DNA of 64,000 bases from Isoetes taiwanensis (lineage: Eukaryota > Streptophyta > Lycopodiopsida > Isoetales > Isoetaceae): the NCBI GenBank assembly GCA_021234155.1, contig JAJEKV010000039.1, positions 5,376,745-5,440,744 of the forward strand. The letters run 5' to 3'. Shown here one piece after another: positions 1 through 64,000 of the stretch (position 1 is the first letter of the stretch; every line of letters starts with the position of its first letter). The notes beneath the pieces are model-generated. The model made no database searches. It was not told the origin of the DNA and saw nothing but the letters and a program-made list of their open reading frames with translations. The position numbers and the translations under genes are program-made.

Positions 1-294
1 CATATAAAGAAGTATCAAATTCCTACATATTACACATAAAAATCATTTTTTAACAAATAATAATAGATACCTCAATAATAAATTGCAGTTACCTCAACTT
101 CTTCAATATTTACTCGATTAGCATTCATGCTCGAAGTGGGTGCATTCGTACACCATCCATATGATAACCTATGTTGCTCTCGGATGTCAAACGGCAGTTG
201 TCTACTGCCAGCACACTCTTTCCACCAACAAAGTGCCTTTTGATCAAAAATTATATCATTTGGATCACTTTCATAGGAGGACGATGAAGATGAG

Positions 295-799
295 TTGCTT
301 GCTTCATTGTCCAGGAAAAAGCTTGTAGCTATTGCATCAATTCGCACGGGGTCCCACAGGCTACGGATTGAGACAGGTAGATGGGAGCGGCCGCAATTGC
401 CGCGAGAAGCGAGACTATGTGCCTGTTGCCAGTTACAGGTTATTGAAGATGAAAGCCATACTCTTCTGAGTTGCCCTGCTTTTGAGATAGTCCGGAATCA
501 TTTTTTGACCTTAGCATTCCATTCCACGCTTCCACAACTTCTCAGAGCACCATCTGTGCATGACTTGGCATTATACATACTTGAGGTTCTAGATAAACGT
601 CTGCAATTACTGAGCCCCCAGTAGTCATTATCTCTGTTTGTCTAGTATCATCATTACTGCAAAGGTTTTTCCCTTGAAAACCTTTCGAGGTAGGGGTTTT
701 TTAATCCTAGTAGTAATGATTGTACTAGCCCATTGTATGGGTTCCATGACCTATTGGTCTCCGTGGACGTTAAAAAAACTATTCTATTCTATTCTATTC
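295..799 (+). mobile_element. LINE (non-LTR retrotransposon) 3' end with pentanucleotide tail
   Basis: The open frame at about 350-624 has the layout of the C-terminal zinc-knuckle region after a LINE reverse transcriptase: an ETGRW block, then paired cysteines (CACC), EDESH and LLSCPAF. This CCHC-like arrangement is typical of plant LINE ORF2 C-termini. The frame stops at 622-624. A roughly 155-bp 3' untranslated region follows and ends in three to four copies of ATTCT at about 780-799, a simple-repeat tail of the kind left by target-primed reverse transcription. Everything upstream (reverse transcriptase, endonuclease) is missing, so this is a 5'-truncated copy. No target-site duplication was confirmed. 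Confidence 0.72.
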
Positions 800-2880
800 A
801 TCAAATTTTAGAATACAAATTTTTAAGAGTTTTATACATGATCTAGTTGACTCTAGATAAATAGCCTTCTATGTTAATGGACATCAAATAAGAACTATTG
901 ATGAGCATCAAATTGTAATTAAAAAGTACCATGGCAATTGAATTATTATTTGATAGTGGCATAATGATACATAGAACAAGATAATAATCGATACTTGGAT
1001 GGAGTAATATGAATTTGTTTTACCCAATAGTTGATTCACGAAGATAACAAGATTCATCATTTAAATTGTAAACCCTGATGCCTTTGGTAACAAAAGAAAA
1101 AAACTAGATTGACAAAAAAAAAAAAAAAAAAAAAAAAAACTAGTCAAAAGCACGTTTGATTACTTTGCATAGCAAATTGTAGGATATGGTGTGGGTGATG
1201 TTTTGTAATATAAAGTTGAAGTTGAATTAGGGCATTAGATAGTACAATTTTGACAAGAAATTGACAACAGTAGTTGACACTCACATTCGTAGTCCACGTG
1301 GAAGCTATTCAAGTTTACAGAGAAATGCCATGCAAAATTGTAATCAACCTCTTACGTATAGAGTTTTTTGTTCTTGCCAGTTTGCAAATTTTTTAGTCTC
1401 AACATCAACAGTAACATTTCTTGAGTAAAATCCTTTATGTGCCCCTCCACCAGTCTATTCATAAAGGCAAAAACATATGATGTGAGGACAGAATTCCTAT
1501 TAGAAAGATCCTTCAGAAATTTCCTGCCACCCACATCTTCTATGAGAAATCATCGGATTATCCTTCTTTATTCTCCAATGGTATATTCAGCCTTGGACAG
1601 CTTGAAGGGAATGGAAATTAATATAAAGTTGATTATATATAAGCATTAGGCAGGATTTTAGAGTAAAAATGTAGATTGGATATAACCTACTTAGCTGTAA
1701 GATTTATCGAGAGACTTCTTCTATTGGTCAATGGTATATCCATGTAGTGAAAGTGCTTATTAATATTTTGACTTATAGCTTTTCCATAAGTTAAATGAAG
1801 TAATTGATTGATAAACCTACTAAATTAATTGAAGTTGAGCACGGTTATGGAATCTAGTAAAGTGAATCATCACTTCTTTCTAAGAGGTCCACAATTCAAG
1901 CATTGTACATATGATAGCCATTTCAAAGCGCAGAGTTTCTTTCACTTTTCACTGAATGCTTACCAAGAAGTGTCCATTGGCATTTCTTCATTTTTTCCTG
2001 TAGTTCTGCCTGTTCTACCTCTGATTCTTGTCACACCAGTGTGTCCATGCTGCTGCGCATCGATAATTCTTCCACCCATAAAATTGGACCATCACATTAT
2101 TCCTGTATACAGAACCCCCATTTGATCGGATTGGTTTGTATGGGCATATTTCACAGCAATTAGCATGTAGGCAATTATTCCATTTTCTCTAGAGCTGTCT
2201 CACAATTTCATATGTTTGGGTCTCATTGATTAGCTGCAAAATTATTCAACACTCCTAAAACATATGGGAAAGGCATTCTCAATATGCTAGCAATTCTCTT
2301 AACATGCGCATTAACAAACAACAGATCCGAGCCTCGTAAGCTGAGTCCATCCATGTTATATGCTCAGCTTAGATAAGGTGACTCTGCTTAGCCAAATCAT
2401 AAGAAATTGGCTCATGGCTATGGAACATCTTTAGAAACGAGTCGTTAGGTCTCAATCTGCGTTTGTGTATGCTTGTATATCATGCTCAAAAAACGCTGCT
2501 GATGAAGAAGCTTGCCAGCATGACCTTGTGTCATTACTCCATTCCTGATACAAAAGTCCAAACATGGCCTACACACAAATATGAACTCAAACAGTTCATG
2601 GTTGCTAATGTAAACATGGATAATCAAGACTGCGAATAAGAACGTGAATTGATGTTATGTGAAGGTCACTTGATTGTCCGAACTGAATCTAGTCAATGGT
2701 AACTCCTTGGATCAATACCACTCTTTTGACGAGGATTAAGTAGCATAAGTTCACACAACTTTAGTTAAAGAGCAAAAGAATGAATTCTTGAATTCAAGCA
2801 CCGGGTCATTAAATTGTGAACCATCCCTTTCCTACTAGTGATCGAAGCCGAATTAGCTCCAATAAGTTTAACTCTAAAAT
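800..2880. other. Intergenic, no recognisable gene
   Basis: This stretch is AT-rich with scattered short open frames that match nothing I recognise. A pure A tract lies at about 1116-1139 and could be an old retroposon tail, but no coding or RNA-gene signal stands beside it. Confidence 0.4.
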
Positions 2881-2884
2881 AGAA

Positions 2885-3880
2885 GTCTGCTAGAAGCATG
2901 AATTTTGCAAGCTCTAATCAGGGTTCTCCATACAATGACAGCTGCTTCAAATGGCATGTTAAGAATAAACTCTTATACTTCGGAAAGCCATCCAACCTGT
3001 GAAAGAACATCGATCATGCAGTTGCATTGACCATTTGTTAGCATAATGGCATAGTTGGAAGCCAAACAGTAGTGATGAAGCCCCTCATCCACCAAACTAA
3101 CATGGCTGCAAGCTGAAAGAATGCTAATAAATGTGACAGAGTCTGGCATGACATGATGGAAATGCATCTGTTAAAAAATCCAGAGAGCGTTTTGCCATCT
3201 CCATGATCATTATATAAGGCCAAGATGGCGTTCCATGAAAACAGGTTGCGGACAAGCATGATATCAAACATGTGACGGGCATCATTTCACATTTCCCATA
3301 AGAGTAACAAGAGCTGTGGCAACAACAACATCTGTCTCAAAAATGCCCCCTACAATATATTTATGGAGCTTCTTTCCATGATAAAGAGAGAATCCATATC
3401 TACATGCATCTAAAAGACTCACAAACATCTCTACTTGGCTGACCATCCAGCTGCATTTGCTCAAAGACTAGCATGGCCTGCTCATAAAGACCATGCTATG
3501 CAAGTGCAGCAATTATGACATTAAACGAAATCTGGTCTTTTTCTGGGATTTCATTGAACAAAATTTGAGCTTCTATACAATTATGCCTATGATCATAGTC
3601 CAGGAGAACACATTCCTGTTACCTAGATTATCAAATGAAAAGCAAGCATCTTGGAAAGCCCCACATTTCCCATACATATCTACGAGCAGATTTCCCAAAA
3701 TCTCTCTTTATCACAACGGCGTTTGATAATGTGGGCATGGACGAACTTATCTTCTGGCAGAGCTTTGGAACCGTCATATCCTCGGACTAAAGAAGCAAAG
3801 GTTTCAGAAGCTACCTAAATGCCAGATCTCAGCAGCCAATTGAGCGATTCCTTCCCAGCACCATGCTTTGCCGTTTCTTC
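2885..3880 (-). pseudogene. PPR (pentatricopeptide repeat, PLS-type) protein pseudogene
   Basis: Read on the minus strand, successive frames give the usual PPR order. Near 3660 is NLLVDMYGKCG. Near 3480 is an L/S repeat with EQAMLVFEQM. Near 3440-3290 are SLLDAC, HGKKLHKYI and DVVVATALV. Near 3260 is NLFSWNAILA. Near 3160-2980 are PDSVTFISILSACSH and DEGLHHY, then MIDVLSQVGWL. Finally an E-type tail, NMPFEAAVIVWRTL, lies near 2915. Intact family members are single-exon organelle RNA-binding proteins involved in RNA editing or processing. Here the frame changes at least four times and contains stops, so no protein can be made. The start is not recognisable. Confidence 0.8.
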
Positions 3881-4245
3881 TTGAATCATTTTGAAAACAG
3901 GCCAAAATTGAGGGTTTTGTGAAGAACTAATCGAATCATGGTTAGATTGAAGTAGAAGGATGCCGGATTGGAAACCATGGCCACTAAAGTAAATTGGGAA
4001 GATGGAGATGAAAAATAAAGGAATAAATTCTTAAATCGCTGGGGCAACTTCGACGGCCAGAATTTGCTTGTCGAAGACGCTCCCATAACTAACTCTAATT
4101 TCCATGAATTTTAACGGCCATAGATGAAATCCAATGCTTGAAATAGCATCCACTTGCACAAAAATCCCACCTGGCGGCTACGTGGACACTCTAAAATTGC
4201 TTCAAAGTGTCAACTTGTGTTTGTGCAAACATGCGAAAAAAAGGG

Positions 4246-4503
4246 GGATTGAAGACTAGATGTCTGACTATAATCTGTAACTATAATTCTTCTAATGTAG
4301 AAATGGATTTGAATTAAGACAATGCACAAGAGCCTACCTGAAGATGATTCAGATGCGCATGAACCCAAATTTTTCCTTTCATAATGGAGGCACACAAACT
4401 TGTTTGGTCCTGACATGTTTGAACAGCCAACAAGTAATCTCCTCTGGTGGCAAAGACCGTGCTACAACATTTGCATTTGCTAGTGGATGTAATACTATTT
4501 GCA
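4246..4503 (-). repeat. Dispersed repeat copy 1 with an exon-like minus-strand frame
   Basis: About 250 bp here is nearly the same as 23172-23420 and in the same orientation, with small indels (for example an extra ACATGTTTGA-like insert here). On the minus strand both copies keep one frame reading SGPNKFVCLHYER and NLGSCASESS, with a plausible AG acceptor before it and an AG|GTAGGC donor after it. That suggests a duplicated internal exon and its flanking intron. I do not recognise the protein. Confidence 0.5.
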
Positions 4504-4632
4504 ATATCCCCAATATCCCTTTGAAAGGTCATACAAAATTGGTGATACTGGAGATGGAGAGGGAGATGGAGACATCGAATTAGATTGACCATTAGATTGA
4601 CCAGTCCAACAAGTCACGAGAACAAAACATCA

Positions 4633-5018
4633 GACTTTTTTTGTGATATTTCCGGCCACCTGTTATCAGCCACTATATACTTCGCAGTTTCAAGCCCAGA
4701 ACCAACTGTTTTGGGCATTTTTGGATCAATCCGGCTCTATCTGAGCTCAAATCACTTCCTCTCTTCATTAAACCAACGTTAAAGAGATAGGCAAAATGAT
4801 TAGAAGGGCTTTTGAAGCAGTTCAAGCCGCCCACGAAGCTGCAAGAACGATCTATCAAAGATTTCAGCTCCTTCGCGCAGTTTTGCGCTTGATTTTTGGC
4901 CAGAATTACCACTTTTTCGCTGGAAATACCACTCTTTTTGGCCCAAAATACCACCTTTTTTGGCCGAAAATACCACCTGGCTGATAACGGATGTCCGGAA
5001 ATACCATCAAAAAAGTCC
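4633..5018. mobile_element. Small terminal-inverted-repeat (MITE-like) element
   Basis: The two ends form an imperfect inverted repeat of about 40 bp. The left arm is 4633-4672 (GACTTTTTTTGTGATATTTC...) and the right arm 4978-5018 is its reverse complement with a few mismatches. The right third (4897-5030) holds four or five direct repeats of a 20-25 bp unit centred on AAATACCACCTTTTTTGGCC. No transposase frame is present. No clean target duplication was found, so the class is open. Confidence 0.5.
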
Positions 5019-5868
5019 GAAAATACCACATCACAGATTCTAAATATGGACGTCTAGATCTTATTGTTCTTCCGCATTAAGCAGGCATATCTCTGATTCG
5101 GATCCCCCGTTCGATCTCTTCGACTCATTGTGTTTTTCATGGTTTTTTCATGCTCGCAAACTGATAGGTGATTTCGTTTCTCTAATCTCGTGGTTGCTGG
5201 AGGGCCTTTTTTACTTCGATCTGCAACCTGCTGCTCAAACCGACTTGTACTAAGTAATATGAATAGCATCCATTTTGAGGCGGTGGGCTTGGTTAGATCC
5301 GGCCAGTCACAGGTCAGCGGCCGAATATGTAGCATTATAACAGGGGTTTTTTTTTTGTGATTTTATACGTTTTTTGGCATGGTTTTTATATGATTTCATG
5401 GGCGTATTGCACGAGGCATACTAATCAGTATATCTAGAGTGCACACTGGATTCTCATATTTGAATGGCATTTTAGCTATGATTTTGCAATGGTTTTGCCT
5501 TGGCATATTTTTGTTCCTTAAAAACTTAATTAATTTAATTTTATGAAAGGCCATGCAAGCAACGAGGCATATAACTTTAGGGTTCGTCTTTAGGGTTCGT
5601 GGCTAGATTAGCTGTGGCAGGTTGCAAAGGTGTCGATGGATGGCGTGTTACAGATCACAGAGACCATGATGCAGATGCGTGCTCCTTTTGAAGACATGCT
5701 TCTACTGATTATCTTTGCTCTAATTTATTCTTTTACCAGCTTCTCCTGTTTTCCCTAAACTGTGTTCTGCGGAAGCTACATATTCAGATGTAGTGAATAC
5801 GGATTCGGAGTGTGATTTTGATTGTGTTTGTGTCTCTGAGCCATTAGAGTTCTTTCTCTAAGGTTTAG
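5019..5868. other. No gene recognised
   Basis: This stretch has only short frames and T-rich tracts. It ends in the pyrimidine-rich acceptor (AAGGTTTAG) of the acyl-CoA synthetase exon that follows, so the last part is probably old intron. Confidence 0.3.
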
Positions 5869-6185
5869 GTGGCTTATACCTTAGCATCCTTTGGGCTGGA
5901 TTTGAGATCTGATGCTCTAGCTAATCTATTTGAGCAATCTTGTCATAAATATGCATCACGGCATATGCTTGGCACTCGAGCTCTAATTAGTACTGAGACT
6001 GAAACAACCCTGGATGGAAGAAGTTTTGAGAAAGTAACACTTGGTCCCTACTCTTGGCTCTCCTATGCTGATGTTTTTAAAACAGTGGTGAACTTTGCAT
6101 CTGGACTTGTAGCCATTGGACACCAAAAGGGAGAAACAATTGCGATATTTGCTGAGACAAGAGCAGAATGGTTCATTGCATTCTG
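5869..6185 (+). pseudogene. Long-chain acyl-CoA synthetase exon fragment (LACS8/9-like)
   Basis: The frame reads LANLFEQSCHKYASRH, then LGTRALIS, DGRSFEKVTLGPYSWLSY, NFASGLVAIGH and IAIFAETRAEWFIA. This is the N-terminal adenylate-forming region of plant long-chain acyl-CoA synthetases, which activate fatty acids to acyl-CoA. It is bounded by an AG acceptor at 5867-5868 and a possible GT donor at 6186, so it matches one exon. None of the later exons, including the AMP-binding motif, follow. The next recognisable coding sequence belongs to another family, so this is most likely a dislocated gene fragment. Confidence 0.75.
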
Positions 6186-6584
6186 GTATTCTATTACGTC
6201 CCAATCGAGGAGAAGAAAAACTTGCATCCCAAAGTGGTTCATTTGAAAATGTTCGAACTGTTTGAAGTAAAAGCATTATACCATATATATAATTAGGCTG
6301 ACTAAACTTGATTATGATTTAACATATGGAAAATTGGTTGTCATATAGTAGAACCTTGTACCATAGCTCCCATTCTGTAATGTTTGGTAAGCATTTGGGA
6401 AACAGAATCAGAGATGGGAGTCTCAAGAATATCAAAGGCATTGCCATGTGAGTTGTAGCGTAATTTAGGGTTATGCAAAACCTGCAATTTCAAGATGTTG
6501 GTTATATGCAGGTCTAGTTTTTCTGCTGCTGAAGCTGCCAATTTGGACGAATGCATCTTATGGGCTGTCTATTTAAAATTGCAG

Positions 6585-6859
6585 GATTCTGTGGTCATCT
6601 AAACTGTTTGAAGATAAGACATCAGATGTGGAACCCGGTATGGGACACCATATTCACTGGAGCATATCTCAGATAAAAAGTTAAAGGTATTCAAAGTCAA
6701 AGATGTCACGGCTTTGGTTTAAACCTGATTTTGCCTTCTGCATGCCCAAAGTTGTGGTTCATATTGATATGAGCTGTCCTGAGTCTAATTATTCTCCAGA
6801 GGCAACAGTGCTATCCAACATGTTTGTGAAGCTTGTCCTTGATTACCTTAATGAATATG
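6585..6859 (+). pseudogene. Insulin-degrading-enzyme-like M16 metalloprotease fragment
   Basis: The first frame after the AG acceptor at 6583-6584 reads ILWSSKLFEDKTSDVEP. The next frame gives YGTPYSLEHISDKKLKVF and a third gives SRLWFKPDFAF, VVVHIDMSCPESNYSPEA and LVLDYLNEY. Together these follow the middle region of plant insulinase-type M16 zinc proteases. Two frameshifts and the loss of the usual linker between the second and third pieces show decay. A GT donor follows at 6860. The catalytic HxxEH region is absent. It lies 400 bp after the acyl-CoA synthetase exon on the same strand, which probably reflects fragment shuffling. Confidence 0.72.
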
Positions 6860-6898
6860 GTATTGTGGCTATCCCCTCTTTTCATAAGTGTATAAATG

Positions 6899-7546
6899 TC
6901 AAACTATATTGTTGTAGGTTTCATCGGCTTGTTTTCTCAAGGGTATTACTTGGAATACCAAGCTTTTCCTTTGTTGTCGACCCTCAAGACAGGGGACCTT
7001 GTTTCTTAGGGTCATGTCATTTGGATTATCTACAAACTGATATACATTTCTCCTTAACTTAGCATGTAAGGTAGGATCCATAGGAGCATAAGTGAAGCAA
7101 TGAGCATATAAGAAGGCAGATTTTCCTTTTGAGTCCTTTTGGGTTGCTGACAGCTCCAGCTGTGGAATTATGCAACGAGCATAATTAGTGGCTTCTTTTT
7201 GTGCGTACTCTTTGCATGTAGCCGAGCCATCTAACATGTAGATTGGCGTTTCTGGGAGATGAGTGATGGTTGCATGCTCATGGACAACTAGTTGCATCCA
7301 CATGGATGTTGGGCATTCATTAATATACAATGAATGGTAGAAAAAACTTCCTGGATGATCATTCTTACCTTGCAGGGTTCCCTTCTCATTATCTTTAGGT
7401 CCTTTCCATGTTCTATTGCAGGGGACATGATGCCACAATATTCTTCTTATCTTCATGATTTCAATCACATTATTTGTACTTTTCAAAGGTTGGTCAGTGC
7501 TGCTAGCAGAAATGGAAGGTGTATTGCCATCATCCACGGGGTGCAA
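6899..7546 (-). other. Unrecognised 215-codon open frame
   Basis: This is the longest unexplained open frame in the first 20 kb. It has no motif I recognise: no signal peptide, membrane span or repeat. The middle holds several Cys and His residues, but not in a zinc-finger pattern. Its low-coordinate end adjoins the insulinase fragment on the other strand, so part may be antisense to old intron. The frame could be fortuitous. Confidence 0.2.
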
Positions 7547-7930
7547 GATTAAGTATAGTATCCGGGTTGTTGTATCTTCTTACGAAGGAGTCGGGCTTGG
7601 CTAGTCACTCATGAATAGGAGGCAGAGGCATATTATATTATAATCCGACCACTATCACGCATGGAAATCTTTGGATTAGAAGGTCTATTATGTAATTCTA
7701 TTATCTCATTTATGGTGATTACTTATAATTCTATTGCTTCTCTTTAGAGAAATTTTACTTTGTATTTGCAATATCTTTTTCTTACTACCTCCATATGGTT
7801 CTAGCTTTGCATATTATGCCCGACCTAAATTTGGACAATTTCTAGTAAGGTCATTGCAATTACTTAAATTGTCTATATCTACACCCCTACACCATCCTTA
7901 AGGCCCCGAAGGGGCAAAAAAAATTTTTAG

Positions 7931-8386
7931 TTAACACAAACTATTAACACACAACTAAGATTATTAATACAAACCATTGCATTTGACACATTTAAATTAA
8001 AATCCCCCTTAAACCCCCTTTGGTTTGGGTGCATATTCACACGGGGGGTTACTCCGGGCAACGAGAGCTTTCGGATGGGCATATTTGCCCTTTGTTCCAA
8101 GATCTGGACCGTACATAGCGATCCTCGTTTGTGGGGTATGCATGTATAAGTTTTTATATACTGTATATTAAAGTTTACAAAATACTATAAGGTTTGAGAC
8201 AATATACGTAATGGTGTTAATTCTATACATGTATTGTAAATTTTTTGAGGCTCTCGCTGCCCTACGTAACCCCCCGTGTGAATATGCACCCAAACCAAAG
8301 GGGGTTTAAGGGGGATTTTAATTTAAATGTGTCAAATGCAATGGTTTGTATTAATAATCTTAGTTTTGTGTTAATAGTTTGTGTTA
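7931..8386. mobile_element. Foldback/MITE element with ~140-bp inverted arms
   Basis: The left arm (about 7931-8070) and right arm (about 8247-8386) are near-perfect reverse complements. Both contain the C-run block CCCCCTTAAACCCCC, the motif GTGCATATTCACACGGGGGG and the AT-rich end TTAACACAAACTATTAACAC. A spacer of about 176 bp separates them. There is no coding capacity. A second copy, inverted and split, lies at 54771-56715, so this is a dispersed family. Extra copies of AGTTTGTGTTAAT just outside the right end blur the exact boundary. Confidence 0.75.
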
Positions 8387-8409
8387 ATCTTAGTTTGTGT
8401 TAATAGTTT

Positions 8410-9350
8410 GCTTGCCAGGTAGTCGACAGATCATTGTTTGGATAGGACTAGGCGACAAGTGGTCGGCCTGATCTGTCGGATCTTCCCTATCAGGTTACAG
8501 AATGGGTACTCGATTTCTGGGTGCTCAAGTTGTCTATTAAGTTTTCATTTTTGCTATAATTTTTAGTCTTCACATTACTTTCTTGTGGCCCATGTGGGTT
8601 ATCCCATGGCACTTATATTAAAGGCTTGACTCTCTTCTTGGTTTTCCAAGTCTCGCAGTTGCAGCTTGTGCCGTTGTGGTCTCATTATCACTGTAGGCCT
8701 ATGTATAGTACTTTTTTATATAGGCATGATCGTGATTATCGGCAGTTTGCTCTATGGGCATGTCTGCATGATGCGACATCAAGGGCTTGTCGGTGGGAGG
8801 TGCTTCACCAAATGTTCTTAACGACTATGACAAGTTCGCTTGTATTGGACTGTAAGTTCTCGGTGGCATTGGTTCCGACATTTTTTATTGTTTGTCTGGT
8901 TAGGCATAGCGGACACACTCCTAGGATGTAGACTTTATTTCTTCACAATTGTTCGTCCAGCATGGGTGATTTTCACATGGTTTATCGTAATCTTGCATCA
9001 TGGTTGTCGTTTGGGAAAACACATATATAGTGCATTTTTGAATAGAAGTGTAATGATTTCATTAGCAAGCACATTTTTGACATTTTGCTCATCTTGTTCA
9101 GCATAGTAAATATCATTTTTGCTTACCTTATTCATTTCTTCATATGATGTGGTATCTATTTTTTCATCATAAGTATTTAGCATGGGTGCATGTATTTTGC
9201 ATGTTCTCATTTTGGATGGCAGTTTATTGATTGGTATAGCGAGTGTATAGCCCCACTGTTGCATGCTCGTATCAGGCTATGGTAACTTTGTGAGCAACGC
9301 GGAGGTGCCATGGTGGAAACTTTACGGTTTGTCGTGTCTTGAGGTTGGTT
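8410..9350. other. No gene recognised
   Basis: There are two overlapping plus-strand frames (about 100 and 88 codons, 8626-9106). They are Cys/His-rich but show no known domain and no codon-use signal I can judge. They are treated as chance frames. Confidence 0.3.
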
Positions 9351-9705
9351 TGTCCTAAACATATGCTAAGGATTTGTAGAAGTTTGACCAGAAGTTTACT
9401 ATATCAAAGCACATGTGTACCAGTAAGTAATTTGAAGGTAAGAAGGTTGCCATTAATATTGAACTAGATAGGCAAGTTATTTGAATATGAAGTGAAACAA
9501 TAAGCAAGCTAAGTTGTGTTGATATGCAGGGCACGCCCATTTTTACCAGTTCCATGTTTGTATCCAACAACACTTTATAGTTCCTTTATGTTTGTATCCA
9601 ACAACACTTTACAAGCACGAGAGGGATGGTAGGATGTGTAGTTCCAACAACACTGATATAGAAAGAAAGGTGTTCTATTTGATCTTCTCTATTTGACACG
9701 GTTGT
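9351..9705 (+). repeat. Third, partial copy of the germin-like upstream repeat
   Basis: From TGTCCTAAACATATGCTAAG onward this segment matches the repeat units at 13395 and about 14418 upstream of the germin-like gene. It includes the block around CAGGGCACGCCCATTTTTACC and the closing GTGTTCTATTTGATCTTCTC. It lacks the promoter-proximal part. It shows that this upstream sequence is a dispersed repeat and not unique promoter DNA. Confidence 0.65.
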
Positions 9706-10786
9706 CTCTGTCATTACCATTTCCTTCTTTGCATAGGCTTATCTTTCTGCATGTTTCAGTTAAAATCTTCTGCTCAGTCAGTCTAATATCACAACAAAGT
9801 TCATTTGTTATGTTAGTAATTTGCAATCCTCTCCTCTAAAACTACCTGTTGCATGCATCGTGTGTCTGTTGTGTTTCTTGGAATTGTAGTGCCTATGCGT
9901 TTGTATTTCCTAGTTTATTTTCCTCTCAACGGGATGACTTCGGTTGTTTGCTGTGCTCAATTTATGTCTCAAAAATTTGGTGCAGAGTTTTGTTTCTGGA
10001 ATCCAAGCTAAGACCATCTCACTGGCCCTGTTGTTTTTGTTTGAGGTGGCCCCTGGGGTTGATTGAAGCCGATCATTCTTTGGAAGTGACGAGTAGTCTA
10101 GGGTGTCGAATCAGGTTTTTGATTGGTGTCGGGAGTGCTTTAGAAAGTTCTGTTGATATGCTACAGTAATATAATCGATGGTTTTGCTTTAATTCGTTTT
10201 GCTGGATTGATCTATGGTCTTATATACGTTTATGCTATTTAACACAATCCTTTTAAGCATTTGGTTGATGGTATCTTGGAACATTGTATAACGCCTAAGG
10301 AGTAGTTGCAATTGATTCAACAAGTCTGTTCTTTTTCAATGAAGGCCATGTTTGTATGCTTTAGTCTTCATGTTCTTGTAAGATTGATAGCTATTGCACT
10401 TGTACTCCTACGAAACACATTTGTGGCAATCTATCGCACTTGTACTCCTATAAAACACATTTGTGGCATGATCTACAAAATACTTACTTATTTTCTTGTG
10501 GTCCAATACAACTATGCTTCATATGTATGCACTAAACATTCTACCAAGTGTTTGCCTTTTGTTTACTTTGCATTATTTTACACCATTGTTGAGAATAGTT
10601 ATACTAGCAACATGCTAAACTATTGGTTTCCATATGGGCACTTGCCTTGCACGTCCTACTACGATGGTAAGGGCTTTCCTTTGTCCTCTTTTATGTTTCT
10701 TATTTGGCGGAACCAATACCCTCATATGCACAACACTCCCCCCCTCCCCCCTTCTTTTTTGGTGTTTATACTTGCTTGTTAATTCA
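9706..10786. other. No gene recognised; one short tandem duplication
   Basis: This stretch contains long but low-complexity plus-strand frames (106 and 158 codons) with no recognisable domain. A two-copy tandem repeat of period 40 bp lies at 10391-10469 (CTATYGCACTTGTACTCCTA...). No RNA gene was seen. Confidence 0.35.
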
Positions 10787-10794
10787 CTTTTTAT

Positions 10795-12284
10795 CATAGT
10801 TACCGAAAACGTCCGCTTTCGCCGTTTTTTTGCCGTTTTTGCATTTTTGGACCTTAGCCGTTTTCAAAAATGAAAACGCCCATTTAGAAAACGGGATGCC
10901 AAAAACGTCTAGGTGGCATTTTTTTTAGCCGTTTTTGCAAGAACTGATTTTTTTGGGGCAAAATTAAGGCTCTGTTTTTTTCGAAGGCAAAATGATCTGG
11001 ACTATTCGCGCCTCTACTAGAGCAGTCGAGCAAATTGCATTCGATCCATCCTCATCCCAAACCAACCGATTCAATCATTCATCAAGCAAAAGGATTCCTG
11101 CTGCAATCGTCCATTCTAGAAGCAGCACCAGCCAGGTATTATGCATTTTCTTTTTGTCTTGCTTATTATTAGTTCAGTTCAATCCGTCGATTATCATCTG
11201 TTCAATCTCTCGATTATCTGTTGTTCAATCTAGGGCGAGCTAATTTTACCCATCAAAGCAGAGAGCATCTGTGCCTTCGCATCTCTGGTATGACCCCGCC
11301 AATAACGTCCCTTTTATTTCCTCATTAGAGCTCAGACCTAGCCAGAAAGCATATTTTGCAAATCACTACTTACACCTCCAGTTCCTGAGGTACTTCAAGG
11401 AGGTTGAAATCCGGACTGTAAAACTCGGTTTCCTTCATTGTTGTAGCAGCATTTAGTCTGATACAACCCATATAAATGCTCTCATATAACCATACAAATG
11501 TTTCGATTCAATGTACATGCCTCTGATACAAAACAGAAAGATAAATGACAGTTCTTCAGAGGCTTTTGATAGGCCGAATCTGCAATTATGCCATAGCCAG
11601 GACATTGCTTTGCCTTGCTTTGCCCATATTTATTGCTCAAAATAATTAGATTGAAAACAAAAAAGTAGAATCGAAATAATAAGAATGCTTTGAAAATTGT
11701 TTGGACTAAAAAAAACTCCATTCTTGACTGTAACAAAAAAATAGCATGCTTTTTTTACTATGACCAAAAAAAAGGTGAGCTACTTTTTAGTGTAACAAGA
11801 GACTTTATTTGCTCATTTGGTTTTTTTTTTTTTTTTTTGCAGCTTGTGATCACCATAAGCACCAACAGGAACAGAAAGCATAAGAATACAGGGCCAGATC
11901 TAAGTGATTGGTAGAAAGACCATGTGTTACTATTCCATGCGTTACTAGCACTCTCTAACCTTGAACATTATGAACTCTTGATGTCATGTTATCATATAAT
12001 TTCACATTATGTCATGTTCTTTGTTACAAGTAAATCTCAAAGTTTATTGTTCTAAGTATGAGGAATTTATCATATGAGCTGTTTAACTAACAAAAATGCT
12101 ATTTTGGACAAGCATATTTCAGATTATATTGTATTATGTATGCCATATTAATATTACGAGTTAGTGTACAGATGTATATTTTCAGATGTACAGCCGTTTT
12201 TTTGGCCGGTTTTGTTTTTGTTTTCGTTTTCGTTTTCATTTTCAATTTCAACTTGCCGTTTTCATTCCGTTTTCGGTAACTATG
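10795..12284. mobile_element. Non-autonomous hAT-like DNA transposon
   Basis: The element is 1490 bp. Its ends are a perfect 17-bp inverted repeat, CATAGTTACCGAAAACG at 10795-10811 and its complement ending at 12284. It is flanked by identical 8-bp direct repeats CTTTTTAT (10787-10794 and 12285-12292), the target-duplication length of the hAT superfamily. Subterminal GCCGTTTT/AAAACGGC motifs cluster at both ends, as expected for transposase binding sites. No transposase is encoded. The interior contains only short frames, so it needs a helper element. Confidence 0.85.
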
Positions 12285-12519
12285 CTTTTTATCTGTGGCT
12301 GGGAGTTGTATGTTGTTTCTTCAAAGCCAAGGGTATTATAGTGCAATGGTGTGGTAAATAACCATTGAGAAAATGGCATGGTAACAATTTTTATGTCGTT
12401 CGGCTCTAACAAGATTTTTTGGTGTCTACCATTTCTGGTTGGTGTTTTCAGAGTTTGGAACTCCACCCTCGGGGACACAACTGCACCCTAATGTCCATTA
12501 CTCAAGGAGCACTTTTCTT

Positions 12520-13047
12520 TCTGTCGGTCTTTTTGCTCTTGTGCCATGGTTTTGGACTGGGTGAGTAATGGGTATAAACTGCCTTGGTCGAAAGGCCCTC
12601 CTCGGTTTTCCTTGGTTTCAACCTAACCATAAACCTGCTTTCATGCATGCTGATTTTGTGCGCTCTGCTATCCATGGCCTTCTTGATTCTGGTGCTGCCA
12701 TCCCTTCCATATCCCGTCCTTTTGTTTGTTCCCCTCTTAGTGTTGTCCCAAAGGCTAATGATAAATTTTGCTTGATTCTTGACCTTTTTATTGCCGACTA
12801 CTTTTAAGTATGAAACTATTAGGGACGTGCCTTCTATCTTATGCAAAAGGGACTTGCTTTTCACCATTGATTTACACTCGGGTTATCATCATGTTGATAT
12901 TCACCCGAACTTTTAGACCTTGCTGGGCTTTGAATTTGAAGGCCGCTTTTATATGTTCACATCCCTTCCATTTGGCCTTTCAACAACTTCTTTTGTGTTC
13001 ATCAAGCTCATGCGTCAATTGATTCACATTGATTCGCAGGTGGAGAT
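12520..13047 (+). pseudogene. DIRS-like retroelement reverse transcriptase fragment
   Basis: Across three frames the order is VLDWVSNGYKLPWSKGPP, then ADFVRSAIHGLLDSGAA, VCSPLSVVPKAND, CLILDL, TIRDVPSILCKRDLLFTIDL, HSGYHHVDIHP, LGFEFEGRFYMFTSLPFGLS and FIKLMRQL. The SGYHHVDIH and FTSLPFGLS pattern, with SPLSVVPK upstream, is characteristic of DIRS-type (tyrosine-recombinase) retroelement reverse transcriptases; Ty3 and Ty1 lack it. Frameshifts and stops break it, and the catalytic YxDD region and the recombinase are missing. DIRS elements are rare in flowering plants, which bears on the host. Confidence 0.65.
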
Positions 13048-13058
13048 CTTTCGGAGCT

Positions 13059-14050
13059 GTCAACCACTTAATGGCAGCATAACCTATATTTGTGGGACTT
13101 GACCTTTCAAGATGACCACCTACACCATAGTTTAAAAATTAGATGCCTAAATGTTTATCTCTCATCAAGTTGGACATTTTATAATGCACAATGGTTTTGC
13201 TTCAGCTACGCATTTGAAGAAAAAGTGCTTCAGCTACGCATTTTCATATAATACCTGTTCACACCAAACCTTACAACATTGAGGTTAAAAAACTCGGACC
13301 CCTATGAAAATAAATGTCTCTCCCCCTCTCTCCCTTGACAAGTGCAATGAGAAAAGATCTTGTTTGAAGCATCTAAGAAGCTGGAATTATTATTTTGTCC
13401 TAAACATATGCTAAGGATTTGTAGAAGTTTGACCAGAATTTTACTATATCAAAGCACATGTGTACCAGTAAGTAATTTGAAGGTAAGAAGGTTGCCATTA
13501 ATATTGAACCAGATAGGCAAGCTATCTGAATATGAAGTGAAACAATAAGCAAGCTAAGTTGTTTTGATATGCAGGGCACGCCCATTTTTACCAGTTCCAT
13601 GTCTGTATCCAGCAACACTTTATAGTTCCTTTTTTCTGTACAACGTAATTCTTTCAAGACAAGAGACTTTATCATATATGTAGATAAGGAAAGGGATGGT
13701 AGGATGCAAAACGATAGTTCCAACAATACTGATATGGAAGTAAAGGTGTTCTATTTGATCTTCTCTATACCAAAATGGACACGGTGGTCTAAAAATGGCC
13801 TCACATTGTGGGAAGATTCTGAAACGTTTCTAGAATGAAGTCAGATATGGAGGGCCGGGGAGTCAATTCTCATCGACACCTCAACACCGAGGTAAACTGT
13901 CTCAATCGAGAGGAGAAACAACAATTTAGGTGAAACAACATCAAGTGGAAATATTTCTGTATATAAGGAGGCAACAGAAGGAGCAAAAAGCAAGATACAT
14001 ACATGGAAAAAGCGGGCGTTGATGATAATCTTCGCCATATACAGCGCTGC
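13059..14050 (+). pseudogene. Upstream tandem copy: germin-like promoter and aborted 5' coding end
   Basis: This unit starts at TGTCAACCACTTAATGGCAG and is a close copy of 14100-15031, including the same TATA-like TATATAAGGAGG and the ATG context. The coding part differs by a 2-base loss just after the ATG (GGAAAAAGCGGGCG against GGAAAAAATGCGGGCG). That shifts the frame, and the similarity ends after about 20 codons at CAGCGCTGC. It therefore makes no germin. It keeps 66 bp (near 13470) that the downstream copy has lost. Confidence 0.75.
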
Positions 14051-14099
14051 ATCTTGTCACTAATAGTCCATTTTTGCATTCATATAGATTGCAAAGAAA

Positions 14100-15031
14100 T
14101 GTCAACCACTTAAATGGCAGCATAACCTATATTTGTGGGACTTGTCCTTTCAAGATGACCACCTACACCATAGTTTAAAAACTAGATGCCTAAATGTTTA
14201 CCTTTTATCAAGTTGGACATTTTATAACAAATGCACAATGGTTTTGATTCAGCTAGCTACGCATTTGAAGAAAAAGTTCACATCAAACCTTACAAAATTG
14301 AGGTTAAAAAACTCAGACGACTATGAAAATAAATGTCTCCCTCCCTCTCTCCCTTGACAAGTGCAATGAAAAAAGATCTTGTTCGAAGCATCTAAGAAGC
14401 TGGAATTATTATTTTGTCCTAAACATATGCTAAGCATTTGTAGAAGTTTGACCAGAAGTTTACTATATCAAAGCACATGTGTACCAGTGAAAGCACAGTG
14501 AAACAATAAGCAAGCTAAGTTGTGTTGATATGCAGGGCACGCCCATTTTTACCAGTTCCATGTCTGTATCCAGCAACACTTTATAGTTCCTTTTTTCTGT
14601 ACAACGTAATTCTTTCAAGACAAGAGACTTTATCATATATGTAGATATGCCAAGCAGGAGAGGGATGGTAGGATGCAAAACGATAGTTCCAACAATACTG
14701 ATATGGAAGTAAAGGTGTTCTATTTGATCTTCTCTATACCAAAATGGACACGGTGGTCTAAAAGTGGCCTCACATTGTGGGCAGTCAAAAAAGAATTCTG
14801 AAACGTTTCTAAAATGAAGACAGATACGGAGGGCCAGGAGGTCAATTCTCATGGACACCTCAACACCGAGGTAAACTGTCTCAATCGAGAGGAGAAACAA
14901 CAATTTAGGTGAAACAACATCAAGTGGAAATATTTCTGTATATAAGGAGGCAACAGAAGGAGCAAAAAGCAAGATACATACATGGAAAAAATGCGGGCGT
15001 TGATGATAATCCTCGCCATATACAGCGCTGC
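14100..15031 (+). repeat. Downstream tandem copy carrying the live germin-like promoter
   Basis: This is the second unit of a direct tandem duplication (start-to-start spacing 1041 bp, end-to-end 981 bp). It runs from TGTCAACCACTTAAATGGCAG through the promoter into the first 17 codons of the intact germin-like gene. Relative to the first unit it has a 66-bp deletion near 14488. Part of it also occurs at 9351-9705. Confidence 0.75.
14938..14947 (+). promoter_or_regulatory. Putative TATA box of germin-like gene
   Basis: GTATATAAGG lies about 35 bp before the ATG at 14982. This implies a very short leader if it is used as a TATA box. The same sequence is conserved in the aborted upstream copy near 13957. 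Confidence 0.45.
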
Positions 15032-15668
15032 AAAGGTTTCTGTAACAGAAGCCGAATCCGTGGCGCTGCAAGATTTCTGCGTGGGGGATCTGAATGCTAC
15101 GGTGCAGGTAAACGGCTACCCTTGCAGATCGAAGAAGTCCGTAACAGCGGATGATTTTGTATCTACTCTGCTCAGAACTCCAGAAAATGTCACAGAAAAT
15201 CTGGGCTCCTATGCTAACCTAATAACCGTAGATGTATTTCCAGCCCTCAATACGCAGGGTATCTCCTTAGCCCGCATTGATTTTGCCCCACATGGCCTTA
15301 ACCCTCCACATATCCACCCCCGTGGCGCCGAAGCCTTCCACGTCATCTCCGGTACCCTTTACTCTGGGTTTGTCTCCACTGACAATACCCTCTATGCCAC
15401 AACCTTGCAAGCTGGTGATACCATGGTCTTCCCCATGGGCCTCCTTCATTTCCAAATGAATCTTAATGATACCTCTGCTGTTGCATTAGCCTCCCTCAGT
15501 AGCCAAAATCCTGGTCGATGGGATGTCGCGCAGTCACTGTTTGATTCGGATCCTCTTATAACTGATGCTCTTATCAAGAAGAACTTTGTTGGCCTTAAAG
15601 ATAAGGATGTTGCTCTGCTTCGAAAGGTTGTCAGCAAGGCCTATGCAGTCAAAGCTAACCGCATGTGA
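14982..15668 (+). CDS. Germin-like protein (cupin), apoplastic
   Basis: This is an intact intronless frame of 228 residues, the normal family size. Residues 1-24 form a signal peptide. Cys33 and Cys48 are placed for the conserved N-terminal disulphide. Cupin box 1 (GLNPPHIHPRGAE) supplies His110, His112 and Glu117, and box 2 (PMGLLHFQMN) supplies His156, so all four metal ligands are present. NAT at 38-40 is a likely glycosylation site. The family forms manganese-binding oligomers in the cell wall, with superoxide dismutase or oxalate oxidase activity in some members. Which activity applies here cannot be told. The start MEKMRAL is preferred because it follows the TATA-like box; Met at 14991 is an alternative. 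The promoter lies in a tandem duplication. Confidence 0.92.
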   Translation: MEKMRALMIILAIYSAAKVSVTEAESVALQDFCVGDLNATVQVNGYPCRSKKSVTADDFVSTLLRTPENVTENLGSYANLITVDVFPALNTQGISLARIDFAPHGLNPPHIHPRGAEAFHVISGTLYSGFVSTDNTLYATTLQAGDTMVFPMGLLHFQMNLNDTSAVALASLSSQNPGRWDVAQSLFDSDPLITDALIKKNFVGLKDKDVALLRKVVSKAYAVKANRM

Positions 15669-17237
15669 GGATGAGCTTAACAAGCTTGGGTATAGACATG
15701 ATCGGATTTCAAATAAGTGGTTATCCATATTTTACTATTTTCAAATATAAGCAGCAACATTGTTCAAATGCATGAAATCTAAAAAAAACTTCCATTACAA
15801 AGTTTGTTTCTTTTAATATCTTTGTATACAAGAATGATACATCGCCAAAAATTCTAGTGTGGAAATGATGCCGATGCCGTTAGGTGGAGGCAGGGTTTAT
15901 AGTCAAAACTTCAATTGAAGAAACATTAGGAACAATTTAGAAGGCTCAAAATAGCTTTATCTTGAATATGGTGATACCTTCGCGGCATGATTTTTTATGA
16001 TGGGATCACAACCAAAAAATTACGTCCCACAAAATCATCCGCCCAAACTGCACAGTAAATCAATTACTGCGCATTTTAGGGGCAATTTTTTTGCCATGTT
16101 GCAATTGATCTAATCCAAAGCGCTCAATCCGGTTTTTGGTTTGCAGCTCTAATCTGCCTCATTCAGCCACCATGAAAGTGGCTTGAACTGATTTGGAGTT
16201 GGTCGGCCAAAATATCTCCACTTAAAAATCTCGCGAGGGCTGGGTGTAGTCAACATGATTGCGCAGTTTTTGCGTGATTTTGTTTCCGCCAGAAGGAATC
16301 ACACTACGAAGGTATCACCACTTTTAGGCGCGACGGTATCACCACAGTAGCGCTAAGGCTATTTTGAGCCAATTCAGAATATCGCATGAAAATTCCAGAA
16401 CGTTGGGTACAATGATAAAATGTCTCATGGAAAATGGAGAATGTCAAGTTAAAAGTTTTGATATCGATGACTTTTTTCTTTTGTTAACATTATGCAAAAG
16501 AAAAGGTGCCATGTCCCAAGGATGATTTATTCAGAGGATGATGTGGAGTAATATACCTGTCGACTTGGGCCTTCTTTGGCACATAAAGACGTCATTTCAT
16601 TTCTATTGTAGCGTTGCGTAATAATTTACAAGATGACTTAGTTGAGACAGTACTCGGGGCAAGAAATGGTTAATAGATTACTTGATGAAGGTAACCCAAA
16701 CTTTGCTTATACTAGATAACTTCCTTATAAGTTAAAATATCATAGCCCCAATCACCACCTGCACTCCTTCAAGAAAAGTCTTGCTTTCTTTTAAATCCTT
16801 TGGTAACAAAACACTAGATAAATTGCATTGTCAGTTAAAGATTAAATCAGTTTGCAACAAATTGGCACCTCATTCTTGAATTAAGGCGCATTTGTACCTT
16901 CATGTAGGTTGCATTTGTACCTTCATGTAGGTTGCAAATCTTTGCACTTAATCTCATCTGAATCCATATGTGCATGCAAATTTTCAAGTCGGCCCATATG
17001 TAAATTGCATAATAGGTCACCTTGCCCACAAAGGAATCGGTTTTTGGGATACATCCTCCTCATCTTCATCTTCCTCATTGAAAGACTTTTATATCGTGAT
17101 ATTTCATAAGTCTATTGTCCTACATCTACCTGTTATGTTCGGTACAAGGACTTGCACAATACCCCATCTAGACCAACTCCTTGAATTGCCAAGCATAGTA
17201 CGGGAGTTCTCAAAGATGTACATGGCTTGTTGGCAAC
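15669..17237. other. No gene recognised; contains a small inverted-repeat element
   Basis: Downstream of the germin-like gene there is no supported coding sequence. A candidate TIR element occupies 15969-16320. The two copies of a CTTCATGTAGGTTGCA-type motif near 16900-16940 are a short tandem repeat. Confidence 0.35.
15969..16320. mobile_element. Candidate small TIR element
   Basis: A perfect 14-bp inverted repeat, TGGTGATACCTTCG (15969-15982) and CGAAGGTATCACCA (16307-16320), bounds 352 bp with no coding frame. A further GGTATCACCAC copy lies just outside at about 16330. No clear target duplication was identified, so this is tentative. Confidence 0.4.
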
Positions 17238-17630
17238 AACATTGCATTAATATAATATTGTACATATTATTAAAACCCCCCAGACCCCCCAGTTGTTTTT
17301 GTTGATATTCGTACAAGGCGTCCATCGATAGGCTCGGACCGTTGGATGTTGATTTTGGACGATCTTGACCATCGTTAAGCGTTACTCATTTTTTAGTAAG
17401 TTTTCGTTAACTGTCAGCTCCAAATACACAATTGGACCAAAGGTTGTCACGCTTATTGTACATCTACGATATATATGTACTGGCATATGTCTTTGAGGAT
17501 CCTCCCCAATCGCTGGACGCCCTATACAAATATGAGCAAAAACAACTGGGAGGTCTGGGGGGTTTTAATTCAATGGTCTAATTTCTTAGTATGTGGTATA
17601 ATATGTACAATATTATATTAATGCAATGTT
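17238..17630. mobile_element. Foldback/MITE element (second type)
   Basis: The left end is AACATTGCATTAATATAATA, followed by a CCCCCCAGACCCCCCAG block and GTTGATATTCGTACAAGGCG (17238-about 17325). This is mirrored at 17520-17630 by the reverse complement, with one interruption of about 25 bp in the right arm. The centre carries no gene. It resembles the 7931-8386 element in style (C-run near a conserved ATATTC motif), but the sequences differ. Confidence 0.65.
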
Positions 17631-17798
17631 TATATATAATAGGATGTGTATAGGGACAAAACGTTTTTGGCCCCCTTGGGGCCTAGGGTGTTTCTCTGTG
17701 TAATTTTGCATTTTGCTAGCTTGTGCCCATGAGATATAACACAAATAAGAAATGATACAAGGTGTAATAATAATAATGTTGAAATAAAAGAATACATA

Positions 17799-18107
17799 CA
17801 ATAAGTCCCTTATAGGAAGCACAAAAACAACAGCATTGATGCCTCTGGCATTGTATCAATCTGCATGTTTCTTGAGGTATTTATGTTTGGATCCAAGCCA
17901 CCCTAACAAAATTAGAGTTGGCACCTCTTTGCCATGGCCTTTTTCAAGAAGTTGTGCTTGTTTTACGTCAAAAAGGCCAATTTGGAGGCTACGTTGCCAA
18001 GAATGGGAATAGCCAGATGCAGCCAAAGATTTAGATAAACTTGAAAATGCAAAAGCTTTTGTTAGGAAATCTCGTAAAGATGAAACCCCTTGTACGAGTA
18101 GTGTCAT
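17799..18107 (-). pseudogene. DUF829 (TMEM53-like) first-exon relic with premature stop
   Basis: Minus-strand translation from the ATG at 18107 gives a basic N-terminal region, then VPTLILLGWLGSKHKYLKKHAD. After a TGA comes YNARGINAVVFVLPIRDLL in the same frame. LGWLG...KHLKKHA-W-Y is the conserved opening of the DUF829/TMEM53 alpha/beta-hydrolase-like family, and the tryptophan expected after KHA(D/E) is here TGA. The rest of the hydrolase domain is absent. A one-base change made the stop, so the copy may not be very old, but the missing exons make it non-functional here. Confidence 0.7.
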
Positions 18108-20413
18108 TGAATGGCAATCCTGCCCAGAGCAAACAGAGCATAAGAGCTGAGTGTAAGATTATGATTCATTATGTGAAAGAAGTAAATAAAAGAATGCACT
18201 ACAACATCACCACATTACCACAGTAGGAAATTATATAGAACAGAGAATTACACGCAACAAAAAATTAAGCTGACAATGAGAATAGGTGCCCTAGCACAAC
18301 GTGCCTCATTGGAATCCATTTTATAATGTAAATGAAGTAAATAAATGAATGAAATTGAGCCAATCAAATACACGGGAGGATAGATTACAGAAGCTTAAAT
18401 GAGTTGCCACGATGAATGATAATAGGGCATGATGTTGGAAATGGAAGGATTTTGGAGAAGAAATAAATAGAGACTGTACAAAACAAGATGCTTTGAAGAA
18501 AAGATAGAGGTCCTCACATTACAGCTCTTGTCCAGGATCTGCAATTCGTTTAAGAAGCATCTATTTAAAATATGATCAACTTATGTTTACATGTATCCAT
18601 AGCGGAGTCTGTACAGAGAGCAATGCCTATCACTTTGAAGTTCCCTCAATTTTCTTCTAAATCCTTTTGTTCAAAAATGGCTGCACTGCTCCCCACACTG
18701 CTTTCTAAGCCACATGAGCATTTACTAATAACATTTTCCATAAATGTTCAGGATAGCAGTCTTGGTGTGCCTTCGAGATTGTTTGAATAAAATGCCTTAC
18801 TTGCTTTATCATGTACCTCTGTGACAATCAGAAAGAGTGAAAAAGAAACACTATAAACAATGGTTATTTTAACTATAATCTGCCATGCAAGAGCAAAAAG
18901 GAGACATATGGAATTGAACCATGAAAACAAAACCATTATTAACATAAACCATAGATGTAAATATGATTGAAGATGCCCTTTGAAGGTTCGATGGTTTTTC
19001 TTGGCGCAGGCGACAGCGGCAGCGGCCAGGGTAGTTCCTGAGGCAGAGAGCCGCCTTTGTCCTCTATTTTTGGCACTAGCATTGTTCCCTTGATCTCCCC
19101 AAAACTGAATCATGTTGCTAGCTAGGAATCGACCACTTTGGTGGAGGAAATTTGGAGTTTCTTGGTGTCAGAAATTTGAAGCAGCATCAGGCGGTTCTTC
19201 ATAGATTCTTGCTGGTAAGCCACTAACATGGCATTTTACTCTTCTGCTCTATGAAGCAGTATGTTTTTGTCTTGGGCGGTGGATCTTTCTGAGGCAAGAA
19301 CACATTGAAATGGCATGGATGCCTATAAGATGGAGTAAATATTTGCAGGCTGATCTATCAAGTGGCGCAGTTTTAGTTTCTTGCAGTTTTACATTTTTAT
19401 CATCCAGGTTCTTTCACATTTGGCTATTTCCTTTTCCTACTCCTTCTTTCTAGCAGAAGGGTTCAAATTGTGCATTGGATGGTCAGATAGATTCTTTCTT
19501 TAGCAGTACATTCATGTGGGTCTTTATATTTCTGGATATTGATTAGAAAATGCAAGGATACATGCTGTAAAGTGGCTAGCAAGTGATTGATTACCTTTTA
19601 GCACTCGGTTCCTATCTCAAGTACTGCTATGCTTGAGTAGTTGTCAACTTTTGATGTGCTTTGGTATTTTATGCCAAGAACTCTCAAGTACTGATATGCT
19701 TGAGAGATTACTGATTCTTGATCCTATGCCAAGAACCTCATAACCTTCACAAGTACTGATATGCTTCGTTGGTTATGCTCAAATACTGATATATTTTGAG
19801 TGAGAGCTGCTTGGGTTTCATATTATCTTGCTACAGCTTTACAGATATGGAGCTTTATACTTTTCTTGCCCTTGTCATCATTATAGAGGCTTTATGTGGT
19901 TCTCTCAGATATGAATCTTCAGGGGCCTTTCAGGGCTTATCCTTAACTCAACGTATTCATGCCATGGTTGCTCGTCCTCTTGAGTGGCCCAGTGTCCTTC
20001 CATACCCACTTTTCGTACCCTTCTTGTACTTGTGTTCTTCTGCCGTTGAATAGTTCGAAGTCGTCCTAACCTTCTCAATGCATCCTTATGAAGTTTTTTC
20101 GGGGCTTGACATTGTGCTATCCCGTCGGTTTTGCCTCCTTTTTCTGCTCCTCCCAAAATATGGGCACGATTCAAGTAGCACTTCCATTCCTTCATACATG
20201 TCCTCGTAACTTACATGACGACTCTCCATCAATCCACCTATCCATATACCCCCACTCAATCCTGTTTTCCTACCTCCACGACGACCATCCTTGAATTTGG
20301 CGTGATTTTTGCTAGTTCCACTTGCTCCGACTGCATGAGAAGTAAAAGCACCACCCATATCACCCATTGCAGAGCTTTTGTCCAATCGACCTTTGAGGTG
20401 GAGTTAATAAAAT

Positions 20414-20665
20414 GTAGTCAACTAGAGGCTAGTGTGTATAAGCAAAGGAGCATCTCACTCGCATATGTCTAATTGAAGCCAATGAATTATAACTAATGAT
20501 CCCAGATCACTAAAACTAGCAAAGAAGCAAGCTCACTTTGTTAGGTATTGGCGTTAGGTTCACAGACTCATAAGATATAGTCAACCAGGGACTAGTGTGT
20601 ATAAGCAAAGGAGCAGCTCATTCGCATATGTCACACTGCCTCTAATCGATGCTAGTGAATTATGA
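20414..20665 (+). repeat. Direct repeat pair around CTAGTGTGTATAAGCAAAGG
   Basis: About 85 bp beginning GTAGTCAACTAGAGGCTAGTG at 20414 recurs from about 20578 (ATAGTCAACCAGGGACTAGTG), with a spacing of roughly 165 bp. It includes the shared ATAAGCAAAGGAGCA and GAATTATRAYTARTGATC blocks. The function is unknown. Confidence 0.55.
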
Positions 20666-21127
20666 TTAGTGATCGCAAGCCCCATTTGAGTAGTTATTTG
20701 CACATCTTTTCACATGCATCTCATAACCCAGGAAATCATCCTTGACCGGTCACACTTTCATAAGTGAGAATTCAATATTTTTAGGGCTTTAGTTGCTGGA
20801 TGATATGAGAGGGATAACGCCCTGGAAGGCGGGTGTTATGCCCTATTATAACAAATGAGTGCCCAAGTTCTAGGGTGTTATCCGCCTTAACAACCTGGGC
20901 CCGAGAGTTTTATGGTGGTTTTGTGGCAGTTTTATAGTGGTTTTCATAACAGGGTCGTGGAATTTACACATCAGCCCCACGTATACGTTTGCGCATCCCA
21001 TATGCCTAAATACGTATATATATACATGGTATACTTGAAACTATACACATAAGAAATGAATATACTACCATTGTACATTCACAAAATACAGATAAGAAGA
21101 AATGAGAGTAAATAACAGATAATTCCC

Positions 21128-21275
21128 TGCCTTTGGGACACGATAAATCTATTGGCAAGCTAATAGATAGATAGATAAGAGGATGTAAGCGTGCTGCTAA
21201 CTTTATGCCATAATAGATAGGTTCTTTTTATCGTATCCTGCCTTTGGGACACGATAAATCCATTGGTGAGCTAAT
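21128..21275 (+). repeat. Short direct repeat pair
   Basis: CCTGCCTTTGGGACACGATA followed by AATCYATTGGYRAGCTAAT occurs at about 21129 and again at about 21238, with a GATA-type microsatellite between them. Confidence 0.6.
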
Positions 21276-21477
21276 TTTCTTTATCAATATCCCAGAACAT
21301 GCTTAGTTGATATTATTAATTTAAGACCAATAAAAACTTAAGGAACTGCCATGAGCTTCTGCCTTATCATCTCTGTAGCAGTGCTTGAGGTTATCAAGAT
21401 GCTGACATTACTATACAAAACAAGTCAATAAATAAATAAATATATTCCTAAATACTGAAAATATACAAGAAACATAC

Positions 21478-21730
21478 CAGTAAATGTCCATCAATAGTCC
21501 CGCTACCAAAAGAATATAAAGCTTTTTTGTATTGATTCTCTGCCATAAGAACATCTATTGCAGGTTGTTTGCGATTCGATTGTGATCCCTTCATTTTATT
21601 GTCTTGTATATAAACAATCTCGAGTGGATTAAGTATCCATGTAAGCCGCTCATGGCTACACACACAGAATCTTTCTCCTACTTTGATTTGAGTCTTCGAT
21701 GGCACAAATGCCCAACCAAGCTGGAAATGC
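21478..21730 (-). pseudogene. DUF1990 / UPF0548 family exon
   Basis: Between an AG acceptor (minus strand, just above 21730) and a GT donor (21477-21476), the frame reads HFQLGWAFV, KVGERFCVC, LTWILNPLEIVYI and SFGSGTIDGHLL. This matches the plant DUF1990 (UPF0548, At2g17695-type) core, where HF-LGWAFV, FCVC, PL-VVYV and F-FGSGTLHGHLL are conserved. About 15 extra residues sit between VYI and SFGSG compared with the usual form. A possible 13-base upstream exon ending WEM (21809-21821) would join in frame. No other exons were found, so this is scored as a fragment, though a live multi-exon gene cannot be excluded. Confidence 0.62.
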
Positions 21731-22261
21731 CTGCACATTATTATTGAAGTTATACAAAGCTTAACATAGTGAAAAAACTAAACAGGAATATCAAGCTTCT
21801 TCATTTACATTTCCCAGTAATCTGCAGAAATAAAGCACACTTTATAGGCAGAGACATGAATGTGATTGATAACAAGCTGTGCTAAAATGGTTGAGCACAA
21901 TTATTTTGCTAGCCGAATGCACAAAACAACCAGAGACCTTGCCTCTTCTTTCCAATTATAGGCAACAAAGGTGTTTCCCAGCTAGACATGTTATTTTACA
22001 ACAACTGATTTCAGACATCTACGGGAAATGCAGCACTAAGCTAGACAGCCCTGTGACTTGATAAGAAGCTATGCGAAAATGGTTGACACATCTTCAAGCA
22101 GTAGTGGACGTCTCTGCCATGAAATTGCCACCTAATGGCCACTACACACACTTATTAGAGCAATTGTTGCCCGTGCACTAAGCCAATGATGCTATCTAAA
22201 CTGGACTCTTCATTATCCATAAGATCGTTTGATGTATAATATATGTGCAAAGTAATACACT

Positions 22262-22615
22262 CTAGGCTTGGAAGTGAACATGTGGTAGGATGTACACTGC
22301 GTGGGCTGAAAATAGACTAGAATGATAAAACAACAGTTTGAAAATGAACTCTACAATTTTATGCTTAGGTACTTTTTCTATCTTGATGTACAAGCTCAAA
22401 GCATGCAGCAGGATGCACACTGCAAAGAAAGAAAGAAAGAAAGAGGAAGAATAGACTAAAGTAATTTGAAATATATGGAACACACTGTTTTGAAAATGAA
22501 ATTTGCTGCTATACTTTTACAGACTCAGAGCCTGCAGCAGGATGTACTGCAAAGAAACAAAGAAAAGACTAGAACAATTTGATATATAGTGCAATCTGTG
22601 TGAAAATGAACTATG
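22262..22615. repeat. Degenerate ~130-bp tandem repeats with (AAAG)n
   Basis: Three diverged copies share CAGCAGGATGYACACTGCAAAGAAA, ATAGACTAGAATRATTTGA and TGAAAATGAA blocks. A pure AAAG run lies at about 22423-22444. No coding potential. Confidence 0.5.
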
Positions 22616-22641
22616 CCATGATGCACCACATACCTCCAGTT

Positions 22642-22966
22642 TTATAGTAAATCTCGTTCTTTTGAGAAGACATCCTCACCGCACCCCAGTTTTACACGCA
22701 TATAATTGATCATATACCCATCTTCTTTCATGACCTGATCCCGGGAGGCACATTCAAGAGTATTTTGAAGACAAGAAAAGTCGGAGAACTCGTACGCAAG
22801 GCTAGGAATCTGCAGCTTGGTTGTGGAAAATGTGCGGGGCTGAATCCCTCCGATCTCATCTTGGGCTTCCAAAACCACCGGATCTAAACCATGGCCAAGC
22901 AAGATGCTTACAGGCGCACATGCCACTCATTCCAGCTCCGATGATGCAAAGTTTTTTGGCACCCAT
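22642..22966 (-). pseudogene. Plant flavin-containing monooxygenase first exon, frameshifted
   Basis: The minus-strand frame from the ATG at 22966 starts MGAKKLCIIGAGMSG, the FAD-binding GxGxxG Rossmann motif, and continues ACKHL. A single extra base then moves the reading to the frame GHGLDPVVLEAQDEIGG, followed by FSTTKLQIPSLAYEFSDF and DQVM. These are hallmarks of plant FMOs, NADPH- and FAD-dependent N- or S-oxygenases. The frame stops near 22642, and the NADPH and FMO-identifying motifs are missing. The one-base insertion and lack of later exons make it a pseudogene fragment. Confidence 0.8.
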
Positions 22967-23171
22967 AATAGCTCGAGCTCTAGAGTGACCGGATAACTGG
23001 CAGGGCAGATAAATCACGCACCTAATCATAACGCACGAGACCGCCAGTTTACATGCAACAATGGGTTTGGAGCAGTCGCCAGCATATCCTAGGTATATTC
23101 CAGCATATACTTAGGATATGCCACATACCCACATAAACGAAGGTTTGCCCCCTAAGGGCAACCCAAAAAAG

Positions 23172-23420
23172 GGATTAAAGACTAGATGTCTGGCTATAAT
23201 CCTTAACTATAATTCTTCTAATGTAGAAATGGATTTGAATTAAGACAAAGCACAAGAGCCTACCTAAAGATGATTCAGATGCGCATGAACCCAAATTTTG
23301 CCTTTCATAATGGAGGCACACAAACTTGTTTGGTCCTGACAGCCAACAAGTAATTTCCTCTGGTGGCAAAGACCGTTCTACAACATCTGCATTTGCTAGT
23401 GGATGTAATACTATCTGCAC
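23172..23420 (-). repeat. Dispersed repeat copy 2 with exon-like frame
   Basis: This is the partner of 4246-4503. The minus-strand frame is longer here: IVLHPLANADVVERSLPPEE runs into the shared SGPNKFVCLHYER block, bounded by a TGTGCAG acceptor and an AG|GTAGGC donor. The sequence constraint on the frame suggests a captured exon. The protein family was not recognised. Confidence 0.5.
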
Positions 23421-23972
23421 ACACCCTTAGAAAACTCTAATGCTATGGTGTTCGATTACCCACCATAAGATATAAGATGCCCCAGAAAAGGAGGAAAACT
23501 TGTTGGGTCTGTATAACGTGGTTAATTGCGCTTGGTTATGCCATTGCGAAACTAAACCAGAGGTTATGCTCCATCTAAATGCATGCAAAGCACATAAAGA
23601 ACAACGGAAACAGAGATTAAAGATGAATACATGCCCGGGGAACCGTTGCCTCTACAGCCAAGCCTGAACCCTGCAAGAAATAAAATACACAAACCTCCTG
23701 CACAAAATCCTCTGCACAAAAACTCGAACCCTACAATAAACAAAATTGAGCATGCACAACGAAGTCCTGAAGTGGAACTCCTCGTTGGCTGCATGTGAAG
23801 TACAAAAATAAATACTATAAAAATACATCATATATGGGTTACATAAAAATGGTGTGCGCTGAAATTCAAATTTTCGTGCAGGTAGAAAGCTATTTCTTGG
23901 CAGCTCTTTTTCTTCGAGCAGTTTGAGCGCTTATCCGAGCAACCTTCCGGCTCTGTTAATAGGCGATTCAGA

Positions 23973-25746
23973 GATGTCTTCTAAAACAAGAGGTGGTCGA
24001 GGCAGAAGGGGCCGAGGGAGCAGTGGTCGAGGAAACTCAAAGCCCAGCTCTTCTCAAGTTTCAGAGGACGTTGATCAGACCCCTATTCAAGGTATGTAAT
24101 GCCACGCTGACATTCCTTGGATGGGGACGCCCTTCCTTACATCTCCTATTTATATCATTAGAGTTCTTTTGGGATCATCTAAAAGCCGAAACTCGATGCC
24201 ACGTCAAAAAGCTCGCGGCCAATGGGGAGCCGAGTTTGTACAGAGTTTTTTTACCGAGCCTTGGTTTCGTCATTCCAGGTGTCAGTTGCACGTAGGTTCG
24301 ATAATATCCGTGCCTCTAGCTTTAGATGTCAGTTTACACAGAAGTAATTATGATCGTTAGCTCCCGCCCTCAATTATGGCCCAGGTGTTTTCTTCAACAG
24401 AGTTTGCGCAAAAATCGATTGCCCACGCCAAGGGAACTTCGATTTGCTCGGGAATAGCTTCGACCTGTGCCAAAGGGAGCTTTGGCCGCAGAATAGCTTC
24501 GATCAAGGTAAAATCATCGAACCTTTCCTAGTATTTCGATTCTGCTCTACATTCTGATTTGAGTCGGAAATGAATTTGAAAGCTTCGTGGTGTCAACCGG
24601 GAGCTTTGTTACACTCCAACCCAAAATGAGAGGTGAATGGCGAGTCAAAAGATGTAGGAGAAATGATGTTTGTGCACATTGGAAGGCTTTGGTGGTCGGT
24701 TTTCAATCAGGCAAAGAGATATTTGTACAAATGAGGCATGTATACACTCCAATAGATATAGCAAAAGAAAAAATAAGCAAGCGACGAACTTTCACACGGT
24801 TAGAAGCAAATGGTGAGTATGTATTTCTATGCAATCCATATCTAAATTAGTTCAGTTACTTATCCAGTTCATTCCTATTCTCTCAGGTTTATGTATATTT
24901 GATGTGGAGAATAGAGTCTCTTCACACTCGATAAGTAGTGTATTCCATTGCTTTCACCAAGATGGGGCTCCTTGTTGCTTGAAGTTAGCACACCAGTGCA
25001 GCTCAGAGAAAGGAGTATATGGTTCTAGAGGTATGAATACTCTCCACGAAGCTCCAAGCTTATTGAGCTTCCATTGCCCAGCCTGTCCGAACTATACTGC
25101 AGGTTTCTGGATGCCACGTCTTACTAGCATGGAGTAAGTTGTCACAGGAAATGTTCACGGCATTGAAGGAGAAGCAAGGAGTCTGCAGGCATGTCAAGAT
25201 AAATTTAGGAATTGATCTGTTCATTGCCTTATTCAAGAGCGCCGACAATGTTAAGAAGACCTTGAAGATGTTTACAGTTCAACAGTCGATGGATAGTTTT
25301 TTAGATAGTCTATTTCTTGAAGGTTGGAGTGCTCGACTTCATAATGGAGCTGAATCTACTGAATGCAGGATAAGTCAGACACGGTTCGGTTCAGATATTG
25401 CATTTAGAAGCAAACGACGTATGTCACTTTTAAGTATAGGCGATGACGAAATGTCCGTGAAGGAAGAAAGTACGTCTGGATTCTAGTAGAACAAGATGAC
25501 AATGATGGCACTCATTCCGTTGCCATAGACTTAAATATTCAAAAGGATAATCAGCTGTTCAAAAGTCTCAGAACGGAGAGCGAATGGTCTCTATTCGATG
25601 TCCGGCAGCAATTGGAGTTTGAGACAGACTTAAATTTCTTCCATTTTATGCTAGACGTCCAGAAGGTGGGAAAACGCAGAGAAGAATGCTATAAATTGGG
25701 GTCATGCATGCCACCAAAAATAATATCTGTATATGAACCTATGTAA
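23973..25746 (+). pseudogene. Locus A gene 1: multi-exon, possible BAH/PHD-like chromatin protein
   Basis: An ATG at 23973 opens an Arg/Gly-rich N-terminus (SSKTRGGRGRRGRGS) ending at a GTATGT donor near 24092. Later candidate exons are 24376-24510, about 24575-24812 (GEWRVKRCRRNDVCAHWKAL ... VYTPIDIAKEKISKRRTF, strong GTGAGT donor), about 24887-25102 (CFHQDGAPCCLKLAHQC ... FHCPACPNY), 25139-25415 and 25487-25746. The third has the spacing and aromatic/basic pattern of a BAH domain, continued by the next exon. The Cys/His cluster resembles the second half of a PHD finger. Both domain calls are tentative. One exon junction near 25135 does not join cleanly, hence pseudogene. It is followed on the same strand by protein X and an H3-like frame. 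Confidence 0.38.
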
Positions 25747-25825
25747 TAAAAATATAAGTGATGATTAATTGGAGATCTATTATATATTAATTGCAAATGT
25801 TGCTTTTGTTGTAACATAAAAAATT

Positions 25826-26125
25826 AAAGTAGCTACAGTGCAAAATTATGTATAACATAAAATATGGAAGTGCTATTTTCGCACCGTAGCTATGGTGCAA
25901 AATTGTGGATATCATAAAATAAGGATGTGTAGTTTTCGCACCATAGCCACGGTGCATAATTGTGCATGGCATAAAATAAGGAAGTGTTGTTTTCGCACCG
26001 TAGCCACGGTGCAAAATTGTGCATGGCATAAAATAAGGAAGTGTTTTCGCACCGTAGCCACGGTGCGCAATTGTGCATGGCATAAAATATGGAAGTGTTG
26101 TTTTCGCATCGTTGCCACGGTATTA
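25826..26125 (+). repeat. Minisatellite, 54-57-bp units with a palindromic core
   Basis: Five well-matched units start at 25881, 25938, 25995, 26049 and 26106, with a diverged one before them. Each contains GCACCGTAGCCACGGTGC, a 7-bp stem with a 4-base loop, followed by AAAATTGTGCATGGCATAAAATAAGGAAGTG. Mutations often keep the stem paired. Related single copies lie downstream at 27760-28100, on the other side of gene X. Confidence 0.85.
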
Positions 26126-27641
26126 GTCGCTCTTGCATATCAAGCCGCTAATAAGGTGCTCACCTTCAAACTATCACAAATCGAGGTGCTGCTCGACGAG
26201 AATGGTAAAGAGCGAATCAGATAAGGCATGAGAGTTATTTAGCACATGGTATGGCAAAATAGTAGAGAAAGAACGAGATTTTCGTCAGAAACATGCAGAA
26301 GAGTTTGAGGAGGAGCTAGAGGAGCCAGTTGATGCAACTACTGATGTATATAATAATTTTTGTCTGACAGTAGACATTATGGCAGAGTGTAACAGGTCTA
26401 CCAATGCATATGGAGGCATTCTTCATAGCTTCATGGCTAGAGCTGTACCTGACGTGAAACCATGTCCTATGACTAGTTTGCCTTCACTGAGCATGAAAGC
26501 TTTAATTAAGATATTTTCGAAGGCTGATCATGAGCGAATTAGGAGGTTTTTGAAGAGACTACCTGCAGAACTATCCAGGCAAGAAGGCAAAGAAATTTTT
26601 TACAGCCTAGATATCATGTTCAACACATACATGATTTACACTAAGTTAAACAAAGATGTTGGTTCTTCTTCAAGTGTGCAGGTCGCTCAGATAGAACGTC
26701 CCGCCTCACCAGTAGAGGAGCAGATCGATTCTGAGAAAGAGAAGCTCATACTGGAAAATGAGGAGAATGAGGTTTTGGAAGAGGAGGTCTCCGAGAAGAA
26801 ACTGTCTACTTGGGAGTTATCAGAAGCATATCCCATCCACATAGGTGGGAAACCGTACTTGTTGCTGCCTGATATATCTGAAGTGACAAGGCTGAGAGAG
26901 GACGAGATACTAGGCCAGATATATGCTCATGTTGTAGGCCTGGGAGGACTTATAGACTTTGAGTCTGATGTTCCCAGACAAATAATGGAGGTTGTGACTT
27001 ATGATGGATCCTCAATACCTCCAGAGAACGCATTTGACATTGTCATGCAGCAAGCTGAAGCAGGGTATGAAGCAGTGAAAGATGTCATATTTGAAGCTCC
27101 CAGCTCTTCAAACACTACTTCTGTATTCATAGAACATGAGCTGTCGAAGTCTTCTTTCTCAATAACAAACCCAACAGTTGTCGAACGTGATATAAGAGAG
27201 GTATTTATCTCGTTTTGTTTTTTATTTCTTACTTAAATCTGATGTTCCTTTTATGCAGGAGTTATTTATTGATGACTTTTGTGCAAGGCATGAGAGAACC
27301 ACCCTAGGTCGGGATGCTAGTATTGCACATTATATGGGCTACATTTACAAGGGGGGAAATTATTGTGTTTCACAATAAATATAGTCCATCTGGAGCAGAA
27401 GAGGTCTTCAAGCTTAAAGCTCTGTCCTTAGCTGGCAACCATGTTTCCCTAGCCGTGAACTATGATCGAATTATAGCAGTAGTACTCTGCCCTTGCAAAT
27501 AAAGCAGCTCTAGGCTTGAGTGGAGCGGATAAGGAAGCATTGTGCTTGTTCTGTGCACAGAAGGACCCTAATATATTGTGCACAGGACCTTCTGTCCTGT
27601 GCACAGAAGGTCCCGATGCCAAGAAAAGAAAATGTACTTGA
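26120..27641 (+). pseudogene. Locus A protein X, decayed (homologue of 52669-53417)
   Basis: A long open stretch (about 26230-27200, after a frameshift from 26120-26220) encodes an acidic protein: an EFEEELEEPVD opening, then VPDVKPCPMTSLPS, an acidic linker and GGKPYLLLPDISEV, REDEILGQIYAHV and LIDFESDVPRQI. A GT-AG intron at about 27201-27259 leads to a second exon that shifts frame twice before a Lys/Arg-rich end (DAKKRKCT) and a stop at 27641. Three blocks line up with the locus B ORFs: VPDVKP with VPKCRP, YLLLPDI with YLLLEDI, and EDEILGQIY with KEEILYEL. No known domain was recognised. The acidic, nuclear-localisation-like features would suit a chromatin or histone partner, but that is a guess. 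Confidence 0.45.
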
Positions 27642-27759
27642 AAGATTTTTGTATTAATATAAAATGTTTTCTATAAAATGCATAAAAAGTTTTTGTATGA
27701 GAAATGTCACTGTGTCATTTGTTATTTCATTCATTCTTATGCATATTTTTAAGGAGTGT

Positions 27760-28100
27760 ATCCATGGTGCAATAACACGTTGTCTGTAGTTTTTGAAATG
27801 ATCTTTCTTGCACCGTGACTACCGTGAAAAAATTGCTTTTGTATGATTGTTCATCTATGAAATGTATGGATTGTTAAAATTCAATGGCGGCTATAAATCC
27901 TTGTTAGATGTATATCTTAGGTCTTGTTTAATTGTGAATTCAGTCATTTTCATATATGTACATCATGAGTGTAGCCACGGTGCGAAAACACGATGTTTGC
28001 AGATTTTGGACTGGCCTCTTTTGCACCGTAGCTACGGTGCAAAAACAGCTATTCCATGGCGTGCGCATGATACTATTTCGCGCAGTGGCTACTATGAACT
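27760..28100 (+). repeat. Scattered copies of the palindromic minisatellite core
   Basis: Three single, spaced copies of the same core occur here: GCACCGTGACTACCGTG near 27811, TAGCCACGGTGCGAAAACACG near 27972 and GCACCGTAGCTACGGTGC near 28023. With 25826-26125 they bracket the protein X region. Confidence 0.6.
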
Positions 28101-28184
28101 TTTTTAATTCTAGGTGTTTATGGGATTGGGAGAGACAATACTGGTTATTTGAATTTCTGCTCCTCTTAAAACCCGCTCATGTCC

Positions 28185-28720
28185 ATGGAAGGCGCTAGCT
28201 CTGATATCCCACAAAATGAGGTGCTTGACAAGTGCCGGAATCTTGACGAGGTCATTACTAGTAGCGCCACCAATCTAGAGCCCATGACAGTTTTTCCCTT
28301 CACAACCCAACAGATGGACGTCGAAGACCCTATCCTTCCAGAAGGGTTCCAGTAAAAGCTTGGAAATGTCGTCCAGGACATTAACAATAGCGTGGACGAA
28401 TTTTTCCAAAACCCGGCAGTGTTTCCTACACGGGTTTCCTTGCTGAGCTCCGGTAAGGTTGTTGGGGAAGGAGTTTTCCGCGAGGCCTCTGTATACCACA
28501 ATATTCCAGTTCCAGATGATTGTATTGTGGTAGCATTGGACACAGCCAGTCTGCCTTCTCCACCCCTGGCACGGAGTCAGTAGCAGAAGCCGTGGGGTCA
28601 TATGTCATGTGGCCAAGACTGATGACATCCATGTCTGGCGTGGAGAAAAGATCTTTCGAGTTCGTGTGCAATGAGCTGGATTATATGTTGGGAGATTAGA
28701 GGGGGACGTCTACTCACGGC
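28185..28720 (+). pseudogene. Locus A gene 3, N-terminal part: DUF8039-like transposon protein
   Basis: The ATG at 28185 opens an acidic frame with an in-frame TAA at 28353. The frame continues to TRVSLLSSGKVVGEGVF, YHNIPVPDDCIVVALD and, after a +1 shift, VAEAVGSYVMWPRL. The sequence order (small-residue strand, then H-x-x-P-(L/V)-x-D-D-C, ending with a G-x-(Y/F)-V-x-WP motif) matches the DUF8039-type domain common in plant Ulp1-linked DNA transposon proteins. It leads through a Gln/Asp repeat tract toward the H3-like region on the same strand and may be the same original gene. The stops and frameshift make it non-functional. Confidence 0.45.
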
Positions 28721-28869
28721 CAGGTACTGTGACAGGTTGACCAGGGCCATGGTGCCCAATGGCTACTGAATCAGGTGTCCCCTTTTAAGAAATGGGCGCC
28801 ACCACTGCTTTCTTCACAAATGGTTGTCCCTAATCAGTTGCAGGTCGTTGAGAGGGAGGAAGAGCAGCA

Positions 28870-29568
28870 CGATCAGAGGCTTAAGTGAGATCAGCAGGAT
28901 CTGCAAGTGCATCAACAGGACCAGCATGATCAAAAGATCAGCAGGATCAGGATGATCAGTAGGATCAACAGCATCAGCAGGACCAGCATGATCAGCAGGA
29001 TCAGGATGATAGCGGGAAGCCCAGTTCCAGTGGAACAGCTACTGTGAAACCTCATTCCTGGCGTAAGCAAAAATCCACGCCCAAGAGATCCAGCCCGGCA
29101 ACTAGGCTTGTTCCTAGTTAGAGACAAGCTGAGAGAGATGCAGCCAGGGAGATGGACAAGCATGGAAATAAGCGGAAACCGAAGGAAGGGGAGCCCAGTA
29201 TTAAATATGGTGGCCCTGAGAAGGTAAAGGGTGCTCCTCCTGGCATCCAAGCTTTACAGGAGATTAGGTACTGGCAGGCACGCACCCAAGCACGCACCCA
29301 ACCTCTGATTCCCAAGCTTGCCTTTGCTAGAATGGTGAGGTACGAGATGCAGGACATCGTTGAGAGGAGAAAGGAATTAATGAAGAAGAGGAGGGAGGGA
29401 GCATCGGATTATGTTTCGATGGTGGAGGAGGAGGTGAACAGAATTCAAACAGAGGCCTTGGATATACTACAAGAGGCAGCAGAGGCTCATTTAGTTAGCC
29501 TCTTCGATGTCTTAATTATTAATCAAAATAGAACAAACTTCACAGCGATAGGAAGTATGCAATAGAGT
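28870..29568 (+). pseudogene. Locus A histone H3/CENH3-like fold with Gln/Asp-rich and basic tail
   Basis: Locus A's last frame has a Q/D/H repeat tract (28870-29010), then a basic tail (SWRKQKSTPKRSSPATR), an in-frame TAG at 29119, a Lys-rich stretch and a histone core. The core reads PPGIQALQEIRYWQ (H3 alpha-N), PLIPKLAFARMVR (alpha-1) and EALDILQEAAEAHLVSLFD (alpha-2). The IRYWQ-T-LIPK-PFARLVR style is nearer to centromeric H3 variants than to canonical H3. Oddities are a duplicated ARTQ before alpha-1, about 25 extra charged residues between alpha-1 and alpha-2, and loss of alpha-3 before the stop at 29565. Such a protein could not form a normal nucleosome as it stands. Confidence 0.6.
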
Positions 29569-30745
29569 TCCAAGAAATCTAGATGCTTTAATCTAACCCT
29601 TTGCATGCATTTGGCATATCTGCTCAAAATTCCATTCCAGTAAGAGAAATGAACGGAAAGGAATTTTACCATTCCGTCGTCTTTGTTGTCATTTGGCTTT
29701 TGAAATAAAGTGCAGCAAATACTTTCTTACATAGATCATGAAGCACAAAGACAGGTTAATCTAGCCTGAACAGAAAATTTTCTCCTTTCAAATTCACTTT
29801 CTTCGGGCGCCTTCTAAGAAAACTGGGCTGCTATGTGCTACTGGGGTGGTGCTTACATAAGGGAAGTAACCCGTAGAGGTCCTAAATGTGGAGGAAATGC
29901 CTGTGTGGGTTGCTGTTCGGGAAGTCCATGCAGATTATATGGAGGTGTTTGTGAAGGCCCTACAATGGTGCAACATAGGAAGTAGTGTCGCCATGATCGA
30001 AGGCATGGCTGGTGCAACAGCCTCTGTCTCTTGCTCTGTGTACAAAGATTGCATTCCAGATTGCATCCTTGTACTTGATGACACTGTATCCAAACATATA
30101 AAATGAGTATAATATGAACCCAATGAAAATTTCATGATCTAAACATATACAATGCAATTAATCTGAACTGAATAAAAATTTTGTAATTTAAATTCAATCA
30201 AAACAGTGCAAATTTCATGTCCAAGTATATAATATGATAACAACAACATGAAACTACTGAAAGTTTCATGATCCAAATTCCACATGCAAAACCAATACAT
30301 AGGTTTCAGTTTCTACAAAAGCTTCTGCGCAGATTCACTCTGCGGACTATTTCTCTCCACCTTTTTATATAAAGAATATCACTTAGTTCAATATCATTGT
30401 TAGTATAAACAAATTACTTGGGAGTTAAAACTTTAAATTGTCCTCACAACATATCAAGCCCAGACATAATGGAAAATCAACAAATCTCTCTGAGCTAATC
30501 ACCTGGCTTGGTTTTTGTGGAGACAATAAATAGACAAAGCTCATACATTAAAAAAAAATGAATATTGCTTATCAACTTACCCAGCACAATCGCGTTGTCC
30601 GCTGCTCCAGCTCCTATGCCTTTGGATTGGCAATACGCTATATGTGCCCAGCGCACCCTGGCCTTGCAAGTGCCTTGTATACTGGAAAAGAGCTCAGAAA
30701 TATTTGACAGTATCTCTAAATGACATTGCAAAAAATGTCCTTGCA
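29569..30745. other. No gene recognised
   Basis: A 72-codon plus-strand frame at 29888-30106 reads like an exon but has no family I can name. Several CATGATCCAAA-type short repeats occur at 30130-30290. A minus-strand exon-like piece (about 30590-30690) ends at a GTAAGT donor. Confidence 0.3.
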
Positions 30746-30747
30746 AT

Positions 30748-30974
30748 ATTTTTTCAGTAGAAAACATTCATAGGACCTTCTTAATAGCAATTTGGGAAGA
30801 CAATGGAGCAGCTCTGGCTGTGATAACTGGAGAGGAAATGCTAACAGAAGCCATGGCCATGCATTTTTTTTTCAGTGGAAAACATTCGTAGGACCTTTTT
30901 AATAGCAAGTTGGGAAGACAATGGAGCAGCTCTGACTGTGGTAGTCGAGGAGGCAATGCTAGCAGAAGACATGG
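30748..30974 (-). repeat. Tandem duplication of a transit-peptide-like coding start
   Basis: Two direct copies (30748-30862 and 30865-30974) differ by a few bases. On the minus strand each begins with an ATG (30854 and 30972) and encodes M(A/S)S-(V/A)SI-(S/A)S, then RAAPLSSQ(I/L)AIKKVL. This is Ser/Ala-rich with scattered Arg/Lys and no acids, the composition of a chloroplast transit peptide. The downstream mature protein was not identified, although an exon-like segment with GIGAGAADNAIVLG lies at 30590-30690. Confidence 0.4.
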
Positions 30975-31440
30975 TTGCCCTAGAGAAAAAGCCTCAGGGT
31001 TTTTAAGAAAGCTAAATCTGTTATGGACTAAGGATATTATTCCTCTGATGGAGTCAGCCCTTCTCACCTGAGCAATGGTAAAAGCCCTAATTTTTTTTTC
31101 ATAAAAGAAAGCTTGCATACTTCAACGCCGGAGTACCCACCTTCAGCAAGCTCTCTCGTTAGAACCTCATTTAACTTAGCTCCGCAAAATATACACCATC
31201 TGCAACGAACTGCAATAATCCACGAATAAGATCTCACAACTACAGGAATGAAGCTTTGGCGATGAAGCTAGAAGCTATGCCGCTCGAAAGCCCTAGTTCG
31301 AGAAAAGATAGAAAAAAAGCAATCTGAACCGTCAGACTTTCAGGTTAAATCCGAACCGTTGGATCTAGGGTGTCATTCAAAACAGACAAATAGTATAATT
31401 TTATAATATAAAATATAAAAATTTTGGTTTTAGTATTATA

Positions 31441-31470
31441 CTAGAAACGTGTGCCCGGCGATGCCGGGCA
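31441..31470 (-). mobile_element. Helitron-like 3' terminus
   Basis: On the minus strand the order is a GC-rich hairpin (TGCCCGGC-ATC-GCCGGGCA, 31452-31470), eight spacer bases, then CTAG followed by T at 31441. This is the hairpin-plus-CTRR signature of Helitron 3' ends inserted at an AT dinucleotide. The body would extend to higher coordinates. The 5' TC end was not located. Confidence 0.4.
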
Positions 31471-34400
31471 TTACTTAGATGTGCGAAATCCATAGCTGTA
31501 ACAGAGTTTATAGGTGGATCAAAGAGTTGTAAATGTAATCGTTTCCATATACGTAATATATCGCCACATGTATGAAATGTCTAGGGTTTAGGGAGGTCGG
31601 TGCGAATAATGGAATGTGCAGAGTACGATGGAGTTCATAGTTGTATTGCTTGCATAGAGTTAGGGATATTAGCAGGTGCTTATAATAGTTTAGGGTTTTA
31701 TGGAAGATAAAAATCCAATTCATTGTCAACATAGCTGCAATTAGAATGTACTGGAAAATTGCAGAATGGTGAACTGGGGGGATGTGTGTGCGTGGAATGG
31801 GACGTTGAAGATTGCAGTTGTATTTGATTGATGTTGGATCATATTCTTGCAAAAGACAAATATACACAATCATGTTGATGCAAGATATACATAGTGGGAT
31901 CAAAGGTGTACATTAAAAGGGTTATGGTTATAGTTCAAGATTATGTAAGATGTCGAGCAATAATAGTCGTGTAACAAAACCATAGACACATGTACTGGAG
32001 CATGTCGAGGTGTGTAGAAATCCATCCATCATGTGGTTTTAGGGTTGATGATTGTTTCAGTTTGTTAATGAATTGGCTATTTTCCAAGAGTAACAAAAGT
32101 CCTTGCTAAACTGTAAGACGAATGCAACATTAAATGTCTATTATTCATTGGACTTCTTCTATGTACAAAAGGTTTAAAGTGGAACGTTATGTGTCTCTAG
32201 TAAATAATACCATAGAATGTAAGGGTGACCTATATTGCACATGGCCAAAGGCAAGCTTGATGCAATCAAATATATAATTTATTCTGAAAGGAAAGTTAAT
32301 AATTTTTCCAGTTAATCATGTATATGTTTGAAAGACAGCTCGGATTATTCCCTTTCTATTCAGAAACTCCAATAATAGAACAAACTTAGGTTCATAAGGA
32401 TGTATACAACAATCACCTAGTAACCAATGCTATATGGACAAACAACTTACCCATGCAAATAACATTACCAGAGGTGTTGGCTTATTAATAAGAGTTGATT
32501 TGGTCTGCAACAAAAGGTGCAAAAGCTGGGTCACATGATTTGGTTTTCATGTGGCCCAGCTCTGAACGGATTTCCAAGGGTGCTCTGCACACACAAATGC
32601 AAAAGGCAGAAAACAAAGAGTAAGATCATGATGAAAGAAACTGTAAATGATACACTTGTGGGCTGACAAATAACAATAAAGATTATGGCCATGGAGACTC
32701 TTAAGCCAACTTCATAATTATATATTTAAAAAGAATATCGGCACGATCTTGGTCTAGAAACGTTGAAACGGTTTGAAGCAACTCAAAAGGCAATTCTTGG
32801 ACCAAGCATAACCATGAAATGCTTATAGATAATTCTTAGACCAGATAATGATAGAAACAAAAAACAAGGGAGTTGGTCATGTTGATATGTAGAAGGTTAA
32901 GGCCATAAAATGCTTACTGCAGCTAATGATAGTCATAAACTAACCATATTGAGCAGCAAATTTTAAAACATAATAGAGCTAGTCCCATGAAATGCGAGAA
33001 TGGGCGTGCAGCTTGAATCATTTGTGTTGTGCTTCTAGAAAAAGGAAGGGTTTTACAAATGCTGCATTACAGGAACATAAATTCCAAATTGTAACAGAAG
33101 GGGATGCTCACAAACATATGTAACATCAATGCTTAATCCTCTAAAAGAGAACAGAAATTAGAAATTGGGGAACAGAAATTAGAAACAGAACTTGCCTTTG
33201 TTATCCTCTAGTATAATTGCAGAAGCCATTAAATGTTGAAGCATCAAACAACATATCCACGATGGTGGTTCTTTCACCATTTTTGAAGGGGGAATACTGT
33301 AAGAAAATGGAGCCATGAAGAGGATAATCAAGCAAACAGACCATCTGGGCTGTTGAAGAGGAGAAAGAACAAAACGAATTAGATTCTAGAGAATGAAGGT
33401 AAGCTATATGGATAACTATTTGCTGAGACGCAGAAAATGGCCAAACTGGAGCAAGAGAGAACGACAACCGACTGAGAGGCCAAAGCTCAATTTCAAACTT
33501 GATGCCGAAGTAGACGCAGAAAAAGTCCCGCAAGAGGGAGAGGAAACGCCGCATGCGTACATGCGGCGTTCCAGCACGGTTCCCAACCACATCCCATTTT
33601 AATAAGAAAGATAATGGTTGTTTATAGTAAGTGAGAATGATGGAACAATAGCTTGAATATACTTCATCTTCCAACCTCAATGTTTTGCTTTTTCCCGTCA
33701 TATATGTCTGATAAACAAAAGAAATGCATCCAATCATGCTGCTACTAAGCCATCATAGACTTGTGCTGCAAGAATAAAAGATAAAGCAATGCATGTAAGC
33801 TTATGATAAGGTTTTTTACTTGGAAGGCCAGATCCAATGAAGCTAACATTCAGGCGTAGGAACTTACAATTTGTCAAAGAGTTATAGCAATCAGAAATTG
33901 GAAGTAATGGAACACATCAAATGCCTTTTGCAAGTGATTTGAACTACTATAGGCTATGGTACAGGTATACGTACAGGCTTCATTGCTAACGCTTCTATGC
34001 TTATTGACAGATCCACCAGCATAGCATTTTTGCATCAATGTTTAGAGGTCATTTTTTCTGTAATAGAAAATGCAACATATTTTATAAAGAGTAATTCATA
34101 AGCATCAAAAAGCAAAACCAAAATGCTATAGGTAGATAAACATGAACCTCATAAGAGTCTTGAGGAATTGAAAGATGCCCTTAGATACAAATTAGGTAAT
34201 TATATTGTGGCTAGGATCTGAGAAGGCAGAAATGTAACAGAAAATTCTAGTGTGAAACGTGCAGATGCAGGGTTGCAACAATAATAATCACAGCTTTTTT
34301 ACAACACCAAGAACATTATTGGCAGAGTATATTAGCTCACCCTTTTCGAAGCGCTCTGAGAACCGTTTGTAGTTAAATGGACTGTTAAACTTAATCAACC

Positions 34401-34950
34401 GCCTTATCCATTTTCAAGATTCCAGTTTCAACATGCCGCTCTAACATAAAAACATGAAAACATATATGCAAATAGGATCTAGCATCTGATTCAAAAGCGG
34501 GATAGTAAGAAACCTGGAATGCAACAGTCTAGGACAAAAGAAAATCCCATGCAGTGAGAAAAACCAGTGAGAAAAACCAGGCATTCTTGGGCTTCTGATG
34601 TAAATCCAGCACATATAATTTGTTTGGATGCAGATCGAAATGCAACGGAATAAGGTTTAGAGTGCCAGAAAACATCAATAGACAATGAAATCACCTGTGT
34701 ACAGCTCGCAAAGAAGATTGCTGCTGGTCCGTATAGAGAGGTGTTGTGCAGCTAAAGCTGCTGCTACAGATAAAGAATATAAAAGTATTCATTGGATGCA
34801 GTGTCAGATGTTTCTACCGTATCTAAATTAACTTGCAAACATAATCCATTGGAAGTAGAGCTAATCTAGGAGCTTGCCGAAACCTTACCTGCTTGGAGGG
34901 ATCCTTCTGTTTGTAGCGAAAATGAAGATCTATGTTGCCGAAAATGGAGA
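31471..34950. other. Long stretch without recognisable genes
   Basis: The longest frame is 178 codons (33201-33737, -) and shows no known domain. Features seen are an inverted repeat AGCTGGGTCACATGA/TCATGTGGCCCAGCT near 32525-32565 and the GC-rich palindrome at 33545-33570. Part may be the interior of the Helitron-like element that ends at 31441. Confidence 0.3.
33545..33570. repeat. GC-rich palindrome of a dispersed repeat end (copy 1)
   Basis: AACGCCGCATG-CGTA-CATGCGGCGTT is a perfect 11-bp stem with a 4-base loop. The flank GCACGGTTCCCAACC matches, inverted, the flank of a similar palindrome at 41988-42027. Confidence 0.5.
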
Positions 34951-34989
34951 AACCCTGTCTCAAAAAGTTTGCTTGCAAGGCTTCTTTTG

Positions 34990-35945
34990 TTTGCAGCGAA
35001 AATGAAGACATACTCCTGCCAGAAATTATCTCCGACCGAGATCCAAAGTTCATCAGTGCCTTCTGGTAGGATCTCTTCACGACGATTGGAACGAAGCTGT
35101 CCATGAGCACGGCCTATCATCCACAGACGGATGGGCAAACGGAGCGAGTCAACAGAATTCTGGAAGATATGCTCCGAAGCTATGTCTGGAACAAGCAAGG
35201 TATGTGGGAGGAATTTATTCATTTGGTGGAGTTTGCATACAATAGCACCAAGCAGGAATCATCCCAAATGTCGCCGTTCATGATCAACTATGGCTACCAA
35301 TGCCTAACTCCAGACACTTGGCACAACCCCGTGTCAAAAGTGGAAGTGTTGCAACAAATGTTGAGCGACATGCAGCAGCTTGTGGAAGAAGTTCGAGGGT
35401 ACCTTCTAGCAGCAAGAAGTCGGCAGAAGAGCATTGCCGACAAACATCGGACAGTCAGAGAATTCCAAGTTGGAGATGACGTATGGCTCAAGATCAAGGT
35501 AAAGCAGGCGAAGCTCCGCATCGGAAATTGCAAGAAGCTTGCTCCAAGGTGGGCTGGACCCTTCAGAATAGTCCAGAGAGTGGGTAACCAATCCTACAAG
35601 TTGGACTTACCAGCACACTTAAAGATCCACAAAGTCTTCCACGTGAGCTTGCTGAAGAAGCACACTCCCAACCCAGAGGAAGTTTTGGACACTCCAACGA
35701 TGCTGGAAATGACAGAAGAGCAGTTGGAAATAGTTCGAGAACTAATTCTTGATAAAGCATTCAAGAAAACAAGGAGATCGGAGTTCCTCCAATACTTGGT
35801 CAAGTGGAAACACTTGCCAGTGGAAGACGCAACATGGGTACTTAAAAGAGATTTGGAAAAACAATACCCACAATTTATGGAGCAATGGGACGGCAAGGTC
35901 ATCTCCGAAGAAATCGACTCAGGCATGTCGATTTGTGTAGATTAA
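34990..35945 (+). pseudogene. Ty3/gypsy chromovirus integrase C-terminal half with chromodomain
   Basis: The frame runs from IISDRDPKFISAFW (second catalytic Asp of the DDE integrase core) through an in-frame TAG at 35067 to STAYHPQTDGQTERVNR, which includes the region of the catalytic Glu. It then has the GPY/F-type region (LAPRWAGPFRIVQRVG, YKLDLP), HVFHVSLLKK-like KVFHVSLLKK, and a C-terminal chromodomain (LQYLVKWKHLPVEDATWV). This identifies a chromovirus, whose chromodomain steers integration to heterochromatin. The N-terminal integrase, RT and LTRs are missing. About 90 bp upstream contains a local duplication (GCAGCGAAAATGAAGA). It ends with TAA at 35943-35945. Confidence 0.88.
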
Positions 35946-36921
35946 TAGCTTGCTTAGTATAATCTACGCATGCAACCTATGAGGTAAGGGTTGCATGCGT
36001 TGTAACCGATGATGAGATTACTACGGTGATCTCTAGGACGTGGTGTAACGTCAATGTAGGCATGACCGCGGTGCCGCTTGGAAAGTCTACTTCTGTCCCA
36101 CGGAAGTAGACGACCTCGAGAGAAAGGAGGTCATTGAGGAATGCATTGATAGGAAAAGCACCTCTAGCCCCATATATGCTTTGATAGGAGGAATCTGGCC
36201 TTCACGCCCATATACGGGAAGGACCTATCCTCCACGCTGGGCAAGTAAAGGTGTAGGCACTTGAGAGCACTGATGACCATTTCTCATTAAGGTTTTCCTT
36301 GAAAATCCGGAAGGGCGGGGTCTTTCATCCCGATGAGAAGCTGTCATCAATCTTCTTACATTTTCTTAGCCTATGCAGCGGTTGATTTATCCTTTGTCTG
36401 GTACTCTTTATTTGACATCGTGCTCGTCCAGTTTCAGAGCATTTTTCAAGATTTTCAAGAACTTCTACCCCTAGTACGGGGAACCAATTTGTACTCGGTG
36501 TTTCAAACAACTCAATGAGAACATCACTTCACTTGCCAGCTTATTTGCTTCATAGGACCCATCCTAAGAATGTCCTATTCTATTACTTTATGCATATTCT
36601 TTTCTTGTTTAGGGCTCCTGCTTGTTTGCAATTTACTTTTTCTATATTTTACACGTCCCATTTTTTTCCTTTTTCCTAGTCCAATTGCCACTTTACAAAG
36701 GCAATATTGTTTAGTAGTGCTTTTCGATATGCTCTACCTGGTGCTAAGTTTCCATTTTTAAATGGGCCTTAGTGTTAGTAAAAGAGGCTGAATAATGAAC
36801 ACTTAAGGTGCAAAGCAAGAAAACATGGAATGTTAGAAAAGTACACCAACTTTAAGCAAACAATTTTATGTACAATGAGTGCCTCATCCTTCTTTGGTAA
36901 TGAAAAGCTAAAAGAGTTCAA
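35946..36921. other. Retroelement 3' flank and intergenic DNA
   Basis: After the integrase stop there is a hairpin GCATGCAACCTA...GGTTGCATGC (about 35966-36000). An imperfect palindrome (TGATGACCATTTCTCAT ... ATGAGAAGCTGTCATCA) lies at about 36270-36350. This may be the element's 3' non-coding region. Beyond 36400 lies the unannotated 3' flank of the receptor kinase. Confidence 0.35.
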
Positions 36922-39900
36922 CTACTTGACGTGTATATGGATTGGCTCCTTCCTCCTTGGCCTTGCCTCTAATAACATGGTTACCACATCTCTCATGGAT
37001 GGCCTTTCTTGAGGACATCTACTGGTGCAAAGCAAAGCAATGCGCAGCACCAGCATCATCTCCTCTTGCACTGAACTGCAAGAAGCACCAACACTTGTAT
37101 CCAAAACACTAGCAATCTCATCCTTGCCTTGAAGCTTCCATCTCACCCACTCCACTATATTCATATTGTCACCAAATTCAGGCTCTACATGCCTCTTACC
37201 CGTCAGAAGCTCAAGTAGCACAACCCCGAAACTGTAAATATCGCCCTTTACGTCTACTTTCATTGTGTAGGCATATTCTGCAAATGAAAATCATGGCTCG
37301 TGTCAATGGTTATTCAATACAAAATAACAAATCAAACAATTTGCTCTTTGTTGTAGTGAGAAAGAATAATTACCAGGTGCAATGTATCCATATGACCCTG
37401 CAACTACAGACATTGGTTCATTGCTCTCAACAAGCTTAGCTACTCCAAAGTCTGCAACCCGAGCTTCCATATTGCAATCTAGCAAAATGTTGTTAGATTT
37501 CACATCTCTATGCACTATCTGTGGAAAGCAATCATGGTGCAGGTAACAGAGACCTTGTGCCACTCCTATTGCAATATTATATCTGGTTACCCAATCAGCG
37601 AGGCCCGTGGACACCCCTCGGCCATGAAGAAGTTCGCCAAGGCTGCCATTAGGCATGTACTCGTATATCAACAAGTTGGTCTCATTGTTAGAGCAACAAC
37701 CTAAAAGCCTCACAATATTTCTGTGTTTTATACTTCCCAATACATTCACCTCTGCAAAGAATCCTTTATCCTGGTAGTTGGAGGTCTCTGTGGACAGGCT
37801 TTTAAGCTTCTTCACAGCCACCACTTCCCCATTTGACATTTCTGCCTTGTACACAGTTCCAGCAGACCCTTTTCCAATGACATTAATTTCATCCAAACAC
37901 TCCAAAACCTCATATGCAGTGAATCCTAACTTCTGAAATGCAGTCAGCCTCCACTCACGAGGTCCACATCTGTCACTGAATCTGCTGCAGAAAAAGGGAC
38001 TGTAATTGTTGTGATAATATTTAGATGCTGCTATCAAAATTGCCATGCTAATTGTCACAATAATGACTACCATCCATATAACTGAAGATGATCCTCTTTT
38101 TGATGTTGAATCAGAAGATTGAGCAGACAACTTTCCACATGATCTTAACATGGAGTCTTCCCACAGTTGTATATTTCCTTGAAATGACGAAACATTTTCA
38201 GTCTTAAAAATGCCCTCTGAAGGCAGGCACCCAGTGATATTGTTGTAGGAGATATTAAAAGACTCAAGATTTCTTGCATTTTCAAACCCAATAGGAATGC
38301 TGCCATTGAGATTATTCTCAGATAAATCCAGAATAGCAAGTATAGGAAGCTCCAACAAAGAGGCAGGTATCTCACCTTCTAAAGCATTCATTCTCAGATT
38401 TAAAGAGTACAGGCGCTGACAACTTCCAATTTGATCTGGAATTCTTCCAGAAAAGTTATTCCTCGACAAATCCAGCTTTGCAAGTATCCCTGCTTGTCCA
38501 ATCTGATTTCCAATGCTTCCTGACAGCCAATTTCCTGATACATGAAACTCCTCCAAGCTAGGCAGACTCCAGACTTCAGGTGGTATGCTTCCACTCAACT
38601 CATTATCTGAAAAGTCAATAAATGACAAGGAAGGTGCAGTGGAAATGGCTGCTGGAATGCTTCCTGAAAGCTTGTTACCAGCCATCTCAAGCCTGCTCAA
38701 ATTTACCATCCCTCCAAAGCTGCCAGGTACAGACCCTTCAAACCGATTCTCATGGAGCCTGACCCTGATCAATCTCTTACAATTACTAAGATCAGGAATG
38801 GGACCAGATAAGTTATTTTTAAAAAGCTCAAGCTTTATAAGAGCACCTCCTTTGCAGATTGTGTCAGGAATAGGGCCTTCAAAATTATTTGAAGATAAGT
38901 CAATCCAGCTAAGACCAGAAGCAGTGCCCAGTCTAGGAGGAAGTGGCCCTCTAAACGAGTTTGTGAAGATCTTGAGAGTTTGAAGCTTTGGAAAATCGCC
39001 GACAAAGGTTGGCACTGTCCCATTGAACTGGTTAATCATGAGACTAAGCAAGGATAAGTTCTGGAGCTTGGAAAACTCCTCAGGAATCCCACCAACTAAT
39101 GCATTGTCTGAGACATCAAGAGACATGAGGCTGGTCATGTTGCCAAGCTCTGGAGGCAAGTGCCCTGTAAGTTTGTTTTGAAACAAAAAGGTACTGTTAC
39201 AAACAGAGAGATTACCCAGCTCTGTTGGTATCTCTCCTGAAAGGTTACAAGAAGCAAGGTCTAAATATTCAAGCTTAGAAAGCCTACCAAGCTCCTTTGG
39301 TATGCCCCCTGAGAACACATTGTAGCCCAGCTCTAACCTTTTCAGATCAGACAGGTTTCCAAGCTCTGGAGGCAGAAAACCTGAGAGTAGATTTCCAGAG
39401 AGGGCGAGCACTTGAAGCTTAGAAATCTTAGTGTACTCTATAGGTATGGAGCCCTCAAAATAACTGCCTCCAAGGTTGAGGTACTCAAGATTTGGAAGAA
39501 ATGTTAAATCTACTGGAAGAGGACCAGTGAAGTTATTGTTGAAGGCATCAAGATAAACAAGAGATGTAAGGTTCCGAAACGAAGGAAAGGTGCCAGAAAA
39601 AGCATTTATTCTCAAGTCAATCCTATTCAGTGAAGAAATGAGAGCTATGGAAGGAGGGAGTGGTCCTGAAAGCTGATTATCAGCCACATTGAGAAAGATG
39701 AGTGTGTCTAGAAGATGAATAGATTCTGAGAGCTGACCTGTTAGATTCAAAGAATGGAGATCGAGTCCGATGATGGTACCTGATGCATTGCATATTACTC
39801 CAGTCCAGGCACATGGCAGAGGATTTGAAGCCTGCCAATCTGAAAGATGTCTCTCCGTATCATTAAAGGTGTTCTTGATGGTCAGAAGCACTTTCACAAC

Positions 39901-39987
39901 ATCAGGAGAATCGGTTAGACAATATGAACAAGAGAAAAGGAAGAAAAAACAGAGGCTAGTAAGTGCAGTTTTCATTGATGATCTCAT
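36922..39987 (-). CDS. LRR receptor-like kinase, PXY/TDR type (clade XI)
   Basis: Two exons (39987-37374 and 37277-36922) with a 96-bp GT-AG intron join in frame at GYIAP|EYAYT to give 989 residues. Order: signal peptide 1-24, LRR N-cap 27-66, about 20 LRRs 70-595, transmembrane helix about 636-656, kinase about 700-970. Kinase motifs are complete: P-loop [12 protein letters not shown] (705-716), Lys726, HRD at 826-828 and DFG at 846-848, so it is an active-type RD kinase. [13 protein letters not shown] and [13 protein letters not shown] match the TDIF receptor PXY/TDR more than CLV1 or BAM. Relatives sit in the plasma membrane, bind CLE41/44-type peptides and control vascular stem cells. Ligand identity here is inference. 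ATG 39987 begins MRSSMKTAL; Met5 is an alternative. Confidence 0.93.
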
Positions 39988-42446
39988 TTCTGCTCAGCTA
40001 TGGAAGAAATACCCATGTGGGTTCTTGCTATTTCTACTGATCAACAGATACGAAAACACCAGGCACAAATAATCCCATCCTGGTTAATGCGGTTTCTGCA
40101 GATCAGATACGAAAAAAGAGACTGCAGCAGAATGTGAAAAGATTGGCCTGCTGGTACTGCTTGGCATAGTATAGGAAAAGATATAAAGAAGAATGATCAT
40201 GCTCTGCCACAAATCTATATCCGCAATACGAACTAGAGCACTAGCGATACAGTCCAATGCTTTTAGCAGGACCCATTTGTTTTTAAGCCCTAGGCTGCCA
40301 TATCTGGCATTCCGTTCACACAGAAAGAGGCAGACAGAGTAAAGCAGAAAAAAAGACATAAAATAATCCATATGTGCCCTCACGCCAAGAGCACCTTCTC
40401 CATCTTCACGAAAGCCGCGAATCCTTTTGTTTTTACAAACCATGCTTACCTTACCTATTCTTGAAGAATGGTTGCTTCTTTTCCGTTGCAGGGGTGCCCT
40501 TTTCCATCATAGCCGAGGTACAGAAAAAACAGAACCCAGACCAGGAATCATTGGTCCGGTGCAAGCCCAAATCATAGTTTATTGGGTCTGCGCCTTATTG
40601 GGTGGCATCGGATTTGCATAAAAAATTAATACATGTTTTCTCGTGCTCGCTACACTGCAGCTTGATATTGCCCGTGTGCTTAGCATCAGCCATGATGTCT
40701 GCAGACCTTGTTTTTTTCCTTCCCTTCATCATTCCTTCAGCGCGTATCATTCTTCTCAGACTTTAAATAATCTAAAGAAATGTTGCTTTCCTTCCTCTGG
40801 ATCCATATTCATGTGTTTTATAATCATGTCTTTACTTCGATCCTTGGCCCTTGAATTCGTCATTTTTCTTCGCGTTTCACTATAGCAGTCAAAGCATACC
40901 ATGCTTATTTTACAGTTTATAATACCTAATCCAAATCTTACTGCTTATCTGCTCTGTTATCAAGGATTCTGCTAAAACCCAAAAATCAATGATACCCACG
41001 TTCTGGCTCATAAGAACCCTAACCCTGATTTTCATCCCCGATGCAAAATCTGTCAAATACGACCGATTCCGCATAGATTTTTTTTTCCTTTTTTTATCAA
41101 TAACAACCAATTCATAACCTCAGAACCGAGAAGCTTGATCATTGATCCGAGGCCATTAATGCAATCTTGAACATGATTTAAGATTCAAATCTTTGTTTAA
41201 TCTGGGGCGTGGACCAAGAAGAAATACCAAGAGGTCTGGATTTATCATTTGTGGCCTGGTGCAATTATGAGGCGGAGGATGAAGAATGCTGCCAAAGCAT
41301 GCTTTTGCTTAGAAAAATGGAAAAGGGGCTTCCACTACGGCAGACTGTTGCTAAGGATTTGTTGGTGGATCTAAAAAGCCAGCAGAAATGATTCTTCAGA
41401 GTCGTCTTTTTCTTCTTTGCAAGCCATGGAGAATAAATAATATTTGTAATGTCCCCTTTGTCAACCCTCTCTTGTTTGGAAAAATGTTCCCATGTCCCAA
41501 ACAACAAGATGTTCCATAATTCCCCATATATATAACCAAGAGAATCTACTCACAACTTGTCTAAATTTACTATTTCAAACACTCTGGAAGTGCCAAACTC
41601 TTGAGCATCATGTTTCATCATGAATTAACCTAGGTTTATGCAAGTTCCCTTTTCTATTAAGGAAGCATGTAGCCAATTGCACCACATACCACATCTGATA
41701 ATGCAAAGATCTTATATCGTACGACATAATTGTACCTTGAAGTTGGGATTACATACATATAGTGTTTAGAAATCCAATGACAAAATTATTCTTCATTATC
41801 TTAACTCTCGAACTCTTTTCTTATGATTTCTATATTTGCTTCGTCTCTCCGTCCACAACTTGTAATGGAATATCCCTTAGCCCGGGACCCTTGCAAGTTC
41901 TTTTGATCTGACCGTTGCGTACCGTTAGATCAAATTAAATTATCTACATCTTCTTTTTTATTTTGGGAGCATGTTGGGTTCCGTGCCAAGGGAACGCCGC
42001 ATCTTACGCCGCATGCGGCGTTCCCTTTCCTCTTGCGTCTCCCCTGCGGCATCAGTTACCGCCATTGAATGCCGGACATTTTGAAATGGACGTCGCCTCG
42101 AATGGGAACACCTCGATGCAATTCTCACTGCTCTACCATTTTTGCGCTGTTGATGTGGGTCGTGTGTCTGATCGGCAGAGGGTGAGTACAGTCGAAATGC
42201 TTGGAATGGCCAAACGTGATGCAGCAAAGTAACCATAGGATTGTGTTATTTCTCAGCATTTTAGCTTTTGGAAAACAAAGAGATCATTTGTGAAGTGTTC
42301 ATTGAAGGTAGCAGCTTAAGAAAATTTTGTCCTTAGCACGTTTATGAAGTCTGCAGCTAGAGAGGAGCATTATTTTTCATCTCTTCTTCGGAGCCGGAAA
42401 AGGCATGTGCAAGGTATAAGCTACGTAGATTAATTTTGTTGTTCCC
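39988..42446. other. Upstream region of the receptor kinase; no other gene recognised
   Basis: The first kilobase is likely promoter and leader of the receptor kinase (minus strand). I could not single out a TATA box. Frames at 40374-40621 and 41209-41391 have no known domain. A GC-rich palindrome lies at 41988-42027. Confidence 0.35.
41988..42027. repeat. GC-rich palindrome of a dispersed repeat end (copy 2, inverted)
   Basis: AAGGGAACGCCGCAT and ATGCGGCGTTCCCTT form a perfect 15-bp stem around a 10-base loop. The outer flank (GTTGGGTTCCGTGCC) is the inverse of the flank at 33571-33590, so the two are opposite-orientation copies of one repeat. Confidence 0.5.
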
Positions 42447-42803
42447 TTTTTTTTTTTTTTTCGTGTATGCGTTTCCAACAGCTATCTTTTGGCATGCCAT
42501 GAAGTCTGAAAATCTCTTTGGTGAAGAGCTTTGCCGTGTCCATAGCTGTGTCCGTGGTCTTGCAAGGCACGAAATGGGCCATCTTCGACAACTTGTCGAC
42601 CACGACCATCAAGGCATCCTTACCTCTTACTGTCCTTGGCAGTCCTGTTATAAAGTCCATGCTGACGACTTCCCACTTAGCGTTTGGCACCGCTAATGGT
42701 TCCAATGCTCCTGGTATTCGGAGTTGTTCTGCCTTTATTTGCTGGCATAGCTGACACTCCTTGATGTAGCGAGCTATCTGCTTCTTCATTCCCGGGTGAA
42801 AGA
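42447..42803 (-). pseudogene. Ty3/gypsy integrase N-terminal fragment ending in an A tract
   Basis: On the minus strand the frame begins HPGMKKQIARYIKECQLCQQ, the H-C-C end of the integrase zinc-binding domain. It continues through WEVVSMDFITGLP (first catalytic Asp) and VVVDKLSKMAHFVPC to DTAKLFTKEIFRLHGMP, where homology stops. After about 25 bases comes a pure run of 15 A (plus 42447-42461). It covers the integrase half that is missing from 34990-35945. The A run raises the chance of LINE-type retroposition, but no target duplication was found. Confidence 0.8.
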
Positions 42804-44239
42804 AATCAAGAGGAAAAAATGAGTGAGGATAAGAAGGTAAAGGACCCCAAAATGTAGGACAAAAGAGACGCGCATATATAATGATGAAATGGACGGGAGA
42901 AAATGGGATCGTGAATAGAGGAACAGAGCACATGGACAACGAAGATAAGGTCATATAATGCAAACGTCTGATAAGAAGAAGCAATGGGAGGATCAAATTG
43001 AGTTAAAAGGCTATGTGATAATGGGACAATGAGTAAGAACCTTGCAGACAAATACAACGACTACCCAACAACAAAGAGGATAAGAGAATAAGATATAAAG
43101 GAAACCAATTTATCTGTGAAAAAATGCCAAAAACAAAAAGCTATGAAACAATGAGAGCAAGTAAGATGAGTTTATATCAAGGGATAAGCAAAACAAATGC
43201 TAAATACCAGTTCACCTACGAAACAACTGAGCATATGCATCGAGATTAAAGAGATCAAAGTGGACAGAAAATGAAAGAAGGGACTAACCACATGAAAAGA
43301 ACTCAAGGACTCGAGAGAGCATGCATATTAGAAAAGGATAAAGTACAGACACGAAAAAGTGCACAATAGAATGATTAGAGCGATCAGACAAATGGGACAA
43401 AAATAAAATGTATGAGCAACTATGGTATAAGGTAATCAAGACCGAGGGTGCAACTGGGATATCCAGAACAGAGGGAATGATCCACAGATATATCGGGCAA
43501 CAGAGAAAAAGAAAACAACAGAGATTGACAGTACCAATAATGGAATGGAACTAACTACACAAGGGCACTGAAGAGCTGAAGAGCTAAAGAAAATAAGCAA
43601 ACGAGATACAATCAAAACACTATTTAACACAAGACAAAAAATAGAACATATTAGATCAATCAGAACAAATAGAACCAAAGGAACCAAACGAAGAAATGTA
43701 GGAAAGGGCACGAGGGAAGAAAAAACCATATCAATAAGTGAGACTAGCAAGACAAGACAACAAGATGAAAGAGGTAAAAAGATAACTAAACGCTAAGTAG
43801 TGAGTGTTAAAGTAGAGGAGATTAATTTGGAAGAGAAATGCAGGGGAGAAGGAGAGACATTGTTGAGGTTGGGGCAGAAAAAGATCACTTGCTCTCAAGG
43901 GCCATAAATTTTCGAGGCGATTCTTGCACCATTGCGTAGAGGACATTTGAATTGACTAAAACCCTCCAAAAAAGCCCCATCAAGAGATGGCCCAGTCAAA
44001 GATTTTTAGATGTTGCACGTAGGACATTTTAGGTGTTTATTTTTTAATTTAAAAATATACAAACATCCAAGGCGCAACATACGGGTGTGTATTTCTGCCG
44101 TATTTAAAAGAAATAAAAAAAAAAACTCAAGTTTAGATGTTTCTTTTTGGGTACTTTTCTTGTGCTTCCTTGAGTCTCTCCCAGCTGCCATAGCCATCGT
44201 ACCTCCGTCTGTACCGCCGTACCTCTTCCATAGATAGCT
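42804..44239. other. Purine-rich non-coding stretch
   Basis: From about 42800 to 43900 the plus strand is strongly A/G-biased, so long minus-strand frames rich in Leu, Phe and Ser arise (43436-43946) with no domain. No gene is supported. Confidence 0.35.
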
Positions 44240-46202
44240 GCCACTGTTCTTCACTAAGAGTCAAGTATACTAAATTAGCAATTAGTAACTAACTATGTTA
44301 ATTAATTATTGATAATTTAGTTTAGAGGTTGCCACCTAACCCAAATAGATTGGGCAAGGTGGAACTGCCAAACTTGGTTTAGCCAAATTGGGACTTCACC
44401 TTGGGGGATCCACCTTCTTGATAAGGGATATGCCACTTGCGTGTATAGGGACACAAAAAAAACCCCTATATACACCATTTTTCAAATGGACAACCCCTAG
44501 CATACAATATTTGAATGTTGCTTCAAACATAACCCCTCCCGATTTTATACTTCATTTCATCCCTAAAAAACCCCTTCCATACAATTACGTAAAAACATTA
44601 TTTTTACATGTTGACCAAGTGTTTATGTAATATAAGTTGTAGAATGATGTAGTAGATCGTATGTCTTCTTCCATGTTCTCACCTGCAATGCACAAAATCA
44701 TCCATGTTTTCCCATATACTTCATACATTTGATCATATATGCCAAAATAGAAAACTTACAATAAGTTCCTCTCCATGTACATTTCAATTCAGGTACAACT
44801 AGACTACCAAATGAGTTTGGTCTCTACGTATCATACAGTTTGATTCCCCACCAACTATGTACCCCTCCCATTTATGTACAAGAAATCAAGAGAAAATTGG
44901 TACTTTTTTCCTTATGTATACATATATGAAAGCCCTAAAATGAACCCCTCCAGGTTCTTGCACGTGGCTTTGGAAGGGGCTTATAGGTGATCCCCCCTTG
45001 ACGTCACCCCCAATTTGTCCCAAATTGATTTGGGGGCAATTGGAGGAGGAGGGGCCTATTCAACCAGAAGAGCATGGAGAACTTGAGAAATATTGGATCT
45101 AGCCAAGATACTGATTAGTAGGCTTATCTAGCTTGAGATTTAAGGATTAATACTTGTGTGCTTAGATGAATGATTAGCGTATTAATGCTCTATATTGAAG
45201 TTATGAATGGATTTATGATTTACGGTGGTTCTTTTGCTGCACCTCTTATGCTTGTGGGGTAAGGAGGGTAGAGACCTAAAACCTAGTAGGATTATAGATG
45301 TTCCTAGCTAGAATCCCATAAATCCCAATAAATTCAGCCTGTGCACAATAACCCACCTAGTTATGGATGCTATGTTGTGATTGAGCACTAGACAACGGAC
45401 ACAATCGTGAAGTGGAGGTGGGGCCTTGTTGAGCGTGACGACTGGGACATCTATAGTGTGCTAGGCTTATAGCCGGCCAGTGCATGTGTGCTGGCCCCCT
45501 GGGTCGCAGGTATCGTGTATGGTTAAAGTTCGACCTATGGATTTTGGGGGTTAAAGTTAGGTATGGACGTGCGTCTCATGATCCTTTAGCCAACTATAGA
45601 ACCCTCGTGCTCTGGAAAGGGACTTGTCTGCCTAATCGGATCGGGAAGATGCAACTTGGAGTAGCCTCATAGGGTGATTCTATGAGATCACGTCTTCGGA
45701 AGGCTACAATCATGCCACATCATGTTTCAACCTATCTGCAAAGTGTGCACAGGAAAGCTGGATGGAGTGGACTACCCTACCAACGTTCTACGCCAGCCAA
45801 TGCCATTGTCATGATTCTGTCTATTGGTATACGGTGACCCTGACCGTCAGTTGATCCGCCTTGGAGTCTGAGCTCGAGGCGAACCCTCATTTATGATGCA
45901 GTTTATATGTTATGTTGATACTATCTGATGTTCGTATTGATGATGGATGAGCCACCTTTCGTGATGGCATCTTATTTGTATATATTGTTGCTAGTGCTAA
46001 TATGTATATACGCTTCCGCTGTATAGGATATCCTAAAGAAGGCATGGGGCAAATGACATCTCCATGTCCTTCACTCGGACACTTGGCCATCATGACTGGT
46101 CCGAGTCAGCCGGAGGGCATTTCCTGGTGATAGAGTTGCTGGGAAAGGGGATTTCCCATATTTATATGGTAGGAGCATCGTATAGGTTTAGGGAGCGTCA
46201 CA
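44240..46202 (+). mobile_element. Degenerate solo LTR of the histone-bearing retrotransposon family
   Basis: From about 45050 to 46202 this matches the LTR at 48045-50677 block by block. Shared blocks include GTAGAGACCTAAA, CAGCCTGTGCA, GTGTGCTAGGCTTATAG, CTTCGGAAGGCTACAA, AAGTGTGCACAGGA, ATACGCTTCCGC and the final GGGAGCGTCACA at 46202. No primer binding site follows, so it is a solo or isolated LTR. The 5' part (44240-44400) is only weakly similar, and the expected TGTGACG start was not found. An insertion with inverted ends interrupts it at about 44365-45040. Confidence 0.7.
44365..45040. mobile_element. Inverted-repeat insertion within the degenerate LTR
   Basis: CCAAATTGGGACTTCACCTT followed by GGGGGATCCACC near 44383-44412 is mirrored by GGTGATCCCCCCTTGACGTC followed by ACCCCCAATTTGTCCC near 44987-45020. 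The DNA between them (about 570 bp, rich in CCCCT) has no counterpart in the 48045-50677 LTR. No coding frame. The exact ends are uncertain because the outer arms merge with LTR sequence. Confidence 0.4.
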
Positions 46203-46317
46203 ATATATATCTTGTTGGTTACCCATGCCATTTTGGGGGCAATATATAATGCTTAACATCTTATTTTTTAAGCCATTCATTTAAAAAAATGCTTCACTAA
46301 TTTTAAGCGACAATTAT

Positions 46318-46530
46318 GAAATAAAATTTGAACTTTGAGAATGGGTGTTATAGGAAATATTTCAATTTTTGTTTTGGTGTGTCATGGGAGATATGTATTT
46401 TTGCTTTGAAATAAAATTTGAACTCTGAGAAATGGGTGTTATAGGAACTATTTCAATTTTCTGTTTTGGTGTATTATGGGAGATATGTGTTTTTGTTTTG
46501 GTGTGTTATGGGAGATATGTATTTTTGGAT
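46318..46530 (+). repeat. ~90-bp tandem duplication
   Basis: GAAATAAAATTTGAACTYTG begins copies at 46318 and 46408. A third partial copy of GTTTTGGTGTGTTATGGGAGATATG follows. An A-rich tract (46537-46565) separates it from the LINE relic. Confidence 0.65.
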
Positions 46531-46604
46531 TTGAAAAAAAAAATAAAAAATAAAAAATAAAAAAACAACTCGCAACCACCCATAACACACAGATCACCAG
46601 GCAG

Positions 46605-46867
46605 CTAATCTATGTTGATGATGTGGATCTCCTAGCACACGCTCAGGCAGATATGCAATGCCATCTCGATGCCCTGGACACATTTTGTCCGTCAACTTTG
46701 CCAAGACCAAGTTAGTTCTGGTATCGTCACACGCCAGCCAACGCCTCCAATCCTCACTTATCGTGGCCAAAATGTTGAAGTGACGTGTCCGCGTACAAAT
46801 ATTTGGGGGTGGAGTTCCCGTCGGCCATGAACTGGGACAATTCCATCCGACTGCGAACCACAGCAGG
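46605..46867 (+). pseudogene. LINE reverse transcriptase relic (YVDD region)
   Basis: The frame LIYVDDVDLLAHAQADMQCHLDALDTFC carries the catalytic YxDD box of non-LTR reverse transcriptases. After a short deletion and frameshift come VNFAKTKLVLV, TYRGQNVEVT and YKYLGVEFPSAMNWDNSI, the usual LINE order. At least three frame changes show it is dead. It breaks off at 46867 into a T-rich tract. Confidence 0.82.
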
Positions 46868-47099
46868 TTGAATTTCCTTTTTTTTTTTAATTGGTCCAGA
46901 AGAGCTCCTCACAGGTTCATACAACAATCTTCTTTACAAAGCTCCTTTGGCCACGCTACCACACTTCATAGTATAGAGCTCCTTAATCTACGGCATCCCC
47001 GCTTCCTTTTCTCATGCCCTGCAGCCATTATAAAACATAATCTGAGTGGCTATTGCGCTTGATTGTAGCCATAGCTATAGCGCTTGAACTGTGGTTAAG

Positions 47100-47475
47100 A
47101 GGGCGATTAAAGCCTGAGTTCTGGCTACTCTATACAACTTCGTTAAAGCATTCATGGTCTTTGCAAAGCCAGCCTACTGCAGTCATCACACCTGTATGGA
47201 ACATATTTTGACTATAAAATGCAATATCCAGAAAGAACCAAGTTGTATCTGGGGTCTCTAGTTGTATATCTATGACCAAGACCTTGCCCATGCAGTGGCA
47301 TTCTCTATGTTGAGTTGAACCAGAGTAGTGTATCTGGCTGCTTCTGACATCCTCATTTGCCAATAGAAAAGTCAGAGCTGCTGGAACTGCTCCACCCATG
47401 AAAATAATTCTCCATGCAAAGTCAGCTTGTGGGGTAGTAGATAGAAGACGATCTTCGTGCAAGCATAGCATTCAA
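47100..47475 (-). pseudogene. PHT1-type phosphate transporter relic
   Basis: On the minus strand TPQADFAWRIIFMGGAVPAALTF matches the end of the cytosolic-facing half of PHT1 phosphate/H+ symporters. The neighbouring frame gives YWQMRMSEAARYTTLV, and the first frame resumes with GKVLVIDIQLE and WFFLDIAFYSQNMF (a following membrane helix). Two compensating frameshifts and missing sequence (the large central loop is shortened) make it a pseudogene. Intact PHT1 proteins have 12 membrane spans. Confidence 0.75.
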
Positions 47476-48044
47476 GGGGTCCCTATTCGCATCTGCAAAA
47501 GGCTCTATATAAAGAGAAGAAAAATTTAGAGAAGGTTCCGTTGACAGTCATGAATTAACATCTTGTGGATTTTCATGCTGTGGGATTCACATATTCGGTC
47601 CTTCCTGTTTCTGCTGATGCAATACTTCTGTGAAAAAACAAGAACCCTGAAAAGAAAACCCTAATACCATTGGAAGATCCGGCATATTCAATGTTCCTAT
47701 AACTCATTTTGGCAAGAGGGCTCTCTTCATCGACTGTTTGATCCAAGACTTGGCCAAGAACTGTTTGATCTAAGACTATTTGAAGAGAAGAGTTGCGGGA
47801 CGGATTGCTCTGCAAAAAGGTGCACGCACAAATATTTGCTTTGCTTTTGTCAATGGCTCACCTAAAAAAAAAAAAACGCTATTTTACAATATAACTTTTT
47901 TTCAATTTTTTTTTTTTTGTAAAATCATTTGCCAATGTAATGGCAAGATCATATATAAGAATGGAAATAGTAATTTTATTATTCTTGCTTTACCTTACTC
48001 ACTCAGCCATGTTTTCCAAATTTTATACCAATAAATATACCCAA
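47476..48044. other. No gene recognised
   Basis: This is low-complexity DNA with A and T runs near 47865-47920. The sequence up to the LTR start at 48045 has no coding signal I recognise. Confidence 0.3.
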
Positions 48045-50677
48045 TGTGACGTTCCATGTAAGTATACGGTATACGTATAGCTAACCTAACACGTCATCAA
48101 GGTATTAGAACCATTGAGGACTAACCTATACGAGGGTTATTGCAATTAACCTAATCTAAATAGAGTAAGTAATAGTATTAATTAGTAAAATAGGCTAATT
48201 AGAGTGCGCCACTTGGCCTAATTCGATTGACCATGGGCAGTTTGCCATTTTTTGGTGGCAAATTGAGCTCCCAGCCCAATTCTACCCTAAATTCGAGTTT
48301 GGGAAGAGTTGAGGGAGGAAGGAGCTGTTGCAACCTAACACCTGACCAGTTCATTAGATGTTCTTCGAGACAATGGGTCCAGCCAAGACACAGATCAATC
48401 CTTAGGTAGTTGTGTGCTATTCTAACCCTTGTTTGCGTAGATGGATGATTGGATTCTATTCTATGATCTACTTATGATGATAATGGATGTCTGTATCTGA
48501 TTACTGTTTCTCTTTCTGTTCCTCTTTCTGTTCCTCCTGTGTGTTGTGTTGGATTAAGGGGGGGTAGAGACCTAAAGGCTATCTAGATTTAGTGATGCTG
48601 ATACAATTCAATGCTTATGGAAAACTAACAACTGAACAACAACATCTTATTTGAAGATCAAGATCCAAGATCATCATATATACCACAGACAAATACATTG
48701 ATGCACGTTTAACCACCCAACCGGGTCCACAGGATTATGGCAATCATCTGGCAACTGACTCAGCAAACAGTATCTGGCTACTCCGCATAGACCATGAGCA
48801 AACAATATCTGGCTACTCCGCGTAGACCATTGGGCAAAGACAATATCTGGCTTATTGGCCCTCTAGGCTAGTCTAGCTACTCCACGTAGCCACACATCAT
48901 AAAAGCAATTGCAGATCTGTGAAGTTGCTATGGCAGTAATCTGTGACCCCTTGTCACATTTTCGGCCATTACTCTCTCATACAAATGAATTACAGAATGT
49001 GCTGCTCCAATTCGGAAACTAGACTCCGAGACGGTTCCGATGAGCTAACGATCGCTTCAATTGGAGGGTCAAAGCATGGAGGTGGGGGACACTTTTTGTG
49101 TCAGCGACACATGGTGCTTAGGGGGTGCTTTCCGGAGCTATTTTCTTTGTATTTTTGAAAAATATTTTTCTTTTATTTTTTTGATATTTTTTCCTGAAAC
49201 GCACTTATATTACGCCTTGGAATACAAAATTTCAGCTTCATCGGAGTTATAGAAAAAAAGATAAAAATAAGTAAAATTTCCTACATTAGGTGCTTAGGGG
49301 GTGCTTGGCTGGCGCAAAAATGCCCCCCAGCTCCATGCTTTGACCCTGGAGCTCTGGTTGCGGAGATATGTCCAACTGAAGTTTTGGTTCTATTTATAGA
49401 TCTCTCTGCGACTTTGGCCTTTTTAAACATGCAGTTGCCTTTTTCTTTTTTTTTTTTTTTTTTTTTTTTTTGAAGAACAGTTGCCTTTTTCTCAAAATAT
49501 CTCCTTGCCTTTAATTAGATTATAGGACTTATCATCGGATATTATCTATGGCCTTTTTGTGCGAAATAGTCCGCCCCTTTTGCGTGATCATTGATTCCCC
49601 TTGATATCTCTCCAACCAATGGTTCTTGACCCCATCCTAGATATCACAACCTTGCCATAGTTCCACAACTTTGCCATATTTTGCCATGCCCCATAACCCT
49701 GGCGCCGTGGACCACTCCCTCGTACTTGCCTCCATATCAGATGCTCCTAGTTAGAACCCCTTAGATCCCATTAATTGCAGCCTGTGCATAAGATCCCACC
49801 TGGCTGTGGATGCTATGATGTGATTCAGCACTAAATAACGAGTATGATGACGAATCGGAGGTGGGGTCCTACCTGCGCGGCTACAGGACTCCTATAGTGT
49901 GCTAGGCTTATAGTCGGTCACAGAGAGGGCCGGGTATGGGTCTGACACTCCCTGGGTCGCAGGTGACGTGCCTATATGGACGCCCTGGACTCGAACGGGC
50001 AGGTGAGCCCGCCTTTAGATTTAGGGAAGTAAGTCGGGTACGGACACGGGGTCACTGATATGGCACCGGTTCTCTAGCACACCCAGGAACCCATCATACT
50101 CAGGGAGGGGACGCTTCTCTAACCTGCCTCATCAGACCAGGGAGATGTAACTCAGAGTAGTTCCATAGGGTGATTCCATGGGATTGCATCTTCGGAAGGC
50201 TACAACCACGCCATAGCATGATCCAGCCTATCTACAAAGTGTGCACAGGAGGGGTGGATGGAATGGACTACCCTAGCCATTGTTCTATGCCAGCCAATGC
50301 CATGTTATACCTCTGTCTGCTGTTATTCGGAAGCCTTGACTGTCAGTCGACCCCCATGACTCAGACCCGGGTTGAAGCCCTTATTTATGGTGTTCTTCCT
50401 TTGTTATGTTGGTGTTCTGTTGTATTCTTATGGATGATGATGGGCCACCTGGTATATTATTTATTTTGCTAACATTGTATATACGCTTCCGCCATATAGG
50501 ATTCCCATAGAAGGCGTGGGACGAATGACACCTCCGTGTCCTTCACCCAGACACTTGCCCATCACAAGTGGTCCGAGTCAAACGGAGGGCCTTTCTATGG
50601 TGGTATAGTCGCCATGGAAGAGGGGATTTCCCATATCTGTATGATGGGAACATCGTATAGAGCCGGGGAGCGTCACA
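48045..50677 (+). mobile_element. 5' LTR of the histone-H3-bearing retrotransposon (locus B)
   Basis: This LTR begins TGTGACG (48045) and ends CGTCACA (50677), a perfect 7-bp terminal inverted repeat with the TG...CA ends typical of LTRs. One base later lies TGGTATCAGAGC, a tRNA-Met primer site, which fixes its identity as the 5' LTR. Without the nested insertion (48599-49739) and its duplicated 5 bp it is about 1.49 kb. It shares most blocks with the solo LTR ending at 46202. No matching 3' LTR was found downstream in the window. Confidence 0.85.
48599..49739. mobile_element. Nested solo LTR inside the 5' LTR
   Basis: 1141 bp start with TGATA and end with TATCA (TG...CA, 5-bp inverted ends). 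They are flanked by GATGC at 48594-48598 and 49740-49744, a 5-bp target duplication. The homologous LTR at about 45290 lacks this block. No coding frame and no primer site are present, as expected of a solo LTR left by recombination. Confidence 0.82.
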
Positions 50678-50678
50678 A

Positions 50679-50690
50679 TGGTATCAGAGC
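50679..50690 (+). promoter_or_regulatory. Primer binding site (tRNA-Met type)
   Basis: TGGTATCAGAGC is the standard plant LTR-retrotransposon primer site complementary to the 3' end of initiator tRNA-Met. It sits one base after the LTR's CA end. Confidence 0.9.
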
Positions 50691-51254
50691 ATGAATTGGG
50701 TGGACCAGATCATTGCACTGGCCATGTTCTAACTCAATAGAACGTTAAGTAGTTGGAGACTCTAACCTAAGGAAATTTCCTAGAATCCAGCAATTAGGAT
50801 GATTGATGGCCAAATTTGTGCTAACAGTGTTGGTTGAGAGGGTAAATCTGAAAGTATGAAGGTTCCAGAGGTCATAACTTCCTCTAGGGAGTTCGGATCG
50901 GAGAAATTCTTGTTCCATCGCATCGGGGGCCTCTAAATTAGGCTATGACACCTTCCAACCAAGTCACCAGTATCTCCACATGGCCAGAAACCCTAAATCA
51001 GCGCACTTAGGAAAAAAGTGATTTCTTTTGCGATTCTAAAGCTAAAAAACCCCACGTGTGCTGGTTTGACCGCGCGTTGACTACCACTTAAAAAAAAAAT
51101 AGACACATTAAAAGTGACGTGAGTTTTTAAGTTTTGGGATTTAATTGTTTTTTTTTTTGCATTTAACCCCGCTCAGCAGCGTCCTCCGCCTGCCATAGCC
51201 GGCGGAACAGCCCGTATCTGCCATAGCCGTTGTACTAGATTCGGTCTGCCATAG
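50691..51254 (+). other. Retrotransposon leader region, non-coding
   Basis: This lies between the primer site and the first ORF. It contains A and T runs and three copies of a TGCCATAGCCG-like motif near 51193-51250. No coding frame is supported. Confidence 0.45.
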
Positions 51255-51263
51255 CTGGCTCCT

Positions 51264-52142
51264 GTGTATTACTTTGATGCCCTCACCCCTGCTTTGCCTA
51301 CTGTTAAGCTATGGCCCGCATCAAGGGAACAACAAAGCTACTCTTCATGCAATGTTTCTCAGCTCTTTGCAGAACTCGGCCGTCGTCTCGGCGACACGCC
51401 AGATGGCCCTGCCAAGGTCGAGCTCCTCCTAGAGCAGCTAGTCCAGCGGTTCGTGGAGGGAGACAGAAGTCTTTATCCTATATTCCACCTTATTGAGCGG
51501 TTTTTGTTAAAACTTAATGTTGAGGGAGAGAAATACACCCTCGTGGAGCAAGAAGATCAAGTCTTAACCCTTGTTCATTACTACCCTCCGGACTTGCCCG
51601 AAGATGCTGCTCTTGCTGATGCGCACCGGGAAGCTGAAAGAGTTATGGCCATGGCACAAGAGGAAGACGCCCGGCAGATTGCGAGCGGGGATCCAACTGT
51701 TCGAGGGAGGGAATATCTCTACTTAGGAAGAGGAAGAGCCATAAACCTGGGAGATAATTTTACGTTGCCCCCGTATTATTATGATGAGGAGGCCCAAATT
51801 TTTATTTGGGAGGATATACCGGCACCCTTCACAGAAGAGGATCTCTTGCGGGTTGAGCTCGACATGGTGGCCCGACCCGAGAGGTATCTTGCAGAGATCT
51901 GGAGATGGATAGAGATACGCCTGTTACGAGAGCAGCACGCCGAGCAAAAAGCGGCATGGCTAGTAGAAGAGCAGGCAAGGAAGACTGCTGAGGAGCCCGC
52001 CAACCGCACCATACAACGGAAGCGGAAGACCACTAATCCTACAAGCTTGGGCCCTCAGTACAAAACCAGCCTCCAAGCGATAGGTGGCATAGCAAAGGAG
52101 AAGGGGGATACGCGTCGTGAGACACTAGTTCAGCAGGCCTGA
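51264..52142 (+). pseudogene. Locus B ORF1 N-terminal part, fused in frame to histone H3
   Basis: A 292-codon open frame lies in the gag position of the retrotransposon. It has no gag, zinc-knuckle or protease motif that I recognise. It includes a Tyr/Pro/acidic block (PPYYYDEEAQIFIWEDIPAP), two Glu/Arg-rich probable coiled coils (near residues 117-140 and 220-245) and a basic nuclear-localisation-like IQRKRKTT near 252. It ends in TGA and the same frame continues straight into the H3 core. Just before the TGA, KTSLQAIGG resembles the H3 tail (QTARKSTGG). The open frame has no ATG at its upstream end; an ATG at 51311 in another frame (MARIKGTTK) could be the old start, implying an early frameshift. 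Confidence 0.5.
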
Positions 52143-52496
52143 CACCCGGCCACTGGAGGCAAGACCCTTCATCTTGTACCCCCACCTCGTCAGAGGAAGC
52201 CCCACAGATTCAGACCGGGAACAGTGGCCTTGCAGGAGATCCGAAAGTATCAAAAGTCGACGGAGCTCCTATTGCGGAAGTTACCTTTCCAACGGCTCAT
52301 CCGAGAAATTGCTCAACAATTCAAGACGGACCTGCGGTTCCAAATCCATGCCATTCTCACCTTGCAGGAAGGTGTCGAAGATTACCTCGTCGCTCTCTTC
52401 GGCGATGCCAATCTTTGCGCCATACATGCTAAACGCGTGACTATTATGCCAAAGGATTTGGCTTTGGCACGTCGGATTCGCGGGGATCGTAACTAA
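52143..52496 (+). pseudogene. Histone H3 core domain inside the retrotransposon
   Basis: In frame with 51264-52142 across one TGA, this reads HPATGG, then an eight-residue insert-like stretch, and [19 protein letters not shown]. Next come [19 protein letters not shown] (alpha-1), LRFQ (loop 1 and start of alpha-2), [20 protein letters not shown] (alpha-2), [14 protein letters not shown] (loop 2) and [12 protein letters not shown] (alpha-3), ending at TAA 52494-52496. It covers the complete H3 histone fold at about 80% identity to plant H3 by eye. Changes cluster in early alpha-2 ([13 protein letters not shown] against SSAVMALQEASEA). The TGA sits where H3 has Arg26, so a CGA-to-TGA transition is the simplest cause. 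Whether it is translated is unknown. Confidence 0.88.
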
Positions 52497-52668
52497 ATCC
52501 CCCATTTTGTAATGCATTTGTATTTTTTTTCATGTACCTAAGTTTTTGTATTAATACGATGTTGTATATTATCGGCTATCCGTATTACTGTCTGTTCCTT
52601 AATGCAAACCACACACATTGTTCCTTGGCCTTCTATACTTTTCTTCCTTCTCCTCCCATTAAGCTGCT

Positions 52669-53417
52669 ATGGATTACGCCAAGCGCCACCAGTGGTACCA
52701 GGATGGAGAGCACTGGGATTCCCAGGTCCCATTCGAGCTTCTCCACCAATATTTGTTGCAGGAGGTGGATCTCATCACGAATATGGAGGCTCACCCTGAT
52801 TATGCAGATTTCTTGGAGTTTTATACCCAAGAAATGGTTCCAAAATGTCGGCCTTATGGAGACCCTCCTCAGTTATATCTTGACAGAGATATCCTCGTGC
52901 AGATGTTAGGCGATGATCGACACGCTGAGGACACTCTCTGTGGCATTCAACGACGGGCCAAGCATGCTCCCATTCTTCACTTTGGCCATCAACAAACCTA
53001 TTTTGAGGTCCGCTTTGCCTTGGCCATCCTTATATACCAACATGTAGAGGCTGACTCTACTCCATCGAAAAAAGGGAAGTTGCCTATTTCTACTGATCCT
53101 GAAGAAGAAGAGCGGATTAGCCATACAGATTTTACCCATTAGCCACTGAAATGCCCATGCACTGGATCCAGGGCTATAAACTCGCCCGACTAGATGGGCT
53201 TTCGACGATCCTTCTCAACAATCAGGAGTATCTGCTGCTCGAAGATATCCTGTGGGCATACTATGTTATCGCCGATTCCCGACATGTGAAGAAAGAGGAG
53301 ATCCTGTACGAGCTAGCTGAGTACTGTCAAGGCGATTTCCTTCATTTTTCACCCCCTGAGTATCCACCCCAGATCCAGCAGTTGCTCAGGTTCCATCCAG
53401 AAGATGGAAGGTCGTAG
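52669..53417 (+). pseudogene. Locus B protein X (two frames), homologue of locus A protein X
   Basis: The ATG at 52669 opens 157 codons (MDYAKRHQWYQDGEHW ... VDLI, MVPKCRPYGDPPQLYL, LAILIYQHVEADSTP) to a stop at 53142. The next frame (53151-53417) continues with WIQGYKLARLDGLSTI, NNQEYLLLEDILWAY, KKEEILYELAEYC, FLHFSPPEYPPQI and ends DGRS. One frameshift near 53140 probably split a protein of about 245 residues. The order of blocks parallels 26250-27150. It begins 172 bp after the H3 stop on the same strand, so it is likely the next gene of the same element. No known family was recognised. Confidence 0.5.
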
Positions 53418-54770
53418 GCATGCCTAGATGCTTCTTCAGGGTACACCGGTCCCAAGTATTGACTTTTTCAGGTGGTCGTAGGCATGTCTAGATGCTTGCC
53501 AAACAGGGACAGCAGAGTTCAGACTACAGTAAGGCACCGCAATGTTATGCTCCAAATCCGACAGATGCAGGCATGTGCAAGTAGATATTCGCAATATTTT
53601 CCTATTCAAGAGTTGTTCAGATGCTCTATTGTTTATGAATCAGACGCCTTTTCCAGTGAATGGCATTAGATAAGAATCCCTTCCAGTGGAGAAGTCAAGT
53701 TTCGAATCCAAAATCCCCAGGACTCCTAATCTAAATGATTACTTTACTTTGGCTGCATTCAGATGTAACAAATCTAGATTTGGGTTTTGGATGTCTATCC
53801 TAAAAGGCAAAAAGTATGCGTCCATGCATGTCAGAGAGAAGGCATGTTTTCGCAGCTATGATGTTTGCAAAGTCTTTCTTGTTTGATTTGCAACTGTGCA
53901 ATGGATCAAGCATATTTATTGCTCAATGTTTTATGAAACAACCAGGTATATTCCAGGTATGTATGGATCTACATCAAGTTTTTTGGCTCTTTTGTTCATG
54001 TTTCTCTTTAAATGACATAAAGAATTTATAAAGGGAGCAAGTTTCGCTTTCTGAATACTCTAAAGAAAGAATATTCTTGGAGCTTGACAGAGTATGAGCA
54101 AGTACTAATGTTGGAAACCGTTTAATTGGCTCTTGCGTATAATTTCTATAGCAAAGCCTGCTCTGCCGCACAAATCAGCTTTCTCATTTGATTGTAGATG
54201 GGGACTAGAAACATTTAGGAGAAGGCCTCTTTTTGAAGCCAGCCTTGTCAAAATGCTGCATAATGACGCTTATGGCTGAAGAGGTCTTATTTCAAGTTGA
54301 TCGTGCCTGTGGTTCCTGGATATGGGATGTGTGACGTGACATGTTAGTGAGCTTATAGAGAATCTTTGAAGAGGCCTAATATCAGATTCGGTGAGATGGA
54401 TCATTTTATATCTAGAACTTGGCCACTTTCACAATTCAAACCACCTTCTACTTTAAAATGTCCTGAATTCGTCAAAACTTTTGGCTATCGCCTCTTTAGA
54501 AACCGGACTATGCAAGTGGTAGATATTGATGTACCTCTTGAGAAAACTGTTATTGTGCTAGATATTGATGTACTTGAATAATCCAAAATTTATGGAAATC
54601 TACTTTGTAAACCACATTATTTATCGTTTTATTTACAGATAATGTGTAATGTTGTTGGAAATCTACAGTACACCACATTGTTATCGTTCTATTTACATAT
54701 ATGTGTAATGTATATACTTTCTTTACCTATGTTTGTTGCTTTTGTTAGCAACCAACATATAAGTACCATA
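53418..54770. other. Downstream of locus B; no pol or 3' LTR found
   Basis: A short tandem duplication of GTCGTAGGCATGYCTAGATGC lies at about 53411 and 53475. Beyond it there are only short frames. None resembles protease, reverse transcriptase, integrase or the LTR, so the element is 3'-truncated or lacks pol. Confidence 0.4.
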
Positions 54771-56715
54771 TTAACATTCATTAACACAAATCATTACACC
54801 CAACACATTTAAATTAAAATCCCCCTGAAATTCCGTTTGGTTTGAGTGCATATTCACTCGAAGGGTGATGTAAGGCAATGAGAGCTCTAAATTCATATAA
54901 TACGTACGAAATTAACACCATTTAATATATTGCCTCAAACCTTATAGTATTTTGCAAATCTCATCATAAATATATGCAAGAATTCATTAGTTAGAGAAAT
55001 TTAGAATTCTCATTTGACTTGAAATAGGTTGTAGTGCCCATATAAATCGCTAAATACCCTCCATGCAAATGTCATTGGTCAAGAAAAAACATTCAAAAAT
55101 GGTTGGATAAATTGCCATTGCGATCTTCTTTACCATGAAAGACCACTATATGAACTTTTTAAGGCAATTTCATACAACATCGTGTAATAATTGTCACAAA
55201 TTTTATGCATAGTGGGCTCGCAAAGATCGCCACTGCGATTTACCCGAAATGGAAATGTGTGCATATTGGGCATGGATAAAATAGCTTGTTTATTTTTGCA
55301 TTTATAGAATCTATATAAAATTATAAACCTTGCCCAGTAATAGAAATTATTAATATGTACAAACATACAACTTATAAAAAAAAACTAAATTTGTGCTCAA
55401 CAAAATCGTTGTGGCGATTTTGCTGAGCCAACCTATACCTCTCTATGCTTTTTTATGCTCAGATAAATTGCCATGGCGATTCACTGGAGCTAGAATTCAC
55501 CTTAAAGTAGTCCTGAGCAAAATTATACGGTCTGTTAATGTTTACGACACTCTTCTTATATGGCTAAATTTTATTCTTGTTGTTTCTAAGACAGGAGAGA
55601 TGGCAGATACAAAGCTTCCAGAAGAGAGCACCAAGACATATTAGATAGTCAGTCGCTAGAATTAAAAGCTATAATTATTTGCCACATGCCAATTGATAAA
55701 CAAAAAAAGCTCAAATGGTATTTTTCCACAAAAACAGGGATAGAAGCAGCTCCCTAATAGATTCACAAATCAAAATAGCAGGGGAAGCAAAACAGAAGCA
55801 TAGAAACTACTTAAATCTATCCCTTCTTCACATGATCCCCATTCCATTACTCCTAATGCAGAATAGATGGCCCAAAAGGAAATGAAGCATTTAGAATATA
55901 AGGCTCTCATAGCCAACTGACTACTCTGATATCCAAATAACAGGATAGCAAAAACAGGACCGTAACTAGCCAATATTCATCTCCTCGAGAAATAAGGCTA
56001 CAGATCTGGTTCAGAAAATCCGACAGACACATATTATGTATGCCTGAATAAGCCTTTCCCTTATATGCGAGGGAAATTTTCTGCAAAGAATACATGCTTG
56101 CTGCTGAAAACACCCACTCTGCCCATGGCCATGTCTCTTCTCAAATCGCCTTCTCTACCATGGCCGCCTCTCCCTGCTCCACAAAATTCCGCCCGCAATA
56201 AACTCCACGGTCCAAGCCAAAACTATTGCTATGGCAACCTCCGGCTATGGCAACCTATTCCAGGCCGGAACTAGGGTTATAACGACAACGACCCCAACTA
56301 TGGCCGATGACCTCCTATTTGAGCTTGGAGCTTGGAGCTCGGAGCTTCTTATTGTCAAGCAGTATGGCCGCTGCCAAGCTAGAGGATCAGGTATTTAGGT
56401 ATAATTTTTATCTTTCTTATTCAAATTTCAAATTGTCCTGCCCAACATTGGGCGGGACAAGTCTGAATTAAAGTTGAATCACTTTTTGCTTGTGGTGGGC
56501 CTGGACGGGGTGGGCTCAAAATTCTCAAAATCCTGCTGTTTTATCAATATAATTAATTCGTGCTTGTATACAAAAATTTGTACAAGCATACCCCACAAAC
56601 GAGGATCACTATCTATGATCTATATCGAGGAATAAAGGGCAAATATGCCCATCCGACAGCTCTCAATGCCCGGAGTCACCCCCTGTGAATATGCACCTAA
56701 ATCCCCATTTTCACT
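54771..56715 (-). mobile_element. Inverted, split copy of the 7931-8386 foldback element
   Basis: 54771-54990 matches the reverse complement of the right half of the 7931-8386 element (AACACATTTAAATTAAAATC, CATATTCACTCG, CTCAAACCTTATAGTATTTT). 56575-56715 matches the reverse complement of its left half (TACCCCACAAACGAGGATC, GGGCAAATATGCCCATCCGA, GTGAATATGCACC). About 1.58 kb of unrelated DNA (54990-56575) separates the halves, indicating a later insertion. Confidence 0.6.
54991..56574. other. Insertion splitting the foldback element; no gene recognised
   Basis: This contains four scattered copies of a palindrome-like AAATYGCCATGGCGAT motif (55105, 55215, 55405, 55470) and unassigned frames. 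The ends of the inserted unit were not resolved. Confidence 0.35.
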
Positions 56716-57950
56716 CTATACAGAAGTACCAACTCCAAGGGGAAAGCCGATGTATATGCAAAAGGGCCTTGATAAATCAATATTTGATAATACAAGACAT
56801 TTATCGCGGCGGCCTTGGTCGCCGCGAACATCTTTTTTGTTTGATTTGTGCAAAAAAATACCTAAAGTACGAGATACTCAGTGCGAAAGAACAAAAAATG
56901 CATTGATGTAGGATTTTTTAGACTAGAGTTTAGACGTCGAAAAAGTTCATCAAACTTCTTATGGTACATTGGCACCAACTTGAGATGTACCTTAAACTCA
57001 AAGAACCATTAGAGTTGGGAAGAAGGCTAGATAGATGGATTTGTGTTACTTTAATTATAGTAATTTGAATTTCCAGCATGCTAATTTAATTTGTATTAAT
57101 ATATGAATCTTACATTGTGATAGGAAGAATTCGCGTCGCGGCAAGTCCATAGGACATCATTAAAGAGATTGATTGTACCCAAATGATAGAGTTATGCTAC
57201 AATTTTTACGTCTACATCAAGATATTTTGCGTAGCCATCCTCTAGACCATTAGGCGCACAATATGGCTTTTGATAATGATAAGCCACTTTTATTGCTACA
57301 GAAAAAGAGAGAACGAATAATCTTCCAGATAGTATACTGAAATACGTTGACAAATCATGGAGTTTAGATGGAAGAAACCTTCTCACTGAGAATAGACACT
57401 ATTTTGGAATTTAACTTATATAGAATAGAATAGACATAAGCAACCTTCTTAAGGGTTTTTTTTTTCTTATATCAGAGCGTACCAGTATGCCTGCGAAGGC
57501 ATTCCATTGAAAAATAATATGGATGTTAAAGAATTGCATGTTAACTTCCCATTACTGATTTGATATGATGCCAAATGAACTTATGAGCGAACAGGAATTA
57601 TACACAAGAAAACGAATGCCAATGAAGATACAGGTCTCAGTGAATGGCTAAGAAGAAAAAGAATGATCATTAGAGCTAGTAATATACATAGAAGATTTAA
57701 AGATGTAAATAAAAAAAGTATTAGCACTAGAGAGGCTTTTCCCTATAGAAAATGGAGAAGAATATCAAGTATATTCCAAGTATTGTCCAGTAAGTTGATG
57801 CACTTCCCAAGTATACAAGAATGGCATTTAAAGGCCAAAGCTTTATGGTTAAATCATGTAAACTCCACAAACCCCACAACACAATCATGTCAAAATAAGC
57901 GGCATGCTAATTTGATATGTGTTAATATATAAATCTTACATTGTGCATCC
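56716..57950. other. No gene recognised
   Basis: AT-rich DNA with short frames only. TAGAATAGAATAGA near 57419 is the complement of the LINE tail repeat seen at 780-799, but no LINE coding sequence adjoins it. Confidence 0.3.
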
Positions 57951-57984
57951 CTTATTGGTCCCTGATAGGAAGAATCCACGTCGC

Positions 57985-58285
57985 GGCGGCGTTTTGAAAA
58001 TGTACGGTTTCCCCTCGTACGACGAAGTGGGGATTACCACAAATTTTGAAGCGGGTACATTAGCAGCATTTTGTTCGGCTTTTATTCGCGAGAGCATCAC
58101 GTACGGTAGCCCAGGCGTGAATGCCCTCCTCACGACCATGATTGCGTTGCCTTCTATCGTGGAGCTTCGGCTCTTGTGCCCCGTCATGGCGTACGCCAGT
58201 GCGAGTGGGAATGTTCTCTTGAAGATCTGGGCCCATGGTGCCTGTACTCGACCAGCATTCACTTGACGTGCATGTGGTGGAGGCT
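57985..58285 (-). pseudogene. PIF1/Helitron-type helicase C-terminal relic
   Basis: The minus-strand frame includes RTFPLALAYAMTGHKSRSST and EGNAIMVVRRAFTPGLPYVM, then LSR. This corresponds to the last conserved helicase motifs of PIF1-family DNA helicases (LAYAMTIHKSQG, then GL-YV-LSR), with the motif's SQG changed to SRS. Such helicases occur in Helitrons and as host repair enzymes. Upstream motifs (Walker A and B) are absent, so it is a fragment. The surrounding frame of 190 codons is mostly unrelated. Confidence 0.65.
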
Positions 58286-58831
58286 TGGGGCAAAGGGTAA
58301 GGTAGTAAGAACAAAGGAAAATTGGAAAACATAATAAAGGAAAATTGACAAATGTAGAAAATAGAAAGATTTCTAATTTTCCAACAATCAAATTGGGGAC
58401 TCTTGCAAAACAAATAGACCCTATTGTCCATGCAAAGGTTAGCAAAGCCACATATACTTGAAAAGACCTTATATGATCTAAAACTACTTGGAAGTCAATA
58501 TGAAACATGCGAACTAGCTTGCACTAAAGATGGTTGCTAAACGCTCCTTAAATTAGTCCCAGTGCTACAATACTAGAGGTTGATAGTTTTTTCTTGCAAT
58601 TATTGCTTGTCCAAGATCTTGAGTTGGTTTGCACAAATAGCAAACGTATAAATGTCTAAGTTGTAGCATTTATTTAAAAAGTTGTAGGATTTATTTAAGA
58701 AGCTATTTGTAGGATATCATATAATGGTATTGTGTTGTCAATGCATTGGTAAGAAAAAAGTTTAACCCCACATGCAGGCCTAGGCCGGGTAAAATATTGG
58801 CTCCCTAACCAAACATTCAAAACCATGTGTA

Positions 58832-58880
58832 TATCGAGTTCGATATACGGCATATATCGAGTTCGATATACGTATATCCG
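58832..58880. repeat. Tandem TATATCGAGTTCGATATACG palindromes
   Basis: Two adjacent near-perfect 18-20-bp palindromes precede the larger hairpin at 58925. Related single copies appear near 59324 and 59396. Confidence 0.6.
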
Positions 58881-58924
58881 GCAGGGCGCCAAAAAATGGC
58901 GTATAAAAAAAAGCATATAAAATT

Positions 58925-59009
58925 GATATACAGTAGTATATCGAGTTAGATATACTATAGTATATTCGATATACTATAGTATATCTAACTCGATATACTA
59001 CTGTATATC
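58925..59009. repeat. Perfect 41-bp inverted repeat with 3-base loop
   Basis: The left arm 58925-58965 and right arm 58969-59009 are exact reverse complements around TCG. Each arm is itself built of TATATCGAGTTAGATATA and TATACTATAGTATA sub-palindromes. Confidence 0.95.
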
Positions 59010-59399
59010 AGATTTTTTTTGTGTTTTTTCCGGGTTCTTCGGAGCGATTTCCGGCGCGTTTTTTGGAGAGAATTTCGGGAGCAGTCATACCTGATCAGAT
59101 CATGGAAGAAGCACCAGGTTAGTAAGAGTATTCACATCAAATTCCTCAAAGATTTCTTTACTTTTACATCTCGTTCTTGTATGAGCTCTTCAACCGTTTA
59201 TTTTCATGCTTTTGATGTGCTCGTTTAGGATCTAAAATTCAATTGATGTGATTGTTTAAGAGAGGTGGGAACTAGAATTAGGATCTAAAATTCAAGGAGA
59301 TTGGTTTTATTTTTGGAAAACGTATATTGAGTGCGATATACTCACTATATTCGTATTTTGATTTCATTATGTGAATATTAAATGTAAGATTAGCGTATA

Positions 59400-59670
59400 T
59401 TGAGTTCAATATACGTCTTCCACATGTCTACAATGGTGCAACATGACTTACACATGTCGCTTTATGTTGCAACATGACTTACACATGTTAGCACATGCCG
59501 TGCACATGAGGTGACATCTATGATATTGCGTGAGCATGTGAGGGAACATAAGTTGACATGTCAATGGTTAGATAGGACATGCCAGCATGATGTTTTTTAT
59601 GTTGCAACATGACTTACAAGCGTGAGCACATGCGTGCACATGAAGTGACATCTTTAGGAGGACGTCATAA
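59400..59670 (+). repeat. CATG-rich degenerate direct repeats
   Basis: TATGTTGCAACATGACTTACA followed by GAGCACATGCGTGCACATGA and GTGACATCT occurs twice (about 59462 and 59600), with a partial copy before. No gene. Confidence 0.6.
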
Positions 59671-60228
59671 TGATCATTATGATAATTGATGATGTGGCAT
59701 GTTAAAAAAGGCATATATTTTGATGGCGTGACATGTTAATATTAGTAGTTTTTCAGTTGTAATGTTGATGTGATATGCTTTACACTCTTTTCTTTTGTGG
59801 ATTATAATGTTATTTAGATGCTCCTACTTAGCATAGGTTAATGTTTTGTATCTTGATCAAATAACAGATATTCAGTTTGAGGACGAGGAGATGATGGACT
59901 AAGATCATTTGAGCACTTGTCCAAAGAAATCCATTGATTTAATTTCCTCTGGGCTTTGAGCTTCTTTGCGCAGAGGATCGGCCGCATCGTCGGGTTGGGG
60001 ACATCATATGGAGGTCAGTACCTTCCTCTTTAGTCTTAATTGATTTTTTTATATACATTTTTAATTGGCTAAATGTTGTTTTCAATAATTAAAGCATTTA
60101 TATTACATTGCATGAAATTTGTATGTACTTTCATTAGAAGTTTAATTATTTCGCTTACTTGTTATGGGAGCTAGGTAGGGGGGGTTTATAGTATTCTTTG
60201 TTGTCTAGGAGGAGAGTAGGGGGGGTGG

Positions 60229-61316
60229 TTGATTCTTTCACGAGTTTTATGGATTGAGCCAGGCCGTGTGGGTTCTCACCGCTCGGGTATGAGGATTACC
60301 ATGTTCATGGTGTGCATCCATGATGGTTGCACACATCTAGCGTTGCGGAGGCAGCGAGAGCCAGCTTGGCTTGGGTTCCGTGACCGCGGAACTCACTGGG
60401 CCCACCATAGAGCTCATCACCCGGGAGGAGACATGGCCTAGAGCTTCCATGGGTCGCCCACGTGACCCTCTCCGGCACCGGGCACCACGTCGAGACTATG
60501 AGCGGGAGAGGGCCCGACGTCGTAGACTAGATCCAGAGCTCCGCTTGCGATACTCAGATGCATCATCACGATCCAGGGATGCCGCCTTAGTTTCTAGTCT
60601 AGGCCATAGAAGCTACCACCACCTTGTCTCCAGAGGAGTTGTTGCGAGTGCCTTCCGGATGGTCTTGATGCTGGATGGCCAGGTGGTGGCTCAGAGGGAG
60701 TACGAGAGGGAGACTACTAGACCTCTTAGACTTCGATGGTTTCAGGCCCATCCGCAGGCGTGGGAGTGCCCGCACGGGGGCGGGGTTTGAGTCGAGGTGG
60801 TTTTGCAGGCGGTTTGAGGAGTATGATGAGGGCGGGGACGCTATCCTAGTCAGGCAGACTTGGCAGGGTTTGTTCACGAGTTGAGAGGACAGCAGCAGCA
60901 GACACATGTAGGGGTTGATGGATGCACGCACAGTTGCATGGTGTCAGGCTGCATTTGATGAGGCAGAGAGGGTGAGACAGCAGGCAGTAGAGGACGCAGA
61001 GAGGGTGAGACAACAGGCAGTAGAGGAGGCGGAGATGATAGCGAGGAGGAGACAGGCAGATGAGGATGAGGTAGAGAGGATGACACGAGATGCAGCAGAG
61101 GAGACAGAGTCGAGGTTGAGACAGGAGGAGGTAGAGAGGTGCTTACGGGATAAGGAGATGGAGGCAGAGAGGTTGAGACAGGCAGATGCACGGAGGAGGA
61201 GATCATTGAATCATTTAGAGAGTTGGAGGAGTAGTGGGGTGGATCCCAGTGCAGAGATGCATAGAGACAGTACACCATGGCAGAGAGATGACATTCCACG
61301 TGATATGTTCCTGTAG
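60229..61316 (+). pseudogene. Ulp1-element upstream ORF region (Arg/Glu-rich)
   Basis: Two main frames occur (60371-60790 and 60915-61316). The first is Arg-rich (YERERARRRRLDPELRLRY). The second is a long Arg/Glu/Gln coiled coil with the imperfect repeat AERVRQQAVE. The segment is markedly more GC-rich than its surroundings, continuous in style with the protease region downstream, and broken by frame changes. It likely encodes the N-terminal part of the same transposon protein. Confidence 0.5.
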
Positions 61317-61968
61317 ACACCTCCTCCACTAGAGACACTTAGAGAGGGGATACGACGCCTTCCGATAGACTCAGATCTTGCGCAGAGGGGTCATCAGATC
61401 TTTAGTGACATCTTGCACACTGAGATGGGGCCAGGGGCTTCAATACTTATCACACCATTTCTACCACATGAGGATGCACCTGGGCGAGACGCATGGATTA
61501 GAGACTGGGGCAGAGGTTACTTCCTGTTTTGGGAGGGCGAGTATGTGAGGCATGATATCTGAGCATGTCTGTTGGCACAGCCACTCCGTGGATGGGCAGA
61601 TGAGCAGAGGAGGGATGTGCAGTATCCCCTTGATATTGTGATGCCACCTGAGCTTGAGCTGCAGCTTGCATTCTTTTAGGAGGTGTTTATCTTTGCCAGG
61701 GACTATAGGGTTGACATCATCACGGAGCTCAGGCGTTTGGTGGACAGGGATGGTGTGTATGTGCATGTGAGATTGCACGAGTTTCCAGCACTGCCCATCA
61801 GGGTTGACCATCACCTACTAGATCGATGTGAGCTCCCCTCCCACCAGGAGCAGACATGAGCTAGACGTCCACGTGGGAGACCTCCTCATTGCGGTCGAGT
61901 TGGGGGCCGAGCCATAGTTGCATATGCGATGGAGTGGGAAGATAAGATTGTACGTGTCGAGCTAGGGT
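61317..61968 (+). pseudogene. Ulp1-element middle domain, three in-frame stops
   Basis: One frame runs from PPPLETLREGIRRLP through QIFSDILHTEMGPG, WIRDWGRGYFLFWEGEYVRH and RRDVQYPLDIVMPPELELQL to CGRVGGRAIVAYAMEWEDKI. It is interrupted by a TGA near 61561, a TAG near 61677 and a TGA near 61857. It closes at a GTAAGT donor at about 61969. I recognise no named domain, but it leads directly into the protease exons, so it is part of the same gene. Confidence 0.5.
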
Positions 61969-62048
61969 AAGTTACACTTGACATGCGTTTTATTTATTGT
62001 TTTTATCACTTATCATGTATAGGTAACCTTTTGATTATGGTTTTTCAG

Positions 62049-62879
62049 AGTCCTTAGGCATATGTTTTCCGTACCAGAGAGACGTAGAGTACTTATCATA
62101 GATCCTGTTATCTATGATCGTTGGACCATGCTTCCCGATCATGATAGTGCAGTGCAGCGGGTTCAACCTTATATACAAAGCACCACACCAGATTGGGAAG
62201 GACTTCGAGCCATCATATGGCCTATCATCGTACAGTAAGTATGATTTCACTCGCAACACGTATCTTATTTTTTGCAGCTCTCACTGGGCCGTTCTTCTTC
62301 ACATACGAGATGACCAAGTCAGGCAGGCACTTGGCATTCCAGACTCACACCTTGGATGGTTCTACCTTGATTCTGTTCCATTGACTAGCGGGTTTAGGGT
62401 GCAGGAGAACACACTACATCAGTAAGTTTGTGTACTTTCCTCAAATAGTAATTAATGAAGTGTATTACATCTAGTTTTAATTATATATTCTATATATAGG
62501 TTAGGTGGCCACATATTTGCTACTTTGAGTGCCACTAGTCATTGGAGAGACTGGATCCGTAGAGCAACCATCAGCTCACTCACAGTTCCACAGCAGCAGG
62601 ATCAGTCGAGTTGCGGTGTTCACGCAGCTTTGAGCATTCGGCTGGTCGTTAGGACTCTTTTACGGCCTGAGGTTCCACATACACATGTGAGTCTATTATC
62701 TACTATGCTAAGTGTTCAACCAATTTTTAACTCTTATACTTGTGCAGGTTGGGAGAAGTTGGTACACAGAGGAGGACGTCCGCTCTGAGAGGACTCATTG
62801 GCCAATTATGTTGGCTCTTTTGTATTCCAGGGTGTACTGGTATCATCGTAGACTTAGAGAGATGGGCCAGCATCAGTAG
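62049..62879 (+). pseudogene. Ulp1/C48-type cysteine protease, four exons
   Basis: Four exons joined by GT-AG introns (62049-62234, 62278-62421, 62500-62696, 62758-62879) encode a Ulp1-like SUMO-protease fold: RRVLIIDPVIYDRW, WPIIVHSHWAVLLHI (catalytic His 62282-62284), LGWFYLDSVP (Asp 62369-62371), then PQQQDQSSCGVHAALSIR (oxyanion Gln and nucleophile Cys 62612-62614). It ends MGQHQ-stop. The triad is intact. C48 proteases of this kind are carried by plant DNA transposons such as MULE- and CACTA-type elements. The upstream domain has stops, so the whole gene is probably dead, though this part could still be translated alone. Confidence 0.75.
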
Positions 62880-64000
62880 CATTCTCCTGACCCCTGACCC
62901 CTGGGAACAGACTGAAATGTTGACAACACCCAATTTTTGACCTGGTCTTAGAGCTGGAGTACCCAAATTTGGTCGTGGTTGTGTAGCAAAGATAATGGTT
63001 AGATGTAGAAGGGTCGACGATGTTAGAGCAAACTTTGATGTTTGCGTAGAAACATTCTCGCTTGAGCTGATAGAAACATCACAAATCAAATGAAATTTGA
63101 TAAACTTAATCAGACAAAAAAGTCAGTAAAACATATAATTGGCCTTACTCGAAGAATTGGCTTCAGTCCATTTTTTGGGCCTCAATTGGCCAAACTCTGA
63201 CCAAATATGATATACTCTTATTCTATCTTTCTCTATCATGTGAGAAATGGACATCAATTATAGAATAGAGGCAAAGCATTTGCGATCAAAATTAAATGGG
63301 ATTTAACCCGATACTACTTTTAAATACTCTCTGCAAAAATCTAGGATCAATATAAACCGAGAGCAATCCTTACCGGTCTTGGCTACACGTGACATACACA
63401 TATCATAGGCAACATGATGAACTTTTATGATGGAGTTTTTCTTCTTGTCCATACACTTTGTATCCCAATGACGCCTCATGCCCTGTCTTTGGATCATGCT
63501 AGAAGTATAAAGGCCATGCCCATTGTTACACAAGTCTAAGATGACTAGCCCCTGTACCTTTAAACATGAGAAAATGATGAGAATGTTCTATAGGAACAAT
63601 TACAAGAGTCACATTTGAAGACATGAACAAGGACTTGGATCAGGTAGGCAATACCCATACCATATTTGTTGCGATTGCTTGCAGTGTCTCTCATGTGTAA
63701 TCTGCAAGGTTCCCTTGAAGTTGCATAAATCAATATGCAAAAACAGTTGGACCAAATGGTGAAACAAACGATGCCTTTGTGGTGGTAAGAGCAATATGTG
63801 CGAAGTCAACGATGGTGCTCCTAAGTCCGGCTGGCGACTTTCTATATGCAAAGATGGTAGTACAATCAAGAGCCCTCTTGAGAAAAGGCCCTGAATGGAA
63901 ACTTAAGCTCCAAATGCGCAGTAAATCTTAAATCGGTTGTCAACATTCTTTCCTTGTGCTCTCTAGCAATATGTTCACAAAGGTCATGAAAGTATCATCC
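62880..64000. other. No gene recognised at the right end
   Basis: Minus-strand frames at 62727-63089, 63303-63533 and 63609-63869 show no domain I can name. They may be parts of a decayed transposase that continues beyond the window. Confidence 0.3.

Follow-up and report, generated by a model that had tools for sequence, protein, structure and literature searches.

A histone H3 fold at the end of an extra open reading frame in a Ty3/gypsy chromovirus of Isoetes taiwanensis, and its candidate partner protein

Plant Ty3/gypsy chromoviruses (Tekay, Galadriel, Reina, CRM and Tcn1 clades) have LTRs, a primer site of the initiator-Met type, 5-bp target duplications, gag, the order protease-RT-RNase H-integrase and a C-terminal chromodomain. 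The element of Isoetes described here shares all of these, but it differs in having two additional sense ORFs between leader and gag, one of which ends in a histone H3. Plant LTR elements with additional ORFs have been reviewed (PMC7264820); they likewise keep these ORFs, for the most part in the interval from pol to the 3' LTR, whereas those of the Isoetes element precede gag, and the word "histone" is absent from the main text of that review. Orchid LTR elements with an m6A demethylase domain also retain an extra ORF; in that study "histone" occurs twice, neither time for a histone fold (PMC9289625). In two Isoetes genome papers it occurs nowhere (PMC8566536, PMC10541799). A literature search of titles and abstract openings, with subscription papers and preprints mostly outside its scope, found no LTR element with a histone.

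By analogy, the nearest precedent is found in fungi, where hAT DNA transposons of Dothideomycetes have likewise captured and amplified an H3 gene (PMC6710886, which cites PMC3538342 as a further report of this capture). According to the excerpted text of the former, the copies of P. fijiensis are inactivated, and 23 of the 26 copies of P. tritici-repentis are said to look functional. These are, unlike the element of Isoetes, DNA transposons of another kingdom, and the same excerpts describe no fusion of the H3 and no second protein comparable to the one that we call X.

The window, i.e. the whole stretch of DNA that was analysed, comprises 64,000 nucleotides of the I. taiwanensis contig JAJEKV010000039.1; its main features are given in Table 1. 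At locus B the initial annotation had reported a complete H3 fold followed 172 bp later by X, and the histone profile, the match to H3.3 (ungapped over 100 residues) and the start codon of X agree with it: the H3 stop codon ends at 52496 and the first in-frame ATG of X stands at 52669. Upstream of H3, the open piece is 37% identical to residues 14-330 of ORF1 in copy L014 (39% in alignment A2), and the H3 of locus B is, as read from the sequence, the C-terminus of a larger ORF1 protein in which roughly 330 residues precede the histone. The 5' LTR was recognised by blastn to five LTRs of the family at 48045-48102 (79-91%) and 49741-50677 (66-70%), exceeds the intact LTRs of L014 and L017 (about 1.63-1.68 kb, TGTGACG...CGTCACA) in length, and retains the CGTCACA end at 50671-50677. 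One base past this end lies TGGTATCAGAGC, which we take to be a primer site of the initiator Met tRNA type. Compared with intact X (48-53% identity), the X of locus B is frameshifted and ends at residue 245 of 440, and tblastn and blastn found neither gag-pol nor an LTR downstream of it in the window, which leaves copy B with its 5' LTR only. Given a frameshifted and shortened X, a 5' LTR and a primer site, without gag-pol or 3' LTR, locus B is a dead copy of an LTR retrotransposon. A free H3 gene beside X is ruled out for this locus, as the N-terminal part of ORF1 (ORF1-N) and the LTR belong to the same unit. The family has inserted into this stretch more than once, as a further LTR remnant assigned to it (45255-46202, + strand, about 66-67%) is found upstream of locus B.

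Table 1. Features of loci A and B in the window (positions counted from its first nucleotide)
Feature	Position	Strand	Evidence or remark
Locus A: probable distant relative of X (X_A)	26232..27233	+	hhalign P 2.8e-4; 0/300 shuffles as high
Locus A: diverged H3-like segment	29122..29562	+	PF00125 7.8e-7, 29.8 bits (cut-off 26.4)
Locus B: 5' LTR of the element	48045..50677	+	Decayed; blastn to five LTRs
Locus B: primer binding site TGGTATCAGAGC	50679..50690	+	Only exact match within the window
Locus B: ORF1 N-terminal part and linker	51255..52139	+	295-aa open piece in the same frame as H3; start region decayed
Locus B: in-frame TGA splitting ORF1 from H3	52140..52142	+	Read in the sequence
Locus B: C-terminal histone H3 fold of ORF1	52143..52493	+	PF00125 E 5.9e-40; PDB H3.3 E 5.4e-51
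Locus B: X (ORF2), first part	52669..53139 (open from 52663)	+	53% identical to L014 X residues 4-153
Locus B: X (ORF2), second part, shifted frame, cut short	53121..53414	+	48% identical to X residues 153-245

Further copies were collected with a histone profile search of the plant's own genome (an assembly of 1,658,258,908 bases in 1110 contigs), from which the best 150 scores were used; the 8705 hits of this search are first-look candidates and not copies. In the first 15 of the 150 rows the match to the histone profile begins at position 2, and all eight loci fetched from these (L001-L008) are ordinary H3 genes with full tails. Among the other 135 rows, 20 loci with long frames (10 kb each) and 12 hand-picked loci with short frames (3.8 kb each) were retrieved. 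ORF1 sequence was found upstream of H3 in all 32 of these loci from the best 150 H3 scores (in L034 and L037 the linker part only), and X close downstream in 28 (within 1 kb in 19 of the 20 long and nine of the 12 short loci); in L017, L032, L034 and L037 X was not found. The proposal that H3 and X form a recurrent unit is thus borne out within this sample, in which 28 of 32 H3 loci have the two adjoining. In L017 and L034 gag follows H3, so that copies of the element may manage without X or obtain it in trans; the spacing differs between these two copies, possibly because X was lost twice.

The 10-kb loci, searched with tblastn, show what surrounds the pair: ORF1-N and H3 are present in all 20, X in 19, and gag and/or RT downstream in 18, the exceptions being L019 and L026. 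The primer site is exact in 13 of the 20 and stands one base after CGTCACA in 12. Two insertions were traced to their 3' ends, namely L014 with L030 (about 13.2 kb, LTRs 96.5% identical, target duplication GTGGC) and L017 with L029 (about 11.2 kb, LTRs 90.0% identical, target duplication CAATC), and both have TGTGACG...CGTCACA LTRs, the primer site, a purine tract and 5-bp duplications. L017 scores above the Pfam cut-offs for gag capsid, protease, RT, RNase H and the integrase zinc-binding domain, below its cut-off for a zinc knuckle, and just below for the integrase core (30.3 against 32.6 bits). Its continuation L029 carries a chromodomain (PF00385, 9.7e-9), a domain that was above cut-off in both sequences examined, the other being a remnant in the window at 35070-35942. 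The order is LTR, primer site, ORF1 (N-part, linker and H3 core), X, gag, protease, RT, RNase H, integrase, chromodomain and LTR. Taken together, the LTRs, duplications, primer site, purine tract, Pfam domains from gag to integrase and chromodomain identify a multi-copy Ty3/gypsy chromovirus of Isoetes, with ORF1 and X as two extra ORFs before gag. A hAT transposon with a captured H3 is rejected for this element, since LTR anatomy and pol were seen instead. Of the two-gene module originally proposed, the joint recurrence of H3 and X stands; the notion of a free H3 and X does not, as both lie inside a chromovirus.

When the L029 chromodomain is compared by eye with HP1, the tryptophan of the aromatic cage is kept and the other two cage residues are not, and with one residue in three kept, a link to H3K9 methylation is doubtful. 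The positions of the aromatic cage follow the chromodomain data excerpted from PMC3350952. Other traces of the family or its relatives include a rearranged copy (L024, 1393-9501 as oriented), in which LTR and leader sequence occur twice around ORF1-X and are followed by RT. Within the window, the stretch 35025-36089 (+) contains the integrase C-terminus (82.6% protein identity), the chromodomain and a bit of 3' sequence of a related element, and 42487-42804 (-) a piece of integrase (80% protein identity) from a related element in the opposite orientation. The window further contains a gene for an LRR receptor kinase, split into two open pieces (36925-39993, -; Pfam LRR and kinase), and a cupin gene (14946-15665, +; Pfam), presumably of the germin-like type, beside repeats at 9349-14990 that form a tandem duplication of roughly 1 kb, with pieces 94-97% identical, plus a further partial copy.

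Profile and PDB comparisons indicate a full histone H3 fold in the ORF1 of the family. Over residues 38-135, the identity between its 33 copies and host H3 of Isoetes, as represented by L001-L008, is 86% (2745 of 3181 aligned residues); from the host protein the element H3 differs in its rewritten tail, in core changes and in its fusion to ORF1-N. Core positions 60, 86, 87, 89, 102, 105, 107 and 124 are changed in most or all copies, and each position from 108 to 120 is host-like in at least 90% of them. Identity to the host is 39% over residues 28-37 (33 copies) and 32% over residues 1-27 (143/443, with about 13 of the 27 positions aligned per copy). Among the copies aligned at the respective site, the remaining ones being unaligned there, K4 is matched in one of 11 and K9 in two of 13; the corresponding counts are 7/14 for K14, 10/24 for K18 and 2/24 for K23. 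A lysine occupies the place of K27 in 17 of 23 aligned copies, where the alignment is uncertain, and a K27-like lysine may persist in copies of group II (see below). As the stretch upstream of the core is a basic linker, in which lysine matches come easily, we read the tail as rewritten, with K4 and K9 mostly unmatched and K27 uncertain; some tail ancestry may remain, given that 24 of the 33 alignments to host H3 extend back before residue 27.

Selection was estimated from pairwise dN/dS (Nei-Gojobori, pairs with dS over 0.05). Median values were 0.042 for H3 (79 pairs), a figure that is pushed down by the choice of loci from the best 150 H3 scores, 0.135 for ORF1-N (69 pairs), 0.196 for X (75 pairs), 0.165 for gag (134 pairs) and 0.158 for protease-RT (120 pairs), with 126, 141, 115, 2 and 0 saturated pairs left out, respectively. 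For the H3 core (residues 38-135; 196 pairs among 33 copies, pS 0.1-0.6) the median is 0.040 and the maximum 0.267. Copy B, the sole copy free of the choice by H3 score, has a median pS of 0.855 and a median pN of 0.134 in H3 against the other copies. By these estimates the H3 core of the element is strongly constrained, and the distance to one host H3 gene (median pS 0.90, pN 0.10) points to an old capture. Centromeric H3 (CENH3) has a longer loop 1 and diverges fast; this identity is excluded for locus B by the gap-free alignment to H3.3 and by the strong constraint on the family H3. The capture of H3 by transposons is known from fungal hAT elements (PMC6710886), and the H3 of the Isoetes element might likewise be a gene captured by chance and amplified along with its carrier; a dN/dS of 0.04 among copies whose silent sites are well diverged, and the ORF1 sequence preceding H3 in every one of the 32 loci (as linker only in L034 and L037), make such a passenger very improbable, and the low ratio in particular disfavours chance capture.

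No similarity was found for the rest of ORF1: in the three sequences compared with Pfam (L013, L018 and the window piece) ORF1-N has no match above cut-off, its window piece has no PDB match, and there was no homologue among 1376 scored candidates, i.e. sequences sharing short words with it, from 5.8 billion proteins (eukaryotic included). When whole ORF1 was searched, the 120 matches listed of 4338 cover 20-43% of the query and are taken to be matches to its H3 end. AlphaFold models of window pieces, made without an alignment, reached pLDDT values of 48 and 40, too low to be of any use.

X is a protein of about 440 aa with a pI of 4.4-4.7 and a charge of -34 to -45 (four stop-to-stop frames from four copies). 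It has no Pfam match up to E 0.1 (14 members), its profile has no PDB match up to E 10, and no homologue was found among 7992 scored candidates, again short-word sharers, from 5.8 billion proteins with eukaryotes included. An origin as a duplicate of ORF1-N was considered and rejected (hhalign P 0.12). The idea that X is a chaperone, loader or partner of the H3 variant is a guess, with which its acidity fits as weak evidence. Of the first 20 loci (L009-L028), 19 bear X, and 17 of these have TTAGGGTTT upstream of it; in the 13 copies in which this motif and the start codon could both be read, it precedes the latter by 58-66 nt. In group II, TATAAA precedes TTAGGGTTT or its place in eight of ten X-bearing copies and a pyrimidine-rich leader comes after it, and AAACCCTAA occurs in the leader of many of the copies L009-L028. 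Together, TTAGGGTTT, TATAAA and the pyrimidine-rich stretch are a possible internal promoter or leader for X.

Linker and H3 have a pI over 10 (four copies), and ORF1 and X both precede gag. With the very acidic X (likewise four copies), this would suit a packaging role, in which ORF1 with H4 compacts the cDNA of the element or guides its nuclear import and X keeps the basic protein soluble. We consider such a role quite improbable, because the constraint spans the entire H3 core, including residues 108-120, a pattern suggestive of genuine nucleosomes and not of unspecific DNA binding. Our preferred reading is that ORF1 is an element-made H3 variant that would pair with host H4 and enter nucleosomes, its N-part taking the place of the host H3 tail, and that X would act as its dedicated chaperone or loader; that locus B is a dead chromovirus copy encoding such a pair has, in our estimate, somewhat less than an even chance of being right in all its parts.

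How ORF1 and X relate to the remainder of the element was studied by comparing copies. When sorted by their identity in ORF1-N, the first 20 copies form groups I (eight copies), II (11) and III (one), with copy B as a fourth type. ORF1-N, H3 and X agree with each other in their pairwise identities (Pearson 0.92, 0.82 and 0.76; Spearman 0.67, 0.71 and 0.59), those of ORF1-N and H3 show no correlation with gag or RT (Pearson -0.09 to -0.15), and those of X correlate weakly with gag and RT (0.31 and 0.29); the value for gag against RT is 0.61. Between groups I and II, compared in three and seven copies, respectively, that were picked for their better gag-pol, median silent differences are 0.84 for ORF1-N, 0.87 for H3 and 0.83 for X, against 0.49 (range 0.30-0.70) for gag and 0.46 (0.26-0.50) for RT. 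In the ORF1-H3-X tree of 21 copies, groups I and II each have 100/100 support; the gag-RT tree covers 16 copies, and there the AU test rejects a monophyletic group I (p 1.9e-16). The labels still cluster on the latter tree, where group I needs two changes and group II three (3 and 19 of 500 shuffles were as low), and three of its group I rows sit on long branches. The swaps may therefore have been few, or their number is unsure. Most simply, ORF1 and X would be passed together, as a single block, from one gag-pol backbone to another, an exchange that template switching could produce. This putative exchange of the block, in which the identities of ORF1-N, H3 and X vary together, is the strongest support for the initial suggestion that H3 and X are a functional pair.

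The same comparison bears on a possible integration tether, in which the H3 part would anchor ORF1 in host nucleosomes, the N-part would recruit the integrase complex and X would be an assembly partner. ORF1 does join a histone core to an element-specific part, the integrase bears a chromodomain, and the chromodomain of a fungal element has been reported to target integration (PMC3350952). The identities of ORF1-N do not track those of gag-RT, which argues against tight co-evolution with pol, and we regard the tether as rather unlikely, with the same doubt applying to its corollary that new copies would be steered to chosen chromatin. The preferred reading of ORF1 as a nucleosomal H3 variant would itself be compatible with ORF1 nucleosomes serving as a landing pad for integrase.

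Locus A had been described as a second module of the same kind in reversed order, with X first and a diverged H3 fold after it. The H3-like fold is real, being above the Pfam cut-off and matching the ORF1 profile (hhalign E 1.1e-8); it is also weak: additional residues follow helix 1, and the match does not go beyond the end of helix 2, so that its C-terminal part remains unmatched. The two X proteins had been expected to find each other by profile. With a thin profile of 14 rows, X_A was not significant (hhalign P 0.037, probability 1.4%), and in hmmsearch, with 2000 shuffles of which 1315 received a score, 60 sequences reached the score of X_A. A profile of 47 segments did detect it over 91 columns (probability 41%), above all 300 shuffles and above every other ORF of at least 110 aa in the window except X itself. 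Since the profiles were tried in sequence, we treat X_A as a probable distant relative of X and not as a proven one, and locus A as a possible second, reversed module. Two other pieces of locus A (28170-28352 and 28356-28580) gained no support as X or ORF1-N. A minisatellite of GATCAGCAG stands before the H3-like segment (28889-29004), encodes Asp-Gln-Gln in one frame and recalls the Gln-rich linker of group II ORF1. Near locus A, blastn found no LTR match and there is no primer site with 0-1 mismatches, so that this locus, as distinct from locus B, might be a pair of host genes, or else an element of older date, related to the source of the ORF1-X cassette, with a probable X relative and an H3-like segment 1.9 kb downstream. 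The extra residues and the unmatched C-terminal part of the latter speak against this origin, which we hold to be unlikely.

Mobile elements are silenced largely via marks on the H3 tail. If ORF1 nucleosomes formed on the DNA of the element, the usual K4 and K9 sites would be absent from them (K27 being uncertain), and for this reason they could resist tail-dependent silencing. The fuller proposal is a retrotransposon that would make its own tail-rewritten H3 and a loader for it, forming nucleosomes that cannot be marked for the usual silencing, and whose cassette would be traded between lineages; we put it forward only tentatively, as an idea with more doubt than confidence behind it. The setting in a lycophyte suits such an element, given that one study dates the change of chromodomain type in plant chromoviruses to about 400 million years ago and reports both types only from the lycophyte Selaginella (PMC3350952). 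The constrained H3 core is a hint that this jumping gene may supply a chromatin protein of its own. If true, a chromovirus that encodes a constrained H3 core with a replaced tail would represent a direct attack on, or a use of, the chromatin code of its host.
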